From NCBI RefSeq assembly GCF_003053725.1, contig NZ_QAYC01000006.1:124001-188000 (forward strand): a DNA stretch of 64,000 nt. The letters are read 5' to 3'. The translations under genes and the position numbers were made by a program. The notes beneath the pieces are model-generated. The model saw nothing but the letters and a program-made list of their open reading frames with translations, had not been told where the DNA came from and did not search any database. This document shows positions 1 to 64,000 of this stretch, one piece after another; within the stretch, counting starts at the first letter, position 1, and each line of letters begins with the position of its first letter. Source of the DNA: Rhodovulum kholense. GTDB taxonomy: Bacteria > Pseudomonadota > Alphaproteobacteria > Rhodobacterales > Rhodobacteraceae.

Positions 1-231
1 CAGGCCGCCCGCGTCGTAGGATGCTTCGGCCAGCGGTTCGATCACCTTCGACGAGATGAAGAAGACGCCGTTCGAGGCAACGATGGCCGGGTTCAGCTGC
101 CTGGGCTCGCTGTCGGCGGCGACGATCAGCCGTCCGCCGCCCTGGGCCAGAGCGAGGCGGGGCAGGGCCGTGGATGCAAGCAGGGCGGCGGTGCCGGTCA
201 GGACGCCGCGTCGGGAAATCGTGGCAAGCAT
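1..231 (-). CDS. ABC transporter substrate-binding protein, family 5 (peptide/opine type), N-terminal part
   Basis: Only the first 77 codons lie in the window; the gene continues beyond base 1. The N-terminus carries a twin-arginine-like stretch (SRRGVLTG, residues 6-13), a hydrophobic segment and a cleavage-like LALAQ. The mature start (GRLIVAADSEPRQLNPAI) is typical of the periplasmic binding proteins of dipeptide/oligopeptide ABC importers (SBP_bac_5). An alternative in-frame ATG lies 9 nt upstream at 240. The 200 bases up to the next gene hold no other convincing gene. Substrate cannot be told from this fragment. Confidence 0.75.
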   Translation of the reverse strand, partial: MLATISRRGVLTGTAALLASTALPRLALAQGGGRLIVAADSEPRQLNPAIVASNGVFFISSKVIEPLAEASYDAGGL

Positions 232-441
232 TAGAAACATCCGTTCTTTTCGGAAGACGCAGAGGCGGTGCCGCCCAGCCGCAGGCTGTCACCGTCCGGG
301 GCAGGACGCAAGAGCGCTTGGGACGGCCCGGGGCTTGCCGTGTTCTCCGGGCCCGCGTCCGGCGCACGCGCCCAGAAAAGCGGCAGTTGGCGGGTACCCC
401 GCGGCCGCCGCGCGAAACGGCGACCCTGGGGCAGGTCGCGG

Positions 442-1569
442 TCAGTTCGGGGCCAGGTCGAGCGGGTTGCCATCCCGGACCTTGCTTTGGAAATCCATCA
501 GGAACCAGAAGGTCCTGTCGACCTGACGGCCGAAGCAGCGGCGCAGAAGCTGGGTATAGTGGCTGTCGCGATCCAGCTGTTCCGCGGTCAGGAACCGGCT
601 GAAATCGGCGATCAGCGCGGCCGAGCGCGGGGGCCCGAGCACGGCATAGGGTTCGATCGAGATCGCCGCCGGGATCAGTTGCAGCGTGTCGCGGAAGGCC
701 GAGATCGACCAGGCACCCTCTTGCCCGTCCTGGCGTTCGAGCGCGGTGTAGCGGGCGGCAAGGTCGTCGGGCAGGCGGATCGACCCGGCAAGGTGGTCGA
801 GGTTCTGCCAGTACCAGGTCAGGATGTGATGATCGTCGATCAGCACGTCGATGCCGCCTGCGCCGGTCTCTTTCAGGGCCAGGATGGCGTCGGCCGTGCT
901 GCGGAATTCGCGCGCACGATCCAGCGAGTCCTCGCGACAGCTGGGGTTGCGCCCGGTGAAGACCTCCCATGTTTCCAGTCGGCGCGGCCGCGAGACCCGG
1001 TCCTGCATGCCCGGCGCCGAGGTCGTGCCGGTGACCACGCCGACCCGGCAGGACTGCTGCTGTCCTTCGCTGAAGCGTGCGTTGACCAGCGCCGAGGTGC
1101 TGGTCAGGAAGGTATAGGGCGAATGCGGCACCGAGGCGCCAAGCGTGACCGTCGCCGTGGTCGCCCCGCAAAGGATGTCGAAGGGCGGATCGTCCGCGGC
1201 GAGCCCGGCATAGCGGTCGCCGACCGGAACCGGGACGACGGTCACCTCGGGCGTTCCCGAAGGGCATCCTGAGCGCAGTTGCGAGAGGTAGGCCCGGCAC
1301 AGCGCGACCGTGTAGCCGGCATACCCTTCGAGAAGCCCGCCATCGGAGTGACCGCAGTCCAGGCGCGGATCGTCGGGCACCATGTCGCGCGCGATTCGAT
1401 ACGAAAAGGGCGGGGCGTCCTTGCGCAGTCCGACCCGGATCGTGCCCGAACAGAGCGCACCGGCCGGCTGGGCATTTGCTGCCGCGCCGAGCGACGCGAA
1501 AAGAAAAACGCTTGAAAAGCAGAACAGTGCAGAAAGAAGTTCACAAGGTGCTTTGCGAGATCGAGGCAT
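442..1569 (-). CDS. periplasmic substrate-binding-domain protein (SBP_bac_3-like)
   Basis: The 375-residue protein starts at an ATG preceded by AAGGGAGG. Residues 1-34 form a Sec signal peptide ending near ANAQ. The mature N-terminus (CSGTIRVGLRKDAPPFSYR) and the later LLEGYAGYTVALC segment follow the pattern of family-3 solute-binding proteins (amino-acid type, also used as sensor domains). The protein is cysteine-rich for a periplasmic binding protein, so disulphides are likely. No ABC permease or ATPase is adjacent. The nearest partner is the divergently transcribed membrane protein at 1666, so a sensing rather than an import role is possible. The reading frame stays open far upstream into the neighbouring gene, but the ribosome-binding site and signal peptide fix this start. 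Confidence 0.7.
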   Translation of the reverse strand: MPRSRKAPCELLSALFCFSSVFLFASLGAAANAQPAGALCSGTIRVGLRKDAPPFSYRIARDMVPDDPRLDCGHSDGGLLEGYAGYTVALCRAYLSQLRSGCPSGTPEVTVVPVPVGDRYAGLAADDPPFDILCGATTATVTLGASVPHSPYTFLTSTSALVNARFSEGQQQSCRVGVVTGTTSAPGMQDRVSRPRRLETWEVFTGRNPSCREDSLDRAREFRSTADAILALKETGAGGIDVLIDDHHILTWYWQNLDHLAGSIRLPDDLAARYTALERQDGQEGAWSISAFRDTLQLIPAAISIEPYAVLGPPRSAALIADFSRFLTAEQLDRDSHYTQLLRRCFGRQVDRTFWFLMDFQSKVRDGNPLDLAPN

Positions 1570-1665
1570 GGGGCTGCCTCCCTTGGCAATTGGACATTCT
1601 GAAAGATCTGGAATCATGATAAACAAAGCTGCGGGGACCGGACAAAAGATATTTGAGGTCATCCT

Positions 1666-3768
1666 ATGTTTGTCTGGATTTTCTGGATTATCGCCGTTTC
1701 GGCCGCGGTCATTGTTGTCGGCCATTCCAGCGAGTTGACGCTTATCGAAAGCGAATTGCGGGCGGTATCGGTCAATATCCTCAGAAGCGCGGGCGCCGGT
1801 CTGCCGGAAGACGGACTGGCGGCGGATACGGTCGTCCTGTGGTCGGCCTGCCTCGTCGTTTGGGGGGCTTTCGCCTTCCGGTTCAACGGCTGGCCATCCC
1901 GGGCGCGCGGACCGGTCGGATTTCCCGAACACGGCCCGCGCTATTTCACCACCCGGTTCCGGTTTCGCGCCTGGGCCGTGCTTTATGGTCTGGTGATCAC
2001 GGGCCTCTTTCTTGTTCTCGTGTTCTTTCCGACGGTGGCAGACCAGGCGATGACGCTGGTCTTTCCGCTGATGCCCGACAACGAATTCCTCAGCGAAGTC
2101 GACAAGGTCCTGCTGTCGGTCTCGCCGGGGGGCGACACGCGCTGGTCGGTTGCTGCCGCGGTCGGCATCGTCGTCGCGTTCTATTCTTCGGACTGGGAGC
2201 GCCGCCTGCGGGGGCTTTTCCAGAACAACGCACTCATTCCGCGTCAGGCCGAGCAGCTGTTCGAGGAACTCAGCCGACCCGATACCGCCGAGCCGATTTC
2301 GGGCCGCTTCGCGGACGAATTCCTGATGCAGTTCCGCCAGCGCGAGGACCTGCCCGCCTATGACGAGATCGACCTCAACCCCACCGCCCGCGATCTGGCG
2401 CAGAAGCGGCTGGAGCGGCTGGCCCGGATCGAGTTCATCCTGTGGCGCATGACCCGGGGCGAACTGCCCGAAGAGGTCGCCGCGCGTTTGGCAGAACATG
2501 ATCGTCTGCGCGGCCAGCTGGTCGACAAGGTCGAGCGCATCCGGGCCGAAGTGGCTGCCATCGACACCCAGGTGGTTCGTGTCGCCAATCTGCTGCTGAA
2601 GCATGTGGCCGGTGAGCATCTTCCGGCCTTTCGGGAGCGGCTTGGTCATGCCGCGGGGCTGAAAGAGATCGGCGCTACCCTTACGTCGATACCGGTGTCC
2701 CGGCTCGACGACGTGATCCCGGTGCTGAAAGCCGAGTTCAACCGCATCGTCGAGACCGAGCCGTCCAGCGCAGGGGCGGGCTTCGCCCCGCCCGCCGGTG
2801 CCGACGACGACGTGCAGAAGACCATCGAGGACCTGCACCGCCAGATCGCCAGCCTGCGCGGCCTCGTGCCGCTCTGCGCCAAGAGCATGGAGGTGCAAAG
2901 CGAGCGGCTGCGCGATCTCAGCGAAAAGCTGGAGGACCTCTGGGACGAGACGCTGCGCTTTGCGATCTGCATCGGGCTTGCGGCGCCCTATTCGAGCTGC
3001 AAGCGCTTTTTCGGTCTGCTGGGGCTGCGACCCCGGATCGGCGTCGATTTCAACCTCTGGCTCGGGCTGGCCTTCCCCATGGTGCTGCTTTTCGTGCTGG
3101 CGGTGCTGTATCTCAGCGGAAAGCTGCCCTTTGCCGGAGGGCCGTTCGCGACGTGGAAAGGGATCTCGGATCCCGAACGGCCCGTCTGGCTGATCCTGGG
3201 GCTGTTCTTCATCTGCTGGCCGCTCTTGCAGGGGTGCTATGTCGGCAGCGCACTGGCCCATGGCCGACAGGCCGAAAGCGGTGCCGAGCATCACGACCGG
3301 ATGCGGCCGCAGGACTATCTGCTGTCCTTCCTGATGATCTGGTCGGTACTGGTGCTGGGCGTTTCGCTTCTGATCGCGATCTGCGGCTTTTCCGGCCGTT
3401 TTCCCTTCATCTATGTGCAGGCGCTGGCCTATGCGCCAGTGTCGGCTCTTTGGGGAGTGCTGGTCAGCGCTGCGGCACTGAGGGCGCTCGACCCCAGGGC
3501 GCGGGGTGGGGTCATCCGGGGCCGGGAGGTCGGGGGCCTGTTGCTGCTGGTCGCGGTCGGGGTCAAGCTGGCCGAGGCCTGGATTGCATCGGAACTGAGC
3601 GAGGCGCAGGGAGGAGCGGAGGTGCCGGGCGGGGTCCTCATGGGGTTGGCGCTGGGCCTGTCGGCGGTGTTGTCGGGCGCGATCTGGGTCGGGACCTCGA
3701 AAGGGGTCAATGGTCTGCTCGAGCGTTGGCAGCCGCCGCGCCTGACCGGAACCCGGGCGGCCGGATAG
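1666..3768 (+). CDS. polytopic membrane protein with large cytoplasmic coiled-coil domain, function unknown
   Basis: I do not recognise this 700-residue protein. By hydropathy it has four N-terminal membrane segments (about residues 1-19, 56-74, 103-123, 160-175), then a soluble part of about 260 residues rich in charged helices (coiled-coil-like at about 240-305 and 382-430), then about six membrane segments (463-484, 507-527, 552-574, 580-607, 622-641, 656-676). The soluble domain should be cytoplasmic by the positive-inside rule. The start ATG follows GAGG at suitable spacing. The gene is divergent from the binding-protein gene at 442-1569 with about 96 bases between them, so the two may share regulation. 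A mechanosensing, transport or signalling role would be speculation. Confidence 0.75.
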   Translation: MFVWIFWIIAVSAAVIVVGHSSELTLIESELRAVSVNILRSAGAGLPEDGLAADTVVLWSACLVVWGAFAFRFNGWPSRARGPVGFPEHGPRYFTTRFRFRAWAVLYGLVITGLFLVLVFFPTVADQAMTLVFPLMPDNEFLSEVDKVLLSVSPGGDTRWSVAAAVGIVVAFYSSDWERRLRGLFQNNALIPRQAEQLFEELSRPDTAEPISGRFADEFLMQFRQREDLPAYDEIDLNPTARDLAQKRLERLARIEFILWRMTRGELPEEVAARLAEHDRLRGQLVDKVERIRAEVAAIDTQVVRVANLLLKHVAGEHLPAFRERLGHAAGLKEIGATLTSIPVSRLDDVIPVLKAEFNRIVETEPSSAGAGFAPPAGADDDVQKTIEDLHRQIASLRGLVPLCAKSMEVQSERLRDLSEKLEDLWDETLRFAICIGLAAPYSSCKRFFGLLGLRPRIGVDFNLWLGLAFPMVLLFVLAVLYLSGKLPFAGGPFATWKGISDPERPVWLILGLFFICWPLLQGCYVGSALAHGRQAESGAEHHDRMRPQDYLLSFLMIWSVLVLGVSLLIAICGFSGRFPFIYVQALAYAPVSALWGVLVSAAALRALDPRARGGVIRGREVGGLLLLVAVGVKLAEAWIASELSEAQGGAEVPGGVLMGLALGLSAVLSGAIWVGTSKGVNGLLERWQPPRLTGTRAAG

Positions 3769-3920
3769 AGGCCGTGCGCCTGCGCCGGGCCGACCAGAGC
3801 CGCGAGTGCTCGCGCCCGCAGCCTTTCTGCGATGCCGTGCGGTGGGCCGGTTCTTTCGCGTCTTGATTGTGTCACCCGGGCTTGCGACCCTTCCGGCAGT
3901 CCCATGCCAAGGAGTCGCCC

Positions 3921-5618
3921 ATGGCCCAGCCGCTTTCCGATCTGATCGCCCAGGGGCGCGGGCTTGTTCCGGCCGATCTGGTGCTGAGAGGCGGGCAGGT
4001 GCTCGATCTGGTGACCGGCGAGATGGTGCCGGGCGATGTCGCGATCTGCGGCGACACCATCGTCGGCATCGGCAGCGCCTATGAGGGGCGCGAGGTGCTC
4101 GACGTTTCGGGGCTGACGCTGGTGCCGGGGTTCATCGACACCCATCTGCATATCGAAAGCTCGCTGGTGACGCCGCTGGAATTCGACCGCTGCGTCTGCC
4201 CGCGCGGCGTGACCACGGCAATCTGCGACCCGCACGAGATCGCCAATGTGATCGGGGTCGAGGGCATCGACTATTTCCTTGAGGCCGCGACCCGCACGGT
4301 GATGGACATTCGCGTCAACCTGTCGTCCTGCGTGCCCTCGACCGAGATGGAGACCGCGGGCGCGCGGATCGAGGCCGAGGCGCTGGTCGCGCTAAAGGAT
4401 CACCCCCAGGTCATCGGTCTGGCCGAGATGATGAACTATCCGGGCGTTCTGATGCAGGACCCGGGCGTTCTGGCCAAGCTCGAGGCGTTTCGCGGCGGCC
4501 ATATCGACGGCCATGCGCCGCTTTTGTCCGGCAAGGATCTGAACGCCTATATCGCGGCGGGCATCCGCACCGAGCATGAGGCGACGAGTGCTGCAGAGGC
4601 ACGCGAAAAGCTGCAGAAGGGCATGCGGGTGCTGATCCGCGAGGGATCGGTCTCGAAGGACATGGTGGCGCTGTCGCCGCTGCTGAGCGAACGGACCTCG
4701 CCCTATATGTGTCTTTGCACCGACGACCGGAACCCTCTGGATATCGCCGAGCAGGGCCATCTCGATCACATGATCCGCTGGATGATCGGGCAGGGCATAC
4801 CGGTTCTGGCGGCCTACCGGGCGGCCTCGCTGTCGGCGGCCGAGGCGTTCGGGCTGAAGGATCGCGGCCAGATCGCGCCGGGCAAGCGGGCCGATATCGT
4901 GGCTCTGGAGGCTCTGGCGGAGTGCCGGGCGCGGCTGGTTCTGGCGGGTGGGCGGGTCGCCTCGGCCGAGGCTTTCGCCGCGCGCGAAGAGGTGGCGCCG
5001 GTCGGGCGCGGGTCGGTCAGGGCGCCGAAGGTGACGGCCGCCAGCTTCCGCGCCACCTCGAACGCGGCCGAGACCCATGTCATCGGCATCCTGCCGGGCA
5101 AGATCCTGACCGAGCATCTGATCGAGGAGGTGCCGCCCGAGGGCGGTGAAAAGCGCGCCGATCCGGGGCGCGATCTGGCCAAGGTGGCCGTGATCGAGCG
5201 GCATGGCAGGAACGGCAATATCGCGGTCGGCTTCGTGCGCGGCTTCGGTTTGCAGCGGGGGGCGATTGCCTCGACCGTCTGTCACGATCATCACAACATC
5301 GTCGCGGTGGGCGTATCCGAGGCCGACATGGCGCTGGCCGCGACCCGGCTGTCCGAGATCGAGGGAGGCTTTGTCGTGGCCGAGGGCGGGACGGTGCTGG
5401 CCGAGCTGGCGCTGCCGGTCGCGGGGCTGATGAGCCTTGAGCCCTTCGAGATCGTCGAGGCGCGGCTGAAGGACTTGCGCGCGGCGGCGAAGGGCCTTGG
5501 CGTGGTGCTGGACGAGCCGTTCCTACAGCTGGCCTTCATCGCGCTGCCGGTGATCCCGGCGCTGAAGATCACCGATCGCGGCCTCGTCGATGTCGAGGCC
5601 TTCGAGATCATCGGCTAG
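3921..5618 (+). CDS. ade: adenine deaminase
   Basis: This is a 565-residue amidohydrolase of the adenine deaminase type, which converts adenine to hypoxanthine and ammonia in purine salvage. Metal-site motifs are visible: HLHIESS (75-81), DPHEIANV (103-110), DGHAP (196-200) and TDDR (267-270). The C-terminal half carries the family's HNIVAVG-type segment after a DHH (residues about 455-465). Length fits the family (550-600). The chosen ATG follows AAGGAG with a 6-nt spacer; in-frame upstream codons lack a ribosome-binding site. The gene is monocistronic and converges on eda with 19 bases between stops. Confidence 0.93.
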
Positions 5619-5637
5619 CGGCGCCCCCCGCGGGCGC

Positions 5638-6279
5638 TCAGCGCGGCAGGGCGGCGGCCTCGCGGGCCAGCGCCACGATGGCGTCCCAGTCGCCCGCCGC
5701 GACCTTGTCCTTCGGCGCGACCCAGGAGCCGCCGACGCACAGCACGTTCGGCAGGCCCAGATAGCTGGCGGCATTGGCGAGGCTGACCCCGCCCGTCGGG
5801 CAGAACCGGATCTGCGGCAGCGGGCTGGCCAGCGCTTTCAGGGCCGCCGCGCCGCCGGCGGTTTCGGCCGGGAAAAACTTCTGGACGCTGTAGCCCTTTT
5901 CAAGAAGCGCCATCGCCTCGGAGGCGGTCGCGGCACCCGGCAGAAGCGGCAGGTCGCCCGCCCGCGCCGCATCGAGAAGCGCAGGGGTGGAGCCGGGCGA
6001 GACCCCGAACCGGGCGCCCGCGGCCGTGGCGGCCTCGACATCCGCCGGGGTTAGCAGCGTGCCCGCGCCGACCACGCCGCCCTCGACGCCCGCCATCTCG
6101 CGGATCGCGTCGAGCGCGGCCGGGGTGCGCAACGTAACCTCGAGCACCGGCAGGCCGCCTGCGACCAGCGCCTCGGCCAGCGGACGGGCAAGGGCGGCAT
6201 CCTCGATCACCAGCACCGGGATGACGGGGGCCTTGCGGCAGAGCGCCTCGGTGATCTCGCTGGCGGCATGGGGGGTCAT
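5638..6279 (-). CDS. eda: 2-dehydro-3-deoxy-phosphogluconate aldolase (KDPG/KHG aldolase)
   Basis: This 213-residue class I aldolase splits 2-keto-3-deoxy-6-phosphogluconate into pyruvate and glyceraldehyde 3-phosphate, the last step of the Entner-Doudoroff pathway. The Schiff-base lysine is K134 in VQKFFPAE. The catalytic glutamate and phosphate-binding arginine lie in LEVTLRTP (E47, R51). The GAGT and GVSPG strands of the TIM barrel and the CPTGGV phosphate loop are present. The ATG follows GAAAGGA. It lies 63 bases downstream of edd on the same strand and is most likely cotranscribed with it. Confidence 0.95.
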   Translation of the reverse strand: MTPHAASEITEALCRKAPVIPVLVIEDAALARPLAEALVAGGLPVLEVTLRTPAALDAIREMAGVEGGVVGAGTLLTPADVEAATAAGARFGVSPGSTPALLDAARAGDLPLLPGAATASEAMALLEKGYSVQKFFPAETAGGAAALKALASPLPQIRFCPTGGVSLANAASYLGLPNVLCVGGSWVAPKDKVAAGDWDAIVALAREAAALPR

Positions 6280-6342
6280 TCTGGCGGTCCTTTCGCGCGG
6301 AATTCTGACGGTTCGGTGGGTATTTAGGCCAAGAAGAAGCGG

Positions 6343-8148
6343 CTAGACAACGATCCCCGCGCCTTCGGTCGCGGATTTCGCATGCGCCCGGAAGGCCGCA
6401 AAGAGTTCGCGCCCCAATCCGGTCTCGTTGGCCGAGAGGTCGGGGGTGACGGGGGTGCGGTCGAGCGCGCCTTCGGTCAGCACGTCGAGCCGACCGGCGG
6501 GCGCGTCGAGCCGGATCAGGTCGCCGTCCCGGAGCCGCGCGAGCGGGCCGCCATCGACCGCTTCGGGGGTGACATGGATCGCGGCCGGGACCTTGCCCGA
6601 GGCGCCCGACATCCGCCCGTCAGTGACGAGGGCGACTTTGAGACCCCTGTCTTGGAGGACCGACAGGGTGGGGGTCAGGGCATGAAGCTCCGGCATCCCG
6701 TTGGCGCGCGGGCCCTGGAAGCGGACGACGACGATGGTGTCGGAGGTGAATTCGCCCCGCTTGAAGGCTGCCTTGACCTCCTCCTGGTCGTGAAAGATGC
6801 GCGCGGGCGCCTCGATCGCGTGGCGTTCCGGGGAGACGGCCGAGACCTTGATGATGCCGCGACCCAGGTTGCCGCTGAGCGCGCGGAGGCCGCCTGTCGC
6901 CTGGAACGGGTCGGCGGCGGGGCGCAGGATCTTGTCGTTGAGGCTTTCGCCCGCGCCTTCGGTCCATGTGAGGGTCCCATCGACGAGCTTTGGCTCGCGG
7001 GTGTAACGCGCGAGCCCCTCGCCCGCGACGGTCAGCGTGTCGGGGTGCAGGAGACCGGCCGCCAGCAGCTCGCCAATCATGTAGCCGAGGCCCCCCGCCG
7101 CGTGGAAATGGTTCACGTCGGCCAACCCGTTCGGATAGACCCGGGCCATCAGCGGCGTGACTTCGGACAGCCTTGCGAAATCCTCGATGTCGAGCAGGAT
7201 GCCCGCCGCGCGGGCCATGGCGGGCAGGTGCAGCACGAGGTTCGTGGACCCGCCCGTCGCCATCAGCCCGACGATGCCATTGGCGAAGGCGCGTTCGTCC
7301 AGCACCCGGCCCGCGGGCGTGTACTGGTTGCCCTGGGCGGTGATCTCGATCGCCCGTTGCGCGCCCGCGACCGTCAGCGCGTCGCGCAGGGCGGTGTTCG
7401 GGGTGACGAAGCTGGCGCCGGGCAGGTGCAGCCCCATCAGCTCCATCAGCATCTGGTTGGAATTGGCGGTGCCGTAGAAGGTGCAGGTGCCCGGGCCGTG
7501 ATAGCTTTCCATCTCGGCCTGCATCAGCGCGTCGCGGCCGATTTCTCCGGTGGCGTATTTCTGGCGGACCTTGGATTTCTCGTCATTGGGCAGGCCAGAG
7601 GTCATCGGGCCCGCGGGCAGGAAGACGGCCGGGATATGCCCGAAGCTCGCCGCGGCGATCACGAGGCCCGGCACGATCTTGTCGCAGACGCCGAGGAAGA
7701 CGGCCGCGTCGAAGCAGTTGTGGCTGAGCGCGACCCCCGCCGAGAGCGCGATCACGTCGCGCGAGAACAGCGACAGCTCCATCCCGGTCTGGCCCTGGGT
7801 GACCCCGTCGCACATGGCGGGCACGCCGCCCGCGACCTGGGCGGTGGCTCCGGCTTTCTGTGCGGCGTCGCGGATCAGGGAGGGGAACCGCTCGAAAGGC
7901 TGATGCGCCGAGAGCATGTCGTTATAGGCCGTGACGATCCCGAGATTGGGGGCGCGGCCTTCGGCGAGGAGGTCCTTGGCCGCGCCCGAGGCGGCATAGG
8001 CATGGGCCTGGTTGCCGCAGGTCAGATGGGCGCGGGCGGGACCCTGATCGGCCGCGCGGGCGATCCGGTCGAGATAGGCGGCGCGGCTGTCGGCCGAGCG
8101 GCGGACGATGGCCCGGGTGACCTCTTCGAGCACGGGGTGAAGCGGCAT
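6343..8148 (-). CDS. edd: 6-phosphogluconate dehydratase
   Basis: This 601-residue enzyme dehydrates 6-phosphogluconate to KDPG, the first committed Entner-Doudoroff step. It belongs to the IlvD/Edd iron-sulphur dehydratases. Cysteines expected to bind the [4Fe-4S] cluster are C155 (GVCDK) and C222 ([12 protein letters not shown]); the [11 protein letters not shown] and [18 protein letters not shown] signatures are intact. The start follows AGAGGAGA. edd and eda form an operon, the usual route for sugar catabolism in Rhodobacterales, which often lack functional glycolytic phosphofructokinase. A perfect LacI-type palindrome lies about 40 bases upstream of the start. Confidence 0.96.
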
Positions 8149-8188
8149 GGCGGTCTCCTCTCGCGGGTGGATAAGGTCCGATATAGAA

Positions 8189-8202
8189 CGTTAGCGCTAA
8201 CG
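8189..8202. promoter_or_regulatory. LacI-family-type operator upstream of edd
   Basis: The sequence CGTTAGCGCTAACG is a perfect 14-base palindrome with the central CG and TTAGCGCTAA core typical of LacI/GalR-family operators. Read toward edd, it overlaps the expected -35 zone of a promoter whose -10 could be TATATC, about 8-16 bases further on, so repression of edd-eda by a sugar-acid-responsive regulator is plausible. No LacI-family gene is present in the window, and the divergent methyltransferase starts 67 bases away on the other side. Confidence 0.6.
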
Positions 8203-8268
8203 GGGAAAGGGCGGGCGGGCCGCGCGATTCCCCTTCCCGCCGCCACCGTCAGGCCGTAGGAGAGGCCC

Positions 8269-9477
8269 ATGAGCACCGAACCGAGCACCGATTATCCCAC
8301 GATCCGCCTGCTGCCCAAGGCAGAGGCGCGCGCCATCCGCCACGGCTTTCCCTGGGTCTATTGCGACGAGCTGGTCATGGACCGGCGCACCAAGGCGCTG
8401 GCGCCCGGAACGCTGGCGGTTCTGGAAGATGCCGAGCGGCGGCCGCTGGGGCTGGCGGCGGTCAATCCGCTGTCGCGGATCGTGGCGCGGGTGATCGACC
8501 GCGACCCCGAGGCGGTGGTGGATCAGGCCTGGTTCGCGGCCCGGATCGGGGCGGCACTGGCGCTGCGAGAACGGCTTTACGATGCGCCCTTCTACCGGCT
8601 GGCCCATGCCGAGGCCGACGGGCTGCCCGGGGTCGTCATCGACCGTTTCGGCGCGGCTGCGGTGGTGCAGCCGAATGCCGCCTGGGCCGAGAGTCGGCTG
8701 GAGGCGCTGGTGGCTGCGCTGGTTGAGGTCACGGGCGTCGAGACCGTGGTCAAGAACGGCTCGGGCCGGGTGCGGGGGCTGGAAGGGCTGCCCGAAGAGA
8801 CGCTGATGCTGCAAGGTGCGCTGGAGGGGCCGGTGCCGGTTCCGATGAACGGTGCGACCTACATGGCCGATCTGACCGGCGGACAGAAGACGGGGCTGTT
8901 CTACGACCAGCGGCCGAACCATGCCTTCGCGGCGGGGCTGGCGAAGGGCGGCCGGGTGCTGGACGTCTTTTCGCATGTGGGGGGCTTTGCCCTCGCGGCG
9001 CTGGCGGCCGGTGCCGAAAGCGCGCTTGCGGTCGACGGGTCCGAGCCCGCGCTGGCGCTGGCCGAGGCCGGGGCCGAGGCCTCGGGGCTGGCCGGGCGGT
9101 TTGCGACCCGGAAGGGCGATGCCTTCGACACGCTGGCGGCGCTGGGCGCCGAGGGCGCGCAGTTCGAACTGGTGGTCTGCGATCCGCCCGCCTTTGCGCC
9201 GTCGAAATCGGCGCTCGATGCCGGGCTTCGGGCCTATGAGCGGGTGGCGCGGCTGGCGGCGGGGCTGGTGGCGCCGGGCGGGTATCTGGTCCTGTGTTCC
9301 TGTTCGCATGCCGCCGATCTGGCGAAATTCCGGGCTGCCAGCGCGCGCGGCATCGGCAAGGCCGGGCGACGCGGGCAGATCCTTTACACGGGCTTCGCCG
9401 GGCCCGACCATCCTGTGCTGCCGCATCTTGCCGAGTCGGGCTATCTGAAGGCGCTGGCCTTCCGCCTGACCGAATGA
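8269..9477 (+). CDS. class I SAM-dependent rRNA methyltransferase, RlmI-like (PUA plus Rossmann fold)
   Basis: The 402-residue protein has an N-terminal PUA-like domain (about 1-90), then the TGGQKTGLFYDQR segment and a SAM-binding DVFSHVGGFAL motif, then CDPPAF and a CSCS motif. This is the RlmI/YccW architecture, whose members make 5-methylcytosine in 23S rRNA. It resembles the group annotated in Rhodobacter as RSP_2647-family RNA methyltransferase (recalled, not searched). The ATG follows AGGAGA. It overlaps the downstream PIN gene by the ATGA junction, so the two are translationally coupled. Confidence 0.85.
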   Translation: MSTEPSTDYPTIRLLPKAEARAIRHGFPWVYCDELVMDRRTKALAPGTLAVLEDAERRPLGLAAVNPLSRIVARVIDRDPEAVVDQAWFAARIGAALALRERLYDAPFYRLAHAEADGLPGVVIDRFGAAAVVQPNAAWAESRLEALVAALVEVTGVETVVKNGSGRVRGLEGLPEETLMLQGALEGPVPVPMNGATYMADLTGGQKTGLFYDQRPNHAFAAGLAKGGRVLDVFSHVGGFALAALAAGAESALAVDGSEPALALAEAGAEASGLAGRFATRKGDAFDTLAALGAEGAQFELVVCDPPAFAPSKSALDAGLRAYERVARLAAGLVAPGGYLVLCSCSHAADLAKFRAASARGIGKAGRRGQILYTGFAGPDHPVLPHLAESGYLKALAFRLTE

Positions 9478-10013
9478 AGGTGCTGCTGGACGCCTGCGTC
9501 CTTTATCCGACCGTGCTGCGCGAGGTGGTGCTGAAGGTCGCGGGGCAGGGGCTGTTCACGCCGCTCTGGTCGGCCCGCATCCTCGAGGAATGGGCCCGGG
9601 CCGCGCGCAAGATCGGCCCGACCGGCGAGGCGCAGGCCCGGGCCGAGATCGCACTTTTGCGCGCCGCCTGGCCAGGGGCCGAGGTGGCGCCGAAGGCGGC
9701 GCTCGAGGCGCGGCTCTGGCTGCCCGACCCGAACGACGTGCATGTGCTGGCGGCCGCCGTGGCAGGCGGAGCCGATGCGATCCTGACCTTCAACGCGCGC
9801 GACTTTCCCGGCCATCTGCTGGAGGCCGAGGGGCTGGTCCGGGCCGCGCCGGACGGGTTCCTGATGGATCTGTGGCTGGCCGATCCGGGTCCTGTCGAAC
9901 GGGCCGTGGCCGAGGTCCATGCCGCTGCCGAACGGATGGCGGGCGAGCCGATGGCCCTGCGCGCGCTGCTCAAGCGGGCGCGGCTGCCCCGTCTGGGCAA
10001 GGCGTTGGGCTGA
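9474..10013 (+). CDS. PIN-domain protein (RSP_2648-like)
   Basis: This 179-residue protein begins MKVLLDACVLYP, with the first PIN acidic residue at D6, and carries the later acidic motif PDPNDVHVLAAA and the terminal ADAILTFNARDF, in which the aspartates complete a metal site of the PIN ribonuclease fold. Its ATG overlaps the stop of the methyltransferase. It is longer than VapC toxins (about 130 residues) and no antitoxin gene precedes it, so it is more likely an RNA-processing partner of the methyltransferase than a toxin. I recall the family name from Rhodobacter genomes but could not verify it. Confidence 0.8.
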   Translation: MKVLLDACVLYPTVLREVVLKVAGQGLFTPLWSARILEEWARAARKIGPTGEAQARAEIALLRAAWPGAEVAPKAALEARLWLPDPNDVHVLAAAVAGGADAILTFNARDFPGHLLEAEGLVRAAPDGFLMDLWLADPGPVERAVAEVHAAAERMAGEPMALRALLKRARLPRLGKALG

Positions 10014-10314
10014 GCCACGGCCCGCGGCAACGCTCGCAAAGGGAAAAGCGGGAAGCGCCGGCCACTCTCCACCGCTTCCCGCACATGTGGCCAAAGGCCG
10101 AAAAATGAAGAGAGATCGCTCTCTCCTGCGGTGCCGGTCCCGGACGCGATCCCATATCGGCCTGACACGACGACCAGACACGATAGGCCCATGGCCCCCA
10201 CCGGACACGATCCGACCGATCCACCGCCCCCTGAAAAAGGGTGGTCCAAATATGCCTTTGCCACGCCCGGCGGGAATTGGGGATTTTCCCTCATGCACGT
10301 GAGGTCACGGCAGG
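10014..10314. other. 301-base intergenic region between convergent genes, with inverted and direct repeats
   Basis: No gene is supported here. There is a perfect 10-base inverted repeat, GCGGGAAGCG at 10048-10057 and CGCTTCCCGC at 10073-10082, with a 15-base loop and no T-run. A small hairpin GAGAGA-TCGC-TCTCTC lies at 10110-10125. GACACGA occurs three times (10164, 10177, 10204). The region could hold terminators for both neighbours or a small RNA, but nothing decides this. Confidence 0.4.
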
Positions 10315-11058
10315 TCAGGGGGCGATCAGGCCAAGGATCAGGGCGCGGGCCACGGCATGGGTCCGGTTAAGCGCATGCAGCTTCTTCATCGCCGAGGCCA
10401 TGTGATGCTCGACCGTCTTTTCGGAGATCGACAGCCGGAACGCGATTTCCTTGTTGCGGAGCCCGGCCGCGGACCAGAGCAGGCATTCCCGTTCGCGCAG
10501 CGACAACCGGATCATGTCTGCGGCAATGTCAGGGGTCTGCGCCAGGGCATGGAAGAGGGCAGCCGTGCTGAGGATCGCGCCCGCGCTGTCGGCAACGATG
10601 TCTTCGGCCTCGGCCTGCGTGCGCGCGGCGAAGGAAAGACCCATGCCGGCCCGGTTCAACGGCGACCGGTGGCTGAGCGGCAGCGTCATCCCGAAGCTCA
10701 GGCCGTAATCCTCGCACAGATCCAGCACGTCGCGCGCCCCGGGATCGACTGCAAGCTTGTCGCCGGGACGGTTCCAGACAAGCGGGGCCTCGGCGTTGGA
10801 TTCGCAGTAATGCGCACGCGGATCGTGATCGACCATTCCTTCCGAGGCATAGCGCTGGGTGAAACCCTCGGGATAGGTCGAGCGATAGATCATCTCGCGC
10901 GAGATCGACCGTACGCGGACCGACGGCACCTGCGCATAGATGGCATGCGACACGCCATGCGCGCACAGGTGATCGTTGAAAACCTGCCAGGCCGCGTCGA
11001 ACGAGCGTTGCGCGCGCAGCGTTCCGGCAAAGTCGAGGCCTTGGGTATCGAAACTCAT
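10315..11058 (-). CDS. LuxR-family transcriptional regulator, solo
   Basis: The 247-residue protein has an N-terminal autoinducer-binding-type domain (about 20-165) and a C-terminal LuxR helix-turn-helix (LSLRERECLLW to about residue 247, with NKEIAFRLSISEKTVEHH). In the ligand pocket the DP pair (VDHDP) and the downstream tryptophan (PLVW) of LuxR/TraR proteins are present, but the first pocket tryptophan appears to be phenylalanine (YPEGF). No luxI-type synthase is in the window, so it is a solo that may sense exogenous or non-AHL signals. The ATG is preferred over an in-frame TTG 9 bases upstream; neither has a strong ribosome-binding site. Confidence 0.85.
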   Translation of the reverse strand: MSFDTQGLDFAGTLRAQRSFDAAWQVFNDHLCAHGVSHAIYAQVPSVRVRSISREMIYRSTYPEGFTQRYASEGMVDHDPRAHYCESNAEAPLVWNRPGDKLAVDPGARDVLDLCEDYGLSFGMTLPLSHRSPLNRAGMGLSFAARTQAEAEDIVADSAGAILSTAALFHALAQTPDIAADMIRLSLRERECLLWSAAGLRNKEIAFRLSISEKTVEHHMASAMKKLHALNRTHAVARALILGLIAP

Positions 11059-11143
11059 GACTCGCAACTCTGGGCAACAGGACTCGGACCTAGCAGAGCC
11101 AGGGTAAAAAGTTAATTAAGGATACATGTTTCAGGAGTCGACG

Positions 11144-11839
11144 CTACGTCGTCCTCGCCGGAGCCCAGCGGGTCTCCATTGCCTCGATCGCCGCGATGCG
11201 GTCCGAGGTGCGCGGGTGGCTCATCAGCCAGGCAGGCATGGCGCCGCCCCGGCTTTGGGTGACGCGGTCGAGTTTCTCGAAGAGCGTCTTCTGCGGACCG
11301 GTCCCGATCCCGGCCTTGGTCAAGAGCGCCGCGGCATAGGCATCGGCCTCGTATTCGTCCTGACGGCTGAGCCGGGCGGCCAGGAGCGAGGCCAGAGCAT
11401 TGGCCAGATAGACGCCGATGCCGGGCAGGAACCGGCCCAGAACCATGGCCAGCGCGGTCCGCATGGCATTCTGGCCGGAGAAGTCGATCATTCGGCGGCG
11501 GCTGTGGCCAAGCGCGACATGGCCCAGTTCATGGGCGATCACGCTGGCCAGCTCCTCGGCGGTCACCTCGCCCGCCCGGTAGCGGTCGTGAAAGCCGCGG
11601 GTGATGAAGATCCGCCCGTCGGGCGCGGCCAGCCCGTTGACCGGCGCAATCTCGTAGATGTCGACGCGGATCCGCGGCAGGTCGAGCGCCCGGGCCATCC
11701 GGTCGGTTAGCGCCTTCAACGCGGGATCGGCCAGCTCCGAGGACCGGGCATCGAGCTCGCGCCCGGTCCGCCAGGCCGAGAACCGGTACATTGCAAGCGC
11801 ATAGAGCGCCGCCAGAAGGATCGGGGTCAGTTTCAGCAT
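11144..11839 (-). CDS. M48-family membrane zinc metalloprotease
   Basis: The 231-residue protein has one N-terminal membrane segment (about 4-19), a HELGH zinc motif (103-107) and the third ligand glutamate in DEYEAD (161-166), the arrangement of M48 peptidases (HtpX/Oma1/BepA type). It lacks the TPR part of BepA and the four membrane spans of HtpX, so it is an Oma1-like small member. The catalytic domain probably faces the periplasm, where such enzymes act in envelope quality control. It lies upstream of the luxR gene on the same strand, 85 bases away. Confidence 0.87.
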   Translation of the reverse strand: MLKLTPILLAALYALAMYRFSAWRTGRELDARSSELADPALKALTDRMARALDLPRIRVDIYEIAPVNGLAAPDGRIFITRGFHDRYRAGEVTAEELASVIAHELGHVALGHSRRRMIDFSGQNAMRTALAMVLGRFLPGIGVYLANALASLLAARLSRQDEYEADAYAAALLTKAGIGTGPQKTLFEKLDRVTQSRGGAMPAWLMSHPRTSDRIAAIEAMETRWAPARTT

Positions 11840-11937
11840 CCCCCGAGATATGGGACGCCGCGCGCCCGAAACAATCGCACTGGCCCCATTCGCACTGGTC
11901 CCATCGGGGCGCGAAGCGGGCGCGTAGCATTAGGTCT

Positions 11938-14344
<2,407 letters not shown>

Positions 14345-14394
14345 CCGAACGTATGCCGCTGGCGGGCGGGTTCGGGCGGACCCGTCCTCCCCGG

Positions 14395-14433
14395 GGGCCG
14401 GAGAGCGGTGGCGCCGCTCTCCGGCCCTTTTCC
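14395..14433 (+). terminator. intrinsic terminator of katG
   Basis: A perfect 14-base-pair stem (14395-14408 with 14414-14427, GGGCCGGAGAGCGG and its complement) with a 5-base loop is followed by TTTTCC. It lies 50 bases after the katG stop. Confidence 0.9.
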
Positions 14434-14532
14434 TTGCCCGTTTCAAGTATGTGAAGCGAGTGGGGCCAATTTCGGCCTTTTGCAGCGAATTCAGTTTATC
14501 CAATGCGGTTTTCTGGTGAAATGGATCGCTAT

Positions 14533-14547
14533 TTTACGTAACGTTAA
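14533..14547. promoter_or_regulatory. CtrA-like half-site pair upstream of the phosphorelay cassette
   Basis: TTTA-CGTAACG-TTAA matches the CtrA consensus TTAA-N7-TTAA except for one base. It lies 94 bases before the first receiver gene, in the AT-rich stretch (about 14440-14640) that must hold its promoter. Nothing else stands out in this intergenic region beyond the katG terminator. Confidence 0.35.
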
Positions 14548-14640
14548 CCCGCGGCGCAAATCATGCAAGTAGTGTTCCGCCAAGGATGCCGATCGCTGAC
14601 AGATCGCCTGTTTCCTGGCTCGTGATCAAGGTTTCCTGAC

Positions 14641-15351
14641 ATGACGAATATGCCAACGGACAGTCTACCTGTGCCTCGTCGTCCCGCCGAGCGGAGCTTT
14701 GTGGTGCTCATGCTCGACGACAACGAGATCGACCGGCTGCGCCTGAAAAAACTGTGCCTGCGCGCCGGGCTCAAGTTTCGGGTGCGCGAAGCGGCAAGCA
14801 TCCACGATTTCCGTGCCGCGCTGGACGAAACCCATTACGACATGGTCTTCCTCGACTACGATCTGAAGATGGAAACCGGGCTCGACGCGCTCGAACTGCT
14901 CAAGGCTCATCCCGATCAGTCCAAGGCCATCGCCATCATGATCACCAGTTCCGACGACCCGGCCACGGTCGCCGAGGCAATGCGCTCGGGCTGTTCGGAC
15001 TATCTGGTGAAGGATGAACTCACCATCTCGATGATCCGCCGCGCGGTGACGGCCGCGATCGAGCGCGAAATCTACCGGGCCGCGATCTTGCACGAACGCG
15101 AGGCGCGGGTCGAGGTGGAACAGATGCTCGAACGGTTTTCGGCCGCCTGCGCGGCCGATATTCGTGGCATACTGTCGGGCATGCTGCGCAAGATCCGTGT
15201 GGTGACCCAGTCTGTCGAGGGCCATTCCGAGATCCGCAAGGAGGTCGCCGAGGCCGAGCGGGCCTGCCTCGACCTGTTCGAATATCTCGAGAACATGAAG
15301 ACCATTCTCGCTCTCGAGGCCCAACCGAAGACGGAACGACTGTTGAGATAG
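14641..15351 (+). CDS. response regulator with receiver domain and degenerate DHp-like helical domain
   Basis: Residues 18-140 form a CheY-like receiver with the acidic pair D26/D27, phospho-acceptor D72 (FLDYD), T102 and K124, so it should be phosphorylated. Residues 140-230 are helical with no DNA-binding motif. Aligned with the receiver-kinase at 18156, the FSNVLVHDFR H-box corresponds here to FSAACAADIR (166-175): the phospho-histidine is replaced by A172 and no ATPase domain follows. It thus looks like a receiver fused to a dimerisation-only pseudo-kinase module. It is the first gene of a four-gene cassette, 9 bases before the kinase. Confidence 0.85.
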   Translation: MTNMPTDSLPVPRRPAERSFVVLMLDDNEIDRLRLKKLCLRAGLKFRVREAASIHDFRAALDETHYDMVFLDYDLKMETGLDALELLKAHPDQSKAIAIMITSSDDPATVAEAMRSGCSDYLVKDELTISMIRRAVTAAIEREIYRAAILHEREARVEVEQMLERFSAACAADIRGILSGMLRKIRVVTQSVEGHSEIRKEVAEAERACLDLFEYLENMKTILALEAQPKTERLLR

Positions 15352-15360
15352 GGTAGACCG

Positions 15361-17691
15361 TTGGAAACGAGTCAGGTCATCGCCGGCCGGCAGATCAGTC
15401 TGGGCGTGAAACTCGCCCTGATGGCCTTTTTCGTCGTCCTTGTGGCAAGTCTATTCTTCGCTGCGGTGAACCTGTTCGGCGTCCAGTGGTATCGCACCGC
15501 CGCAGTGTCGCGGATGGAATTCGCCGGCGGGTTCTTTGCAGAACGGCTGTTGCAGCAACTGGATCTGATGGCGTCCGACGGCCGCAACATCGCGACCCTT
15601 CCGGAAATCGACGGTGTGGTGACGGCCACGGGTCAGGGACTGCACGATCAGACGGTCAAGGAGCCGCCGGACATCTACTGGCGTCGGCGGCTCGAGGCGG
15701 TCTTCGATTCCGTCCTGCGGACCCGGCCGCACTATTCGCAGATGCGTTATATCGGGCGGGACGACAACTGGCGCGAAGTCGTGCGCGTGAACCGGGTCAG
15801 CGACCGCACGGAAGTCGTTCGGCGCAGTGCGTTGCAGTCGAAGGGAGACGAACCCTATCTGGCCGACGAAGCCGCGCTCGATGCCGGGCATCCGTTCTTC
15901 TCGCGGGTCACCCTGAACCGGGAATATGGCCGCGAAGAGGGGCCGCCGACGATTCGTCTTGTCGTGCCGGTGCCTGGCCCCGATGGTCGCGCCGTCGGAG
16001 CGCTGGTGATCAATGCCGATTTCGCATCGATCCTGCGGGCCGCAGATCTTTATCCGGCGGACGGGTATGCCGTCACGGCCATGACGGCATCCGGCGATTT
16101 CATGCGTTACGATCCGGTTACCGGACCCGGGCCGCTGCGATTTCATGGCACTCCGGGCTGGCGTGCCGAGGATCTGCCGGACCTTGGCGGCATCGCACCG
16201 TCCGGGTCGACGCGGGCGACCAAGATCGGCTGGCAACGGGCGATCAATGTCACCGGGCTCAGCGCGGCTTCGCTGAGCCGGGGGGATCATCTGCTTCTGC
16301 GGACCGACATCTTTGTCGTGACCGAACTGCCGACCCCGTATCTTTTCGCGCCGATCCGTCAGCAGCTTGTCTATGGGCTTGCGGTCGGCATCGTGCTGTC
16401 GATCCTGGCCGGCCTCGTGGCCTGGCTGTTCGGAAACCGGCTGACGAAGCCGTTGAACCGGCTGGCCCGCGGCTTGCGTGCCAGCGAGCCGGGCGACGAT
16501 CTGCGGAGCCTCATCCCCGACAGTAACGACGAGGTCGCAGAACTGGCCCGCGCCGTCGTCAAGCTCAACGAACGACTTTTTCAGAAATCGGCGAAACTCA
16601 ACGCGATTTTCGCCGAGGCGGCGGATGGGCTGATCACCATAAATCAGGAGGGTGTCATCGAGGAGGCCAATGCCGCCTTGGCCCGGATCTTCGGATACGA
16701 ACCCTCCGAACTGCTGGGTCGGAACGTGTGCATGCTGATGAGTGAAGAAGAGGCCGTCAAACACGACAGGATGATGCGCAGGCGGATCGGTGAGGCGACG
16801 CCGCAGCGTCTGATCGCCGGGCGCGAGATGCCCGGACGGCGCAAGGATGGCACCGCGATCACCGTCGAGATCTCGGTCGCAAGCACAAGCCATGCCGGCA
16901 GAACGCGGTTCATTGGCGTTCTGCGCGACGTGACCAGCCGGCGCGAGGCGCAGGCCCGGAGCGAGGCGCTCGTTCAGGCGCTGGAACGTTCGAATGCCGA
17001 TCTCGATGCCTTCGCCTATTTCGCCTCGCACGATCTGAAGGCGCCGCTTCGCGTCATCGACAATGCCTCGGCCTGGCTCGAGGAAGATCTGGCGCCCTAC
17101 CTCAACGACGACACCCGCGACAGCATGAACCTGCTGCGCAGCCGGGTCGCGCGGATGGAGCGGCTTCTGGACGATCTCTTGAACCATTCGCGGATTGGCC
17201 GGATCGAAGAAAAGGCCCAGATCGTCGAGGGCAGGGAGCTTGCCAGCGAGTTGCGCGGGCTCCTGAACCTTCCCGAGGGATTCACGTTCGAAGTGACGCC
17301 CGATTTCGACAAGCTGCATATTCCGAATATGCCGATCAAGACGATCTTGCTGAATCTTCTGGGGAATTCGTTAAAGCACCATGACCGGTCGACCGGGCTC
17401 GTTCGTCTTTCGGGCAGCGAAACGGATGACGCCTATTGCCTGTCGGTCAGCGATGACGGCCCTGGCATTCCGCCAGCCTATCACAAGAAGGTTTTTGAAA
17501 TGTTCCAGACATTGCGTCCCCGCGACGAAGTCGAGGCCAGCGGGATGGGGCTCGCGATGGTCCTGAAATACGTGCGGATCGCTGGGGGGCAAGTTCGGAT
17601 CGAAAGCGACGGCGGTCGCGGCACGACAATGCACGTGGTCTGGCCGAAGGTCTGTGCGAAGTCGGGCAAATCGGCGTGGCGCGCGGCATGA
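15361..17691 (+). CDS. sensor histidine kinase, Cache-type sensor plus HAMP, PAS, HisKA, HATPase
   Basis: The 776-residue membrane kinase has membrane segments at about 17-40 and 334-357 enclosing a periplasmic sensor of about 290 residues that looks like a double-Cache fold. A HAMP linker (358-410), a PAS domain (411-530), a HisKA domain with phospho-acceptor H557 (FASHDLKAPL) and an ATPase domain (N669, DDGPGIP 698-704, GMGLAMV 728-734) follow. The start appears to be TTG: the first downstream ATG falls inside the first membrane segment. It overlaps the next receiver gene by ATGA, which predicts that receiver as a partner. Confidence 0.9.
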   Translation: METSQVIAGRQISLGVKLALMAFFVVLVASLFFAAVNLFGVQWYRTAAVSRMEFAGGFFAERLLQQLDLMASDGRNIATLPEIDGVVTATGQGLHDQTVKEPPDIYWRRRLEAVFDSVLRTRPHYSQMRYIGRDDNWREVVRVNRVSDRTEVVRRSALQSKGDEPYLADEAALDAGHPFFSRVTLNREYGREEGPPTIRLVVPVPGPDGRAVGALVINADFASILRAADLYPADGYAVTAMTASGDFMRYDPVTGPGPLRFHGTPGWRAEDLPDLGGIAPSGSTRATKIGWQRAINVTGLSAASLSRGDHLLLRTDIFVVTELPTPYLFAPIRQQLVYGLAVGIVLSILAGLVAWLFGNRLTKPLNRLARGLRASEPGDDLRSLIPDSNDEVAELARAVVKLNERLFQKSAKLNAIFAEAADGLITINQEGVIEEANAALARIFGYEPSELLGRNVCMLMSEEEAVKHDRMMRRRIGEATPQRLIAGREMPGRRKDGTAITVEISVASTSHAGRTRFIGVLRDVTSRREAQARSEALVQALERSNADLDAFAYFASHDLKAPLRVIDNASAWLEEDLAPYLNDDTRDSMNLLRSRVARMERLLDDLLNHSRIGRIEEKAQIVEGRELASELRGLLNLPEGFTFEVTPDFDKLHIPNMPIKTILLNLLGNSLKHHDRSTGLVRLSGSETDDAYCLSVSDDGPGIPPAYHKKVFEMFQTLRPRDEVEASGMGLAMVLKYVRIAGGQVRIESDGGRGTTMHVVWPKVCAKSGKSAWRAA

Positions 17692-18152
17692 CGCAGGATG
17701 CTGATCGCCTTGGCCGGACGCCGCTGAACCTTCTGATCGTCGAGGATGACGACGGTGACGCCAAGGCTGTACGCCGGGCTTTGAACCGCTCGCAAATCGA
17801 AGCGACATTGACCCGCGCCGTTGACGGTGTAGAAGCGCTGTCTATCATGCGCGGCGTTTCCCGCCCGGTTCCCGCCTCTCCCTATATCGTGCTGGCCGAC
17901 ATCCGGATGCCAAGGATGAACGGCCTCGAATTCTTGCGGGAGTTGCGAAATGACCGCAGCCTCAGGCAAGTCGTGGTCTTTGTGCTGACGACGTCGAATG
18001 ACGATGACGACAAACGCATTGCCTATGAGGCGGGTATTTCCGGCTATATTCTCAAGCAAAAGGCCGGACGCGACTTTGCTTCACTCATAGAGACTCTGGA
18101 TCGCTTCTGGAATATAGTGAGCTTTCCGGATATTCGCCTCAGCGAGGACTAG
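17688..18152 (+). CDS. single-domain response regulator (Rcp1/CheY-like)
   Basis: The 154-residue protein is a receiver domain alone, with E19/D20/D21, phospho-acceptor D71 (LADIRMPRMNG), T101/T102 and K123 (YILKQK). The long gap between the phosphorylated aspartate and the switch residues is typical of Rcp1-type receivers that serve phytochrome-like kinases. The ATG overlaps the kinase stop (ATGA) and is preferred over an in-frame GTG 12 bases upstream. Having no output domain, it probably passes phosphate on or acts by binding a protein. Confidence 0.9.
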   Translation: MTQDADRLGRTPLNLLIVEDDDGDAKAVRRALNRSQIEATLTRAVDGVEALSIMRGVSRPVPASPYIVLADIRMPRMNGLEFLRELRNDRSLRQVVVFVLTTSNDDDDKRIAYEAGISGYILKQKAGRDFASLIETLDRFWNIVSFPDIRLSED

Positions 18153-18155
18153 AAG

Positions 18156-19295
18156 ATGCGCGATCTGGATGTCATGATCATCGATGACGACGCTGGCGAC
18201 CGGAAACTCATTCGCCGGTTGTTGGAACGATCCGGGATGTGCCGATCCATTTGCGAAGCGGAATTGGTGCATGCGGCGCTCGAAAACAGCTCGGAGGCCC
18301 TCGATGCGGTTTTCATAGATTACGTTCTTCCCGGGGAGAACGGGCTGGACGGGCTTGAGACCCTGCGAAAGAAATGGCCCGGCGCCGCCTTCATTCTCAT
18401 GACAGGTCAGGGCGACGAGCAGATCGCCAAGTCCGCAATTCTTGCAGGGGCCGCCGACTATACCCCGAAGTCCCGGATCAATCAGTCCGGGCTTGAGAGG
18501 ATGCTGGTCCGGGCAGTCGAAATGGTGCGTCTCGCGCAGAGAGTCGAAGAACAGCGGCAGGAATTGCTGACATTCTCGAATGTGCTGGTTCATGACTTCC
18601 GTGCGCCGATCCGCAGCATCCGCTTCATCTGTGAACAGCTCGACGAGGAATTGGGCGAGCTTCAATCCGCGGAGCTGCAGAAGCTCATGGTAATGATGAA
18701 GAAGACAGCAACTCAGATGTCTCAGCTGGTTGAAACGTTGGCCGATCATATTCGCATGGACATCAATCCAGTCTTCGAGACGGTGCGCGCCACCGAGCTT
18801 GTCGATAATGCGCTTTCATTCCTGGATCAGGATATTCGCGAAAGCGGTGCAAGGGTCGATGTCGATCTGTCGGAGTTCGATGTATTTTGCAGCCCCGCGA
18901 TGCTGGCTCAGCTTCTGCAGAATCTGGTGTCCAATGCAATCAAGTATTCCGGCGAGAATCCCCCCGAAATCCGGATCTCGGCCCGGCGGCTCGACAATGG
19001 AGATGTGCTTTTCGAAGTCGCGGATCGCGGTATCGGGGTCCCCGAAGAATACCGGCAGCGCATTTTCGAGCCGTTTCAACGTCTGTCCTGGGCGACTGAC
19101 AAGCCCGGGACCGGGTTGGGGCTGGCCACGTGCCAGAAGATCGTCAAGCGGCATGGCGGCCGCATCTGGTGCGAAGCAAACCCCTATGGCGGAACGCTGA
19201 TGCGGTTTCGCGTGCCTGGAGCCAACGCGCCTGTCGATGGGATCGCCTCGAGAATCTGGTCCCGGCGTCCGAGCGATGCAACGGTCTCGCGCTGA
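18156..19295 (+). CDS. receiver-histidine kinase fusion (N-terminal REC, HisKA, HATPase)
   Basis: The 379-residue cytoplasmic protein starts with a receiver (D10-D12, phospho-acceptor D55 in FIDYVLPGENG, T83, K105), then a HisKA domain with H146 (VLVHDFRAPIR), then an ATPase domain (N260, DRGIGVPEEY 290-299, GTGLGLAT 318-325). The input is thus phosphorylation of its own receiver, probably by the upstream membrane kinase. It has no membrane segment. It starts 3 bases after the single-domain receiver and ends the cassette; its stop is followed by the IS-fragment region. Confidence 0.9.
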   Translation: MRDLDVMIIDDDAGDRKLIRRLLERSGMCRSICEAELVHAALENSSEALDAVFIDYVLPGENGLDGLETLRKKWPGAAFILMTGQGDEQIAKSAILAGAADYTPKSRINQSGLERMLVRAVEMVRLAQRVEEQRQELLTFSNVLVHDFRAPIRSIRFICEQLDEELGELQSAELQKLMVMMKKTATQMSQLVETLADHIRMDINPVFETVRATELVDNALSFLDQDIRESGARVDVDLSEFDVFCSPAMLAQLLQNLVSNAIKYSGENPPEIRISARRLDNGDVLFEVADRGIGVPEEYRQRIFEPFQRLSWATDKPGTGLGLATCQKIVKRHGGRIWCEANPYGGTLMRFRVPGANAPVDGIASRIWSRRPSDATVSR

Positions 19296-19438
19296 GGCGC
19301 GGAAGACGGACGCTACGTGAACGTCCGCCATTTGGCTGGCCCGGGGAACGGGAAAGCCGCGAACTGACCTTCCCCCCGATGTCCGGGCCATTGCGACCTG
19401 GAATTTTCCACCTTTGACTGGATGAAGGAGGAAGACCC

Positions 19439-19545
19439 GTGAAGCGAAAACGCTTCTCTGCAGAGAAGGTCGTCGGTGGGCTGAAGGGGCACGAGGTTGG
19501 AGCGGAGGTCGACGACATCTGCCGGCGCCACGGCATCAGTTCGCC
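19439..19545 (+). pseudogene. IS3-family OrfA fragment (5' end)
   Basis: A GTG behind AAGGAGG opens VKRKRFSAEKVV and continues to DICRRHGIS, the N-terminal helix-turn-helix of IS3-family OrfA. Homology stops at about base 19543, just where the full protein would continue into its ATFYNWK segment. The sequence there runs directly into an IS110-type fragment in another frame. Confidence 0.75.
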
Positions 19546-19623
19546 GTCGCGAGGAAGCTGGCGGTGATCATGCACCAAATATGGCGCGACGAAAGGCCGT
19601 TCCGTTGGGGCGCGGCTGCATGA
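19540..19623 (+). pseudogene. IS110-family transposase fragment (extreme 3' end)
   Basis: Read from 19540 the frame gives FAVARKLAVIMHQIWRD and ends RPFRWGAAA plus stop, the conserved C-terminal tail of IS110/IS1111 transposases. Everything upstream is missing because the fragment is joined to the IS3 OrfA remnant. Confidence 0.7.
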
Positions 19624-19653
19624 CCTGCCCCATCACCGACCGGGGCGCGTTCA

Positions 19654-19784
19654 GCCAAGCTTGGGCGCGATTGCACGGTATGCCGCGCTGTCACTGGCAT
19701 AATCAGCGCGGTTCTCACGAAACAGCGAACGCCACGCTCGCGTAGCTCAGCCGGATAGGCGGGGGTGAATCGTCTCGTCGTCAT
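19654..19784 (-). pseudogene. IS3-family OrfA fragment with a 1-base deletion
   Basis: The reading frame begins MTTRRFTPAYPAELRERGVR and then loses frame. Moving to the next frame restores LFRENRADYASDSAAYRAIA up to PKLG, the continuation typical of this OrfA group. A single base has been lost in GTTCGC(C)TGTTT. The homology ends at a stop at 19651-19653. It is a different OrfA from the one at 19439. Confidence 0.75.
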
Positions 19785-19805
19785 AGGGCTTATCCTTTGC
19801 GTGTT

Positions 19806-20075
19806 TTACTCTGCGGTAAGCCCGGGGCGGATCAGAGAGGCCTTGCGCCCAGGCCGTGCCGGGATGCAGGCGGCAATTCCTTTGTCTTCAATGGCGTAAC
19901 GGAATCAGTCGGCGTCATGACCCTTATCACCCATAAGCACTTTGGCAGGCGGCAAGGCCTGCAGCATAACCCGCGCCGCTCATCTGGCCGGGCGACAGCA
20001 AGAAGGTCAGCGGCCGACCCAATGCGTCGCGGACCATGTGCAGCTTCGAGTTCAGCCCGCCTTCGTGCTCTTTAA
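19806..20075 (-). pseudogene. IS5-family (IS427-like) transposase fragment, frameshifted and with an internal stop
   Basis: From about 20075 the minus strand reads KEHEGGLNSKLHMVRD then ALGRPLTFLLSPGQMSGA, the central part of IS5/IS427-group transposases. After a frameshift it continues ALPPAKVLMGDKGHDAD, where the expected tryptophan is a TGA stop, then FRYAIEDKGIAACIP. The 5' part and the C-terminal end are missing. Confidence 0.75.
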
Positions 20076-20363
20076 CGGGGCCGAAATCGGTCAAACCTGT
20101 TTCAGCACAAACGCGCGAAATCACCTCGCGCCTGCCGCACAGTATATTGAAAAATATGGCGAAAGCTGGCGGATGCCCAGATCGGCCGGGCTGTTGCCTG
20201 ATTTCAGTCTGTCAGCTCCGATCCAGCGGACGCCAGGACTGACGCGGGATAGCCATCCTTTCGGCTGTGCGCCGGTGGAGGCGGAGGCGTGTGGCATTTC
20301 CGGCATGCTCTCGCCACGACCGGACCGAGTTGCGTTGTACCGCCGGTTTGATAGGCCTTGGTC

Positions 20364-21299
20364 ATGAACATCACGCTTCGCCAGCTGACTTATTTCATCG
20401 CGCTAGCCGAGACCCGGCATTTCGGTCGGGCGGCCGAGGTCGTGCATGTCAGCCAGCCAGCCCTGTCGGTGCAGATCCGCGATCTCGAAGCCGAGCTTGG
20501 CGTCCAGCTGGTCGAGCGGCAGCCCCGTGCCGTCGTTCTGACCCCGGCTGGTCACGACCTCTTGCGGCATGCGCAGCGGGTGATGCAGGAGGTTAGCGCC
20601 CTGAGGGATGCTGCCCGCTGGCAGCGTGGGCTCGGCGGGCGGCTGAGCCTGGGGCTCATTCCGACGGTGGCGCCCTATCTCTTGCCGAAGGCGCTGCCGC
20701 TGATCCGGGCCCAGAACCTGACCTTGGAGATCGGTGTCCGCGAGGCGCGCACCGACCGCTTGCTGGCCGATCTCGAAGAGGGCCGGCTGGATGCCGCGCT
20801 GGTGGCGCTGCCGGCCGGACGCGACGATCTGGTCGAGGCAGTGCTTTTCGAGGATCGTTTCCTGCTGGCCGGATCGGCGCGGCAGATCGCGGCTTTGGGC
20901 GTCGGGACCGAAGGCGTGCGGCCGGCATCGCTCGATCCCGACCGGTTGCTGCTGCTTGATGAGGGGCATTGCCTTGCGGATCAGGCGCTTGAGGTTTGCG
21001 GAATGCGGCGCGACGAGACTCGGGTCGATCTGGGGGCCTCGTCGCTGGCCACGCTGTGCGGTTTGGCGGCCGAGGGGTTCGGGCTGACGTTCCTGCCCGA
21101 AATCGCGCTTGCCTCGGAACGGGCGGCGAGCCCGTCGCTGGCGGTGCACCGCTTTGCCTCGCCCGAGCCGGCGCGGCGGCTGGGCTTGGTCCGTCGGCGG
21201 CTCTCGCGCGACGACGGCTGGTTCGAGGCGCTGGCGGCCATCCTGGCCGAGGCAGGCCGGAGCCTGACCGACAGTGCCCGCGCGGCCGTGGGGCGATGA
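20364..21299 (+). CDS. oxyR: hydrogen peroxide-inducible genes activator OxyR
   Basis: This is a 311-residue LysR-type regulator with an N-terminal winged helix (RHFGRAAEVVHVSQPALSVQIRDLE). The identification as OxyR rests on LLLDEGHCLADQALEVC: C203 and C212 have the same 9-residue spacing and context as the redox pair C199/C208 of Escherichia coli OxyR, which forms a disulphide on contact with peroxide. Its probable target katG lies 6 kb upstream on the same strand. The ATG is preferred over an in-frame TTG two codons earlier. Only decayed IS sequence lies upstream, so its promoter is probably within the 200 bases before the start. Confidence 0.92.
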   Translation: MNITLRQLTYFIALAETRHFGRAAEVVHVSQPALSVQIRDLEAELGVQLVERQPRAVVLTPAGHDLLRHAQRVMQEVSALRDAARWQRGLGGRLSLGLIPTVAPYLLPKALPLIRAQNLTLEIGVREARTDRLLADLEEGRLDAALVALPAGRDDLVEAVLFEDRFLLAGSARQIAALGVGTEGVRPASLDPDRLLLLDEGHCLADQALEVCGMRRDETRVDLGASSLATLCGLAAEGFGLTFLPEIALASERAASPSLAVHRFASPEPARRLGLVRRRLSRDDGWFEALAAILAEAGRSLTDSARAAVGR

Positions 21300-21380
21300 G
21301 CCGGGCGTCGGGGCGGCCGGTTGCCTTCGCCGTGACAAGAGCCTAAGACAGGGTGACCCGTCCCGTCAGGGAGATCCCAG

Positions 21381-22331
21381 TTGCGCGACCTGAAGAACCC
21401 GGCCGAACGCCATCCCGAAAAAGCCCGCCGTCCCGATGCCCCCCAGCCGAAGAAACCGGCCTGGATCCGGGTGCGTGCGCCCGGAGGAGAGGGGTATCGC
21501 GATACCCACCGTGTGATCCGCGAACATGGCCTGTCCACCGTCTGCGAAGAGGCTGGATGCCCCAATGTCGGCGAGTGCTGGGCGCATGGCCATGCGACCA
21601 TGATGATCATGGGCGAGATCTGTACACGCGGCTGCAGCTTCTGCAACGTTGCCACGGGCCGACCCGACGCGCTGGACGTCTTCGAGCCGGGCCGGGTGGC
21701 GGATGCGGTCCAGAAGCTGGGGCTGAGGCATGTCGTGATCACCTCGGTCGATCGCGACGATCTTGAGGACGGCGGGGCCGAGCATTTTGCGCAGACGATC
21801 CGCGCCGTGCGCCATCGGGCCCCCGAGACGACGATCGAGGTGCTGACCCCGGATTTCCTGAAATGCGGGCCCGGGGTGGTCGAGACGGTAGTCGCGGCGC
21901 GGCCCGATGTCTTCAACCACAATCTCGAGACGGTGCCGGGGCTTTATCCCGAGGTTCGGCCGGGGGCGCGCTATTTCCATTCGCTCCGGCTGCTGCAGCG
22001 GGTTAAGGAAATCGATCCGGCGATGTTCACCAAGTCGGGGATCATGGTCGGGCTCGGCGAAGACCGCCAGGCGGTACATCAGGTGATGGACGACCTGCGG
22101 GCGGCCGATGTCGATTTCCTGACCATCGGGCAGTACCTGCAGCCGACGCCCAAGCATCACGGGGTCGACCGCTTCGTGACGCCGGAGGAATTCGCGGCCT
22201 ATGAGAAGGCAGCCTATGGCAAGGGGTTCCTGATGGTTTCAGCGACGCCCCTGACGCGGTCGAGCTATCACGCGGGCGAGGATTTCGCCAGGTTGCGCGC
22301 GGCGCGCGAGGCGCGGCTGGCGCAAGGATAG
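21381..22331 (+). CDS. lipA: lipoyl synthase
   Basis: This 316-residue radical-SAM enzyme inserts two sulphurs into protein-bound octanoyl chains to make lipoate for 2-oxoacid dehydrogenases. The radical-SAM cluster motif is C81-X3-C85-X2-C88 (CTRGCSFC). The auxiliary cluster motif is C55-X4-C60-X5-C66 ([12 protein letters not shown]), and the C-terminal RSSYHAGE that donates the serine ligand is present. The start is TTG behind AGGGAGA. Confidence 0.96.
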
Positions 22332-22350
22332 CGCGCGCCGGGCGGTGCGC

Positions 22351-22371
22351 CGAAAATTCGCAGAATTTTCG
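22351..22371. terminator. bidirectional terminator between lipA and the site-2 protease gene
   Basis: CGAAAATTC-GCA-GAATTTTCG is a perfect 9-base-pair hairpin with a 3-base loop between two convergent stops. Its AT-rich stem gives a T-run on either strand, though within the stem. Confidence 0.6.
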
Positions 22372-22376
22372 CGGCG

Positions 22377-23459
22377 TCAGCGGTGGCGGTCGCGTCCGCA
22401 GATCACGATCAGATCGCCGATATTCTCGCGCGTGATGTACCCGATCATTCGTCCGGAGGGGTCCGTGACAGCGACGGCCGGTGCGCCCGTATCCTGCAGG
22501 GCGTCAAGCGCCGCATCGAGCGGGGCGGCCAGGGGCACGGTCGGAATGCCGCGCGCCATGTTTTCGGCCACCGGGCTGGTATCGCGCCCCTCCGAGAGCG
22601 CCTGAAAGAGAACGCTCCGGGTCAGCATGCCGCGCAGGCCTCCGCCCGCATCGACCACGGGAAACTCGTGCTGCGCGGTCCGGATCAGCGTCGAGGAGGC
22701 CGCCCGAAGCGTGTCGGACGGCTGCAGCGCCTCGTAATCGGTGATCATGGCATCGCGGGCGCGCAGATGCCGTGCCATGTCCCGCAGCGCGACATCCGCG
22801 CTTTCGGCCCCGGCGGCGGCAAAGATGAAGATGGCGATCAGCACCAGCACGGCATCGCCGGTGATGAGCCCGAGAAACCCGAAGCCGAAGGCCAGCGCCT
22901 GGCCGGAACGTGCCGCGAATCGAGTGGCAGCGACCCGGCCGAGGCGCATTGCCAGCAAGGCGCGAAACACCCGCCCTCCATCCATCGGAAAGGCAGGAAG
23001 CAGGTTGAAGAGCGCGAGGAAGAGGTTCACCGTCGCGAGCTTGGTCCAGAACCCCGCCGCCGGATCCTCGATAGCGATCGCCCCGGTCATTTCCGTCCTG
23101 GCGCCGAGAACGATCAGCAGCAGCCAGATCGTCAGGTTCACGGCTGGCCCCGCCAGTGCGACGGCGATTTCCTGCCCCGGCCGCTCGGGCATCCGGTCGA
23201 GGCGGGCGAGCCCGCCGATGGGCAGCAGCGTGATGTCGGGTGTCGCGATGCCGAACTGTCGGGCGGTCAGCGCGTGGCCGAATTCATGGGCCACGACGCA
23301 AGTGAAGAGAGCCAGCAAGAAGATCAGGTTTGCCGCCGCCGCGATCGGCCCTTCCGCGATCCAGGCGGCGGCGCCGATCCAGGCTAGAAGCAGGAAGAAG
23401 GTCGCGTGGATCCTGATTTCGGACCCGAATACCTGCCCGACAGGATAGGACCAGGTCAT
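22377..23459 (-). CDS. site-2 protease family membrane metalloprotease with CBS domains
   Basis: The 360-residue protein has about six membrane segments, the zinc motif HEFGH (58-62) and the second ligand aspartate in NLLPAFPMDGG (D160). Two CBS domains fill about residues 235-355, so an adenine nucleotide may regulate it. This is the S2P group III layout. Its substrate is unknown; in related bacteria such proteases cut membrane-bound regulators. It is followed upstream by ssb on the same strand with a 38-base gap. Confidence 0.9.
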   Translation of the reverse strand: MTWSYPVGQVFGSEIRIHATFFLLLAWIGAAAWIAEGPIAAAANLIFLLALFTCVVAHEFGHALTARQFGIATPDITLLPIGGLARLDRMPERPGQEIAVALAGPAVNLTIWLLLIVLGARTEMTGAIAIEDPAAGFWTKLATVNLFLALFNLLPAFPMDGGRVFRALLAMRLGRVAATRFAARSGQALAFGFGFLGLITGDAVLVLIAIFIFAAAGAESADVALRDMARHLRARDAMITDYEALQPSDTLRAASSTLIRTAQHEFPVVDAGGGLRGMLTRSVLFQALSEGRDTSPVAENMARGIPTVPLAAPLDAALDALQDTGAPAVAVTDPSGRMIGYITRENIGDLIVICGRDRHR

Positions 23460-23497
23460 CGGCGCAGGCTCCCTTCACTCCGTATCCCGGCTATGGC

Positions 23498-23977
23498 TCA
23501 GAACGGGATCTCGTCATCGAAGTCGCCCGCAGGCTGGGGGCCGCCATAGTCGCCGCCGCGGCTGCCGCCCTGATCGTACCCGCCGCTGCCGCCGCCATAA
23601 TTGCCTCCGCCGCTCCCCCCGCCGTCGCGGCCGTCGAGCATGGTCAGCTCGCTGCGGTAGGGCCGCAGGGCAATCTCGGTCGTGTAGCGGTCCTGGCCGG
23701 ACTGGTCCTGCCATTTTCGGGTCTCGAGCTGGCCTTCGATATAGACCTTCGATCCCTTGCGCAGATATTGCTCGGCGACGCGGACCAGCGGCTCGGAATA
23801 GATCGCGACCGAATGCCATTCGGTGCGCTCGCGCCGCTCGCCGGTATTGCGGTCCTTCCAGTTTTCCGACGTCGCGATCCGCAGGTTGCAGACCTTGCCT
23901 CCCGAGGGGAAGCTGCGCACCTCTGGGTCGCGCCCGAGATTGCCGATCAGGATGACCTTGTTCACCGAACCTGCCAT
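23498..23977 (-). CDS. ssb: single-stranded DNA-binding protein
   Basis: The 159-residue protein has the SSB OB fold (about 1-112, starting [17 protein letters not shown] with the W-H-S-V segment), a glycine-rich disordered linker and the acidic tip DFDDEIPF that docks replication and repair partners. The ATG at 23977 follows AGAGGG; the frame stays open further upstream without a credible start. Confidence 0.96.
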
Positions 23978-24153
23978 GCGTGCCCTCTTTTCGAATCTTG
24001 GTGTTCCATCGTGTCCCCGTTTACACCACCCCGGAGGGGGATCATAGCGACGGCGCATCCGGCCGGTCCGCGGCGACGGGCGGGCTGGCCAGCGCGGCAT
24101 TTTATTCCTATAGTCCCGGGCGCGAAAACACCCAAGACGGGGGAGGGACGAGA

Positions 24154-24750
24154 GTGAAGCCACGGCTTGCAGCGATCGCGCTGGCGGTTCTGGCTGCATC
24201 TGCCTCGCATGCCACGCAGGGTCAGGCCGAGTCCGTCGTGTCGTCGAAAGCGCGCCTGACGCTTTTCAAGTCCCAGACCCGGGTGCTCGACGGTCGTGCC
24301 GCCCAGCAGTATTCGAATTCGGTTCGTCTGCAACCCGATCGCGTGCATACGCCTTCGCAGGGGAGCCTGCTCTATTCGGGCCGCTACCGGGGCGCGTTCG
24401 TGGATGTGGCGCGCGATGCGGCGCGCAAGCACGGTGTGCCGGAGGACCTGTTCCTGCGGCTCGTGCAGCAGGAATCCGGCTGGAACACGCGCGCGGTCTC
24501 GCACAAGGGCGCCATCGGGCTGGCGCAGCTGATGCCGGACACTGCCCGCAGGCTTGGGGTCGATCCGACCGACCCGCATCAGAATCTCGACGGCGGCGCG
24601 CGCTATCTGCGGCGGCAGTTCGACCGGTTCCGATCCTGGCGGCTGGCGCTTGCTGCCTATAATGCCGGGCCGGAAGCTGTCGAAAAGCACGGCGGTGTTC
24701 CGCCGTTCCAGGAGACGCAGACCTATGTCCGGCGGATCTGGGGCAGCTGA
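24154..24750 (+). CDS. lytic transglycosylase (SLT family 1)
   Basis: The 198-residue protein starts at GTG behind GGGAGGG and has a signal peptide (about 1-26). The SLT domain fills residues 78-198: the catalytic glutamate is E107 (QQESGWN), followed by [12 protein letters not shown] and [13 protein letters not shown]. It cleaves peptidoglycan glycan strands with formation of 1,6-anhydromuramic ends. It is small and single-domain, so it could serve any envelope remodelling. It is divergent from ssb. Confidence 0.9.
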
Positions 24751-24774
24751 ACCGGCCCACATCTGACGCTGGAC

Positions 24775-25014
24775 CTAGTCGCGGTCGAAGGCAATCCGGT
24801 AGACCCCTTCGGGCAGGTCGAGGGCCGCGCCAAGCTCGTGTAGCTGGGCCAGTGACAGGGTGATCTTCTGGACCCTGTCGGTGTGCGGGTCCAGCTGTTC
24901 GACCGTCACGCAATCCTCGAAGGCCGTGATCGTCACGTCCTCCTGCAGATGCTGCGGACCCTCGTCGACCAGGGTGATGATTGTGGCGTCGAAATCGTGC
25001 TCGATGCTGAACAT
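24775..25014 (-). CDS. conserved-looking hypothetical protein, 79 residues
   Basis: I do not recognise the family. The protein is acidic (MFSIEHDFDATIITLVDEG at the start), probably a small alpha-beta soluble protein, with one cysteine and no membrane segment. The ribosome-binding site is weak. Codon use matches its neighbours and the frame has no competing long gene on the other strand, which is why I keep it. Confidence 0.55.
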   Translation of the reverse strand: MFSIEHDFDATIITLVDEGPQHLQEDVTITAFEDCVTVEQLDPHTDRVQKITLSLAQLHELGAALDLPEGVYRIAFDRD

Positions 25015-25122
25015 GGCGCAAGGCTAGCCGTCAGCGGTCGGCTTGTGAAGCGGTCTTGGTCGGCATTGGCCGATACGTATACAGCGCCGCTGTTGCGTCC
25101 GTGGTCCGGCCCGGGCCCCGAT

Positions 25123-25164
25123 TTGACACGCATCAAGGCGCCCCGCGGGCTCTTGCGGTCTAGT
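25123..25164 (+). promoter_or_regulatory. FNR/FnrL-type promoter of the DUF6455 pair
   Basis: TTGAC-ACGC-ATCAA at 25123-25136 differs by one base from the FNR consensus TTGAT-N4-ATCAA. A -10-like TCTAGT lies at 25159-25164. This places the box centre at about -41.5 from the expected start near 25171, the geometry of class II FNR-activated promoters. It predicts induction under low oxygen. Confidence 0.6.
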
Positions 25165-25196
25165 TCCATCAATTCGAAATCGACAGGAGACCTTCG

Positions 25197-25466
25197 ATGT
25201 CGGGTCAAACCAAATACGACGAACACGCCCATCTGGTTGAAAAGATGGCAGAAGTGCTTGGCGTGGATCTTGACGAAGAGACCATGGCCGGTCGCTGGAC
25301 CCCCGAAGACATGCAAGATACCGTCTCGCGCTGCCTCGGTTGCACCGATCCCTCGCAATGCAAGGGCTGGCTCGGGTCTCACGATGCCGGGGCCGACGAG
25401 ACGCCGGGGTTCTGCCGCAACAAGGATCTTCTGGAGGCGATGCGGGCACGGTTGGTGTCCGCCTGA
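25197..25466 (+). CDS. DUF6455-type small cysteine protein, copy 1
   Basis: The 89-residue protein has four cysteines at positions 46, 49, 55 and 73 (RCLGCTDPSQC, then GFCRN). It resembles the DUF6455 family of Rhodobacterales (recalled, not searched). The set suggests a metal or iron-sulphur site or a redox pair, unproven. It has no signal peptide or membrane segment. The ATG follows AGGAGA and the FNR-type promoter. The next gene, 5 bases after its stop, is a paralogue. Confidence 0.75.
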   Translation: MSGQTKYDEHAHLVEKMAEVLGVDLDEETMAGRWTPEDMQDTVSRCLGCTDPSQCKGWLGSHDAGADETPGFCRNKDLLEAMRARLVSA

Positions 25467-25471
25467 GGGCG

Positions 25472-25732
25472 ATGGAAGACCAGGGCAGGCTGTCGAAACA
25501 TTTCTGGCTGACCCAGGGGATGGCGCGCACCATCGGGGTCAATCTCAATGATGCTCTCCGGTCCGGGCAACTGGGGCGGGGCGAATATTCGGAACTGGTG
25601 GCGGCCTGCGCCCATTGCGGCCGCGCCGAGGAGTGCATGCGCTGGATGGGCCATCAGGTGACCGGCGCCGACCGGCTGCCCGGGTGGTGCGCCGTGGGTG
25701 TCCGTCTGGAGGCGCTGAAGGAACCCGCCTGA
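25472..25732 (+). CDS. DUF6455-type small cysteine protein, copy 2
   Basis: This 86-residue paralogue of the preceding gene keeps the four cysteines at exactly the same residue numbers, 46, 49, 55 and 73 (ACAHCGRAEEC, GWCAV), while most other residues differ. It therefore derives from an old tandem duplication under constraint on the cysteines. The two genes are surely cotranscribed. Confidence 0.75.
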   Translation: MEDQGRLSKHFWLTQGMARTIGVNLNDALRSGQLGRGEYSELVAACAHCGRAEECMRWMGHQVTGADRLPGWCAVGVRLEALKEPA

Positions 25733-25779
25733 GGCTGCCGGACCGGACGCCTACCGGACTTGCTGCGCGCGCCCGGCGG

Positions 25780-26088
25780 TCAGGCTGTCGTTTCGGCGGT
25801 CAGCCAGGCTGCGGACTCGGGCGTCGTTTCGACCGTTTCCCAGGTGATGACCGGCAGGTCGTAGGGATGGCTTTCGGCGATCAGCGCGACCAGCGCGGCG
25901 CGGTGCCGGTCGTCGGTCTTCAGCGTCAGTTGCAGTTCGGGCTCTTCGTCGATGCGGCCCTGCCAGTGAAACAGGCTGACCACGCCGGGCAGGATGTTGG
26001 CGCAGGCCGCGAGCCTGCCGTCGAGTGCGGCACGCGCGATGGCCCGGGCGCTGTCGATGTCGGGGCAGGTCGTGACGACGTGGATCAT
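25780..26088 (-). CDS. cutA: divalent-cation tolerance protein CutA
   Basis: The 102-residue protein matches the CutA1 fold, a PII-like trimer: the start IHVVTTCPDIDSARAIA, then RLAACANILPGVVSLFHWQG, the ELQLTLKT strand and SHPYDLPVI. Its exact cellular role is unsettled; Escherichia coli mutants show copper sensitivity. It is divergent from the GTA cluster. Confidence 0.93.
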   Translation of the reverse strand: MIHVVTTCPDIDSARAIARAALDGRLAACANILPGVVSLFHWQGRIDEEPELQLTLKTDDRHRAALVALIAESHPYDLPVITWETVETTPESAAWLTAETTA

Positions 26089-26306
26089 TTCGTTTTTCCG
26101 AACCTGTCAGGATTGAGAGCGCCATCATAGGGGCGTTCGTGGCCCGATACCATTCGACAAGCAGGGGCGGGGGCGTTCGTGCCGGGCCGGTGCGTGAAGC
26201 CCGGTCCGCGTTCCGGTTGACGGATGCGGGCGGTCTTGGGGCATGGGGCATCGGACGCAAGGCGGTTTGCGGGACACCTGCCCGGACCATGCCGGGTTAT
26301 GCAATG

Positions 26307-26321
26307 TTAACCTCTTGTTAG
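26307..26321 (+). promoter_or_regulatory. CtrA-like box upstream of the GTA promoter
   Basis: TTAA-CCTCTTG-TTAG matches CtrA consensus TTAA-N7-TTAA at all but the last base. It lies 12 bases before the predicted -35 element of the GTA promoter. CtrA is known to be needed for GTA gene expression in Rhodobacter capsulatus; direct binding here is inference. The rest of the 377-base gap after cutA (26089-26300) shows no gene. Confidence 0.5.
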
Positions 26322-26332
26322 CATTAAACTTC

Positions 26333-26361
26333 TTGACTCTGCGAGCGGTCTGGGGTATACC
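26333..26361 (+). promoter_or_regulatory. sigma70-type promoter of the GTA cluster
   Basis: TTGACT (26333-26338), a 17-base spacer and TATACC (26356-26361) make one of the best housekeeping-type promoters in the window. The start would be near 26368. No gene precedes the GTA cluster on this strand. Confidence 0.65.
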
Positions 26362-26368
26362 TTCGGAC

Positions 26369-26476
26369 ATGCTGGAAGACGTGGGTTTGGCGGCCCGGGG
26401 GACCCCCGGAGGCCGCCTTTTTGTTGTCTTCTTCCTGCGCTGGGCGGACCAATCAGGCAGATGCGATGACAAATGA
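26369..26476 (+). other. possible leader reading frame spanning the GTA leader hairpin
   Basis: An ATG at the predicted transcript 5' end opens a 35-codon frame (MLEDVGLAARG...) that runs through the leader hairpin and overlaps the start of g1. It would have to be translated leaderless. Ribosomes moving through it would disrupt the hairpin. Coding is not otherwise supported. Confidence 0.2.
26389..26422 (+). terminator. intrinsic terminator in the GTA leader (attenuator candidate)
   Basis: GGCGGCC (26389-26395) pairs with GGCCGCC (26411-26417) around an inner CGGGGG/CCCCCG stem, followed by TTTTTGTT. It lies between the predicted promoter and the first GTA gene with no gene in front of it. 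Its natural reading is a premature stop that must be overcome for GTA expression, or the end of a short RNA of about 55 bases. Confidence 0.8.
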
Positions 26477-26822
26477 TCCCTCTCCTGAAGCGGGCGGCGC
26501 GGCGGCGTGGGCGCTGCTTGAGGAAGCAGAAGAACATTACAGGCGCACGATCCGCGCCCTGAACGAACTGATCGAGGAAATCGAGGCCGGCAATTCCGAG
26601 CGTGCCCGCATGCTGCGCGGGGCGTTGAACGATCTCGGGAAGGCGGCACAGACGGCGTTCGACGAACGGCAGCGGGTTGAGAGGCGGCTGAATGCAGAAA
26701 GCGGGTCTGAAGGCGGAATCCAAGCGCTTGATCTTGAACAGGCACGCCTTGAAGTCGGGCGCCGACTGGATCGCCTGCGCGACACCCGAGATGCAGGCCG
26801 CCTTTCTGGAGGGGTTGAATGA
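26466..26822 (+). CDS. GTA small terminase subunit (gp1-like)
   Basis: The 118-residue protein is mostly helical with a charged coiled-coil-like stretch (EEAEEHYRRTIRALNELIEEIE). Position directly before the large terminase, and size, match ORFg1 of the Rhodobacter capsulatus GTA, which encodes a small terminase lacking the DNA-specificity expected for phage pac recognition. The start at ATG 26466 is inferred from context; the ribosome-binding site (AGG) is weak. Its end overlaps the annotated start of the next gene by 131 bases. Confidence 0.75.
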   Translation: MTNDPSPEAGGAAAWALLEEAEEHYRRTIRALNELIEEIEAGNSERARMLRGALNDLGKAAQTAFDERQRVERRLNAESGSEGGIQALDLEQARLEVGRRLDRLRDTRDAGRLSGGVE

Positions 26823-28092
26823 CTCGGCGCTGCTGGCGCTGCCATATCTCTTCGAGTTCTGGGCGTTGCCGCATCAGCTGCCGCCCGAAGGCGACTGGCG
26901 CTCCTGGGTGATCATGGGCGGCCGGGGCTCGGGCAAGACGCGGGCCGGATCTGAATGGGTCCGGTCGCAGGTCGAGGGCGCAAGGCCGCTTGACGAAGGC
27001 CGGGCCCGGCGGGTGGCCCTGGTCGGCGAGACCGTCGACGAGGCCCGCGAGGTCATGGTGTTCGGCGAAAGCGGCATTCTGGCCTGTTCGCCTCCCGACC
27101 GGCGGCCGAACTGGGAAGCAACGCGGCGGCGGCTGGTCTGGCCGAATGGTGCGGTGGCGCAGGTGTTTTCGGCGCATGACCCGGATTCGCTGCGTGGGCC
27201 GCAATTCGATGCCGCCTGGTCGGACGAGCTGGCAAAATGGAAGCGGGCCGAAGAGACCTGGGACATGTTGCAGTTCGGGCTGCGGCTGGGGCAGGCTCCG
27301 CGGCAATGCGTGACGACGACGCCGCGCAACGTGGCAGTGCTGAAGTCGATCCTCGCGAACCCCTCGACCGTGGTCACCCACGCGCCGACCGAGGCCAACC
27401 GGGCCAATCTGGCGGCCTCGTTCCTCGAGGCGGTCCGGACCCGCTATGCGGGCACCCGGCTCGGGCGGCAGGAACTTGACGGCGTGCTTCTTGACGAAGC
27501 GGACAGCGCGCTTTGGACGCTGAGCCGGATCGAGGCGCTGAGGGTCGACGAGGCGCCGCCGCTGGACCGGATCGTGGTTGCCGTCGATCCGCCGGTCACG
27601 AGCCGGGACAGCTCGGACGAATGCGGGATTGTGGTGGCCGGGGTCAGGATGCAGGGGCCGCCGCAGACCTGGTGCGCCTATGTGCTGGAGGATGTCAGCA
27701 TCGGCGGCGTCGCCCCGACGGCCTGGGCGACGGTCGCCATCGAGGCGATGGAGCGCTTTGGCGCCGAACGGCTGGTCGCCGAGGTGAACCAGGGCGGCGA
27801 TCTGGTCGAGACGGTGATCCGCCAGCTCGACCCCATGGTGCCTTTCCGCGCGGTTCGCGCGACGCGGGGCAAGATCGCCCGGGCCGAGCCGGTGGCCGCG
27901 CTTTACGAGCAAGGCCGGGTCAGGCACCTGCGGGGTCTGCAAGTTCTGGAAGAGCAGATGTGCCACATGACGGCGCGGGGGTACGAGGGCAAGGGCAGCC
28001 CGGACCGGGTGGATGCGCTGGTCTGGGCGATCAACGACCTGATGATCGCCCCGGCGGCGCAGTGGCGGCGGCCGAGGGTGCGCGGGCTCTAA
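26692..28092 (+). CDS. GTA large terminase (DNA-packaging ATPase/nuclease, gp2)
   Basis: The 466-residue motor protein fills GTA heads with host DNA. Walker A is GGRGSGKT (76-83), Walker B is DAAWSDE (D178, E179), and the RNase H-like nuclease core starts at VVAVDPPVTS with later acidic residues in PDRVDALVWA. ATG 26692 has GAGAGG before it but overlaps g1 heavily. A TTG at 26749, close to the conserved ADWIA start of homologues, is an alternative. Confidence 0.93.
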   Translation: MQKAGLKAESKRLILNRHALKSGADWIACATPEMQAAFLEGLNDSALLALPYLFEFWALPHQLPPEGDWRSWVIMGGRGSGKTRAGSEWVRSQVEGARPLDEGRARRVALVGETVDEAREVMVFGESGILACSPPDRRPNWEATRRRLVWPNGAVAQVFSAHDPDSLRGPQFDAAWSDELAKWKRAEETWDMLQFGLRLGQAPRQCVTTTPRNVAVLKSILANPSTVVTHAPTEANRANLAASFLEAVRTRYAGTRLGRQELDGVLLDEADSALWTLSRIEALRVDEAPPLDRIVVAVDPPVTSRDSSDECGIVVAGVRMQGPPQTWCAYVLEDVSIGGVAPTAWATVAIEAMERFGAERLVAEVNQGGDLVETVIRQLDPMVPFRAVRATRGKIARAEPVAALYEQGRVRHLRGLQVLEEQMCHMTARGYEGKGSPDRVDALVWAINDLMIAPAAQWRRPRVRGL

Positions 28093-28114
28093 TTCGGCAC
28101 ACCCGTCCTTGCGG

Positions 28115-28132
28115 GCCGGGCCGCGGCCCGGC
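28115..28132. repeat. 18-base perfect palindrome between GTA terminase and portal genes
   Basis: GCCGGGCCGCGGCCCGGC is fully self-complementary. A second imperfect hairpin, CCGGGGACTGTCCCGG, follows at about 28157. The 146-base gap is large for this otherwise tight cluster. The structures may tune mRNA processing or partially terminate transcription. Confidence 0.55.
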
Positions 28133-28238
28133 GCCGGTCGAACCATGTTCGGACCTAACCGGGGACTGTCCCGGGTCTTCGCCGCTGCTTTTGGGCCGGT
28201 CGTCGGCGGAGCCGACGGAAATCGGAGGATGATCTGCA

Positions 28239-29414
28239 ATGAAATTCAAACTTTTCCGCCGCGCGGCGGAACGACTGCCCGAAACCAAGGCCTCGGCCAC
28301 CGGCCCGGTGATCGCCTGGGCGGGGGCGGGGCGCGCGGCCTGGACGCCCCGCGACACCAGTTCGCTGATCAGGTCCGGGTTCAACGGCAATCCCGTGGGC
28401 TTTCGCGCGGTCAAGCTGATCGCGGAATCCGCGGCGGCGCTGCCGCTGATCTGCCAGGACGACGAGCGACGCTACGAGGCGCATCCCGTGCTGGAGTTGC
28501 TGAAGCGGCCGAACCCGGCGCAGGGACGCGCCGAATTGCTGGAGGCGCTTTACGGGCAGTTGCTGCTGTCGGGAAACGGCTATCTCGAGGCCGTGGGCGG
28601 CGAGGGCGGGCTGCCGTTCGAGCTGCATGTGCTGCGGTCGGACCGGATGCGGCTGGTGCCGGGGGCCGATGGCTGGCCGGTCGCCTATGACTACATGGTG
28701 GGCGCGCGCAAGCACCGGTTCGACATGACCGGGGCGGTTCCGCCGATCTGCCACATCAAGAACTTCCATCCGCAGGACGACCATTACGGGTTGTCGGCGA
28801 TGCAGGCGGCCGCCACGGCCATCGACGTGCACAACTCTGCTTCGCGCTGGTCGAAGGCGCTCTTGGACAACGCCGCGCGGCCCTCCGGGGCAATCGTCTA
28901 TCACGGCGGCGACGGTCAGTCGACGCTGAGCGAGGAACAATATGCCCGGCTGCAGGACGAGATGCTGTCCTATCATCAGGGCGCGGCCAATGCCGGGCGG
29001 CCGATGTTGCTGGAGGGCGGGCTCGACTGGAAGCCGATGGGGTTCTCGCCCTCGGACATGGAGTTTCAGAAGACCAAGGAGGCCGCGGCCCGCGAGATTG
29101 CCACGGCCTTCGGTGTGCCGCCCATGTTGTTGGGCATTCCGGGCGAGGCAACTTACGCGAATTACCAGGAGGCAAACCGTGCCTTTTACCGGCTGACCGT
29201 GGTCCCGCTGGTGGCCAAGGTCGCCGGAGCGGTGGCCGAGTTCCTGACCCATTTCGACGGCGGCGCGGTCGCGCTCCGGCCCGATCTCGATCAGGTGCCG
29301 GCGCTGGCCGCAGAGCGGGATACGCAATGGAAGAGAATCTCCGAAGCCGACTTCCTGACCGAGGACGAGAAACGCGCGCTGCTCGGCCTGCCGAGGCGGC
29401 CGGAGGGCAGGTGA
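28239..29414 (+). CDS. GTA portal protein (gp3)
   Basis: The 391-residue protein is an HK97-type portal, the dodecameric ring through which DNA enters the head. Characteristic segments are NPVGFRAVKLIAESAAALPL, ELLEALYGQLLLSGNGYLE, HIKNFHPQDDHYGLSAMQAA and FGVPPMLLGIPGEATYANYQ. A good ribosome-binding site (CGGAGGA) precedes the ATG. Confidence 0.95.
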   Translation: MKFKLFRRAAERLPETKASATGPVIAWAGAGRAAWTPRDTSSLIRSGFNGNPVGFRAVKLIAESAAALPLICQDDERRYEAHPVLELLKRPNPAQGRAELLEALYGQLLLSGNGYLEAVGGEGGLPFELHVLRSDRMRLVPGADGWPVAYDYMVGARKHRFDMTGAVPPICHIKNFHPQDDHYGLSAMQAAATAIDVHNSASRWSKALLDNAARPSGAIVYHGGDGQSTLSEEQYARLQDEMLSYHQGAANAGRPMLLEGGLDWKPMGFSPSDMEFQKTKEAAAREIATAFGVPPMLLGIPGEATYANYQEANRAFYRLTVVPLVAKVAGAVAEFLTHFDGGAVALRPDLDQVPALAAERDTQWKRISEADFLTEDEKRALLGLPRRPEGR

Positions 29415-29659
29415 GGGTGGCCGGGCAACGGTCCGGCTCGCGGTTTCTCTACGCCCCGTTCGACGCGACGCATATCCGGATCGAGGCCAGCGAGCGGGTG
29501 ATGGAGGAGCGCTGGAGCGCCCTCGAATACCGCCTGAAACGCATCGAGGAGATGCTGGACCAGATCGAAAAGCGCATGTGGCTGACGGTCTACGGGATCG
29601 TGGCGGTGATCCTGGCCGAGGGTATCGCCTCGATCCTGTCCGCCATTTCGACGCCTTAG
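29411..29659 (+). CDS. GTA gp3.5-like small membrane-anchored protein
   Basis: The 82-residue protein starts at a GTG that overlaps the portal stop (GTGA). It has a charged helical middle and a single C-terminal hydrophobic helix (about 57-78, WLTVYGIVAVILAEGIASIL). Size and place match ORFg3.5 of the R. capsulatus GTA, called a head-formation protein in annotations (recalled). GGAGGG sits close before the start. Confidence 0.7.
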   Translation: MRVAGQRSGSRFLYAPFDATHIRIEASERVMEERWSALEYRLKRIEEMLDQIEKRMWLTVYGIVAVILAEGIASILSAISTP

Positions 29660-29679
29660 AAGCGAAGAGGACAGAGGTG

Positions 29680-30246
29680 ATGAAGGAGTACGAAAATGGC
29701 ATCGCGCTCGAACGCAAGTTCTGCAAGAACGATGCCTTGCCGTTGGCGCTGAAGGACGGCGCGGTGATCGAGGGCTATGCCTCGGTGTTCGGCGCCGCCG
29801 ATTACGGGGGCGATATCGTCCAGAGCGGCGCCTACACAGCCTGCCTGCGGCAGATGGGCAGCGAAGGTCGGCGGGTGAAGATGCTTTGGCAGCACGACCC
29901 TTGCGAGCCGATCGGCGTCTGGGACGAGGTGCGCGAGGATGCCCGCGGGCTGTATGTCAAGGGCCGTATCCTGACCGATGTGACACGGGGCCGCGAGGCG
30001 GTGGCGCTGGTCGCGGCGGGTGCCATCGACGGGTTGTCGATCGGCTATCGGACCAAGCGCGCCGGCAAGGATGACAGCGGGCACCGTCTGCTGGCCGAGC
30101 TGGAGCTGTGGGAGGTGTCGCTGGTGACCTTTCCGATGCTGGCCGACGCGCGTGTCGGCACCAAGGCGGAGGGCACCGCGGAGGAGCTCTTGCGCGACCT
30201 GGCGGAGGCCTTTGCGGGCGCCCGCCGGATGCTGGCCGAAGGCTAG
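29680..30246 (+). CDS. GTA prohead protease (gp4)
   Basis: The 188-residue HK97-type protease processes the capsid precursor during head maturation. The IEGYASVFGAADYGGDIVQSGAY start, MLWQHDPCEPIGVW with the catalytic histidine, and GLSIGYRTKRAG with the serine are visible. The ATG follows AGAGG; a GTG one codon earlier is possible. Confidence 0.9.
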   Translation: MKEYENGIALERKFCKNDALPLALKDGAVIEGYASVFGAADYGGDIVQSGAYTACLRQMGSEGRRVKMLWQHDPCEPIGVWDEVREDARGLYVKGRILTDVTRGREAVALVAAGAIDGLSIGYRTKRAGKDDSGHRLLAELELWEVSLVTFPMLADARVGTKAEGTAEELLRDLAEAFAGARRMLAEG

Positions 30247-30285
30247 CCCCCTCTTCAAGTCTCATTCCCAGACAGGACTGCCAAC

Positions 30286-31473
30286 ATGACCGAGACCGAA
30301 ATCAAGGCCGGGCGGGCCCATGGTCCCGCTATGGAGATGCGTGAAGCTCTGGAGGACTTCCTGATCGATTTCAGGGGCTTCCAGTCGGAAGTGAAATCGA
30401 GACTCAAGCAACAGGAAGAGCGACTGACCATGTTCGACCGGAAATCACAAGTCACGGCGGGTCGTCCCGCCCTGTCCCGCGCCGTCGAGATCGAGGTGCC
30501 CCACAAGAAGGCCTTCGGCGCCTATCTGAGGTCTGGAGACGACGATGCGCTGCGCGGGCTCGAATTCGAGGGCAAGGCCATGTCGACGGCCGTCGCCGGC
30601 GAGGGCGGCTATCTGATCGACCCCGAGACGGCCAGTACGATCAAGTCGGTGCTGACCGCAACGGCCTCGATCCGGTCGATTGCCCAGGTGGTGACGGTCG
30701 AGGCCAGTTCCTATGACGTGTTGGTCGATCATTCGGATACCGGCTCGGGCTGGTCGAGCGAGACCGGCAGCCAGGTCGAGACCGGGACGCCACAGATCGA
30801 GCGGGTGACGATCCCGCTGCACGAACTGTCGGCGATGCCGAAGGTCAGCCAGCGCCTGCTGGACGACAGTGCCTTCGATATCGAGGGTTGGCTGGCTGGC
30901 CGGATTGCCGACAAGTTCTCGCGGGCCGAGGCCGCGGCCTTCATTCTGGGCGACGGGACCGACAAGCCGCGCGGGTTTCTCAGCCATCCCAAGGTCGCCG
31001 AGGCGAGCTGGAGTTGGGGAAGCCTGGGCTATGTCGCGACCGGCGCCGATGGCGATTTCGACGTGGGCGCGCCTTCGGACGCGATCCTCGATCTGGTCTA
31101 TTCGCTGGGCGCGGTCTATCGGGCGAATGGCAGCTTCGTGATGAACTCGAAGACCGCGGGCGCGGTGCGCAAGATGAAGGATGCGGACGGGCGGTTCCTG
31201 TGGTCGGACGGTCTGGCCGCGGCCGAGCCCGCGCGGCTGCTGGGTTATCCGGTGCTGATCGCCGAGGACATGCCCGACATCGCGCCGGACGCGACGGCCA
31301 TTGCCTTTGGCGACTTCCAGGCCGGCTATACCGTCGCCGAGCGCCCCGATCTGCGGGTGCTGCGCGATCCCTTCTCGGCCAAGCCGCATGTGCTTTTCTA
31401 CGCCACCAAGCGCGTGGGCGGCGATGTCAGCGACTTCGCCGCAATCAAGGTGCTGAAGTTCTCGGTCGCCTGA
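30286..31473 (+). CDS. GTA major capsid protein (gp5)
   Basis: The 395-residue HK97-fold capsid protein begins with a coiled-coil delta domain (about 12-60, EDFLIDFRGFQSEVKSRLK) that the neighbouring protease should remove. The core carries GEGGYLIDPETAS, the E-loop region GWSSETGSQVETGTPQ, IADKFSRAEAAAFILGDG and PVLIAEDMPDIAPD. It is the most abundant particle protein. Confidence 0.95.
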   Translation: MTETEIKAGRAHGPAMEMREALEDFLIDFRGFQSEVKSRLKQQEERLTMFDRKSQVTAGRPALSRAVEIEVPHKKAFGAYLRSGDDDALRGLEFEGKAMSTAVAGEGGYLIDPETASTIKSVLTATASIRSIAQVVTVEASSYDVLVDHSDTGSGWSSETGSQVETGTPQIERVTIPLHELSAMPKVSQRLLDDSAFDIEGWLAGRIADKFSRAEAAAFILGDGTDKPRGFLSHPKVAEASWSWGSLGYVATGADGDFDVGAPSDAILDLVYSLGAVYRANGSFVMNSKTAGAVRKMKDADGRFLWSDGLAAAEPARLLGYPVLIAEDMPDIAPDATAIAFGDFQAGYTVAERPDLRVLRDPFSAKPHVLFYATKRVGGDVSDFAAIKVLKFSVA

Positions 31474-31530
31474 CACCGGCGGATCGGGTCCCCACCAGCA
31501 AACCCGGCCCCGGTACCGGGCCGGTGAGAT

Positions 31531-31594
31531 GCGCGCCGGCCCCCCGGGGCCCGCCCCGGTGCTCCCTCCATCGGAGCGGGACGGGCCGGCGCGC
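31531..31594. repeat. large inverted repeat between GTA capsid and adaptor genes
   Basis: GCGCGCCGGCCC (31531-31542) and GGGCCGGCGCGC (31583-31594) are perfect 12-base complements enclosing further small stems (GCTCC/GGAGC at 31561 and 31573). Another hairpin, CCGGCCCCGGTACCGGGCCGG, precedes it at about 31504. The 160-base gap is non-coding. Such structure after a capsid gene may protect or cut mRNA so that capsid is overproduced relative to tail proteins. Confidence 0.6.
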
Positions 31595-31633
31595 GTCAAC
31601 CTCGCGTCGAGCGACAGCGGAGAGACGGAAAAG

Positions 31634-32230
31634 ATGATGCTGATAGAGCAGACGACGGTGGCGGCTGCGGCGCTTCCGCTTGCGCAGTTCAAGGCGCATC
31701 TGCGCCTCGGAACCGGCTTTGCCGATGCCGGGGATCAGGATGCCTATCTGGAGACGCTGCTGCGCGCGGCGCTGGCGGCCATCGAGGCGCGGACCGGCAA
31801 GGTGCTGATTTCCCGAAGTTTCAGCTATGTGCTTTATGGCTGGCGCCGGGGCGGCAGTCAGTCCTTGCCGGTCGCTCCGGTGCGGGCGGTGACCGAGATC
31901 CGGATCGTCGACCGAGGCGGCGTGGCGGTGCCGGTCGCCCCCGAGCGCTATCACTTGCTGGCCGATGCGCATCTGCCGGTGGTGCGGGGCACGGGCGGCG
32001 CGATGCCCGGCATTCCCTTCGAGGGCAGCGCCGAGATCGATTTCGAGGCGGGCTTCGGTCCCGACTGGGCGGCGGTGCCCGAGGATCTGGGTCATGCCGT
32101 GCTGCTGCTGGCAGCCCATTATTACGAGAACCGGCTGGAGCAGACCGTCGGCGGCGGCGCGATGCCCTTCGGGATCGCAGCCCTGACCGACCGCTGGCGC
32201 AGGCTGCGGCTGACACCGGGGGGCGCGTGA
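31634..32230 (+). CDS. GTA head-tail adaptor (gp6, connector)
   Basis: The 198-residue protein starts LPLAQFKAHLRLG after a short N-terminus and has the gp6-type connector pattern AYLETLLRAALAAIEARTG, ending VLLLAAHYYENRLEQT. It forms the ring beneath the portal. Two adjacent ATG codons (31634, 31637) are possible starts, both behind GGAAAAG. The stop overlaps the next start. Confidence 0.88.
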   Translation: MMLIEQTTVAAAALPLAQFKAHLRLGTGFADAGDQDAYLETLLRAALAAIEARTGKVLISRSFSYVLYGWRRGGSQSLPVAPVRAVTEIRIVDRGGVAVPVAPERYHLLADAHLPVVRGTGGAMPGIPFEGSAEIDFEAGFGPDWAAVPEDLGHAVLLLAAHYYENRLEQTVGGGAMPFGIAALTDRWRRLRLTPGGA

Positions 32231-32571
32231 TGGCGCGGTCGCCGATCCTGAGCCGCCGCCTGGCGCTGGAGGTGCCGGTGCAGGTCGCCGATGGTGCCGG
32301 AGGCTTTTCCGAAACCTGGGTGACCCGCGGCACGCTGTGGGCCGAGGTTGCCGTACGCAGCGGGGGCGAGCAGGTCGGCGAAGAGCTGGCCTTGTCGCGG
32401 GTGCTGTACCGGATCGTGGTCCGCGGCGCGCCTCCGGGCGCGCCGGAACGGCCCGTCGCCGGTCAGAGGTTCCGCGAGGGACAGCGGCTCTTCCGCATCC
32501 GTGCGGTGACCGAGCATGACGCGCGCGGGCACTATCTGGCCTGCCTTGCCGAAGAGGAGTTGGCGGCATGA
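32230..32571 (+). CDS. GTA head-closure protein / stopper (gp7)
   Basis: This 113-residue protein has the head-tail adaptor beta-barrel pattern (LEVPVQVADGAGGFSETWV, LWAEVAVRSGGE, YRIVVR, QRFREGQRLFRIRAV). It seals the filled head. The ATG overlaps the adaptor stop (TGATG); a GTG three bases earlier is less likely. Confidence 0.85.
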   Translation: MARSPILSRRLALEVPVQVADGAGGFSETWVTRGTLWAEVAVRSGGEQVGEELALSRVLYRIVVRGAPPGAPERPVAGQRFREGQRLFRIRAVTEHDARGHYLACLAEEELAA

Positions 32572-32978
32572 GCTATGGCGTGGCGGCCGCCTTGCAGGCC
32601 GCGATCTTTCAGCGGATTTCGGGGCATGCCGCCGTGTCCGCGATCGTGGGCGAGGCGGTCTATGACGCCGTGCCCGCGGGCCGTCTTCCGCCGATCTATG
32701 TAAGTCTCGGACCGGAAGAGGTCCGCGATGCCTCCGACAAGGGCGCAAACGGCGCGCTGCATCTTGTGACGATCTCGGTCGTCAGCGAAGAGGCCGGCTT
32801 CGCCCGGGCGAAGGCCGCTGCCGGAGCCATTTCCGATGCCCTGACCGAGGCGCCGCTGGCGCTGGCTCGGGGCAGGGTGGTCGGACTTTGGTTCGACCGC
32901 GCCCGCGCCCGACGTGTCGGCGCGCAGGATCAGCGCCGCATCGACCTGCGGTTTTCCGTCCGGGTCGAGGACGATTGA
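32568..32978 (+). CDS. GTA tail terminator (gp8, DUF3168)
   Basis: The 136-residue protein matches DUF3168 tail-completion proteins: ALQAAIFQRISGHAAVSAIVG, PPIYVSLGPEEVRDAS and HLVTISVVSEEAGF. It caps the tail tube and joins it to the head. It overlaps gp7 by the ATGA-type junction. Confidence 0.88.
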   Translation: MSYGVAAALQAAIFQRISGHAAVSAIVGEAVYDAVPAGRLPPIYVSLGPEEVRDASDKGANGALHLVTISVVSEEAGFARAKAAAGAISDALTEAPLALARGRVVGLWFDRARARRVGAQDQRRIDLRFSVRVEDD

Positions 32979-33001
32979 ATGACATACCTGGAGTACGCGA
33001 A

Positions 33002-33415
33002 ATGACGGCGCAGAACGGCAAGGATCTTCTCATCAAGGTCGATATCTCGGGCGCGGGAGATTTCTCGACCTTTGCGGGTCTGCGGGCCTCGCGCATCAGC
33101 TTCAACGCCGAGCCGGTGGACGTGACCAGTCTGGAAAGCCAGGGCGGGTGGCGCGAGCTCTTGTCGGGCGCGGGGGTCAAGTCGGCCGCCATCACCGGAT
33201 CGGGGGTCTTCAAGGATGCCGAGACCGACGCTCGCGCCCGCGAGGTCTTCTTCGAGGGTCTGATGCCGGTCTTCCAGCTGGTGATCCCGGACTTCGGGAT
33301 TGTCGAGGGACGGTTTCAGGTCAGCAGCCTGGAATATGCCGGCAGCCACAATGGCGAAGCCACCTATGAAATGACGCTTGCTTCGGCCGGTGTCCTCAAC
33401 TTTACGGCGATGTAA
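33002..33415 (+). CDS. GTA tail tube protein (gp9)
   Basis: The 137-residue major tail protein carries GKDLLIKVDISGAGDF, FNAEPVDVTSLESQGGWREL and GSGVFKDAETDARAREVF, the TP901-1-type tube pattern. The ATG follows TGGAG. Its order directly after the terminator is that of the R. capsulatus GTA. Confidence 0.92.
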   Translation: MTAQNGKDLLIKVDISGAGDFSTFAGLRASRISFNAEPVDVTSLESQGGWRELLSGAGVKSAAITGSGVFKDAETDARAREVFFEGLMPVFQLVIPDFGIVEGRFQVSSLEYAGSHNGEATYEMTLASAGVLNFTAM

Positions 33416-33417
33416 GC

Positions 33418-33750
33418 ATGCCAAACCCCCATGCAGGCGAAGTCGCGCTGATGGTCAACGGAGAACGGCAGGTTCTCAAGCTTACGCTTGGTGCCTTGGC
33501 CGAGCTGGAGGCGGCGCTGGGCGCCGACACCCTGCTGACCCTGATCGAGCGCTACGAGGAAGGGCATTTCGCGACGCGCGACGTGATTGCGCTGTTGCTG
33601 GCCGGGCTTCGGGGAGGCGGCTGGAAGGGCACGACCGCCGACCTTGCCGAAGCCGATATCGGCGGCGGTCCGATCGCCGCGGCCCAGGCCGCCGCGCAGC
33701 TTCTGGCCCGGGCCTTCACCTTGCCGGAGGCAAAGCAAGATGGGCTTTGA
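33418..33750 (+). CDS. GTA tail assembly chaperone (gp10)
   Basis: The 110-residue protein belongs to the GTA_gp10 family: GEVALMVNGERQVLKLTLGALAELE and ARDVIALLLAGLRGGG-like helices. It assists loading of the tape measure into the tube. It starts 2 bases after the tail tube stop and overlaps gp10.1 by 11 bases. Confidence 0.85.
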   Translation: MPNPHAGEVALMVNGERQVLKLTLGALAELEAALGADTLLTLIERYEEGHFATRDVIALLLAGLRGGGWKGTTADLAEADIGGGPIAAAQAAAQLLARAFTLPEAKQDGL

Positions 33751-33934
33751 CTGGGGCGGCCTGATGCGGGCGGGCATTCGCGGTCTCGGTCTGAGACCCT
33801 CCGAGTTCTGGGAGCTCACACCCGCGGAACTGATGTTGATGCTGGGGGCCGAAGGCGGGCCTGCCCCCATGAGCCGTGCGCGGCTGGAGGAACTGGCCCG
33901 CGCCTTTCCGGATAAACTGCGGGACGAAGGATAG
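33740..33934 (+). CDS. GTA tail assembly chaperone, small (gp10.1)
   Basis: The 64-residue protein (MGFDWGGLMRAGIRGLGLRP, then FWELTPAELMLMLG) matches the second tail-chaperone gene of alphaproteobacterial GTAs. It lies in the +1 frame relative to gp10 and has its own ATG, so separate initiation is more likely than frameshifting. Confidence 0.8.
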   Translation: MGFDWGGLMRAGIRGLGLRPSEFWELTPAELMLMLGAEGGPAPMSRARLEELARAFPDKLRDEG

Positions 33935-33937
33935 GCC

Positions 33938-34606
33938 ATGGCCGAGCCTGAGGATATCGAGGCTTTCGAGGCGCAACTGGACGCGCTGGAGACGACCTTG
34001 GGGGGAGCGAGCGGTACGGCCGCGGCCTTCGAGGTGGAACTTGTGCGGATGCGGGACTCGCTGACGCTGACGAACCGCGAGGTCAGTTCGTTGTCGAATG
34101 CCATCGGTCGCGGCCTGAGGGGGGCTTTCGACGGGCTGGTCTTCGACGGGATGAAACTGTCGGATGCATTGAAATCGGTCGCAAACTCGGTTGCGAATGC
34201 GACCTATGCTGCGGCGGTCAAGCCGGTGCAGAACCAGCTGGGCGGCCTGCTTGCCGGCGGTATCGAGGGGCTTCTGGGCGCCGCACTTCCCTTTGCCCGG
34301 GGTGCGCCCTTCTCGCAAGGTCGGGTCATTCCCTTTGCCTCGGGCGGCATCGTCGGCCAGGCGACCTATTTCCCGATGCGGGGCGCGACCGGACTGATGG
34401 GCGAGGCGGGGCCGGAAGCGATCCTGCCGCTGTCGCGCGGGGCCGATGGCCGGTTGGGGGTCCGGTCGGACGGGAGCGGGTCGTCGCGCCCGATTCAGAT
34501 CGTCATGAACATCAGCACGCCTGACGTTCAGGGCTTCGCGCGCAGCCAAAGCCAAATCGCGGCCGAAATGAGCCGCCTGCTGTCGCGCGGCCAGCGAAAC
34601 AGGTGA
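33938..34606 (+). CDS. GTA tape measure protein (gp11)
   Basis: The 222-residue protein has a helical N-terminal half (LDALETTLGGASGTAAAFEVEL) and a C-terminal FASGGIVGQATYFPMRGATG plus LMGEAGPEAILPLSRG segment typical of tail tape measures. It is far shorter than phage tape measures (usually over 600 residues), which fits the very short GTA tail. It starts 3 bases after gp10.1. Confidence 0.88.
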   Translation: MAEPEDIEAFEAQLDALETTLGGASGTAAAFEVELVRMRDSLTLTNREVSSLSNAIGRGLRGAFDGLVFDGMKLSDALKSVANSVANATYAAAVKPVQNQLGGLLAGGIEGLLGAALPFARGAPFSQGRVIPFASGGIVGQATYFPMRGATGLMGEAGPEAILPLSRGADGRLGVRSDGSGSSRPIQIVMNISTPDVQGFARSQSQIAAEMSRLLSRGQRNR

Positions 34607-34621
34607 AGGAGGACAGAGCCC

Positions 34622-35254
34622 ATGGCATTTCATGAAGTCCGCTTCCCGGCCAATCTGAGTTTCGGGTCGGTCGGCGGTCCGGAGCGCCGAACAGAGATCG
34701 TGACGCTGGCCAATGGTTATGAGGAACGCAACACCCCCTGGGAACATGCGCGGCGGCGCTACGATGCCGGTGTCGCAATGAGTTCGCTCGACGATGTCGA
34801 GCAGTTGGTCGCCTTCTTCGAGGCACGGCGCGGCCAGCTTTACGGCTTCCGCTGGAAGGACTGGTCCGACTACAAGTCTTGCCGTCCGTCGGGCGAGGTT
34901 GGTTCCGGCGATCAGGTGATCGGGATCGGCGATGCCGACACCGTCCAGTTTCAGTTGAGGAAAACCTATGCTTCGGGCGGCCAGTCCTATGTGCGCCCGA
35001 TCGCCAAGCCGGTGGCCGGTACGGTGACCGTCGCGGTCGACGGACGCACGTTGTTCGCCCCGGTCGATTTCGGCGTCGAGGCCTCGACCGGGATCGTGAC
35101 GCTGGCCGAGCCCCCGGCGATGGGCGCGGTGGTGACCGCCGGGTTCGAGTTCGACGTGCCGGTGCGGTTCGATACCGATCGGATCCAGACCTCGGTCGAG
35201 AGTTTCCGGGCGGGCGAAGTCCCCTCGGTCCCGGTCGTGGAGCTGCGGATCTGA
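34622..35254 (+). CDS. GTA distal tail protein (gp12, DUF2460)
   Basis: The 210-residue protein is a DUF2460 distal tail protein: FHEVRFPANLSFGSVGGPERRTEI, RRRYDAGVAM and ARRGQLYGFRWKDWSDYKS. It connects tube and baseplate. The ATG follows AAGGAGG, a strong ribosome-binding site. Its stop overlaps gp13. Confidence 0.93.
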   Translation: MAFHEVRFPANLSFGSVGGPERRTEIVTLANGYEERNTPWEHARRRYDAGVAMSSLDDVEQLVAFFEARRGQLYGFRWKDWSDYKSCRPSGEVGSGDQVIGIGDADTVQFQLRKTYASGGQSYVRPIAKPVAGTVTVAVDGRTLFAPVDFGVEASTGIVTLAEPPAMGAVVTAGFEFDVPVRFDTDRIQTSVESFRAGEVPSVPVVELRI

Positions 35255-36141
35255 TGCCGCTGTCGGCGACATTGCAGGCCCATCTGGAAAGTGGCGCAAC
35301 GACGCTTGCCAGGGCCTGGGCGCTGACGCGCCAGGACGGCGTGGTCATGGGCTTTACCGATCACGACCGCGATCTGGCCTTCGCGGGCATCACCTTCCGC
35401 GCCGATACCGGCATGACGGCACGGGCGCTGAGCCAGACCACCGGCCTTTCGGTCGACAACTCGGCGGCAGTCTCGGCGCTGAGTTCGGAGGCGATCACCG
35501 AAGAGGACATTTCGGCCGGGCGCTATGACGGCGCGGCGCTGAGGATCTGGATGGTGAACTGGCGCGATCCCGTCCAGCATGCGCTGATCTTTACCGGCAC
35601 GCTGGGCGAGATGACCCGGACGGCCGGCGCCTTCGAGGCCGAACTGCGCGGTCTGGCCGAGGGGCTGAACCAGCCGCAGGGTCTGGTCTATCAGGCGCCC
35701 TGCGGGGCGGTTCTGGGCGATGCGGCCTGCCGCTTCGACACCGCTCATCCCGATTTCTCGACTGTCGTTCCTGTGGCAAGCGTGACCGGACGACGCCTGT
35801 TCCGGATCGCCGGACTGTCGGGTTTTGCGCCGCGCTGGTTCGAACAGGGGCGACTTGAGGTGGTGTCGGGGCCAGCGGCGGGGCTGGTGGGCGCGATCAA
35901 GGGAGACCGCGAGGAAAGCGGGGTCCGGGTGATCGAGCTCTGGACCGAGATCCGCGGCACCGTCCTGGCGGGCGACAGTCTGCGGCTGGTCGCGGGCTGC
36001 GACCGGCGGGCAGAGACCTGCCGGGACAAGTTCGATAATTTCCTCAACTTCAGAGGGTTTCCGCATATTCCGGGCGAGGACTGGCTGATGAGCTATCCGA
36101 CCCGCTCGGGGCTGAACGACGGGGGAAGTCTGAAATCATGA
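35254..36141 (+). CDS. GTA baseplate hub (gp13, DUF2163)
   Basis: The 295-residue protein joins an N-terminal DUF2163 domain (GFTDHDRDLAFAGITF, about 1-150) and a C-terminal Phage_BR0599 domain ending NFRGFPHIPGED. Four cysteines, C150, C159, C249 and C256, are placed to bind the iron-sulphur cluster reported for hub proteins of the R. capsulatus GTA. The start overlaps the gp12 stop. Confidence 0.93.
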   Translation: MPLSATLQAHLESGATTLARAWALTRQDGVVMGFTDHDRDLAFAGITFRADTGMTARALSQTTGLSVDNSAAVSALSSEAITEEDISAGRYDGAALRIWMVNWRDPVQHALIFTGTLGEMTRTAGAFEAELRGLAEGLNQPQGLVYQAPCGAVLGDAACRFDTAHPDFSTVVPVASVTGRRLFRIAGLSGFAPRWFEQGRLEVVSGPAAGLVGAIKGDREESGVRVIELWTEIRGTVLAGDSLRLVAGCDRRAETCRDKFDNFLNFRGFPHIPGEDWLMSYPTRSGLNDGGSLKS

Positions 36142-36581
36142 CCATCATGGGAGAACGCGCCGCCAATGAGGCGCGCCGCTGGATCGGGACGCCCTACCGG
36201 CATCAGGGATCGGTGCGCGGCGCCGGGGCGGATTGCCTCGGGCTTCTGCGCGGTGTCTGGCGGTCGCTTTACGGTCGCGAGCCGGAAGAAGTGCCGCCCT
36301 ATACGCCGGACTGGTCCGAGCCTCAGGGCGAAGAGATCCTGTGGCGCGCGGCCGGGCGGCATCTGATCGCCAAACCGCTGGAAGAGGCTGCCGAGGGCGA
36401 TGTGATCCTGTTCCGGATGCGCGACGACACTGTTGCCAAACATCTGGGCGTTCAGGGACGGGTCGAAGAGGCGCCGAGTTTCATCCACGCCTATTCGGGG
36501 CGCGGGGTGGTCGAAAGCTCGCTTTCCCAGCCCTGGGCGCGGCGGATCGTGGCCCGCTTTGCCTTTCCCGAGGGGATCTGA
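36138..36581 (+). CDS. GTA cell-wall peptidase (gp14, NlpC/P60)
   Basis: The 147-residue protein has the NlpC/P60 nucleophile C33 (GADCLGLLRG) and histidines H102 (KHLGV) and H117 (FIHAYSGRGVVES) that complete the active site. It hydrolyses peptidoglycan peptides during DNA delivery. It overlaps gp13 by 4 bases. Confidence 0.93.
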   Translation: MTIMGERAANEARRWIGTPYRHQGSVRGAGADCLGLLRGVWRSLYGREPEEVPPYTPDWSEPQGEEILWRAAGRHLIAKPLEEAAEGDVILFRMRDDTVAKHLGVQGRVEEAPSFIHAYSGRGVVESSLSQPWARRIVARFAFPEGI

Positions 36582-36584
36582 CCC

Positions 36585-39500
36585 ATGGCGACGATCGTTT
36601 TGTCGGCGGCCGGAGCCGCAGCCGGCTCGGCGCTGGGCGGGTCGGTTCTGGGGCTGTCGAGCGCGGTTCTTGGACGGGCCGTGGGCGCCACGCTGGGCCG
36701 GGTGATCGACCAGCAGCTTCTGGGCAGCGGATCGCAGGCGGTCGAGACCGGCAAGGTCGAGAGGTTTCGCCTGACCGGCGCCAGCGAGGGCGCGGCCGTC
36801 GGCCGGCTATGGGGGCGGTCGCGGGTGGCGGGTCAGGTGATCTGGGCCTCGCGCTTCCGCGAGACGGTCAGCACGCATGGCGGCGGAAAAGGCGCGCCGA
36901 GCAAGCCCAAAGTCAAGGAATACAGCTATTCGGTCAGTCTGGGGATCGCACTCTGCGAGGGCCAGATCGCCCGGGTCGGCCGGATCTGGGCCGATGGCGC
37001 CGAGATCGAGCCGCAATCCTTGACTCTGCGCGTCTATGACGGGTCCGAAGACCAGCTGCCCGATGCGCTGATCGAGGCGGTCGAAGGGCCGGGCCGGGCT
37101 CCGGCCTATCGCGGCATCGCCTATGTGGTAATCGAGGACATGGAGCTGGCGCGCTTCGGCAACCGCGTGCCGCAACTGTCCTTCGAGGTCGTGCGGCGGG
37201 CGGCGGGAACGACGGACGATCTGCCCGCGCTGGTGCAGGGCGTGTCGCTGATCCCGGGCACCGGCGAATATGCCCTGGCGACAACGCCGGTTCATTTCTC
37301 TTACGGGCCGGGTCAGGCGGTATCGGCGAACGTCAATTCGCCAAGCGGCAAGACCGACATCGCCACATCGCTTGACATGCTGCAGGGCGAATTGCCCAAC
37401 GTGGGCTCGGTTTCGCTGGTGGTGAGCTGGTTCGCTTCGGATCTGCGCGCGCCGGTCGCGCGGCTTCGGCCGAAGGTCGAACAGACCGGCTTCGACGGCA
37501 ACCCTATGCCCTGGCGGGTGGCGGGTCTGAGCCGGAGCGCGGCCGAGATCGTGCCCCATGTCGACGGGCGACCGATCTATGGTGGCACACCTGCCGATGC
37601 CAGCGTGATCGAGGCGATCCAGGCGCTGAAGGCGCGCGGTCAGGCCCCGGTTTTCTACCCGTTCATCCTCATGGACCAGCTGCCGGGCAATGCGCTGATC
37701 GACCCTTATACGGGCGCGGCAGGTCAGCCGCCCTTGCCCTGGCGCGGCCGCATCACGCTGAATTTCGCTCCTGCCCATCCCTTCACCACGGATGGCACGC
37801 GGTTCGCGGAAGACGAGGTTGCGCTGTTCTTCGGCACGGCACGGCCGGAGGATTTTACGGCCTCGGGACAGAGCGTTGCCTATGCCGGAACCGATGACTG
37901 GAGCTATCGACGCTTCATCCTGCACTATGCCCATCTTTGCGCGTTGGCGGGGGGCGTGTCGGCCTTCTGCATCGGGTCCGAGCTGCGCGGTCTGACGACG
38001 ATCCGCGGCGGGTCCGGGCGATTTCCGGCGGTTGATGCCCTGCGTGCGCTGGCCGGGGACGTGCGTGCCATCCTCGGGCCCGGCTGCAAGATCGGCTATG
38101 CCGCCGACTGGAGCGAATATTTCGGCTATCACCCCGAGACCGCTCCGGGCGACGTGCATTTCCATCTCGATCCGCTCTGGGCGGACCCGGCGATCGACTT
38201 CATCGGGATCGACAACTACATGCCCCTGTCGGACTGGCGCGACGGCGACGATCATGCCGATGCCGCCTGGGGCGCGATCCACGATCTGGACTATCTGCGC
38301 GCGAATATCGAGGGTGGAGAAGGGTTCGACTGGTATTATGCCTCGCAGGCCGCCCGCGATGCGCAGATCCGAAGCGCGATCACCGATGGCACCCATGGCG
38401 AGCCCTGGGTCTGGCGCTACAAGGACATCCGCAGCTGGTGGCAGCGCGCCCATCACGACCGGATCGATGGGGTTCGCAGTGCGACGCCGACGGCCTGGGT
38501 TCCGCAATCGAAACCGATCTGGTTCACAGAACTCGGGTGCCCGGCGGTCGACAAGGGGACCAACGCGCCCAACCTTTTCAGCGACGCCAAATCCTCGGAA
38601 AGCGCGTTGCCGCCCTATTCGACCGGCGCGCGCGACGACCTGATCCAGCACCAGTATCTGCGGGCGCTGCTGGGCTATTGGGCCGACCCGGCGGTGAACC
38701 CGGTTTCGCCGCTTTACGGCGGGCCGATGGTGGATCTGTCGCGGGCGCTTGTCTGGGCCTGGGACGCGCGGCCCTATCCGCAGTTTCCCGGGAACCGGAC
38801 GCTTTGGTCGGATGGCGACAATTACGGGCGTGGGCACTGGCTGAACGGGCGTGCTTCGGCGCAGGCTCTGGATGCCGTGATCCGCGAGATCTGCACCGCC
38901 TCGGGGGTGACCGATCTGGATGTGTCCGATGTCTACGGGCTGGTACGGGGCTATGCGGTCAGCGACCTGGCCGGGGCACGGTCGGCGTTGCAGCCCTTGA
39001 TGCTGGCCTATGGCATCGAGGCTGCCGAGCGCGACGGCCGGATCGTGTTCTTCAATCGCGACGGGCGGGCCGGGGTCGTCCTCGACCCCGCCGAGCTGGC
39101 CCGGACCGGTGATCTGGCCGGCGATATCGAACACAGCCGGACCCCGGGGGCCGAGACCGCCGGACGGGTGCGCCTGTCCTTTGTCGAGGCCGACGGCGCC
39201 TATGAGACCCGGGCGGCCGAGGCGATCTTTCCCGACGAGGCCAGCCGGTCGGTCTCTGTCAGCGAAGTGCCGCTGGTTCTGACTGCGGCCGAGGGGCAGG
39301 CCGTCGTCGAGCGCTGGCTGTCGGAATCGCGAGTGGCGCGCGATCGGGTGCGGCTGGCCTTGCCGCTGTCGACGCTGTCCGTGGGGGCGGGCGATGTGAT
39401 GCAGTTGCCATCCGGCGACTACCGGATCGACCGGGTCGATCTGGCGGATACGCGGCAGATCGAGGCAGTGCGGGTCGAGCGGGGACTTTACCTGCCGCCG

Positions 39501-40484
39501 CGCTTCGAGGATCGCGGCGTGGCCCAGGCCGCGTTTGTTGCGCCGGTGCCGGTGCATGCGGTTTTCCTCGATTTGCCGCTTCTGACCGGCGAGGAAGTCC
39601 CCCATGCGCCCCATGTCGCGGCGGTCGCGACCCCCTGGCCCGGTACGGTCGACGTCTACACGGCGATCGAGGATGCGGGCTACACGTTGAACGCGACGCT
39701 CGACCGGTCCGCAGTGATCGGACTGACCGAGACGCCGCTTGCGGCAGCCGAACCCGGCCGTTGGGACCGGGGGCCCGCGCTTCGGGTCAAGCTTGCGGCG
39801 GGCAGTCTCGCCTCGGTCGGCGAGGCCGATCTGTTGGCCGGGGCCAATGTCGCGGCGATCGGGGCGGGCGGACCCGGGGGCTGGGAGGTATTCCAGTTCG
39901 CCGAAGCCGAACTGATCGGGCCGCGAACCTACGAGCTGAGGCTGAGGCTTCGCGGGCAGGCCGGGACCGAGGCCGACATGCCCGAGATCTGGCCCGTGGG
40001 AAGCACCGTCGTGCTGCTTGATGCGCGGGTGCCTCAGATCGCGCTTGCCGCGTCGGCGCGGGGGCTTGCACGGCATTACCGGATCGGCCCCGGGACGCGG
40101 GCCTATGACGACCCGAGCTACGACCATATCCGGCTGGCCTTCGACGGGATCGGGCTTCGGCCCTATGCCCCCTGTCATCTTAAGGCGGTGCGAGCGCCCG
40201 GCGGCGATCTGAAGCTGAGCTGGGTACGCCGCACGCGGGTGGACGGCGACAGTTGGGCCTCGGTCGAGGTGCCGCTGGGCGAAGAGCGCGAGCTTTATAC
40301 GGTGCTGGTGAAGTCCGGCGAAGGTGCGGTGCTGCGGACCGAAACTGTCGCCGCAACAGGCTGGACCTATACCGCGGCCATGCAGGCGGCAGACGGGATG
40401 ACAGCGCCCTACGCCCTCGAGGTGGCGCAACTGTCCGAGCAGTTCGGACCCGGACCCTATCGGAGGATCGAGATCGATGGCTGA
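36585..40484 (+). CDS. GTA baseplate megaprotein (gp15) with TIM-barrel domain
   Basis: The 1299-residue protein starts with a hydrophobic glycine-rich helix (about 5-45). A TIM-barrel-like domain of the GTA_TIM type fills about 420-730 (FILHYAHLCALAGGVSAFCIGSEL, PAIDFIGIDNYMPLSDW, PIWFTELGCPAVDKG). A phage-tail domain follows from about 790 to 960. It forms the tip of the tail that contacts the recipient cell. The strong reading frames on its opposite strand are compositional shadows. Confidence 0.95.
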   Translation: MATIVLSAAGAAAGSALGGSVLGLSSAVLGRAVGATLGRVIDQQLLGSGSQAVETGKVERFRLTGASEGAAVGRLWGRSRVAGQVIWASRFRETVSTHGGGKGAPSKPKVKEYSYSVSLGIALCEGQIARVGRIWADGAEIEPQSLTLRVYDGSEDQLPDALIEAVEGPGRAPAYRGIAYVVIEDMELARFGNRVPQLSFEVVRRAAGTTDDLPALVQGVSLIPGTGEYALATTPVHFSYGPGQAVSANVNSPSGKTDIATSLDMLQGELPNVGSVSLVVSWFASDLRAPVARLRPKVEQTGFDGNPMPWRVAGLSRSAAEIVPHVDGRPIYGGTPADASVIEAIQALKARGQAPVFYPFILMDQLPGNALIDPYTGAAGQPPLPWRGRITLNFAPAHPFTTDGTRFAEDEVALFFGTARPEDFTASGQSVAYAGTDDWSYRRFILHYAHLCALAGGVSAFCIGSELRGLTTIRGGSGRFPAVDALRALAGDVRAILGPGCKIGYAADWSEYFGYHPETAPGDVHFHLDPLWADPAIDFIGIDNYMPLSDWRDGDDHADAAWGAIHDLDYLRANIEGGEGFDWYYASQAARDAQIRSAITDGTHGEPWVWRYKDIRSWWQRAHHDRIDGVRSATPTAWVPQSKPIWFTELGCPAVDKGTNAPNLFSDAKSSESALPPYSTGARDDLIQHQYLRALLGYWADPAVNPVSPLYGGPMVDLSRALVWAWDARPYPQFPGNRTLWSDGDNYGRGHWLNGRASAQALDAVIREICTASGVTDLDVSDVYGLVRGYAVSDLAGARSALQPLMLAYGIEAAERDGRIVFFNRDGRAGVVLDPAELARTGDLAGDIEHSRTPGAETAGRVRLSFVEADGAYETRAAEAIFPDEASRSVSVSEVPLVLTAAEGQAVVERWLSESRVARDRVRLALPLSTLSVGAGDVMQLPSGDYRIDRVDLADTRQIEAVRVERGLYLPPRFEDRGVAQAAFVAPVPVHAVFLDLPLLTGEEVPHAPHVAAVATPWPGTVDVYTAIEDAGYTLNATLDRSAVIGLTETPLAAAEPGRWDRGPALRVKLAAGSLASVGEADLLAGANVAAIGAGGPGGWEVFQFAEAELIGPRTYELRLRLRGQAGTEADMPEIWPVGSTVVLLDARVPQIALAASARGLARHYRIGPGTRAYDDPSYDHIRLAFDGIGLRPYAPCHLKAVRAPGGDLKLSWVRRTRVDGDSWASVEVPLGEERELYTVLVKSGEGAVLRTETVAATGWTYTAAMQAADGMTAPYALEVAQLSEQFGPGPYRRIEIDG

Positions 40485-41190
40485 CACCCCGAACCTGTCG
40501 CTTCCGCTGCTGCAGGCGGCGCAGTCTCAGAAACATGTGACCGTGAACGAGGCGCTGACCCGGCTCGACGCGCTGGTGCAGCTTCGGCTGCAAAGCGTCA
40601 CCGTTTCGGCCCCGCCAATGGGGGCGCCGGACGGTCAGGCCTGGGGCGTTCCGGCCGGGGGCGAGGGCCTTTGGGAGGGAAAGGACGGCCGGATCGCGGT
40701 GCAGGACAATGGCGGCTGGGTCTTCGTCGCCCCGCTGCCCGGCTGGCGGGCCTATGTGGTCGATGCGGGCGCGGACATGCGCTGGACCGGCAGCGCCTGG
40801 GCCGCCATCGGCGCGGCGGTTTCGGCCTCGGGCGCAGGTATTGCGCTGCGGGTGCTGGAGTTCGACCATGTCCTGACGCCCGGAGGGGCGCAGGACACGG
40901 GGGTGGTGATCCCGTCCCATGCGACCGTTTTCGGCGTGACCGGGCGGGTGATCGAGGCGATCTCGGGCACGCTTTCCGCCTGGCGGCTGGGCGCGGACGG
41001 ATCGGACAACCGATTCGGCGCGGGCCTGGGCCTGGGGCTCAATTCCTATGTGCACGGGGTTCTGGGCTCGCCCCTGACGGGCTACGCGCCGATGCCGCTG
41101 ACCCTGACGCCCGAGGGCGGCGACTTTTCCGGCGGCACCGTGCGGCTTGCCGTCCATTTCGCCGAACTGACGATTCCGGCCAGCGTCTGA
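40477..41190 (+). CDS. DUF2793-domain protein, putative GTA fibre/tail accessory
   Basis: The 237-residue protein starts with the DUF2793 pattern (LSLPLLQAAQSQKHVTVNEALTRLD, then WEGKDGRIAVQDNGGWVFVAPL). A C-terminal beta-rich half follows (RVLEFDHVLTPGGAQDTGVVIPS). DUF2793 occurs in the tail fibre encoded outside the main cluster in R. capsulatus; here it overlaps gp15 by 8 bases. A receptor-binding or fibre role is inferred from this. Confidence 0.8.
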   Translation: MADTPNLSLPLLQAAQSQKHVTVNEALTRLDALVQLRLQSVTVSAPPMGAPDGQAWGVPAGGEGLWEGKDGRIAVQDNGGWVFVAPLPGWRAYVVDAGADMRWTGSAWAAIGAAVSASGAGIALRVLEFDHVLTPGGAQDTGVVIPSHATVFGVTGRVIEAISGTLSAWRLGADGSDNRFGAGLGLGLNSYVHGVLGSPLTGYAPMPLTLTPEGGDFSGGTVRLAVHFAELTIPASV

Positions 41191-41199
41191 GGCGGCGGG

Positions 41200-41508
41200 A
41201 TGCGTCCAGTGCTTCATGGAGATGCAGTGGCCGCGGCGCGGGCGCTTTATGCCTTGCCGCAGGCCGACCGTGCCGGGGCGATCCAGGCGATGCTCTTGCG
41301 GGCCGAGGCGGCGGATGCCTATCGCAAGCGGTTCGGGCGCGGCCATCCGCGCTGGGGAAACGGATCGCTGATGGCACTGGTTCAGCGCGGGGCGCTGCCG
41401 CCCGAACCCTCACTGGACGAGCCGGAGTATTGTCGCTGCCTGGCGCAGGTTTTCGCGGCGCTGGCGGCCTGGCGGGACTGGAAGGCGGCCTTCCCGCAGC
41501 CGGGCTGA
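41200..41508 (+). CDS. small hypothetical protein at the end of the GTA operon
   Basis: I do not recognise the 102-residue protein. It is helical and alanine-rich with two adjacent cysteines (EYCRCLAQVF) and an RKRFGRGHPRWGNGSLM segment. It lies 9 bases after the DUF2793 gene on the same strand, so it is probably part of the GTA transcript. Confidence 0.65.
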   Translation: MRPVLHGDAVAAARALYALPQADRAGAIQAMLLRAEAADAYRKRFGRGHPRWGNGSLMALVQRGALPPEPSLDEPEYCRCLAQVFAALAAWRDWKAAFPQPG

Positions 41509-41657
41509 ACCGAAGGCCGCCGCGAAAACGGGCGCCGGCAGGTCGGTTCGGCGTCCGGGCGGGCCGGGCGCGGTCACGTCTGCGCGCGTGTGCGGCTTGA
41601 TCTTGGAAGCGGGGCCGGATCTGCTGTAGGATGGGGCGCACACGAAAGGGAACGCCC

Positions 41658-42479
41658 ATGCCCGAGATCAAGCCGCGCCTTGCCGAACTCGACCCGGTCT
41701 GGAAACGGATCTGCGACGAGGCCGAGGAGGCCGTGCGCGCCGAACCCCTGCTGGGCGGGCTGATGCATTCGAGCCTGTTGCACCATGCCGGGTTCGACGA
41801 CGCGCTGGCCTACCGCTTTGCGATGAAGCTCTCCTCCGGCGACATGTCCGAGCAGTTGTTGCGCGAGATCGCCGATGCGGCCTATGCCGACGATCCGGGG
41901 CTCGGCCGGGCGGCGCGGGCAGATCTGACGGCGGTCTACGACCGCGATCCGGCCTGCCATCGCTATATCCAGCCGATCCTCTTCTTCAAGGGGTACCAGG
42001 CCCTGCAAGCCTATCGGGTGGGGCACTGGCTTTGGCGGCGGGGCCGACAGGACATGGCCTATCTGGTGCAGATGCGTGTTTCGGAGTGCTTTGGCGTCGA
42101 CATTCACCCGGCGGCGCGGATGGGGCAGGGGATCATGATCGACCATGCCCATTCCATCGTGATCGGCGAGACCGCCGTGGTGGGCGACAACGTTTCGATG
42201 CTGCATTCGGTGACGCTGGGCGGGACCGGCAAGGACGATGGCGACCGTCACCCGAAAATCGGCGACGGCGTGCTGATCGGGGCCGGGGCCAAGGTTCTGG
42301 GCAACATCCATGTCGGCCATTGCTCGCGGATCGCGGCGGGGTCTGTGGTGTTGCAGGACGTGCCGCCCTGTTCGACCGTTGCCGGGGTGCCCGCGCGGAT
42401 CGTGGGCGAGGCGGGCTGCGACCAGCCCTCGGTCATGATGGATCACCGGCTTGGCGGCTGCGGCTGCAGCGAGGACTGA
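41658..42479 (+). CDS. cysE: serine O-acetyltransferase
   Basis: This 273-residue enzyme makes O-acetylserine for cysteine synthesis. The N-terminal helical domain (to about 145) is followed by the left-handed beta helix (FGVDIHPAARMGQGIMIDHAHSIVIGETAVVGDNVSML) with catalytic His and Asp. The ATG follows GAAAGGG. A C-terminal GGCGCSED tail carries extra cysteines. It lies 149 bases after the GTA cluster and is probably separately transcribed. Confidence 0.95.
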   Translation: MPEIKPRLAELDPVWKRICDEAEEAVRAEPLLGGLMHSSLLHHAGFDDALAYRFAMKLSSGDMSEQLLREIADAAYADDPGLGRAARADLTAVYDRDPACHRYIQPILFFKGYQALQAYRVGHWLWRRGRQDMAYLVQMRVSECFGVDIHPAARMGQGIMIDHAHSIVIGETAVVGDNVSMLHSVTLGGTGKDDGDRHPKIGDGVLIGAGAKVLGNIHVGHCSRIAAGSVVLQDVPPCSTVAGVPARIVGEAGCDQPSVMMDHRLGGCGCSED

Positions 42480-42524
42480 AAAACGGGTGCGGGTCCGATG
42501 ATCCCGAGCGGGGAGGTTTGACGC

Positions 42525-43607
42525 TCAGGCTTGCCTGTCTTCCCGCCTGAAACGCGCGGGGCAGCCATCAGCGGTTTGATCTGGTACAGGTGCGGGCGCG
42601 GCGGCGCTGAGGAGCATCCGGCGATGGGCGCGCGGTGAAAAGCCGGTCCAGCGGCGATAGGCCCGGGTGAAATGCGCCGGGTCGGCATAGCCCAGATGAT
42701 CGGCGATCTCGGCGATGGGGCCGTCGCTGGCCATCAGGTTCTGGGCCTCGCGAACCAGTTCCGTGTCGAGCAGAGCGCTCCATGTCTCACCGCTGAGGTC
42801 GAGCCGCCGCTGAAGGCTGCGCCGCGACAGACCGAGCCGGGCCGCGGCGCTGTCGAGCCCGGGACGCCCGCGCAAAAGCTCCAGCCGGATGGCGGCGCGC
42901 ACCCCGGCCACGGGATCGGCGGCCGCTGGCATGATGTCCGACGCGGCGTTGTGCGAGGGCGCGTCCATGCCCGCCGCTGGGTTGAGGGCCGCAAGACACC
43001 GTTCGTCCAATTCGATGCCCGGAACCGGGCTGTCGCCTCGGTCCGGCCCGCGCACCGGGGCGCGAAAAAGCCGTTCGAGATGGGCGATCCGCGCGCGGTC
43101 GATGTCGCGGACGCGGATCGCCTTGGGCGACCAGACCTTCCCCAAAAAATGCCGCAGCAGGTCGAGTTGATAGCCGATGGCCAGCAATTCGTTCTGGAAC
43201 CGCCCGGCCTCGCCGCGCGTGTGGAAGACCATCGACCAGCGCGCGCCCCGCCTCAGCCGGAAAAGCACCAGATCGGTATCGGTCTGCATCATCCGGTTCA
43301 GCGTGCCATTGGCGCGCCGGATCGCGGCGCCAAGCGTGGGAGCCGCGGTCGCGTCGGAACCATAACGGCCCAGCATCCCGATTCGGGCGGCCGCGCCCAT
43401 CTCGGCTCCGAAATCCGTGTGGCCGGTATCCCGGGCCGCGGCTTGCAGGACGGCGTAGTGAACCCCCAAGGGCAACACCAGATCGGGCCGGTCGAGAAGC
43501 CCGACGGGCAGATCCACTGCGCGCAGGATGCGGTCCATCCTGCCGCCGAGACGGCCCACGCACATTCTGATCGGCGCCAGCGCGCTGGCCCTGACATATC
43601 CTCCCAT
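42525..43607 (-). CDS. AraC-family transcriptional regulator
   Basis: The 360-residue protein has an N-terminal AraC-binding-type domain of the Arabinose_bd kind (about 20-200) and a C-terminal AraC double helix-turn-helix (LSRRSLQRRLDLSGETW, then AEIADHLGYADPAHFTRAYRRWTGFSP). Effector and targets are unknown. It is divergent from the small secreted protein at 43694. Confidence 0.88.
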   Translation of the reverse strand: MGGYVRASALAPIRMCVGRLGGRMDRILRAVDLPVGLLDRPDLVLPLGVHYAVLQAAARDTGHTDFGAEMGAAARIGMLGRYGSDATAAPTLGAAIRRANGTLNRMMQTDTDLVLFRLRRGARWSMVFHTRGEAGRFQNELLAIGYQLDLLRHFLGKVWSPKAIRVRDIDRARIAHLERLFRAPVRGPDRGDSPVPGIELDERCLAALNPAAGMDAPSHNAASDIMPAAADPVAGVRAAIRLELLRGRPGLDSAAARLGLSRRSLQRRLDLSGETWSALLDTELVREAQNLMASDGPIAEIADHLGYADPAHFTRAYRRWTGFSPRAHRRMLLSAAAPAPVPDQTADGCPARFRREDRQA

Positions 43608-43693
43608 ATCGGCGCCTCCCCGCGCAGCGTGGCACGAAATGGCAAGCGCGCAAAGCCGCGTAGCCTTAGCCTGAGCGGGAGGAGGGCCATCCC

Positions 43694-44215
43694 ATGCCGC
43701 TTTGCCGTCTTATCCCGATCCTGATCCTGGCCGGTGTCTTCGGAGCCTCGGCACGGGCCGATCCGTTGCCGGTTGCGGTCTTCGACATCGAGTTCGTCAA
43801 TTACAGTCAGGAGGTCGAGTTCGGCGCCACCAACGCGGCCGAACGGGCGCGGGCGCGGATGCTGTCGGATGCGTTCCGCACGCTTGTCGCGCAAAGCGGG
43901 CGCTACCGGCTGGTGGATATGACGACCGCCGAGACCGATCTGGCGCTTCACGGAAATCCCTTCAGCTGCAACGCCTGTGAGGCGGACATTGCCGCGCGGC
44001 TCGGCGCCGAGCGGTCCTTTACCGGCGCGGTGCAGAAGCTGTCGGTGCTGGTGCAGACCATCGTCATCCGCGAACGCGACACCCGGACAGGCGAGGTGCT
44101 GGCGCTTTACCAGACCGATATCCGGGGCAACACCGACGAAGCCTGGCGGCGCGGGCTTGCCTGGCTGATGAAGAACCGGATGCTGCCGGGCACCGCCGCG
44201 CTCGATGGCGACTAG
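43694..44215 (+). CDS. secreted DUF2380/DUF3280-like protein
   Basis: The 173-residue protein has a signal peptide (1-22, ending SARA). The mature part starts LPVAVFDIEFVNYSQE, then DAFRTLVAQSGRYRLVD and a CNAC motif, ending in LAWLMKNRMLPG. This pattern resembles DUF2380/DUF3280 periplasmic proteins of unknown function. Its TAG stop and that of the convergent aminotransferase share the same CTAG. Confidence 0.65.
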   Translation: MPLCRLIPILILAGVFGASARADPLPVAVFDIEFVNYSQEVEFGATNAAERARARMLSDAFRTLVAQSGRYRLVDMTTAETDLALHGNPFSCNACEADIAARLGAERSFTGAVQKLSVLVQTIVIRERDTRTGEVLALYQTDIRGNTDEAWRRGLAWLMKNRMLPGTAALDGD

Positions 44216-45414
44216 ATACTGCGTGGGCTGTCGCGCCGGATCTCTTCGTCAAGGATCTCCGCGATGACGCGGCAATCCTCCGGGGTGAAGGTCAGCGGCA
44301 ACCGCAGGTCGATCAGACCTGCCAGAACGCGGTCGGTCCGGGGCAGGGGCTCGGGCGCGGCATAGCCCCAATGGGCATAGCGCGACGTGAAGCCCTGCGG
44401 TTGTGCCGCGCCGAACCATTTCAGCTCGACCCCGCGGGCGGCGCAGCGGGCAACGAGGGCCTCGATCCGGTCGGGCGTCCAGTCGGGCAGGCGGGCCTGG
44501 AAGGACGAACCGACGAAGCTCTCAGCAGCGGGCCGCTCGATCAGCGCAAGTCCCGGCGAGGCACGCAGTCCATTCTCAAGCGCGCGGTAAAGCCCGGCCC
44601 AGCGGACGATCCGGCCGGGCAGGTCCGCAAGCTGCGGCCGGAGGATCGCGGCGCGAAGGGCGTCCATCCGGCCCGAGACGTTGGGCACCTCGGTCCAGAG
44701 ACCCTCGAAGACCTCGGGTGCGGGGGCCGCGCGGTGGCGCGGATACATCATGTAGGACCCCGACAGCAGTACGGCCCGGGCCATCAGCTCGGGGTCGTCG
44801 GAAATCAGCAGTCCCCCCTCGCCGGAATTGAGATGCTTGTAGGTCTGGGTCGAATAGCAGGCCATCGCGCCATGCCGCCCCGAGGCCACGCCGTTCCAGG
44901 CGGCCCCCATCGTATGGGCGCAATCCTCGATCACCCGCACCCCGGCGCCATCGCAGATCGCCATCAGCCGGTCCATGTCGCAGATATGGCCGCGCATATG
45001 CGACAGCAGCAGAACCCGCGCCCCGGTCTCGGCGATCCGGGCCTCAAGATGGTCGAGGTCGATGACCAGATCGGGCGTGACCTCGACCAGCACCGGCCGC
45101 GCGCCGAGGCTGGCGATGGCCCCCGGCACCGGTGCCAGCGTGAAGGCATTGGTCAGAACCGGCTCGTCCGGGCGCACCTGCAACGCCCTGAGCGCGCAGG
45201 CCAGCGCATAGCCGCCCGAGGCCACGGCCAGCGCGAAGCGAGCGCCGGTGAAACCCGCAAACTCTTCCTCCAGCAAGGCAACCTCGCCCGCCTCGGCCTC
45301 GGCGAGGTTGTAGCGATGCAGCCGCCCGTGCCGCAGCACCGCGACCGCCGCCTCGATGGCGGCCTCGGAGAGCGGCTCCTGCTGGGTGAAGCTGCGGGTG
45401 AAGCGCCGCGCCAT
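44212..45414 (-). CDS. DegT/DnrJ/EryC1/StrS-family PLP-dependent aminotransferase
   Basis: The 400-residue protein has the family's PLP lysine K193 (STQTYKHLNSGEGG) and the ring-binding aspartate D164 (VIEDCAHTMG). Members usually transaminate nucleotide-activated ketosugars. No sugar-biosynthesis genes are adjacent, and it is cotranscribed with a Gph-type phosphatase (3-base gap), so its substrate is open. Confidence 0.88.
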   Translation of the reverse strand: MARRFTRSFTQQEPLSEAAIEAAVAVLRHGRLHRYNLAEAEAGEVALLEEEFAGFTGARFALAVASGGYALACALRALQVRPDEPVLTNAFTLAPVPGAIASLGARPVLVEVTPDLVIDLDHLEARIAETGARVLLLSHMRGHICDMDRLMAICDGAGVRVIEDCAHTMGAAWNGVASGRHGAMACYSTQTYKHLNSGEGGLLISDDPELMARAVLLSGSYMMYPRHRAAPAPEVFEGLWTEVPNVSGRMDALRAAILRPQLADLPGRIVRWAGLYRALENGLRASPGLALIERPAAESFVGSSFQARLPDWTPDRIEALVARCAARGVELKWFGAAQPQGFTSRYAHWGYAAPEPLPRTDRVLAGLIDLRLPLTFTPEDCRVIAEILDEEIRRDSPRSI

Positions 45415-45417
45415 GGC

Positions 45418-46089
45418 TCAGGCCGCGGGTAGAAGCTTCGCGACGAGGCCGTCGAGCTCGGCATAATCGGCCATCAGGGCATCGGGTTCCAGCCCGGGCA
45501 TCTCGTCCGCCGCCGGACCGAAGCTGACCAGCACGCAGGGCACGCCCGCGGCGCGCGCGGTCGCGCGGTCGGTGAAGGTATCGCCGACCAGAAGCGAGCG
45601 GCCGACCTGCCCGCCCGCCTGCTCGACCGCCAGCGCATAAGGCGCCGGGTCGGGCTTGCGCACCGGCAGCGTATCGGCACCGACCAGCGAGGCAAACAGC
45701 CCGCGCACGCCGAGCCGGGTCATAAGCTCTTCGGCCAGCGCCGTGGGCTTGTTGGTGCAGATCCCGACCCCGATGCCCGCGGCGCGGAGCCGTTCGACCG
45801 CCTCGATGGCACCGGGATAAAGCCGGGTATGGCGGTCGAGCCCGGCCGCGTAATGATCGAAGAACAACGGATACTGTTCGGCCACCGGCGCGTCTTCGCC
45901 GATCAGCCCCAGCCGTTCGAAGCCGAGCTGAAGCATCGCCCGGCCGCCCAGGAAGGCGGTCGTCGCATCGGCCTCGGCATCGAGCAAAGCGCCCTGCCCC
46001 AGCGCCTCGAAGCAGGCATTGGCCGCGTCGATCAGATCGCGGCTGGTATCGGCCAGCGTTCCGTCCAGATCGAAGATCACCGTCCTCAT
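45418..46089 (-). CDS. gph: HAD-family phosphatase, phosphoglycolate phosphatase-like
   Basis: The 223-residue HAD hydrolase has the nucleophile motif DLDGT (7-11), TNKP, the lysine in VRKPDPAPY and the DTFTDRATA acidic pair with a C2 cap. This fits Gph, which removes phosphate from 2-phosphoglycolate, but HAD specificities are hard to assign. The ATG follows AGAGAGG. The frame is open far upstream across glmU/glmS on the other strand, which is a compositional shadow. Confidence 0.85.
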   Translation of the reverse strand: MRTVIFDLDGTLADTSRDLIDAANACFEALGQGALLDAEADATTAFLGGRAMLQLGFERLGLIGEDAPVAEQYPLFFDHYAAGLDRHTRLYPGAIEAVERLRAAGIGVGICTNKPTALAEELMTRLGVRGLFASLVGADTLPVRKPDPAPYALAVEQAGGQVGRSLLVGDTFTDRATARAAGVPCVLVSFGPAADEMPGLEPDALMADYAELDGLVAKLLPAA

Positions 46090-46215
46090 GCGTGCCTCTC
46101 TTTCCCGTCCGCGCCTCTGTAACAGAGCGAAATGCCAAGTGAACCGGCCGCCGGTTGCGAACCGCAGGAACCGCGATAAAAGGGGGACGAGAAAAAGGAA
46201 AGAGCAGAGACCCCC

Positions 46216-47565
46216 ATGCCCACCGCCCTGATCCTCCTGGCCGCCGGCCAGGGCAGCCGGATGATGTCCGACCGTGCCAAGGTGCTGCACGAGGTCGCCG
46301 GAGCGCCGCTTCTGGCCCATGCGATGGCGGCCGGCCGCGCGCTCGACCCGGCCCTGACCGTTGTCGTGACCGGACATCAGGCCGAGGCGGTGCGCGTCGC
46401 GGCACTCGACATCGACCCCGAGGTCGCCGTCGTCGAGCAGACCGAGCAGCTTGGCACCGGCCATGCCGTGGCCCAGGCCCGCCCCGCGCTGGACGGGTTT
46501 TCGGGCGACGCGATCGTGCTTTACGGCGACACCCCCTTCATCCGGCCAGAGACGCTCGAGGCGATGATGGCGGCGCGCGCCGATCATGCGGTGGTGGTGC
46601 TGGGCTTTCATGCCGCCGACCCCAAGCACTACGGGCGGCTGGTGATGGCGGGGGAGACCCTCGACCGGATCGTCGAATATAAGGACGCGACCGAGGCCGA
46701 ACGCGCCCTGACTCTGTGCAATTCGGGCGTGATCGCGGCCGATTGCGCGACCCTGTTCGAGCTGATCGGCGCGCTGTCGAACGACAATGCGGCGGGCGAA
46801 TACTACTTGACCGACGTGGTCGGGCTGGCCCGCGCCCGCGGGTTGTCGGCCGGTGTCGTCATCTGCGACGAGGCCGAGACGCTGGGCGTCAACTCGCGCG
46901 CCGATCTGGCCGCGGCCGAGGCCGCCTTTCAGGCCCGCGCTCGCGCCGAGGCGCTGGAGAACGGCGTGACGCTGACAGCGCCCGAAACCGTCTTCTTCGC
47001 CTTCGACACCGTGATCGGCCGCGATGCGGTGATCGAGCCCAACGTGATCTTCGGCCCCGATGTCACCGTCGAATCCGGCGCCCGGATCCGTGCCTTTTCG
47101 CATCTCGAAGGCTGTCATGTCAGCCGCGGCGCGGTGGTCGGGCCCTTCGCCCGGCTGCGCACCGGGGCCGAGCTGGCCGAGGACGTGCGGGTCGGCAATT
47201 TCGTCGAGATCAAGAATGCGCAGGTGGCCGAGGGCGCCAAGGTCAACCACCTGTCCTATATCGGCGACGCCACGGTGGGCGAGCACGCCAATATCGGCGC
47301 GGGCACCGTGACCTGCAATTATGACGGGGTCTTCAAGCACCGGACCGAGATCGGCGCCCATGCCTTCATCGGGTCGGACACGATGCTGGTGGCGCCGGTG
47401 CGGATCGGCGCCCATGCCATGACCGCCTCGGGCTCGGTCATCACCACGAACGTGCCCGACGACGCGCTGGCACTTGGCCGTGCACGGCAAGAGGTCAAGC
47501 CGGGGCTCGCGCGGCGGCTGATGGACCGCCTGCGGGCCGAGAAGGCGAAACGCAAGGGACATTAG
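46216..47565 (+). CDS. glmU: bifunctional GlmU: N-acetylglucosamine-1-phosphate uridyltransferase / glucosamine-1-phosphate acetyltransferase
   Basis: The 449-residue enzyme makes UDP-N-acetylglucosamine for peptidoglycan and lipopolysaccharide. The N-terminal uridyltransferase domain starts ALILLAAGQGSRM with LGTGHAV and LYGDTPFI. The C-terminal left-handed beta helix carries KNAQVAEGAKVNHLSYIGDA and GAGTVTCNYDGVFKHRT. glmS follows 33 bases downstream. Confidence 0.97.
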   Translation: MPTALILLAAGQGSRMMSDRAKVLHEVAGAPLLAHAMAAGRALDPALTVVVTGHQAEAVRVAALDIDPEVAVVEQTEQLGTGHAVAQARPALDGFSGDAIVLYGDTPFIRPETLEAMMAARADHAVVVLGFHAADPKHYGRLVMAGETLDRIVEYKDATEAERALTLCNSGVIAADCATLFELIGALSNDNAAGEYYLTDVVGLARARGLSAGVVICDEAETLGVNSRADLAAAEAAFQARARAEALENGVTLTAPETVFFAFDTVIGRDAVIEPNVIFGPDVTVESGARIRAFSHLEGCHVSRGAVVGPFARLRTGAELAEDVRVGNFVEIKNAQVAEGAKVNHLSYIGDATVGEHANIGAGTVTCNYDGVFKHRTEIGAHAFIGSDTMLVAPVRIGAHAMTASGSVITTNVPDDALALGRARQEVKPGLARRLMDRLRAEKAKRKGH

Positions 47566-47598
47566 GCGGGCCTTCCCGCCCCATACGGAGCAAATCGC

Positions 47599-49419
47599 AT
47601 GTGCGGAATCGTCGGCGTTCTGGGAGATCACGAGGCCGCGCCGCTGCTGGTGGCGGCGCTCGGGCGGCTCGAATACCGGGGCTATGACAGCGCCGGGATC
47701 GCCACCGTCAATGCCGGGCGGCTCGACCGCCGCCGGGCGGTGGGCAAGCTTGTCAACCTCTCTGACCTTCTGGTCCACGAGCCGCTGCCCGGCAAGGCCG
47801 GGATCGGCCATACCCGCTGGGCCACCCATGGCGCGCCCACCCTCGCCAACGCCCATCCCCAGCGCGCCCGCCGCGTCGCGGTGGTGCATAACGGGATCAT
47901 CGAGAATTTCCGCGCGCTGCGGGACGAGCTGGGCGGGCAGGGCATCGGCTTTGAAAGCGACACCGATACCGAGACCGTGGCGCATCTGACCCAGACCTAT
48001 CTCGACGAAGGGCTGGCCCCGCGCGAGGCCGCGGCGCGGGCGCTCGGGCGGCTGGAGGGCGCCTTCGCGCTGCTGTTCCTGTTCGAGGGCGAGGACGACC
48101 TGATGATCGCCGCGCGCAAGGGCTCGCCGCTGGCGGTGGGCCATGGCGATGGCGAGATGTTCGTGGGCTCGGACGCCATCGCGCTGGCGCCGCTGACGAA
48201 CCGCATCACCTATCTCGAAGAGGGCGACCGCGCTGTCATCACCCGTGCGGGCGTCGAGATCTTCGACGCCACGGGCGATCTGGTCCTGCGCGAGATCCGC
48301 ACCATCGAGATCGACGCCACTCGGGTCGAGAAGGGCGGCTACAAGCACTTCATGGCCAAGGAAATCGCCGAGCAGCCCGCCGTTCTGGGCGATGCGTTGC
48401 GCCATTATCTGGGCGAAGAGGGCCCCCGGATCGAGCTGCCCGGCGACATCGACTTTTCGGGCGTGACGCGGATCACCATGGTCGCCTGCGGAACCGCCTA
48501 TCTGGCCTGCCTGACCGCCAAATACTGGATCGAGCGTCTGGCCGGGCTTCCGGTCGATGTCGATGTGGCCTCGGAATTCCGCTATCGCGAGCCGCCGATT
48601 CCAGGTGGCACGCTGGCGGTCTTCGTCAGCCAGTCGGGCGAGACCGCCGACACGCTGGCGGCGCTGCGCTATTGCGCGGGTCGGGCCGACCGGATCGTTT
48701 CGGTGGTCAACGTCGCCGAGAGCTCGATCGCGCGGGAAAGCGACCTGGCGCTGCCAATCCTTGCGGGGGCCGAGATCGGTGTCGCCTCGACCAAGGCTTT
48801 CACCTGCCAGCTGGGCGTTCTGGCGCTGCTGGCTCTTGAGGCCGCGCGGCAGTGCGGGCGGTTGTCACCGGCGGCGCTGGCCGACCATCTGACGGCGCTT
48901 CGTGCGATGCCGGGGCGCTTCAACGCGGCGCTGGCCCTGCAGGACCGGATCGAGGCTCTGGCCCGGCGTCTGGCCGAGGTCACCGACGTGCTGTTCCTCG
49001 GGCGCGGCGCGATGTATCCGCTGGCTCTGGAAGGCGCGCTGAAACTCAAGGAAATCAGCTACATACATGCCGAAGGTTATGCCAGCGGCGAACTCAAGCA
49101 CGGCCCCATCGCCCTCGTCGAGAAGACCGTGCCGGTGATCGTGATGGCGCCCCATGACCGTCTGTTCGACAAGACCGTGTCGAACATGCAGGAGGTGATG
49201 GCGCGCGGCGGCCCGGTGCTTTTGATCACCGATGCGCGCGGCGCGGCCGAGGCTGGCAGCGGGGTGTGGGAGACGCTGGTCCTGCCCGAGGCCCCCGAGC
49301 TTTTCGCCCCGATGCTGTATGCCTTGCCGGTGCAGCTTCTGGCCTATCACACGGCGGTGGCCAAGGGCACCGACGTCGATCAGCCCCGCAACCTGGCCAA
49401 GTCGGTCACCGTCGAATAG
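47599..49419 (+). CDS. glmS: glutamine-fructose-6-phosphate aminotransferase (isomerising)
   Basis: The 606-residue enzyme starts MCGIVGVLGD; C2 is the glutaminase nucleophile. The N-terminal amidotransferase domain has GHTRWATHG and the C-terminal part carries two SIS domains (FVSQSGETADTLAAL) and ends with KSVTVE. With glmU it supplies amino sugars. Three tandem 11-base repeats begin at its stop codon. Confidence 0.97.
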   Translation: MCGIVGVLGDHEAAPLLVAALGRLEYRGYDSAGIATVNAGRLDRRRAVGKLVNLSDLLVHEPLPGKAGIGHTRWATHGAPTLANAHPQRARRVAVVHNGIIENFRALRDELGGQGIGFESDTDTETVAHLTQTYLDEGLAPREAAARALGRLEGAFALLFLFEGEDDLMIAARKGSPLAVGHGDGEMFVGSDAIALAPLTNRITYLEEGDRAVITRAGVEIFDATGDLVLREIRTIEIDATRVEKGGYKHFMAKEIAEQPAVLGDALRHYLGEEGPRIELPGDIDFSGVTRITMVACGTAYLACLTAKYWIERLAGLPVDVDVASEFRYREPPIPGGTLAVFVSQSGETADTLAALRYCAGRADRIVSVVNVAESSIARESDLALPILAGAEIGVASTKAFTCQLGVLALLALEAARQCGRLSPAALADHLTALRAMPGRFNAALALQDRIEALARRLAEVTDVLFLGRGAMYPLALEGALKLKEISYIHAEGYASGELKHGPIALVEKTVPVIVMAPHDRLFDKTVSNMQEVMARGGPVLLITDARGAAEAGSGVWETLVLPEAPELFAPMLYALPVQLLAYHTAVAKGTDVDQPRNLAKSVTVE

Positions 49420-49445
49420 CGGGCGAATAGCGGGCGAATAGCGGG
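49413..49445. repeat. three tandem 11-base repeats across the glmS stop codon
   Basis: CGAATAGCGGG occurs three times head to tail. The first copy holds the last glmS codon and the TAG stop; the others repeat TAG in different frames. It probably arose by replication slippage. Confidence 0.85.
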
Positions 49446-49468
49446 CGCGGGCGAAAGACCGCGCCCGC
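49441..49468 (+). terminator. hairpin after glmS
   Basis: GCGGGCGCGG and CCGCGCCCGC form a perfect 10-base-pair stem with loop GCGAAAGA, 22 bases after the glmS stop. No T-run follows, so termination may be weak or Rho-assisted. The next about 390 bases (49469-49860) show no gene on either strand. Confidence 0.5.
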
Positions 49469-49860
49469 CCGCGCCGCCACGACGGGGCCGCATCGGGCAT
49501 GACCTCGACAGGGGCGCGGCCATGGCCTTGCCCTGACCGATGGGCTGCCCGATCCAGCGAAGAACAGGCGAGCCTCGGGGTGCGGCCAGGACGACGCACG
49601 CCGCTCCGGGCGGCCCTGCCACATGACGGGAAGCGTGGGGCGGCGGCCGGCAACGGGGCAGGCGAGACAGAAATTCTGCATGATCCGGGGGGCCTGTCCG
49701 GCGGCACTTTGGTCGCGAGACCGGTCCGGTCGGCGCAGCAAGCGATACGCCAATGCGTCGGGCCCTGCCGCCGTTTGTGGGAAACCAGATCCCTGCTGCG
49801 TGCAGAGCCCGGGCCCGCCGGGGCGGGTCATTTCAATGCCCAGAAATCTCGGGAAGGAAG

Positions 49861-49950
49861 TGGCGGAGAGACAGGGATTCGAACCCTGGGAACCCGTGAA
49901 GGCTCAACGGTTTTCGAGACCGCCCCGTTCGACCACTCCGGCACCTCTCC
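49861..49950 (-). tRNA. tRNA-Ser(CGA)
   Basis: The minus strand folds into a class II tRNA of 90 bases: acceptor stem GGAGAGG pairing with the 3' CCTCTCC-complementary arm, a long variable arm, T loop GTTCGAATCC and an encoded CCA end. The anticodon stem CGGT/ACCG carries the loop CTCGAAA, giving anticodon CGA for the serine codon UCG. Confidence 0.97.
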
Positions 49951-50108
49951 GCAGCCCGTGGCCTTGTGGAGCGGTCATTTAGTTGGAACCGCGACGGGGT
50001 GCAACCGTTTTTCGCGTGGACGGGAAACTTCGCAAGGACCCCGAGACATGGTTGGATTTCCCGCCGCTTCGCGATAGCTCTCAACCACCCCTGAACCCGG
50101 ACCCGCCG

Positions 50109-50936
50109 ATGTCACGTTTCTTCGCCGCCGCCGCCCTGATTGCCGCCTTTGCCGGGGGACCGGTCCGGGCCGAAGACAACCCCGAGGTGCAGCGACTCGT
50201 CGAGGCGCTGGCGCTGCCGGATCTTGTCGAGGTCATGCGCGAAGAGGGGCTGGCCTACGGCGACGGGCTGGAAGCCGATCTTTTCCCCGACCGTGGCGGC
50301 GCGCGCTGGGATGCGGCCGTCGCGCGAATCTACGATGCCGGGCGGATCGAGGATGCGATGCGGGAGGCCCTCCGCTCGCGATTGGAGGCCGACGAGATCG
50401 AGCCGCTGGTCGCCTTCTTCGCCTCGCCCGAGGGCGCGCGGATCGTGGCGCTGGAACTGTCGGCACGGCGCGCGATGCTCGATCCCGAGGTCGACAAGGC
50501 CAGTCGCGAGCGGCTGGAGGAGATGCAGGCCGACGGCGATCCGCGGCTCGATCTGGTGGGCCGGTTCATCGCGGCGAACGGGCTGATCGAGGCCAATGTC
50601 GCGGGCGCGCTCAATGCCAATTACGCCTTCTACACGGGTCTCGTCGATGGCCGGGCCTTCGATTATGCGCTGACCGAGGACCAGATCCTTGACGATGTCC
50701 GCCGCCAGGAGCCCGAGATTCGCGAGGATACGCGGACCTGGCTTTTCTCGTATCTGGCGATGGCCTACGCGCCGCTCGACGACGCGACGATGGAAGCCTA
50801 TATCCGGTTGTCCGAGACCCGATCCGGGCAGGACCTGAACGACGCGCTCTTCGAGGGGTTCGAGGCGGCCTTCCAGAGCATCTCGCACGATCTTGGGCTG
50901 GCCGCGGCGCGGTTCATCGCCGGGCAGGATCTTTAG
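50109..50936 (+). CDS. DUF2059-domain exported protein
   Basis: The 275-residue protein has a signal peptide (1-20, ending PVRA). The mature part matches DUF2059 (AFFASPEGARIVALE near residue 120), repeated in diverged form in the C-terminal half. Function is unknown. Start ATG 50109 is chosen because it opens the signal peptide; the in-frame sequence upstream crosses the tRNA. Confidence 0.78.
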   Translation: MSRFFAAAALIAAFAGGPVRAEDNPEVQRLVEALALPDLVEVMREEGLAYGDGLEADLFPDRGGARWDAAVARIYDAGRIEDAMREALRSRLEADEIEPLVAFFASPEGARIVALELSARRAMLDPEVDKASRERLEEMQADGDPRLDLVGRFIAANGLIEANVAGALNANYAFYTGLVDGRAFDYALTEDQILDDVRRQEPEIREDTRTWLFSYLAMAYAPLDDATMEAYIRLSETRSGQDLNDALFEGFEAAFQSISHDLGLAAARFIAGQDL

Positions 50937-50982
50937 CGCCCGTTCTGCGGCCGGTCCGGTCCCGGGCGATTCCCGAGCGGGC

Positions 50983-51011
50983 TTGACTTGACGGCCGAAA
51001 TCGCCGATACG
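50983..51011 (+). promoter_or_regulatory. candidate promoter of rplU-rpmA
   Basis: TTGACT at 50983-50988, 17 bases, then GATACG at 51006-51011. A second perfect TTGACA occurs at 51074 without a good -10. Either could drive the ribosomal-protein operon. Confidence 0.35.
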
Positions 51012-51192
51012 CATGGCTCTGGCCCGGCAAGCGTTCGCACGCAGTCTTTGCGTTCGCGCGCATGACGGGTCGTTTGACATTGACGAAACATAGACATCGC
51101 CCCGATGGGGCGCGCTGTCCGGGGCGCGCGCAAGCGCGAGAACACCGCCAAGGGCGGGGCCGAAGGACGCGGCGACAAGAAGGAAATGGCCG

Positions 51193-51819
51193 ATGTTTGC
51201 GGTCCTCAAGACCGGTGGCAAGCAGTACAAGGTGCAGTCGGGTGACGTGCTGCGCGTCGAGAAGCTTGCTGCCGAAGCCGGTGAAACGGTTCAGTTCAAC
51301 GAGATCCTGATGGTGGACGGCCAGGTCGGCACGCCGACCGTCGAGGGCGCCGCGGTGCAGGCCACCGTGATTGACCAGATCAAGGGCGACAAGGTCATCC
51401 ACTTCGTCAAGCGCCGCCGCAAGCACAGCTCGCAGCGCACCAAGGGCCACCGTCAGCAGCTGACGCTGCTGCGCGTGACCGAGATCCTGGCCTCGGGCGC
51501 CGCCGCGACCGGCGTGAAGGCCGCGATCGGGTCCGGCTCGGTGTCGGGGGCTGCGGTTGCCGCGACCGAGCCGAAGGCCGCCAAGGCCGAGGCTCCGGCC
51601 GAAGCCGCTGCGCCCGCAGGCGACGACCTGAAGAAACTGCCCGGCGTCGGCCCGGCGATGGAAAAGAAACTGCATGAGGCCGGGATCACCCGCTTCGCGC
51701 AGATCGCCGCCTGGACCGACGAGCAGGCTGCCGCGATGGATTCGCGTCTCGGCCTGAAGGGCAAGATCGTGAATGATGGCTGGGTGGCGCTTGCCAAGGA
51801 CCTGGCCAAGAAGGCCTAA
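51193..51819 (+). CDS. rplU: 50S ribosomal protein L21 with C-terminal helix-hairpin-helix extension
   Basis: Residues 1-103 are a normal L21 (MFAVLKTGGKQYKV, then KRRRKHSSQRTKGHRQ). An alanine-rich linker (104-143) leads to an extra domain (144-208) with DLKKLPGVGPAMEKKLHEAG, a helix-hairpin-helix resembling the one in other DUF/NADH-dehydrogenase-like extensions. The protein is twice the usual length (about 103). The frame is continuous with no stop between parts, so this is a real fusion. Confidence 0.95.
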   Translation: MFAVLKTGGKQYKVQSGDVLRVEKLAAEAGETVQFNEILMVDGQVGTPTVEGAAVQATVIDQIKGDKVIHFVKRRRKHSSQRTKGHRQQLTLLRVTEILASGAAATGVKAAIGSGSVSGAAVAATEPKAAKAEAPAEAAAPAGDDLKKLPGVGPAMEKKLHEAGITRFAQIAAWTDEQAAAMDSRLGLKGKIVNDGWVALAKDLAKKA

Positions 51820-51837
51820 GCGAGAGGAGAGGACGAC

Positions 51838-52107
51838 ATGGCACACAAGAAAGCAGGCGGCTCCTCGCGTAACGGTCGCGACTCTGCCGGGCGCCGTCTT
51901 GGCGTGAAGATCTATGGCGGCCAGGCGGCCGCGTCGGGCAACATCATCGTCCGTCAGCGCGGCACCAAGTTCTGGCCGGGCGAAGGCGTGGGCATGGGCC
52001 GGGATCACACCATCTTTGCGACCTGCGAAGGCGCCGTGACCTTCAAGAAGGGCCTCAAGGGCCGCACCTTCATTTCGGTTCTCCCGGTGGCGGAGGCCGC
52101 CGAGTAA
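51838..52107 (+). CDS. rpmA: 50S ribosomal protein L27
   Basis: The 89-residue protein starts [16 protein letters not shown] with the flexible N-terminal arm that reaches the peptidyl-transferase centre; [18 protein letters not shown] follows. It forms an operon with rplU (18-base gap). Confidence 0.97.
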
Positions 52108-52135
52108 GCCGAAACCTCAGGGCAAATCACAAATT

Positions 52136-52172
52136 GGGGGATCGGCAGGGCGCCGGTCCCCTTTTTGTTTTT
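52136..52172 (+). terminator. intrinsic terminator of rplU-rpmA
   Basis: GGGGATCGG (52137-52145) pairs with CCGGTCCCC (52153-52161) with one G-T wobble, followed by TTTTTGTTTTTC. The rest of the gap to 52430 shows no gene. Confidence 0.88.
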
Positions 52173-52430
52173 CTAAACGGAGCTCGGGTAGATGAAGCCC
52201 CCATGCGTTTCGGGGATCTGGCGGCCGGATGGCCGCTGCGGGACCCGGCTCCGCGCCTTGCAGTGGACCGGGGAGGGACCCATCTTGGTCGCGGGCGACC
52301 GTGGCGCGGGGCGCGTTGAAGGACGCGCGTCCCGGGCGTTTGAGACAGGTCCGGGGCGTGCATGTTTCGCGCCGCGCCCCGGCATATCCGGTCACCGGGA
52401 GAATCCGGCACCGTTCGGAGGAGGCAAGCC

Positions 52431-52970
52431 ATGAAACTCGACCTGATCCCCCCCCAGCCCGCGATCGCGGCCGAACGCTTCGTGTTGCGTCCGGTGCGCC
52501 GGTCCGATGCCGGGCTGCTGTCGCTTTACAGCGGCGACCTCCGCGTGGCGCGTTTCACCCGCTCGATTCCGCATCCGCTGCCGCCCGGCGCGACCGAGGC
52601 CTTCATCCAGCGCGCCCAGGACCCCGAGCGCAGCGAGGATGTCTGGGTCATGGACGGGGCCGAACAGGGGCTGTCCGAGGTGCTGGGCGTGATCGCGCTC
52701 GACCGGATGGAACGCGACCAGTCCGAGATCGGCTACTGGGTCGCGCCCGCCTTCTGGAATACCGGCATCGCCTCCGAGGCGGTGGGCGCGCTTCTGACGG
52801 CCAATCCGCAGAAGGCCAAGACGGTCTTCGCCGAGGTCTTTCAGGACAATCCCGGCTCGGCCCGGGTGCTGACCAATGCCGGGTTCGAATATATCGGCGA
52901 TGCCGAGGCTTATTCGGTCGCGCGGGAGGCCAAGGTGGCCACCTGGACCTATCTGAAGAAGCTTGGCTGA
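52431..52970 (+). CDS. GNAT-family N-acetyltransferase (RimJ/RimL-like), copy 1
   Basis: The 179-residue protein has the RimJ/RimL pattern: ERFVLRPVRRSDAGLL at the N-terminus, EIGYWVAPAFWNTGIASEAVGALL for the acetyl-CoA site and DNPGSARVLTNAGFEYIG at the end. The ATG follows GGAGGAGG. Between rpmA and obgE, a ribosome-protein or antibiotic substrate is possible but unproven. Confidence 0.85.
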   Translation: MKLDLIPPQPAIAAERFVLRPVRRSDAGLLSLYSGDLRVARFTRSIPHPLPPGATEAFIQRAQDPERSEDVWVMDGAEQGLSEVLGVIALDRMERDQSEIGYWVAPAFWNTGIASEAVGALLTANPQKAKTVFAEVFQDNPGSARVLTNAGFEYIGDAEAYSVAREAKVATWTYLKKLG

Positions 52971-52973
52971 GCG

Positions 52974-55642
<2,669 letters not shown>

Positions 55643-55646
<4 letters not shown>

Positions 55647-56908
55647 AGGACATCATCGACATTCACGCCCTCATGGCCGATCTGGGCGCGCGCGCCAGGG
55701 CGGCGGCGGCCGAACTGGCCTTTGCGCCTGCTGCGGCCAAGCGCACGGCGCTGGAGGCTGCGGCCAAGGCCGTTCTCAGCCACAAGGCCAGGATCCTGGC
55801 CGAGAACGCGACCGATATGGAATATGGCCGCGACAAGGAACTGACCCCGGCCATGCTGGACCGGCTGATGCTGAACGAGGCCCGGATCGAGGCCATTGCA
55901 GCTGGTCTGCGCGCGGTCGCCGCCCAGCCCGACCCGGTCGGGCAGGTGATGGCGGAATGGGACATGCCCTCGGGGCTGCATATCCGCCGGGTGCGCACGC
56001 CCCTGGGCGTGATCGGCGTGATCTATGAAAGCCGGCCCAATGTCACCGCCGATGCGGGTGCGCTGTGTCTCAAGGCCGGAAACGCGGTGATCCTGCGGGG
56101 CGGGTCGGAGAGCTTTCATTCCTCGGGCGCGCTGCACGACTGTCTGGTGGCAGGGCTTGCCAAGGCGCGCCTGCCCGAGGACGCGATCCAGCGCGTGCCG
56201 ACCCGTGACCGTGCTGCGGTCAGCGAGATGCTGACCATGACCAAATATATCGACGTGATCGTGCCGCGCGGTGGCAAGGGACTTGTGGGCCTCGTTCAGC
56301 GCGAAGCGCGGGTGCCGGTCTTCGCCCATCTCGAGGGCATCGTGCATATCTATGTCGACAAGGCCGCCGATCCGGCCAAGGCGCTGTCGGTGGTGCTGAA
56401 TGCCAAGACCCGGCGCACCGGCATCTGCGGCGCGGCCGAATGCCTGCTGATTCACAAGGACGTGGCCAAGTCGCTGGGCGCCGATCTGGTCGCGGCGTTG
56501 GTCAAGGCCGGGGTGCGGGTCCATGCCGACAAGGCGCTGGCCCGGCTGCCGGGCACAATACCCGCCACCGCCGAGGATTGGGGGCGGGAATATCTCGACA
56601 TGGACATCGCCGCCAAGGTGGTGGGCGATATCGACAGCGCCATCGAGCATATCCGCACCTTCGGATCGGGCCATACCGACGCCATCCTGACCGAGGATGA
56701 CGCAGCGGCGGCGCGGTTCTTCGAACGGCTCGACAGCGCCATCCTGATGCGCAACGCCTCGACCCAGTTCGCCGATGGCGGCGAATTCGGGATGGGCGCC
56801 GAGATCGGCATCGCGACCGGCAAGCTGCATGCGCGCGGCCCGGTCGGGGCCGAACAACTGACCAGCTTCAAGTATCTGGTCGAAGGCGATGGCACGCTCC
56901 GGGCCTGA
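55643..56908 (+). CDS. proA: gamma-glutamyl phosphate reductase
   Basis: The 421-residue enzyme reduces glutamyl phosphate to the semialdehyde. [34 protein letters not shown] with the catalytic cysteine, and the C-terminal [22 protein letters not shown] are typical. The ATG overlaps the proB stop (ATGA), so proB-proA are coupled. Confidence 0.97.
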
Positions 56909-56924
56909 GCCCGCGCTGTGTGAC

Positions 56925-56948
56925 GGGCCCCGGGGCGCGCCGGGGCCC
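56925..56948. terminator. hairpin between convergent proA and chpT
   Basis: GGGCCCCGG and CCGGGGCCC form a perfect 9-base-pair stem with a 6-base loop. No T-run follows on either side, so its strength is uncertain. Confidence 0.5.
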
Positions 56949-56952
56949 TGCC

Positions 56953-57558
56953 TCAGAAGGCAAGCGTCAGGTGGGTTTCGTCATGATCGAAGGTCAGCCG
57001 CCGTCCTGCCTCGGCCAGCGCGATGGGCAGAAGCGCGAATTGCACCTCGGCGGGCCGAAGGTCTTCATGGCACAGTGCGCCTTCGGTCAGCGGAGTCCAG
57101 AGCCGCGGATCGAGGCTCATCCGCTCGGTCTCGGCCTGCATGGAAACGCGCCCCTCCGACCAGGACAGCGCGATGCGCCCGCCCCGGGGCAGGGCCGTTT
57201 CGGCGCAAAGCACCGCCAGCAGTGCGACCCTGGCCATGGCGCGGCTGAGCGCTGCGGGCGGTTCGGCGGTCACGTTATGGCGGCTGCCGCCGTAATAGTC
57301 GGCAAGGATCTCGCAGACTTCGCGCCCGGCAACCTCGGCCCCGTCGCCCGCCGCGCCGAAGGCCAGGCGGAACATGCGGATCCGGGCATTGGCGCGGGCC
57401 ACGCTGTCCGAGATCAGCGCCAGTTCCTCGCTCGGGGCGTCGCCGGGTGCCTCGGCCGCAGCCATGGCCAGAAGCTCCATCCCGTTGCCGATCGCGCCGA
57501 GCGGGCTGATAAGATCGTGGCAGATCCGCGATCCCACAAGCGCTGTCAGATCAGTCAT
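56953..57558 (-). CDS. chpT: histidine phosphotransferase ChpT-like
   Basis: The 201-residue protein begins with a DHp-like helix pair: SRICHDLISPLGAIGNGMELL with phospho-accepting H14-D15, followed by a degenerate ATPase-like domain with no intact nucleotide motifs. This is ChpT, which carries phosphate from the kinase CckA to CtrA (and CpdR). In Rhodobacter capsulatus this pathway controls GTA production and motility. It is divergent from the DUF3553 gene 35 bases away. Confidence 0.88.
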   Translation of the reverse strand: MTDLTALVGSRICHDLISPLGAIGNGMELLAMAAAEAPGDAPSEELALISDSVARANARIRMFRLAFGAAGDGAEVAGREVCEILADYYGGSRHNVTAEPPAALSRAMARVALLAVLCAETALPRGGRIALSWSEGRVSMQAETERMSLDPRLWTPLTEGALCHEDLRPAEVQFALLPIALAEAGRRLTFDHDETHLTLAF

Positions 57559-57593
57559 GGCAGCCTCCCGGTCCCGCGGAAAGGACAGAGCCG

Positions 57594-57776
57594 ATGCACC
57601 CGATGAACGCGATCCTCGAACCCGGAATGCTGGTCCGCCACCCGGGACAGCCGGACTGGGGCCTTGGCCAGGTGCAATCGGTCATCGGGGCGCGGATCAC
57701 GGTGAATTTCACCGAGGCCGGAAAAGTCGTCATCGACGGAACGCGGGTCGAGCTCATGCCTGTCTTCGAGTCCTGA
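57594..57776 (+). CDS. DUF3553 small protein
   Basis: The 60-residue protein (LEPGMLVRHPGQPDWGLGQVQS then ITVNFTEAGKVVID) matches DUF3553, a small Tudor/SH3-like beta barrel also seen at the end of UvrD-type helicases. The ATG follows AAAGGA. Its role is unknown. Confidence 0.78.
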   Translation: MHPMNAILEPGMLVRHPGQPDWGLGQVQSVIGARITVNFTEAGKVVIDGTRVELMPVFES

Positions 57777-57810
57777 TATACATGTACGGCGCAAAGCTGC
57801 CCCATCATCG

Positions 57811-57825
57811 TTAATGGGACATTAA
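57811..57825 (+). promoter_or_regulatory. perfect CtrA box upstream of olsB
   Basis: TTAA-TGGGACA-TTAA fits the CtrA consensus TTAA-N7-TTAA exactly and is also a near palindrome (GTTAAT/ATTAAC). It lies 117 bases before the olsB start, after the DUF3553 stop. Confidence 0.6.
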
Positions 57826-57942
57826 CGCGGCCGGAACACCCGCGCTGCCGCGATCTGCCGGTTCGGCCGCGTCAGGCCGCGCGGTTGCACTTGCGCCGGT
57901 GCCGCCCTAGAAGCGGGCGTCAATGTGGTGTGGGGTCAAGAG

Positions 57943-58719
57943 ATGCAGCCGCCCGAGGAGTTCTTTCAGCTTCGTCTGGCCCGAGGCGAGGCCGACCTGA
58001 TGGCCGCTCAGCGCCTGCGCTACGAGGTTTTCGTGGCCGAACTGGGGGCGGACGGGCCGCTGGTGGACCATGAGGCGCGGCTGGAACGCGACGATCTGGA
58101 CCCGCATTTCGACCATCTGATCCTGATCGACACAAGGCGCGATGCGGCGGCGCTTGACCATGTGGTGGGGGGCTACCGGCTGCTGACCTCGGACCGGGCG
58201 GCCGCCATCGGGCGGTTCTACAGCGAGGACGAATACGACCTGTCGGCGCTGAAGGCCTCGGGGCGGCGGCTGCTGGAGCTGGGCCGGTCCTGCGTGCATC
58301 CCGACTATCGCGGCGGCACCGCGCTGTATCACCTGTGGAACGGGCTGGCCGATTACGTGCTCGATCAGGGGATCGAGGTGCTGTTCGGGGTGGCAAGCTT
58401 TCACGGCACCGATGCCGCGGCGCTGGCCGAGCCGCTGTCCTACCTGCATCACCGCCATCTGGCGCCGCCCGATCTGCGGGTCCGGGTGCTGCCCGAGCAT
58501 TTCCAGCGGATGGACCTGATGCCCGAGGCCGAAATCGACCGCAAGCGGGTGATGCTGGCGATGCCCGCGCTGATCAAGGCCTATCTGCGGCTTGGCGGTT
58601 TCGTGGGCGAGGGCGCCTTCATCGACCGGGCCTTCAACACCACCGATGTCTGCCTGTTGATGGACACCGCGAAGATGAACGAGAAAAGCCGGTCGCGCTA
58701 CGGGCGGGGGCAGGGGTGA
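57943..58719 (+). CDS. olsB: L-ornithine N(alpha)-acyltransferase (acyl-ACP-dependent), OlsB
   Basis: The 258-residue GNAT-fold protein (AAQRLRYEVFVAELGADGP, LLELGRSCVHPDYRGG, LFGVASFHGTD) is the OlsB type, which puts a 3-hydroxy fatty acid on ornithine to make lyso-ornithine lipid. Translational coupling to the acyltransferase olsA (GTGA overlap) supports the ornithine-lipid assignment. The start is taken at ATG 57943; a GTG six codons earlier is possible and neither has a strong ribosome-binding site. Confidence 0.87.
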   Translation: MQPPEEFFQLRLARGEADLMAAQRLRYEVFVAELGADGPLVDHEARLERDDLDPHFDHLILIDTRRDAAALDHVVGGYRLLTSDRAAAIGRFYSEDEYDLSALKASGRRLLELGRSCVHPDYRGGTALYHLWNGLADYVLDQGIEVLFGVASFHGTDAAALAEPLSYLHHRHLAPPDLRVRVLPEHFQRMDLMPEAEIDRKRVMLAMPALIKAYLRLGGFVGEGAFIDRAFNTTDVCLLMDTAKMNEKSRSRYGRGQG

Positions 58720-59531
58720 GCACCTGGCGTGGCGCGGCGCCGCCCGAGGCGCTCCCGATCGACGCGGCGGGCTGGCTGCGGGTCGTGCTGCGCGGGGGGG
58801 CGCTGATCGCGCTGCTCTGCCTCGGGATGGCGCTGAAGCTGACACTGCGGCTGGTGGAACGACCGCTTTTCGGGCTGAGGCGGCCGGTCACGCCCTGGAT
58901 CACCCAGGCGGTCAGCCGCACCGCTCTGGTCATCCTCGGGATGCGGTACCGGCGGCGCGGCCGACCGATGCGCACGCCCGGCGCGCTGGTCGCGAACCAT
59001 GCCTCCTGGCTTGACATCTTCGCGCTGAACGCGGGCGGGCGGGTCTATTTCGTCTCGAAGGCCGAGGTTGCGGATTGGCCCGGAATCGGCTGGCTGGCGC
59101 GGGCGGCCGGAACAGTTTTCATCGCGCGCGAAAAGCGCGAGGCGAAGGCCCAGGCCGATCTTTTCGAGACGCGGCTGAAGGCCGGGCACCGGCTGGTTTT
59201 CTTTCCCGAAGGCACCTCGACCGACGGGCGCCGGGTGTTGCCCTTCAAGTCGACGCTGTTCGCGGCCTTTTTCGGGGCCGACCTGCGCGACATTCTCTGG
59301 GTGCAGCCGGTGACGGTCGTCTACACCGCGCCCGAGGGCGAGGACCCGGCCTTCTATGGCTGGTGGGGCGACATGGGGTTCGGGCCGCATGCGCTGAAGC
59401 TTCTGGCGACGGCACGCCCCGGCGGGGTCGAGCTGGTCTATCACCCGCCTCTCCGGGTGGCGGAGGCCGCCAGCCGAAAGGCGCTGGCGCTGGCCTGCGA
59501 AACGGCGGTGCGGAGCGCCGCCGCAGGCTAG
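58716..59531 (+). CDS. olsA: lyso-ornithine lipid O-acyltransferase, OlsA (PlsC family)
   Basis: The 271-residue protein has one N-terminal membrane segment (about 26-45) and PlsC motifs: H95-X4-D100 (NHASWLD) and FPEGT (163-167). In context it adds the second acyl chain to lyso-ornithine lipid, possibly also to lysophosphatidic acid. The GTG overlaps the olsB stop. Confidence 0.87.
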   Translation: MSTWRGAAPPEALPIDAAGWLRVVLRGGALIALLCLGMALKLTLRLVERPLFGLRRPVTPWITQAVSRTALVILGMRYRRRGRPMRTPGALVANHASWLDIFALNAGGRVYFVSKAEVADWPGIGWLARAAGTVFIAREKREAKAQADLFETRLKAGHRLVFFPEGTSTDGRRVLPFKSTLFAAFFGADLRDILWVQPVTVVYTAPEGEDPAFYGWWGDMGFGPHALKLLATARPGGVELVYHPPLRVAEAASRKALALACETAVRSAAAG

Positions 59532-59551
59532 GCCGCGCCTCTGCCGGGGCC

Positions 59552-60172
59552 TCAGCCCATCGCCGCTATCAGTTTCCCGAGCGCGGCCGAGGCATCCTCT
59601 TCGCGCCAGATTTCCTCACCGATGGCGAAGAAATCGGTGATCGGGGTTAGCGCCGCGACCGTGGCGACATCGAGCGCGCCTTCGGCGACCACGGGAATCT
59701 CGATCATCTCGGACCACCAGGCGAACAGATCGGGCTCGGCCTGGCTGCCATCGCCAAGCCCGCTTTCGCCGACTGGCCCGAAGGCGACGTAATCGGCTCC
59801 GGCCTCGCCCGCGCCGATGCCGTCATGGCGCGAGGCACCGCAGAAGGCGCCGACGATCGGATCGGCCCCCAGAAGCGTGCGCACCTTGCGCAGATTGCGG
59901 CCGCCATCGGTCAGGTGCACGCCGTCCAGCCCCAGCCGCTCGACCAGGCCGACATGGGTGTCGATCACCAGCGGCACGTCGCGCGCATGGGCGATCTCGC
60001 GCAGGCTGTCGGCGGCGCGGGCCACCAGGTCTTCGTCTCGGCTGGCCATCGACAGGCGCAGGCAGGCAATCTCGTGGCTGTCCAGAACTCCGGCCAGGCG
60101 CGGGCCGAAACTATCGGGATCGAAGGCGGGCGGGGTGATCAGGTAGATTTGCGGGCGCTCGGGTTCGGCCAT
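59552..60172 (-). CDS. ThiE/TenI-like TIM-barrel protein with altered motifs
   Basis: The 206-residue protein fits the thiamine-phosphate synthase/TenI family by its DGVHLTDGGRNLRKV, ASRHDGIGAGEAGADYVAFGPV and overall length. The usual NDR-type motif reads IDTH (70-73), the PTxTK loop after GPV is replaced by GESGLGDG, and the terminal GGI is EGA (164-166). Thiamine-phosphate synthase activity is therefore doubtful. The ATG follows AGAGGAG. Confidence 0.75.
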   Translation of the reverse strand: MAEPERPQIYLITPPAFDPDSFGPRLAGVLDSHEIACLRLSMASRDEDLVARAADSLREIAHARDVPLVIDTHVGLVERLGLDGVHLTDGGRNLRKVRTLLGADPIVGAFCGASRHDGIGAGEAGADYVAFGPVGESGLGDGSQAEPDLFAWWSEMIEIPVVAEGALDVATVAALTPITDFFAIGEEIWREEDASAALGKLIAAMG

Positions 60173-60245
60173 TTGCGGGCTCCTCTTATCCGTGGCGCCG
60201 CTATAGCCGGGTTTTTCCCGGTTGGCTACGGCCCGCCTGCCGGAC

Positions 60246-60575
60246 CTATTTGGGCGGAAGGCTCCGGACGAAGGCCAGTGCCAGCGCCAGCATCTGCCCG
60301 CGCCGCGCCTCGTCGGCCACCAGATCGGCATCGACCGAGATGAACCCCGTCATCCGCCGCCCCGAGGGCGCGAAGGGCCGCGTGCCGGGCAGCGCCAGCG
60401 CCTCGGTCGCGCGGTCGGGGCCGACCCGGAAGAACCCCGCCTCGCCGAAGGCGCCGCAGACCATGTGGCCCTCCAGCAGAAAGCAGAGCCCGCCGAACAT
60501 CCGGCGTTCGGTGACAAAGCCGGCCTCGTCCAGATCGGCCCGCAGCTCTTCGGCCAGTCCCTCGTCGAACGCCAT
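60246..60575 (-). CDS. TfoX N-terminal-domain protein
   Basis: The 109-residue protein has the TfoX-N pattern (ELRADLDEAGFVTERRMFGGLCFLLEGHMVCGAF). It lacks the C-terminal half of the competence regulator Sxy/TfoX. Such short proteins are common in alphaproteobacteria and of unknown function. The ATG follows AGAGGGG. Confidence 0.85.
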   Translation of the reverse strand: MAFDEGLAEELRADLDEAGFVTERRMFGGLCFLLEGHMVCGAFGEAGFFRVGPDRATEALALPGTRPFAPSGRRMTGFISVDADLVADEARRGQMLALALAFVRSLPPK

Positions 60576-60645
60576 GTGCCCCTCTGACTTGCCCTTTTGC
60601 CGGTCAAAGCGTATCACCCAGCCGTTTTTGAAGGAAGCGAGCCCC

Positions 60646-61386
60646 ATGACAGCAGCCCAGCCCGTCTTCGTCCTCGTCCGCCCGCAGATGGGCGAGAATA
60701 TCGGGGCGGCGGCGCGCGCGATGTGGAATTTCGGGCTGGACCGGATGCGTCTGGTCGATCCGCGCGACGGCTGGCCCAATCCGCGCGCGGTGGCGCTGGC
60801 CAGCGGCGCCGGGCGGCTTCTGGATCATGCCGGGATCTTTCCCTCGACCGCCGAGGCGGTCGCCGATTGCGACTATGTCTTCGCCACCACGGCCCGGCCG
60901 CGCGGTCTGACGAAACCCGTCGTCACCCCCGAACAGGCGATGACCGAGACCCGCGCCATGCTGGCCGAGGGGCGCCGGGTTGCGGTGCTGTTCGGGCCGG
61001 AACGGGCGGGGCTGGAAAACGACGACATCGCTCGGGCCAATGCCATCGTGAACGTGCCGGTGAACCCCGACTTCGCCTCTCTGAACCTTGGGCAATGCGT
61101 GCTTCTCAGCGCCTATGAATGGCGCCGCCAGACCGCCGAGATCCTGCCCGAGCGGCTGGAGATGGCGGGGGCCGAACCTGCCAGCCTTCTCGAGGTCGAA
61201 AAGCTCGCCGAACATTACGAAGAGCGCCTGTCCGAGGCGGGGTTCTTCTTCCCCGAACCCAAGGCGCCGGGGATGAAACTGGCGCTGCGCAACATGTGGA
61301 GCCGGATGCCGCTGACCCGGCCCGACGTGCAGATCCTGCACGGGATGCTGCGGCAATTGACGCGCGTCAGGGGCCGCGGCGAGTGA
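60646..61386 (+). CDS. trmJ: SPOUT-family RNA 2'-O-methyltransferase, TrmJ-like
   Basis: The 246-residue protein has the trefoil-knot SAM motifs FVLVRPQMGENIGAAARAMWNFG, VLFGPERAGLENDDI and VNPDFASLNLGQCVLLSAYE. The C-terminal helical extension matches TrmJ, which methylates tRNA ribose at position 32. The start is ATG 60646 behind AAGGA. Confidence 0.9.
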   Translation: MTAAQPVFVLVRPQMGENIGAAARAMWNFGLDRMRLVDPRDGWPNPRAVALASGAGRLLDHAGIFPSTAEAVADCDYVFATTARPRGLTKPVVTPEQAMTETRAMLAEGRRVAVLFGPERAGLENDDIARANAIVNVPVNPDFASLNLGQCVLLSAYEWRRQTAEILPERLEMAGAEPASLLEVEKLAEHYEERLSEAGFFFPEPKAPGMKLALRNMWSRMPLTRPDVQILHGMLRQLTRVRGRGE

Positions 61387-61441
61387 CTTGCAGCGCCGCG
61401 CCCACCCGCCTAGTCTCGCGACGCAAGACGGAGGGGGGCCG

Positions 61442-62587
61442 ATGAGCAAGACCCGCAGCAAGGCAAAGACCCGCAGCATCTTCGAAGAGGTCGGCACCGA
61501 GGCGCCGCTGGAACGCCCGGTCGTCCAGCCCGGCGCCATCGACCGCGCCGCCCGGCGCGGCGCGCGCGGGGCCGTGGCCTGGTGGCTGATATCGGTTTTC
61601 GTGCTGATCGCCGCCATGCTGATCGCGGCGGGCGTCGCGCGGCTGACCGGCCATCCGGCGACCCTGCCGGGGATCGGCCCGCTTTACGGCCAGCTGCCGC
61701 CGTTCGATCCGGCCGGATGGTCCTCCGCCTTTGACCGTTTCACGGCGGCAGGCGGTGCGACCGACCTTGCGGGCTTCCAGCGGCTTTACTGGTGGGACTG
61801 GGGCATCCGGCAGGCAGGGACGCTTGCGGCCCTGGTCTGGGCCCTGGGCTATCTGGGCTTTCTGGTCTTCGGCAAGCTCCCCAAGGGCTGGGCGCTGCGG
61901 CTGTTGCCGCTTGGCGGCACGATCCTCGGGATCGGCGCGGCCGACTGGGCGATGGGGTCCGCGGGGCTCTTGCCCGCGCCTTTCGACGCGGCTTCGCTGC
62001 GGCTGGCGGCGATGACAGGCTTCGGGTTCGCCGGGCTGGGGCTGGCCGCCTGGGGCGCGATGCTGCTGCGTCGCCCCGAGGCGCAGCTGATGCAGGCGCG
62101 GCGTGCCCGCGACGGACGCGCCTTCGGCATGGCGACCGGGGTCATGCATCTGGCCTTCCTGCAGATCCTGTTCGGAGCGATGCTGGGCGCGCTCGATCAG
62201 GGGCGCAGCTTTCCCGACTGGCCGCTGATGGCGGGTGGCCTCCTGCCGCCCGAGCCGCTGTCGCTGGAGCCGGTCTGGCGCAACATCTGGGACAATCCGG
62301 GCCTTGTGCAGTTCGTCCATCGCGGGCTTGGCTATCTGGTCGTGCTGCTGGGGCTTGCGGCCTGGCTGCGCGGCCGAAAAAGCCCCCATGCCCGCACCCG
62401 GCGCGCCTTCGACTGGCTGGGTGTGATGGTCTTCGGGCAAGGCGTTCTGGGTGTCGGGTCGGTGCTTTACGCGGGCCAGTGGCATATGGCGCTGACCCAT
62501 CTGGTGGGCGCCGTCCTTCTGTGGGTTCTGGTGCTGCGCGCCCGGTTCATGGCGCAATATCCTCTTCAGCAATCCATCCGGGGGTGA
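61442..62587 (+). CDS. ctaA: haem A synthase
   Basis: The 381-residue membrane protein has about eight membrane segments in two four-helix halves and conserved histidines in TGVMHLAFLQ, FVHRGLGYLV and MALTHLVGAV. It oxidises haem O to haem A for aa3 cytochrome oxidase. The N-terminal cytoplasmic 45 residues precede the first helix. GGAGGGGGG precedes the ATG. Confidence 0.93.
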   Translation: MSKTRSKAKTRSIFEEVGTEAPLERPVVQPGAIDRAARRGARGAVAWWLISVFVLIAAMLIAAGVARLTGHPATLPGIGPLYGQLPPFDPAGWSSAFDRFTAAGGATDLAGFQRLYWWDWGIRQAGTLAALVWALGYLGFLVFGKLPKGWALRLLPLGGTILGIGAADWAMGSAGLLPAPFDAASLRLAAMTGFGFAGLGLAAWGAMLLRRPEAQLMQARRARDGRAFGMATGVMHLAFLQILFGAMLGALDQGRSFPDWPLMAGGLLPPEPLSLEPVWRNIWDNPGLVQFVHRGLGYLVVLLGLAAWLRGRKSPHARTRRAFDWLGVMVFGQGVLGVGSVLYAGQWHMALTHLVGAVLLWVLVLRARFMAQYPLQQSIRG

Positions 62588-62593
62588 CGCGCA

Positions 62594-64000
62594 ATGACCG
62601 CCTTTGACGATCTGATGGCCTTTCAGCACGAGACCGAGGCACTGTCGCAGGTCTCGATGCGGCTGGGCTGGGACCAGGAGACGATGATGCCGCGCGGTGC
62701 CGCGCACCAGCGCGCCGAAGAGATGGCGGCGCTGGAATCGGTGCTGCACCGCCGCCGGACCGACCCGCGTCTGGGCGACTGGCTGGGGGCCATCGACGAC
62801 GACCTGCTCGACGAGACCGGCCGGGCGCAGATGCGCCATATCCGCCGCAGCTACACCCGCGCGACGCGCCTGCCCGAGACCTTGTCGGCCGAGATCGCCC
62901 GGGTCACGAGCCGCGCCCAGGGGATCTGGGCCGAGGCGCGCGCCGCCGACGATGTCGCGCATTTCCTGCCCACGCTGCGCGAGGTGGTGCGGCTGAAGCG
63001 CGAAGAGGCGGCGGCGCTGGCCATGGGCGGCGATCTTTACGACGCGCTTCTCGACGATTACGAGCCCGGCGCGACGGCGGGGGCGCTGGCCGCGATGTTC
63101 GACCGGATGCGCCCGCGTCTGGTGGGGCTTCGCGAACGGATCATGGGCTCGGGCCGGGCGCCCGCACCGCTTTCGGGCCATTTCCCCGAGGCCGGGCAAA
63201 TGGCGCTCTCGCGCGAGGTCGCCACCCATTTCGGCTATGACTGGCGGCACGGGCGGCTCGATTTCTCGGTCCATCCCTTCACCTCGGGCTCGGGCACCGA
63301 TGTCCGGATCACCACCCGGGTCGACGAGACCGAGCCGCTGGGCTCGCTTTATTCCACGCTGCACGAGACCGGACATGGCGCCTATGAACAGGGGATCGAC
63401 CCGGCCTATGGGCTGACGCCCTTGGGGGCCGGCGTCTCGATGGGGGTGCATGAAAGCCAGAGCCGGATCTTCGAGAACCAGCTTGGCCGCAGTCGCGCCT
63501 TCTGCTCCTGGCTTTTCGGGCGGATGGCCGAGGTCTTCGGCACGGCGGGCGCGGCCGAGGCCGACGCCTTCTATGCCGCGGTGAACCGGGTTCATTCGGG
63601 TCATATCCGCACCGAGTCGGACGAGGTGCATTACAACCTGCACATCATGCTGCGCTTCGATCTGGAGCGCGACCTGATCGCCGGGCGGCTCGAGGTCGAG
63701 GATCTGGAAGAGGCCTGGAACACCCGCTTCGAGGCTGATTTCGGGGTCGCGGTCGACCGGCCGCGCAACGGGCTTTTGCAGGATGTGCACTGGTCGGTGG
63801 GGCTCTTCGGCTATTTCCCGACCTATACGCTGGGCAATGTCTATGCGGGCTGTCTGTACCAGGCGCTCCGCGCTGCGGTGCCCACGCTCGACGCCGATCT
63901 GGCGCGGGGCCATGCCGAACCTGCGACCACCTGGCTGAGATCCGAGGTGCAGCGGTCCGGCGGGCTTTACGAACCGGCCGAGACGATCCGCCGGGCCTGC
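62594..64000 (+). CDS. M32-family carboxypeptidase (Taq type), C-terminal end cut off
   Basis: The first 469 codons lie in the window and the gene continues beyond its end; the full protein is expected to have about 490 residues. Zinc ligands are H257 and H261 of HETGH and E287 in GVHESQSR; HPFTSGSGTDVRITTR and the IRTESDEVHYNLHIMLRFDLE segment are family hallmarks. It removes C-terminal amino acids from peptides. It starts 6 bases after the ctaA stop. Confidence 0.93.
   Translation, partial: MTAFDDLMAFQHETEALSQVSMRLGWDQETMMPRGAAHQRAEEMAALESVLHRRRTDPRLGDWLGAIDDDLLDETGRAQMRHIRRSYTRATRLPETLSAEIARVTSRAQGIWAEARAADDVAHFLPTLREVVRLKREEAAALAMGGDLYDALLDDYEPGATAGALAAMFDRMRPRLVGLRERIMGSGRAPAPLSGHFPEAGQMALSREVATHFGYDWRHGRLDFSVHPFTSGSGTDVRITTRVDETEPLGSLYSTLHETGHGAYEQGIDPAYGLTPLGAGVSMGVHESQSRIFENQLGRSRAFCSWLFGRMAEVFGTAGAAEADAFYAAVNRVHSGHIRTESDEVHYNLHIMLRFDLERDLIAGRLEVEDLEEAWNTRFEADFGVAVDRPRNGLLQDVHWSVGLFGYFPTYTLGNVYAGCLYQALRAAVPTLDADLARGHAEPATTWLRSEVQRSGGLYEPAETIRRAC

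Follow-up and report, generated by a model that had tools for sequence, protein, structure and literature searches.

A conserved terminator in the leader of the Rhodobacteraceae GTA operon and its possible bypass by GafA

The GTA locus and its leader

The window analysed (the whole stretch of 64,000 nt) comes from a Rhodovulum genome whose closest named relative among the matches listed is R. visakhapatnamense (TerL 97% identical), and it carries a GTA cluster on the + strand. Pfam and NCBIfam searches found TerL, an HK97-type portal, a protease, a capsid protein and the GTA megatron protein in this cluster, which identifies it as a GTA, and the first gene, g1, had no Pfam or NCBIfam match. 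The cutA gene (PF03091), at 25780-26088, is divergent from the GTA operon, and the nearest recognised + strand gene, encoding a DUF6455 protein, ends at 25732, approximately 600 nt ahead of the -35 element, so that the leader terminator described below serves no upstream gene. The initial annotation stated that no gene lies upstream, which is correct for the + strand. Two ORFs are located upstream of cutA, at 25197-25466 and 25340-25732; the second is the DUF6455 gene (PF20056) and the first appeared similar by eye. The features of the locus are listed below.

26307..26321, + strand: CtrA-like box TTAA-N7-TTAG, read from the sequence, 11 nt ahead of the -35 element
26333..26338, + strand: -35 element TTGACT, read from the sequence, matching 5/6 consensus positions
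26345..26350, + strand: spacer element GCGGTC (consensus ACG[C/G]TC), a candidate GafA-C/GafZ loading site suggested by conservation
26356..26361, + strand: -10 element TATACC after a 17-base spacer, read from the sequence and aligned in alignment A2, matching 4/6 consensus positions
26367..26369, + strand: putative transcription start, 6-8 nt past the -10 element
26368..26385, + strand: conserved initially transcribed box CATGCTGGAAGACGTGGG, from alignment A1
26369..26476, + strand: 35-codon frame crossing the hairpin, from the ORF list; judged non-conserved
26376..26384, + strand: 5' strand of the predicted outer helix P1, within the box (folding, covariation)
26389..26417, + strand: intrinsic terminator stem-loop P2, predicted at -23.2 kcal/mol (RNA folding, covariation)
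26418..26422, + strand: U-tract TTTTT, read from the sequence, the expected 3' end of an RNA of about 55 nt
26422..26430, + strand: 3' strand of predicted P1, directly after the U-tract (folding; 7/9 pairs in this species, up to 9/9 in relatives)
26435..26460, + strand: further predicted hairpin region before g1 (single-sequence folds of 42/83 leaders; weak in this species)
26466..26822, + strand: g1, first GTA gene, small terminase-like by position, from the ORF list
26692..28092, + strand: g2, large terminase (PF03237/PF17289), ORF from its first ATG, the real start possibly lying further downstream
28239..41508, + strand: remaining GTA cluster (portal, protease, capsid and others, to megatron NF048004); the named genes rest on Pfam/NCBIfam domain matches and the other genes are ORFs only

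The CtrA-like box, the promoter with 17-base spacing and the hairpin followed by TTTTT that the initial annotation had reported before g1 could all be read directly in the sequence. Its description of the promoter as strong was an overstatement, the -10 element being poor, as is expected of an activated promoter. A simple promoter/terminator scan of the window reported neither the GTA promoter nor the leader terminator, probably because the -10 element lacks the final T that the scan required and because the stem contains a bulge. The stem of P2 begins approximately 20 nt past the putative start, ahead of g1. RNA folding of the 64 kb, with both strands included, gave 24 terminator-like sites, P2 among them, and on the + strand within the GTA cluster it found only weaker terminators, at 32088 and 39528. 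In R. capsulatus, the start was reported to lie within a probe covering 76-125 bp upstream of g1 (PMC6363796). Membership in a known RNA family was considered and rejected, since an Rfam search of 25500-27500 yielded no match even with E values up to 1 allowed.

The CtrA-like box was found at the same position in 12/16 Rhodovulum leaders, and a box of this type in 6/67 other leaders, and the R. capsulatus GTA promoter was reported not to be bound by CtrA (PMC6363796). These results weaken the proposal of a CtrA-type first gate, and the box was rejected as a general GTA feature outside Rhodovulum.

Conservation and covariation of the leader within the family

TerL loci were collected independently of the leader, from the best 80 of 278 relatives, which were Rhodobacterales genera or unclassified alphaproteobacterial MAGs, and from the genus Rhodovulum. 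Removal of duplicates (L083 and L086-L093) left 87 non-redundant loci. A second, distant TerL (L098, G007:C1:3432577-3433215), 44% identical and perhaps belonging to a prophage, was present in one Rhodovulum genome and was set apart from this sample.

The box, searched for with at most 5 substitutions and with fewer where no TTGAC-like sequence lay upstream, was found in 83/87 loci; of the remaining four, two (L042 and L048) are cut off by the end of a contig and two (L019 and L038) lack it. Its consensus across loci is CATGCTAGAAGAAGTGGG. Many boxes contain TGcTAGAAG, which resembles an extended -10 sequence, might thus bear on a sigma-dependent promoter-proximal pause of the lambdoid Q type, and is degenerate in most Rhodovulum leaders (AGCTGGAAG). 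In the promoter, TTGAC is invariant across the 53 rows of alignment A2, and the ACG[C/G]TC spacer motif was matched at least at 5/6 positions in 52/82 family promoters.

A terminator whose stem starts 18-21 nt from the box start, with a U-run following the stem, was found in 80/83 box-bearing leaders, compared with 21/1660 shuffled leaders and 32/2369 random windows of the same loci; the leaders that failed this positional criterion were L035, L041 and L045. RNA folding without the position requirement found a terminator in 83/85 loci, in some of them elsewhere. Folding had replaced an ungapped stem finder, which gave a match in 34/85 loci, many of them misplaced, because it did not handle the bulge in the stem. 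In the P2 stem, 93.6% of cells were paired and 9/11 pairs were changed on both sides, a count that ignores kinship; 0/500 shuffles scored as high on any of five measures, and slid versions of the stem had 28.6-59.4% of cells paired. Hence the hairpin, whose conservation in close relatives and compensatory changes across Rhodobacterales had been named in the initial annotation as points to check, is both kept and covarying. The promoter-proximal terminator that the initial annotation had noticed is confirmed, and its conservation is well supported at the level of sequence. In two MAGs, the distance between leader and TerL exceeds the usual one by about 85 nt.

The 35-codon leaderless frame pointed out in the initial annotation was rejected as a gene, since among the 83 leaders its AUG is present in 52 and absent in 31 and its open length varies from 5 to >97 codons.

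A second pairing, between the box and the segment directly after the U-tract (P1), coexists with P2 in the minimum-energy fold of this leader. The P1 register, the best among those scanned, has a mean of 7.42/9 pairs over 83 loci, with L071 and L097 fitting it badly. Among 45 distinct strand pairs, 7.02 pairs were formed versus 6.50 (sd 0.10) when strands were permuted, with 0/10000 permutations as high, and at box position 13 the combinations A-U, C-G, G-U, U-G and G-C were seen, with 39/45 paired. An alignment-based count, in which some rows are misaligned, gave a more modest result: pairing was 85.6% versus 82.0% and covariation was 0.288 versus 0.232 (0/500 shuffles as high), with 4 versus 2.8 double-change pairs (104/500 as high) and 15 versus 12.7 further pair types (27/500). 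P1 is thus a moderately supported outer helix, as judged from folding and covariation. Because its 3' strand lies past the U-tract, P1 is possible only in read-through RNA. The deviant leader L037 still keeps the P1 pairing.

A covariance model extending from the -35 element to the U-tract (R1) was built from 53/83 leaders. In the source genome R1 detected one strong site (90.5 bits, the next best scoring 16.9), and in an order-wide search it matched 217/292 family genomes, representing 92/112 genera; all 292 genomes share the family label of the source genome and are taken as Rhodobacteraceae in the broad sense. Little was gained from two order searches, which covered 1 and 7 genomes. TerL was detected in 280/292 family genomes, and the leader was matched in 211 of the 280 TerL-positive genomes and in 6 of the 12 TerL-negative ones. 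In these six (G035, G125, G153, G157, G178 and G297), the TerL search at E 1e-60 may have failed because the contig is broken, the cluster has decayed or TerL has been replaced. Leader and TerL positions were compared among the matches listed (150 per search), and in all 108 genomes common to both lists leader and TerL share a strand, with the leader 260-417 nt upstream. Given this placement in 108/108 genomes, R1 describes the GTA leader and not a general terminator.

No R1 match was obtained in 69/280 TerL-positive family genomes. Twenty stretches were viewed and sorted by eye, one (G270) being dropped as model-positive; of the resulting 19/69, four have a terminator at the expected place, four have a box-like sequence without a terminator and 11 have neither, suggesting that some lineages can do without the gate or that those clusters are decaying. 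In L121, L126, L130 and L134, a box-like sequence is retained without a recognisable terminator, so that the box may serve a separate function.

Promoters and terminators at TerL loci outside the family

The survey covered 73 TerL loci from other families. In 29 of them the 900 nt ahead of TerL contain a strong terminator with TTTT, and in the other 44 they do not. The terminator is preceded, at a distance of at most 110 nt, by a promoter-like sequence in 16/29 loci versus 140/620 shuffled upstream stretches. In 12/73 outside loci, a gene for a GafA/GafZ homologue precedes TerL by at most 1.5 kb, in the same orientation. Six of these (L183, L184, L188, L200, L207 and L208) have, in order, gaf, a TTGAC-N17-TA promoter, a hairpin with a U-run, and TerL; the hairpin starts 29-56 nt after the -10 element (124 nt in L200), and the U-run of L208 is only TTTCC. 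Four others (L139, L180, L181 and L190) have gaf and a promoter and no strong leader terminator, and two (L182 and L203) were assigned to neither layout class.

The ACG[C/G]TC motif was matched at least at 5/6 positions in 10/22 outside promoters versus 0.46 expected from shuffles, and 9/10 of these promoters are gaf-linked; the 22 promoters are those picked in the gaf-linked and terminator surveys plus L181, and the motif was framed after some of them had been seen. In one other family, five loci (L151, L175, L176, L178 and L179) have TTTACA-N17-TA promoters with a terminator about 8-13 nt past the -10 element, and the terminator arms differ in a compensated way, as judged by eye. The ACG[C/G]TC motif was absent from those TTTACA-type promoters of this group that were tested. 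The published Caulobacter palindrome gave only scattered matches in the collected loci, and none of the phage records has a close TerL, all 220 being <60% identical.

GafA and the control of read-through

The source genome contains a single DUF6456 gene, a 386-aa ORF with an N-terminal HTH and a C-terminal DUF6456 domain, which is gafA, and it is preceded by a TTAAC-N6-GTAAC box of the type reported for gafA (PMC6363796). DUF6456 was found in 291/292 family genomes and, among 14 control genomes, only in Caulobacter vibrioides. Being near-universal, gafA cannot discriminate leader-bearing from leaderless genomes by its presence, and loss of the leader does not track loss of gafA.

The closest described system is GafY/GafZ-IHF of Caulobacter crescentus (Tran and Le 2024, PMC11150451), which has in common with the present locus a homologous regulator, a GTA cluster (CcGTA), a putative factor element between -35 and -10 and a terminator to bypass. 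GafZ, which is homologous to the C-terminus of GafA, was reported there to let RNA polymerase pass terminators, to depend on the putative element between -35 and -10 and to travel with the polymerase together with NusA/G/E, and the authors raised the possibility that GafA, too, is an antiterminator whose activity has been overlooked (PMC11150451). The terminator tested in that report (terGTA) consists of three 150-bp repeats past the first gene, whereas here a compact intrinsic terminator lies in the leader before g1, and GafY plus GafZ in Caulobacter correspond to one fused GafA here (PMC11150451). With terGTA absent, GafZ still had a 4-fold effect, which a terminator in the 229-nt Caulobacter leader might account for. 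GafA itself was described as activating initiation via the omega subunit of RNA polymerase, and the RcGTA fragment with -10, -35 and TSS is bound by GafA-C (PMC9638019); such activation could by itself account for the dependence on GafA. The RcGTA promoter corresponds to the promoter described here and is served by the same protein family; unlike the present analysis, the main texts of PMC6363796 and PMC9638019 make no mention of a terminator, hairpin or leader. No report of a GTA leader terminator appeared in the titles and abstract openings among the literature matches listed.

GafA-dependent processive antitermination at the promoter-proximal GTA terminator is considered to be the best explanation, with a probability of about 0.72. 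Homology and layout are its basis, and they suggest GafA as most likely the required antiterminator for GTA read-through. Sequence supports the element, its position, conservation, covariation, single copy and association with TerL, the presence of gafA, and the linkage of gaf, promoter and terminator outside the family. Where transcription starts, that it ends in the leader, that GafA brings about the bypass and what P1 does are inferred. The GTA operon would then have two gates at a single site. Transcription would start at a sigma70-type promoter whose spacer, between -35 and -10, carries a protein-binding element, and by default RNA polymerase would halt about 55 nt on, at the intrinsic terminator, giving a very short RNA. 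In cells that produce GafA, the DUF6456 domain at its C-terminus, which corresponds to GafZ, would bind the promoter spacer, and GafA would move onto RNA polymerase, probably with Nus factors, rendering it termination-resistant. The modified polymerase would pass the leader terminator and transcribe the 15 kb cluster, in the manner of Q/AlpA-style processive antitermination. In the read-through RNA, the box would pair past the U-tract to form P1, closing a stem around the former terminator; 5' end protection, or service as the RNA part of the antitermination complex, are candidate functions of this helix.

The interpretation offered in the initial annotation is partly supported. Its view of the terminator as a second gate agrees with the sequences (80/83 leaders), antitermination being the best explanation; classical attenuation is disfavoured by the short stretch of about 20 nt before the stem and by the pairing of the box after the U-tract.

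A first alternative, which we regard as unlikely, is that the promoter yields a short trans-acting RNA, with a 5' seed and the terminator, and that read-through into the GTA genes is incidental. A conserved 18-nt 5' box followed by a terminator and U-tract does resemble a minimal small RNA, but the element is upstream of TerL in 108/108 comparable genomes among the matches listed, with one strong copy in the source genome. Furthermore, the box covaries with a cis segment present only in the read-through RNA, so that part of the conservation of the box is explained by cis pairing; this pairing argues against a purely trans-acting small RNA as well as against classical attenuation. A stem-loop that mainly shields the 5' end of the GTA mRNA, with weak, unregulated termination and GafA acting at initiation only, is also judged improbable, somewhat more so. 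P1 and P2 would indeed cap the 5' end of the read-through RNA, and GafA activates by contacting omega (PMC9638019), but a U-run follows the stem in 80/83 leaders, which a protective hairpin would not need, and the Caulobacter protein with the homologous domain acts as an antiterminator (PMC11150451).

Attenuation coupled to a ligand, to RNA or to translation, in which the terminator is blocked by an alternative fold or by a ribosome that reads the 35-codon frame, appears very improbable. The terminator does lie ahead of the first gene and an AUG is present at the box in 52/83 leaders, but only about 20 nt precede the stem, the pairing is past the U-tract and not with the terminator arms, the minimum-energy fold of this leader contains both the box helix and the terminator, the frame varies in length and lacks its AUG in 31/83 leaders, and Rfam gave no match within 25500-27500 at E values up to 1. 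Hardly any weight is given to an insulator that stops stray upstream read-through with the true GTA start downstream of the terminator, since, while a terminator before a lytic operon would lower leak, a conserved promoter and box stand upstream of the stem at fixed spacing, the RcGTA start lies within 76-125 bp upstream of g1 (PMC6363796) and the nearest recognised same-strand gene ends about 600 nt before the -35 element.

If GafA-dependent antitermination holds, the GTA leader has counterparts in known late-gene switches. The Pseudomonas aeruginosa AlpA-alpB promoter-tB system has a binding element between -35 and -10, where the GTA promoter has its candidate element, and a terminator before the first gene, and shares apparent ppGpp responsiveness and lysis that is on in a subset of cells (PMC7969949). 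AlpA is called unlike other antiterminators in sequence by its paper, and no helix around tB is mentioned in the text available for that system, unlike P1 here (PMC7969949). In lambda, the gene order is Q-pR'-tR', and tR' is a promoter-proximal terminator with its short RNA; in the six gaf-linked outside loci, gaf likewise adjoins the promoter. A binding element at the promoter is present in the lambdoid Q systems (lambda Q, Q21, Q82; PMC7171158), and the spacer motif is the candidate for one at the GTA promoter. Unlike the lambdoid antiterminators, GafA has no Q-family match (PF06530, PF03589, PF06323), a Pfam search at E up to 0.01 having matched only its HTH and DUF6456 domains. To judge by a reference title, a further publication deals with antitermination in the GTA of Bartonella.

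The kind of control proposed is already known (Q, AlpA, GafZ), and the variant consists of a leader terminator with an outer helix, which is present in most examined family genomes and of which the literature searched gave no description. A broader proposal is tentative, and we would put it at less than even odds: alphaproteobacterial GTAs may keep an ancestral late-operon module (gaf, an ACG[C/G]TC-spacer promoter and a promoter-proximal terminator) with DUF6456 as a separate Q-like antiterminator class, and the Rhodobacteraceae leader may be a structured RNA whose P1, formed only after bypass, is part of the antitermination machine or a read-through-specific lock at the 5' end of the mRNA.

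The on-switch is important because producing cells die when they release GTAs, and it has long been asked why GTAs are made by so small a share of cells. A conserved terminator at the start of the operon makes the suggestion that GafA is an antiterminator (PMC11150451) readily testable with reporters. The covariance model and the spacer motif provide sequence handles for finding GTA control regions, and the finding ties a domesticated GTA element to phage late-gene control.

A further structure is predicted beside the g1 Shine-Dalgarno sequence. In many folded relatives (L046, L055, L026 and others), a predicted CUCGUGC/GCAUGAG stem adjoins it, about 60-90 nt past the box, and this hairpin is a possible translational gate.
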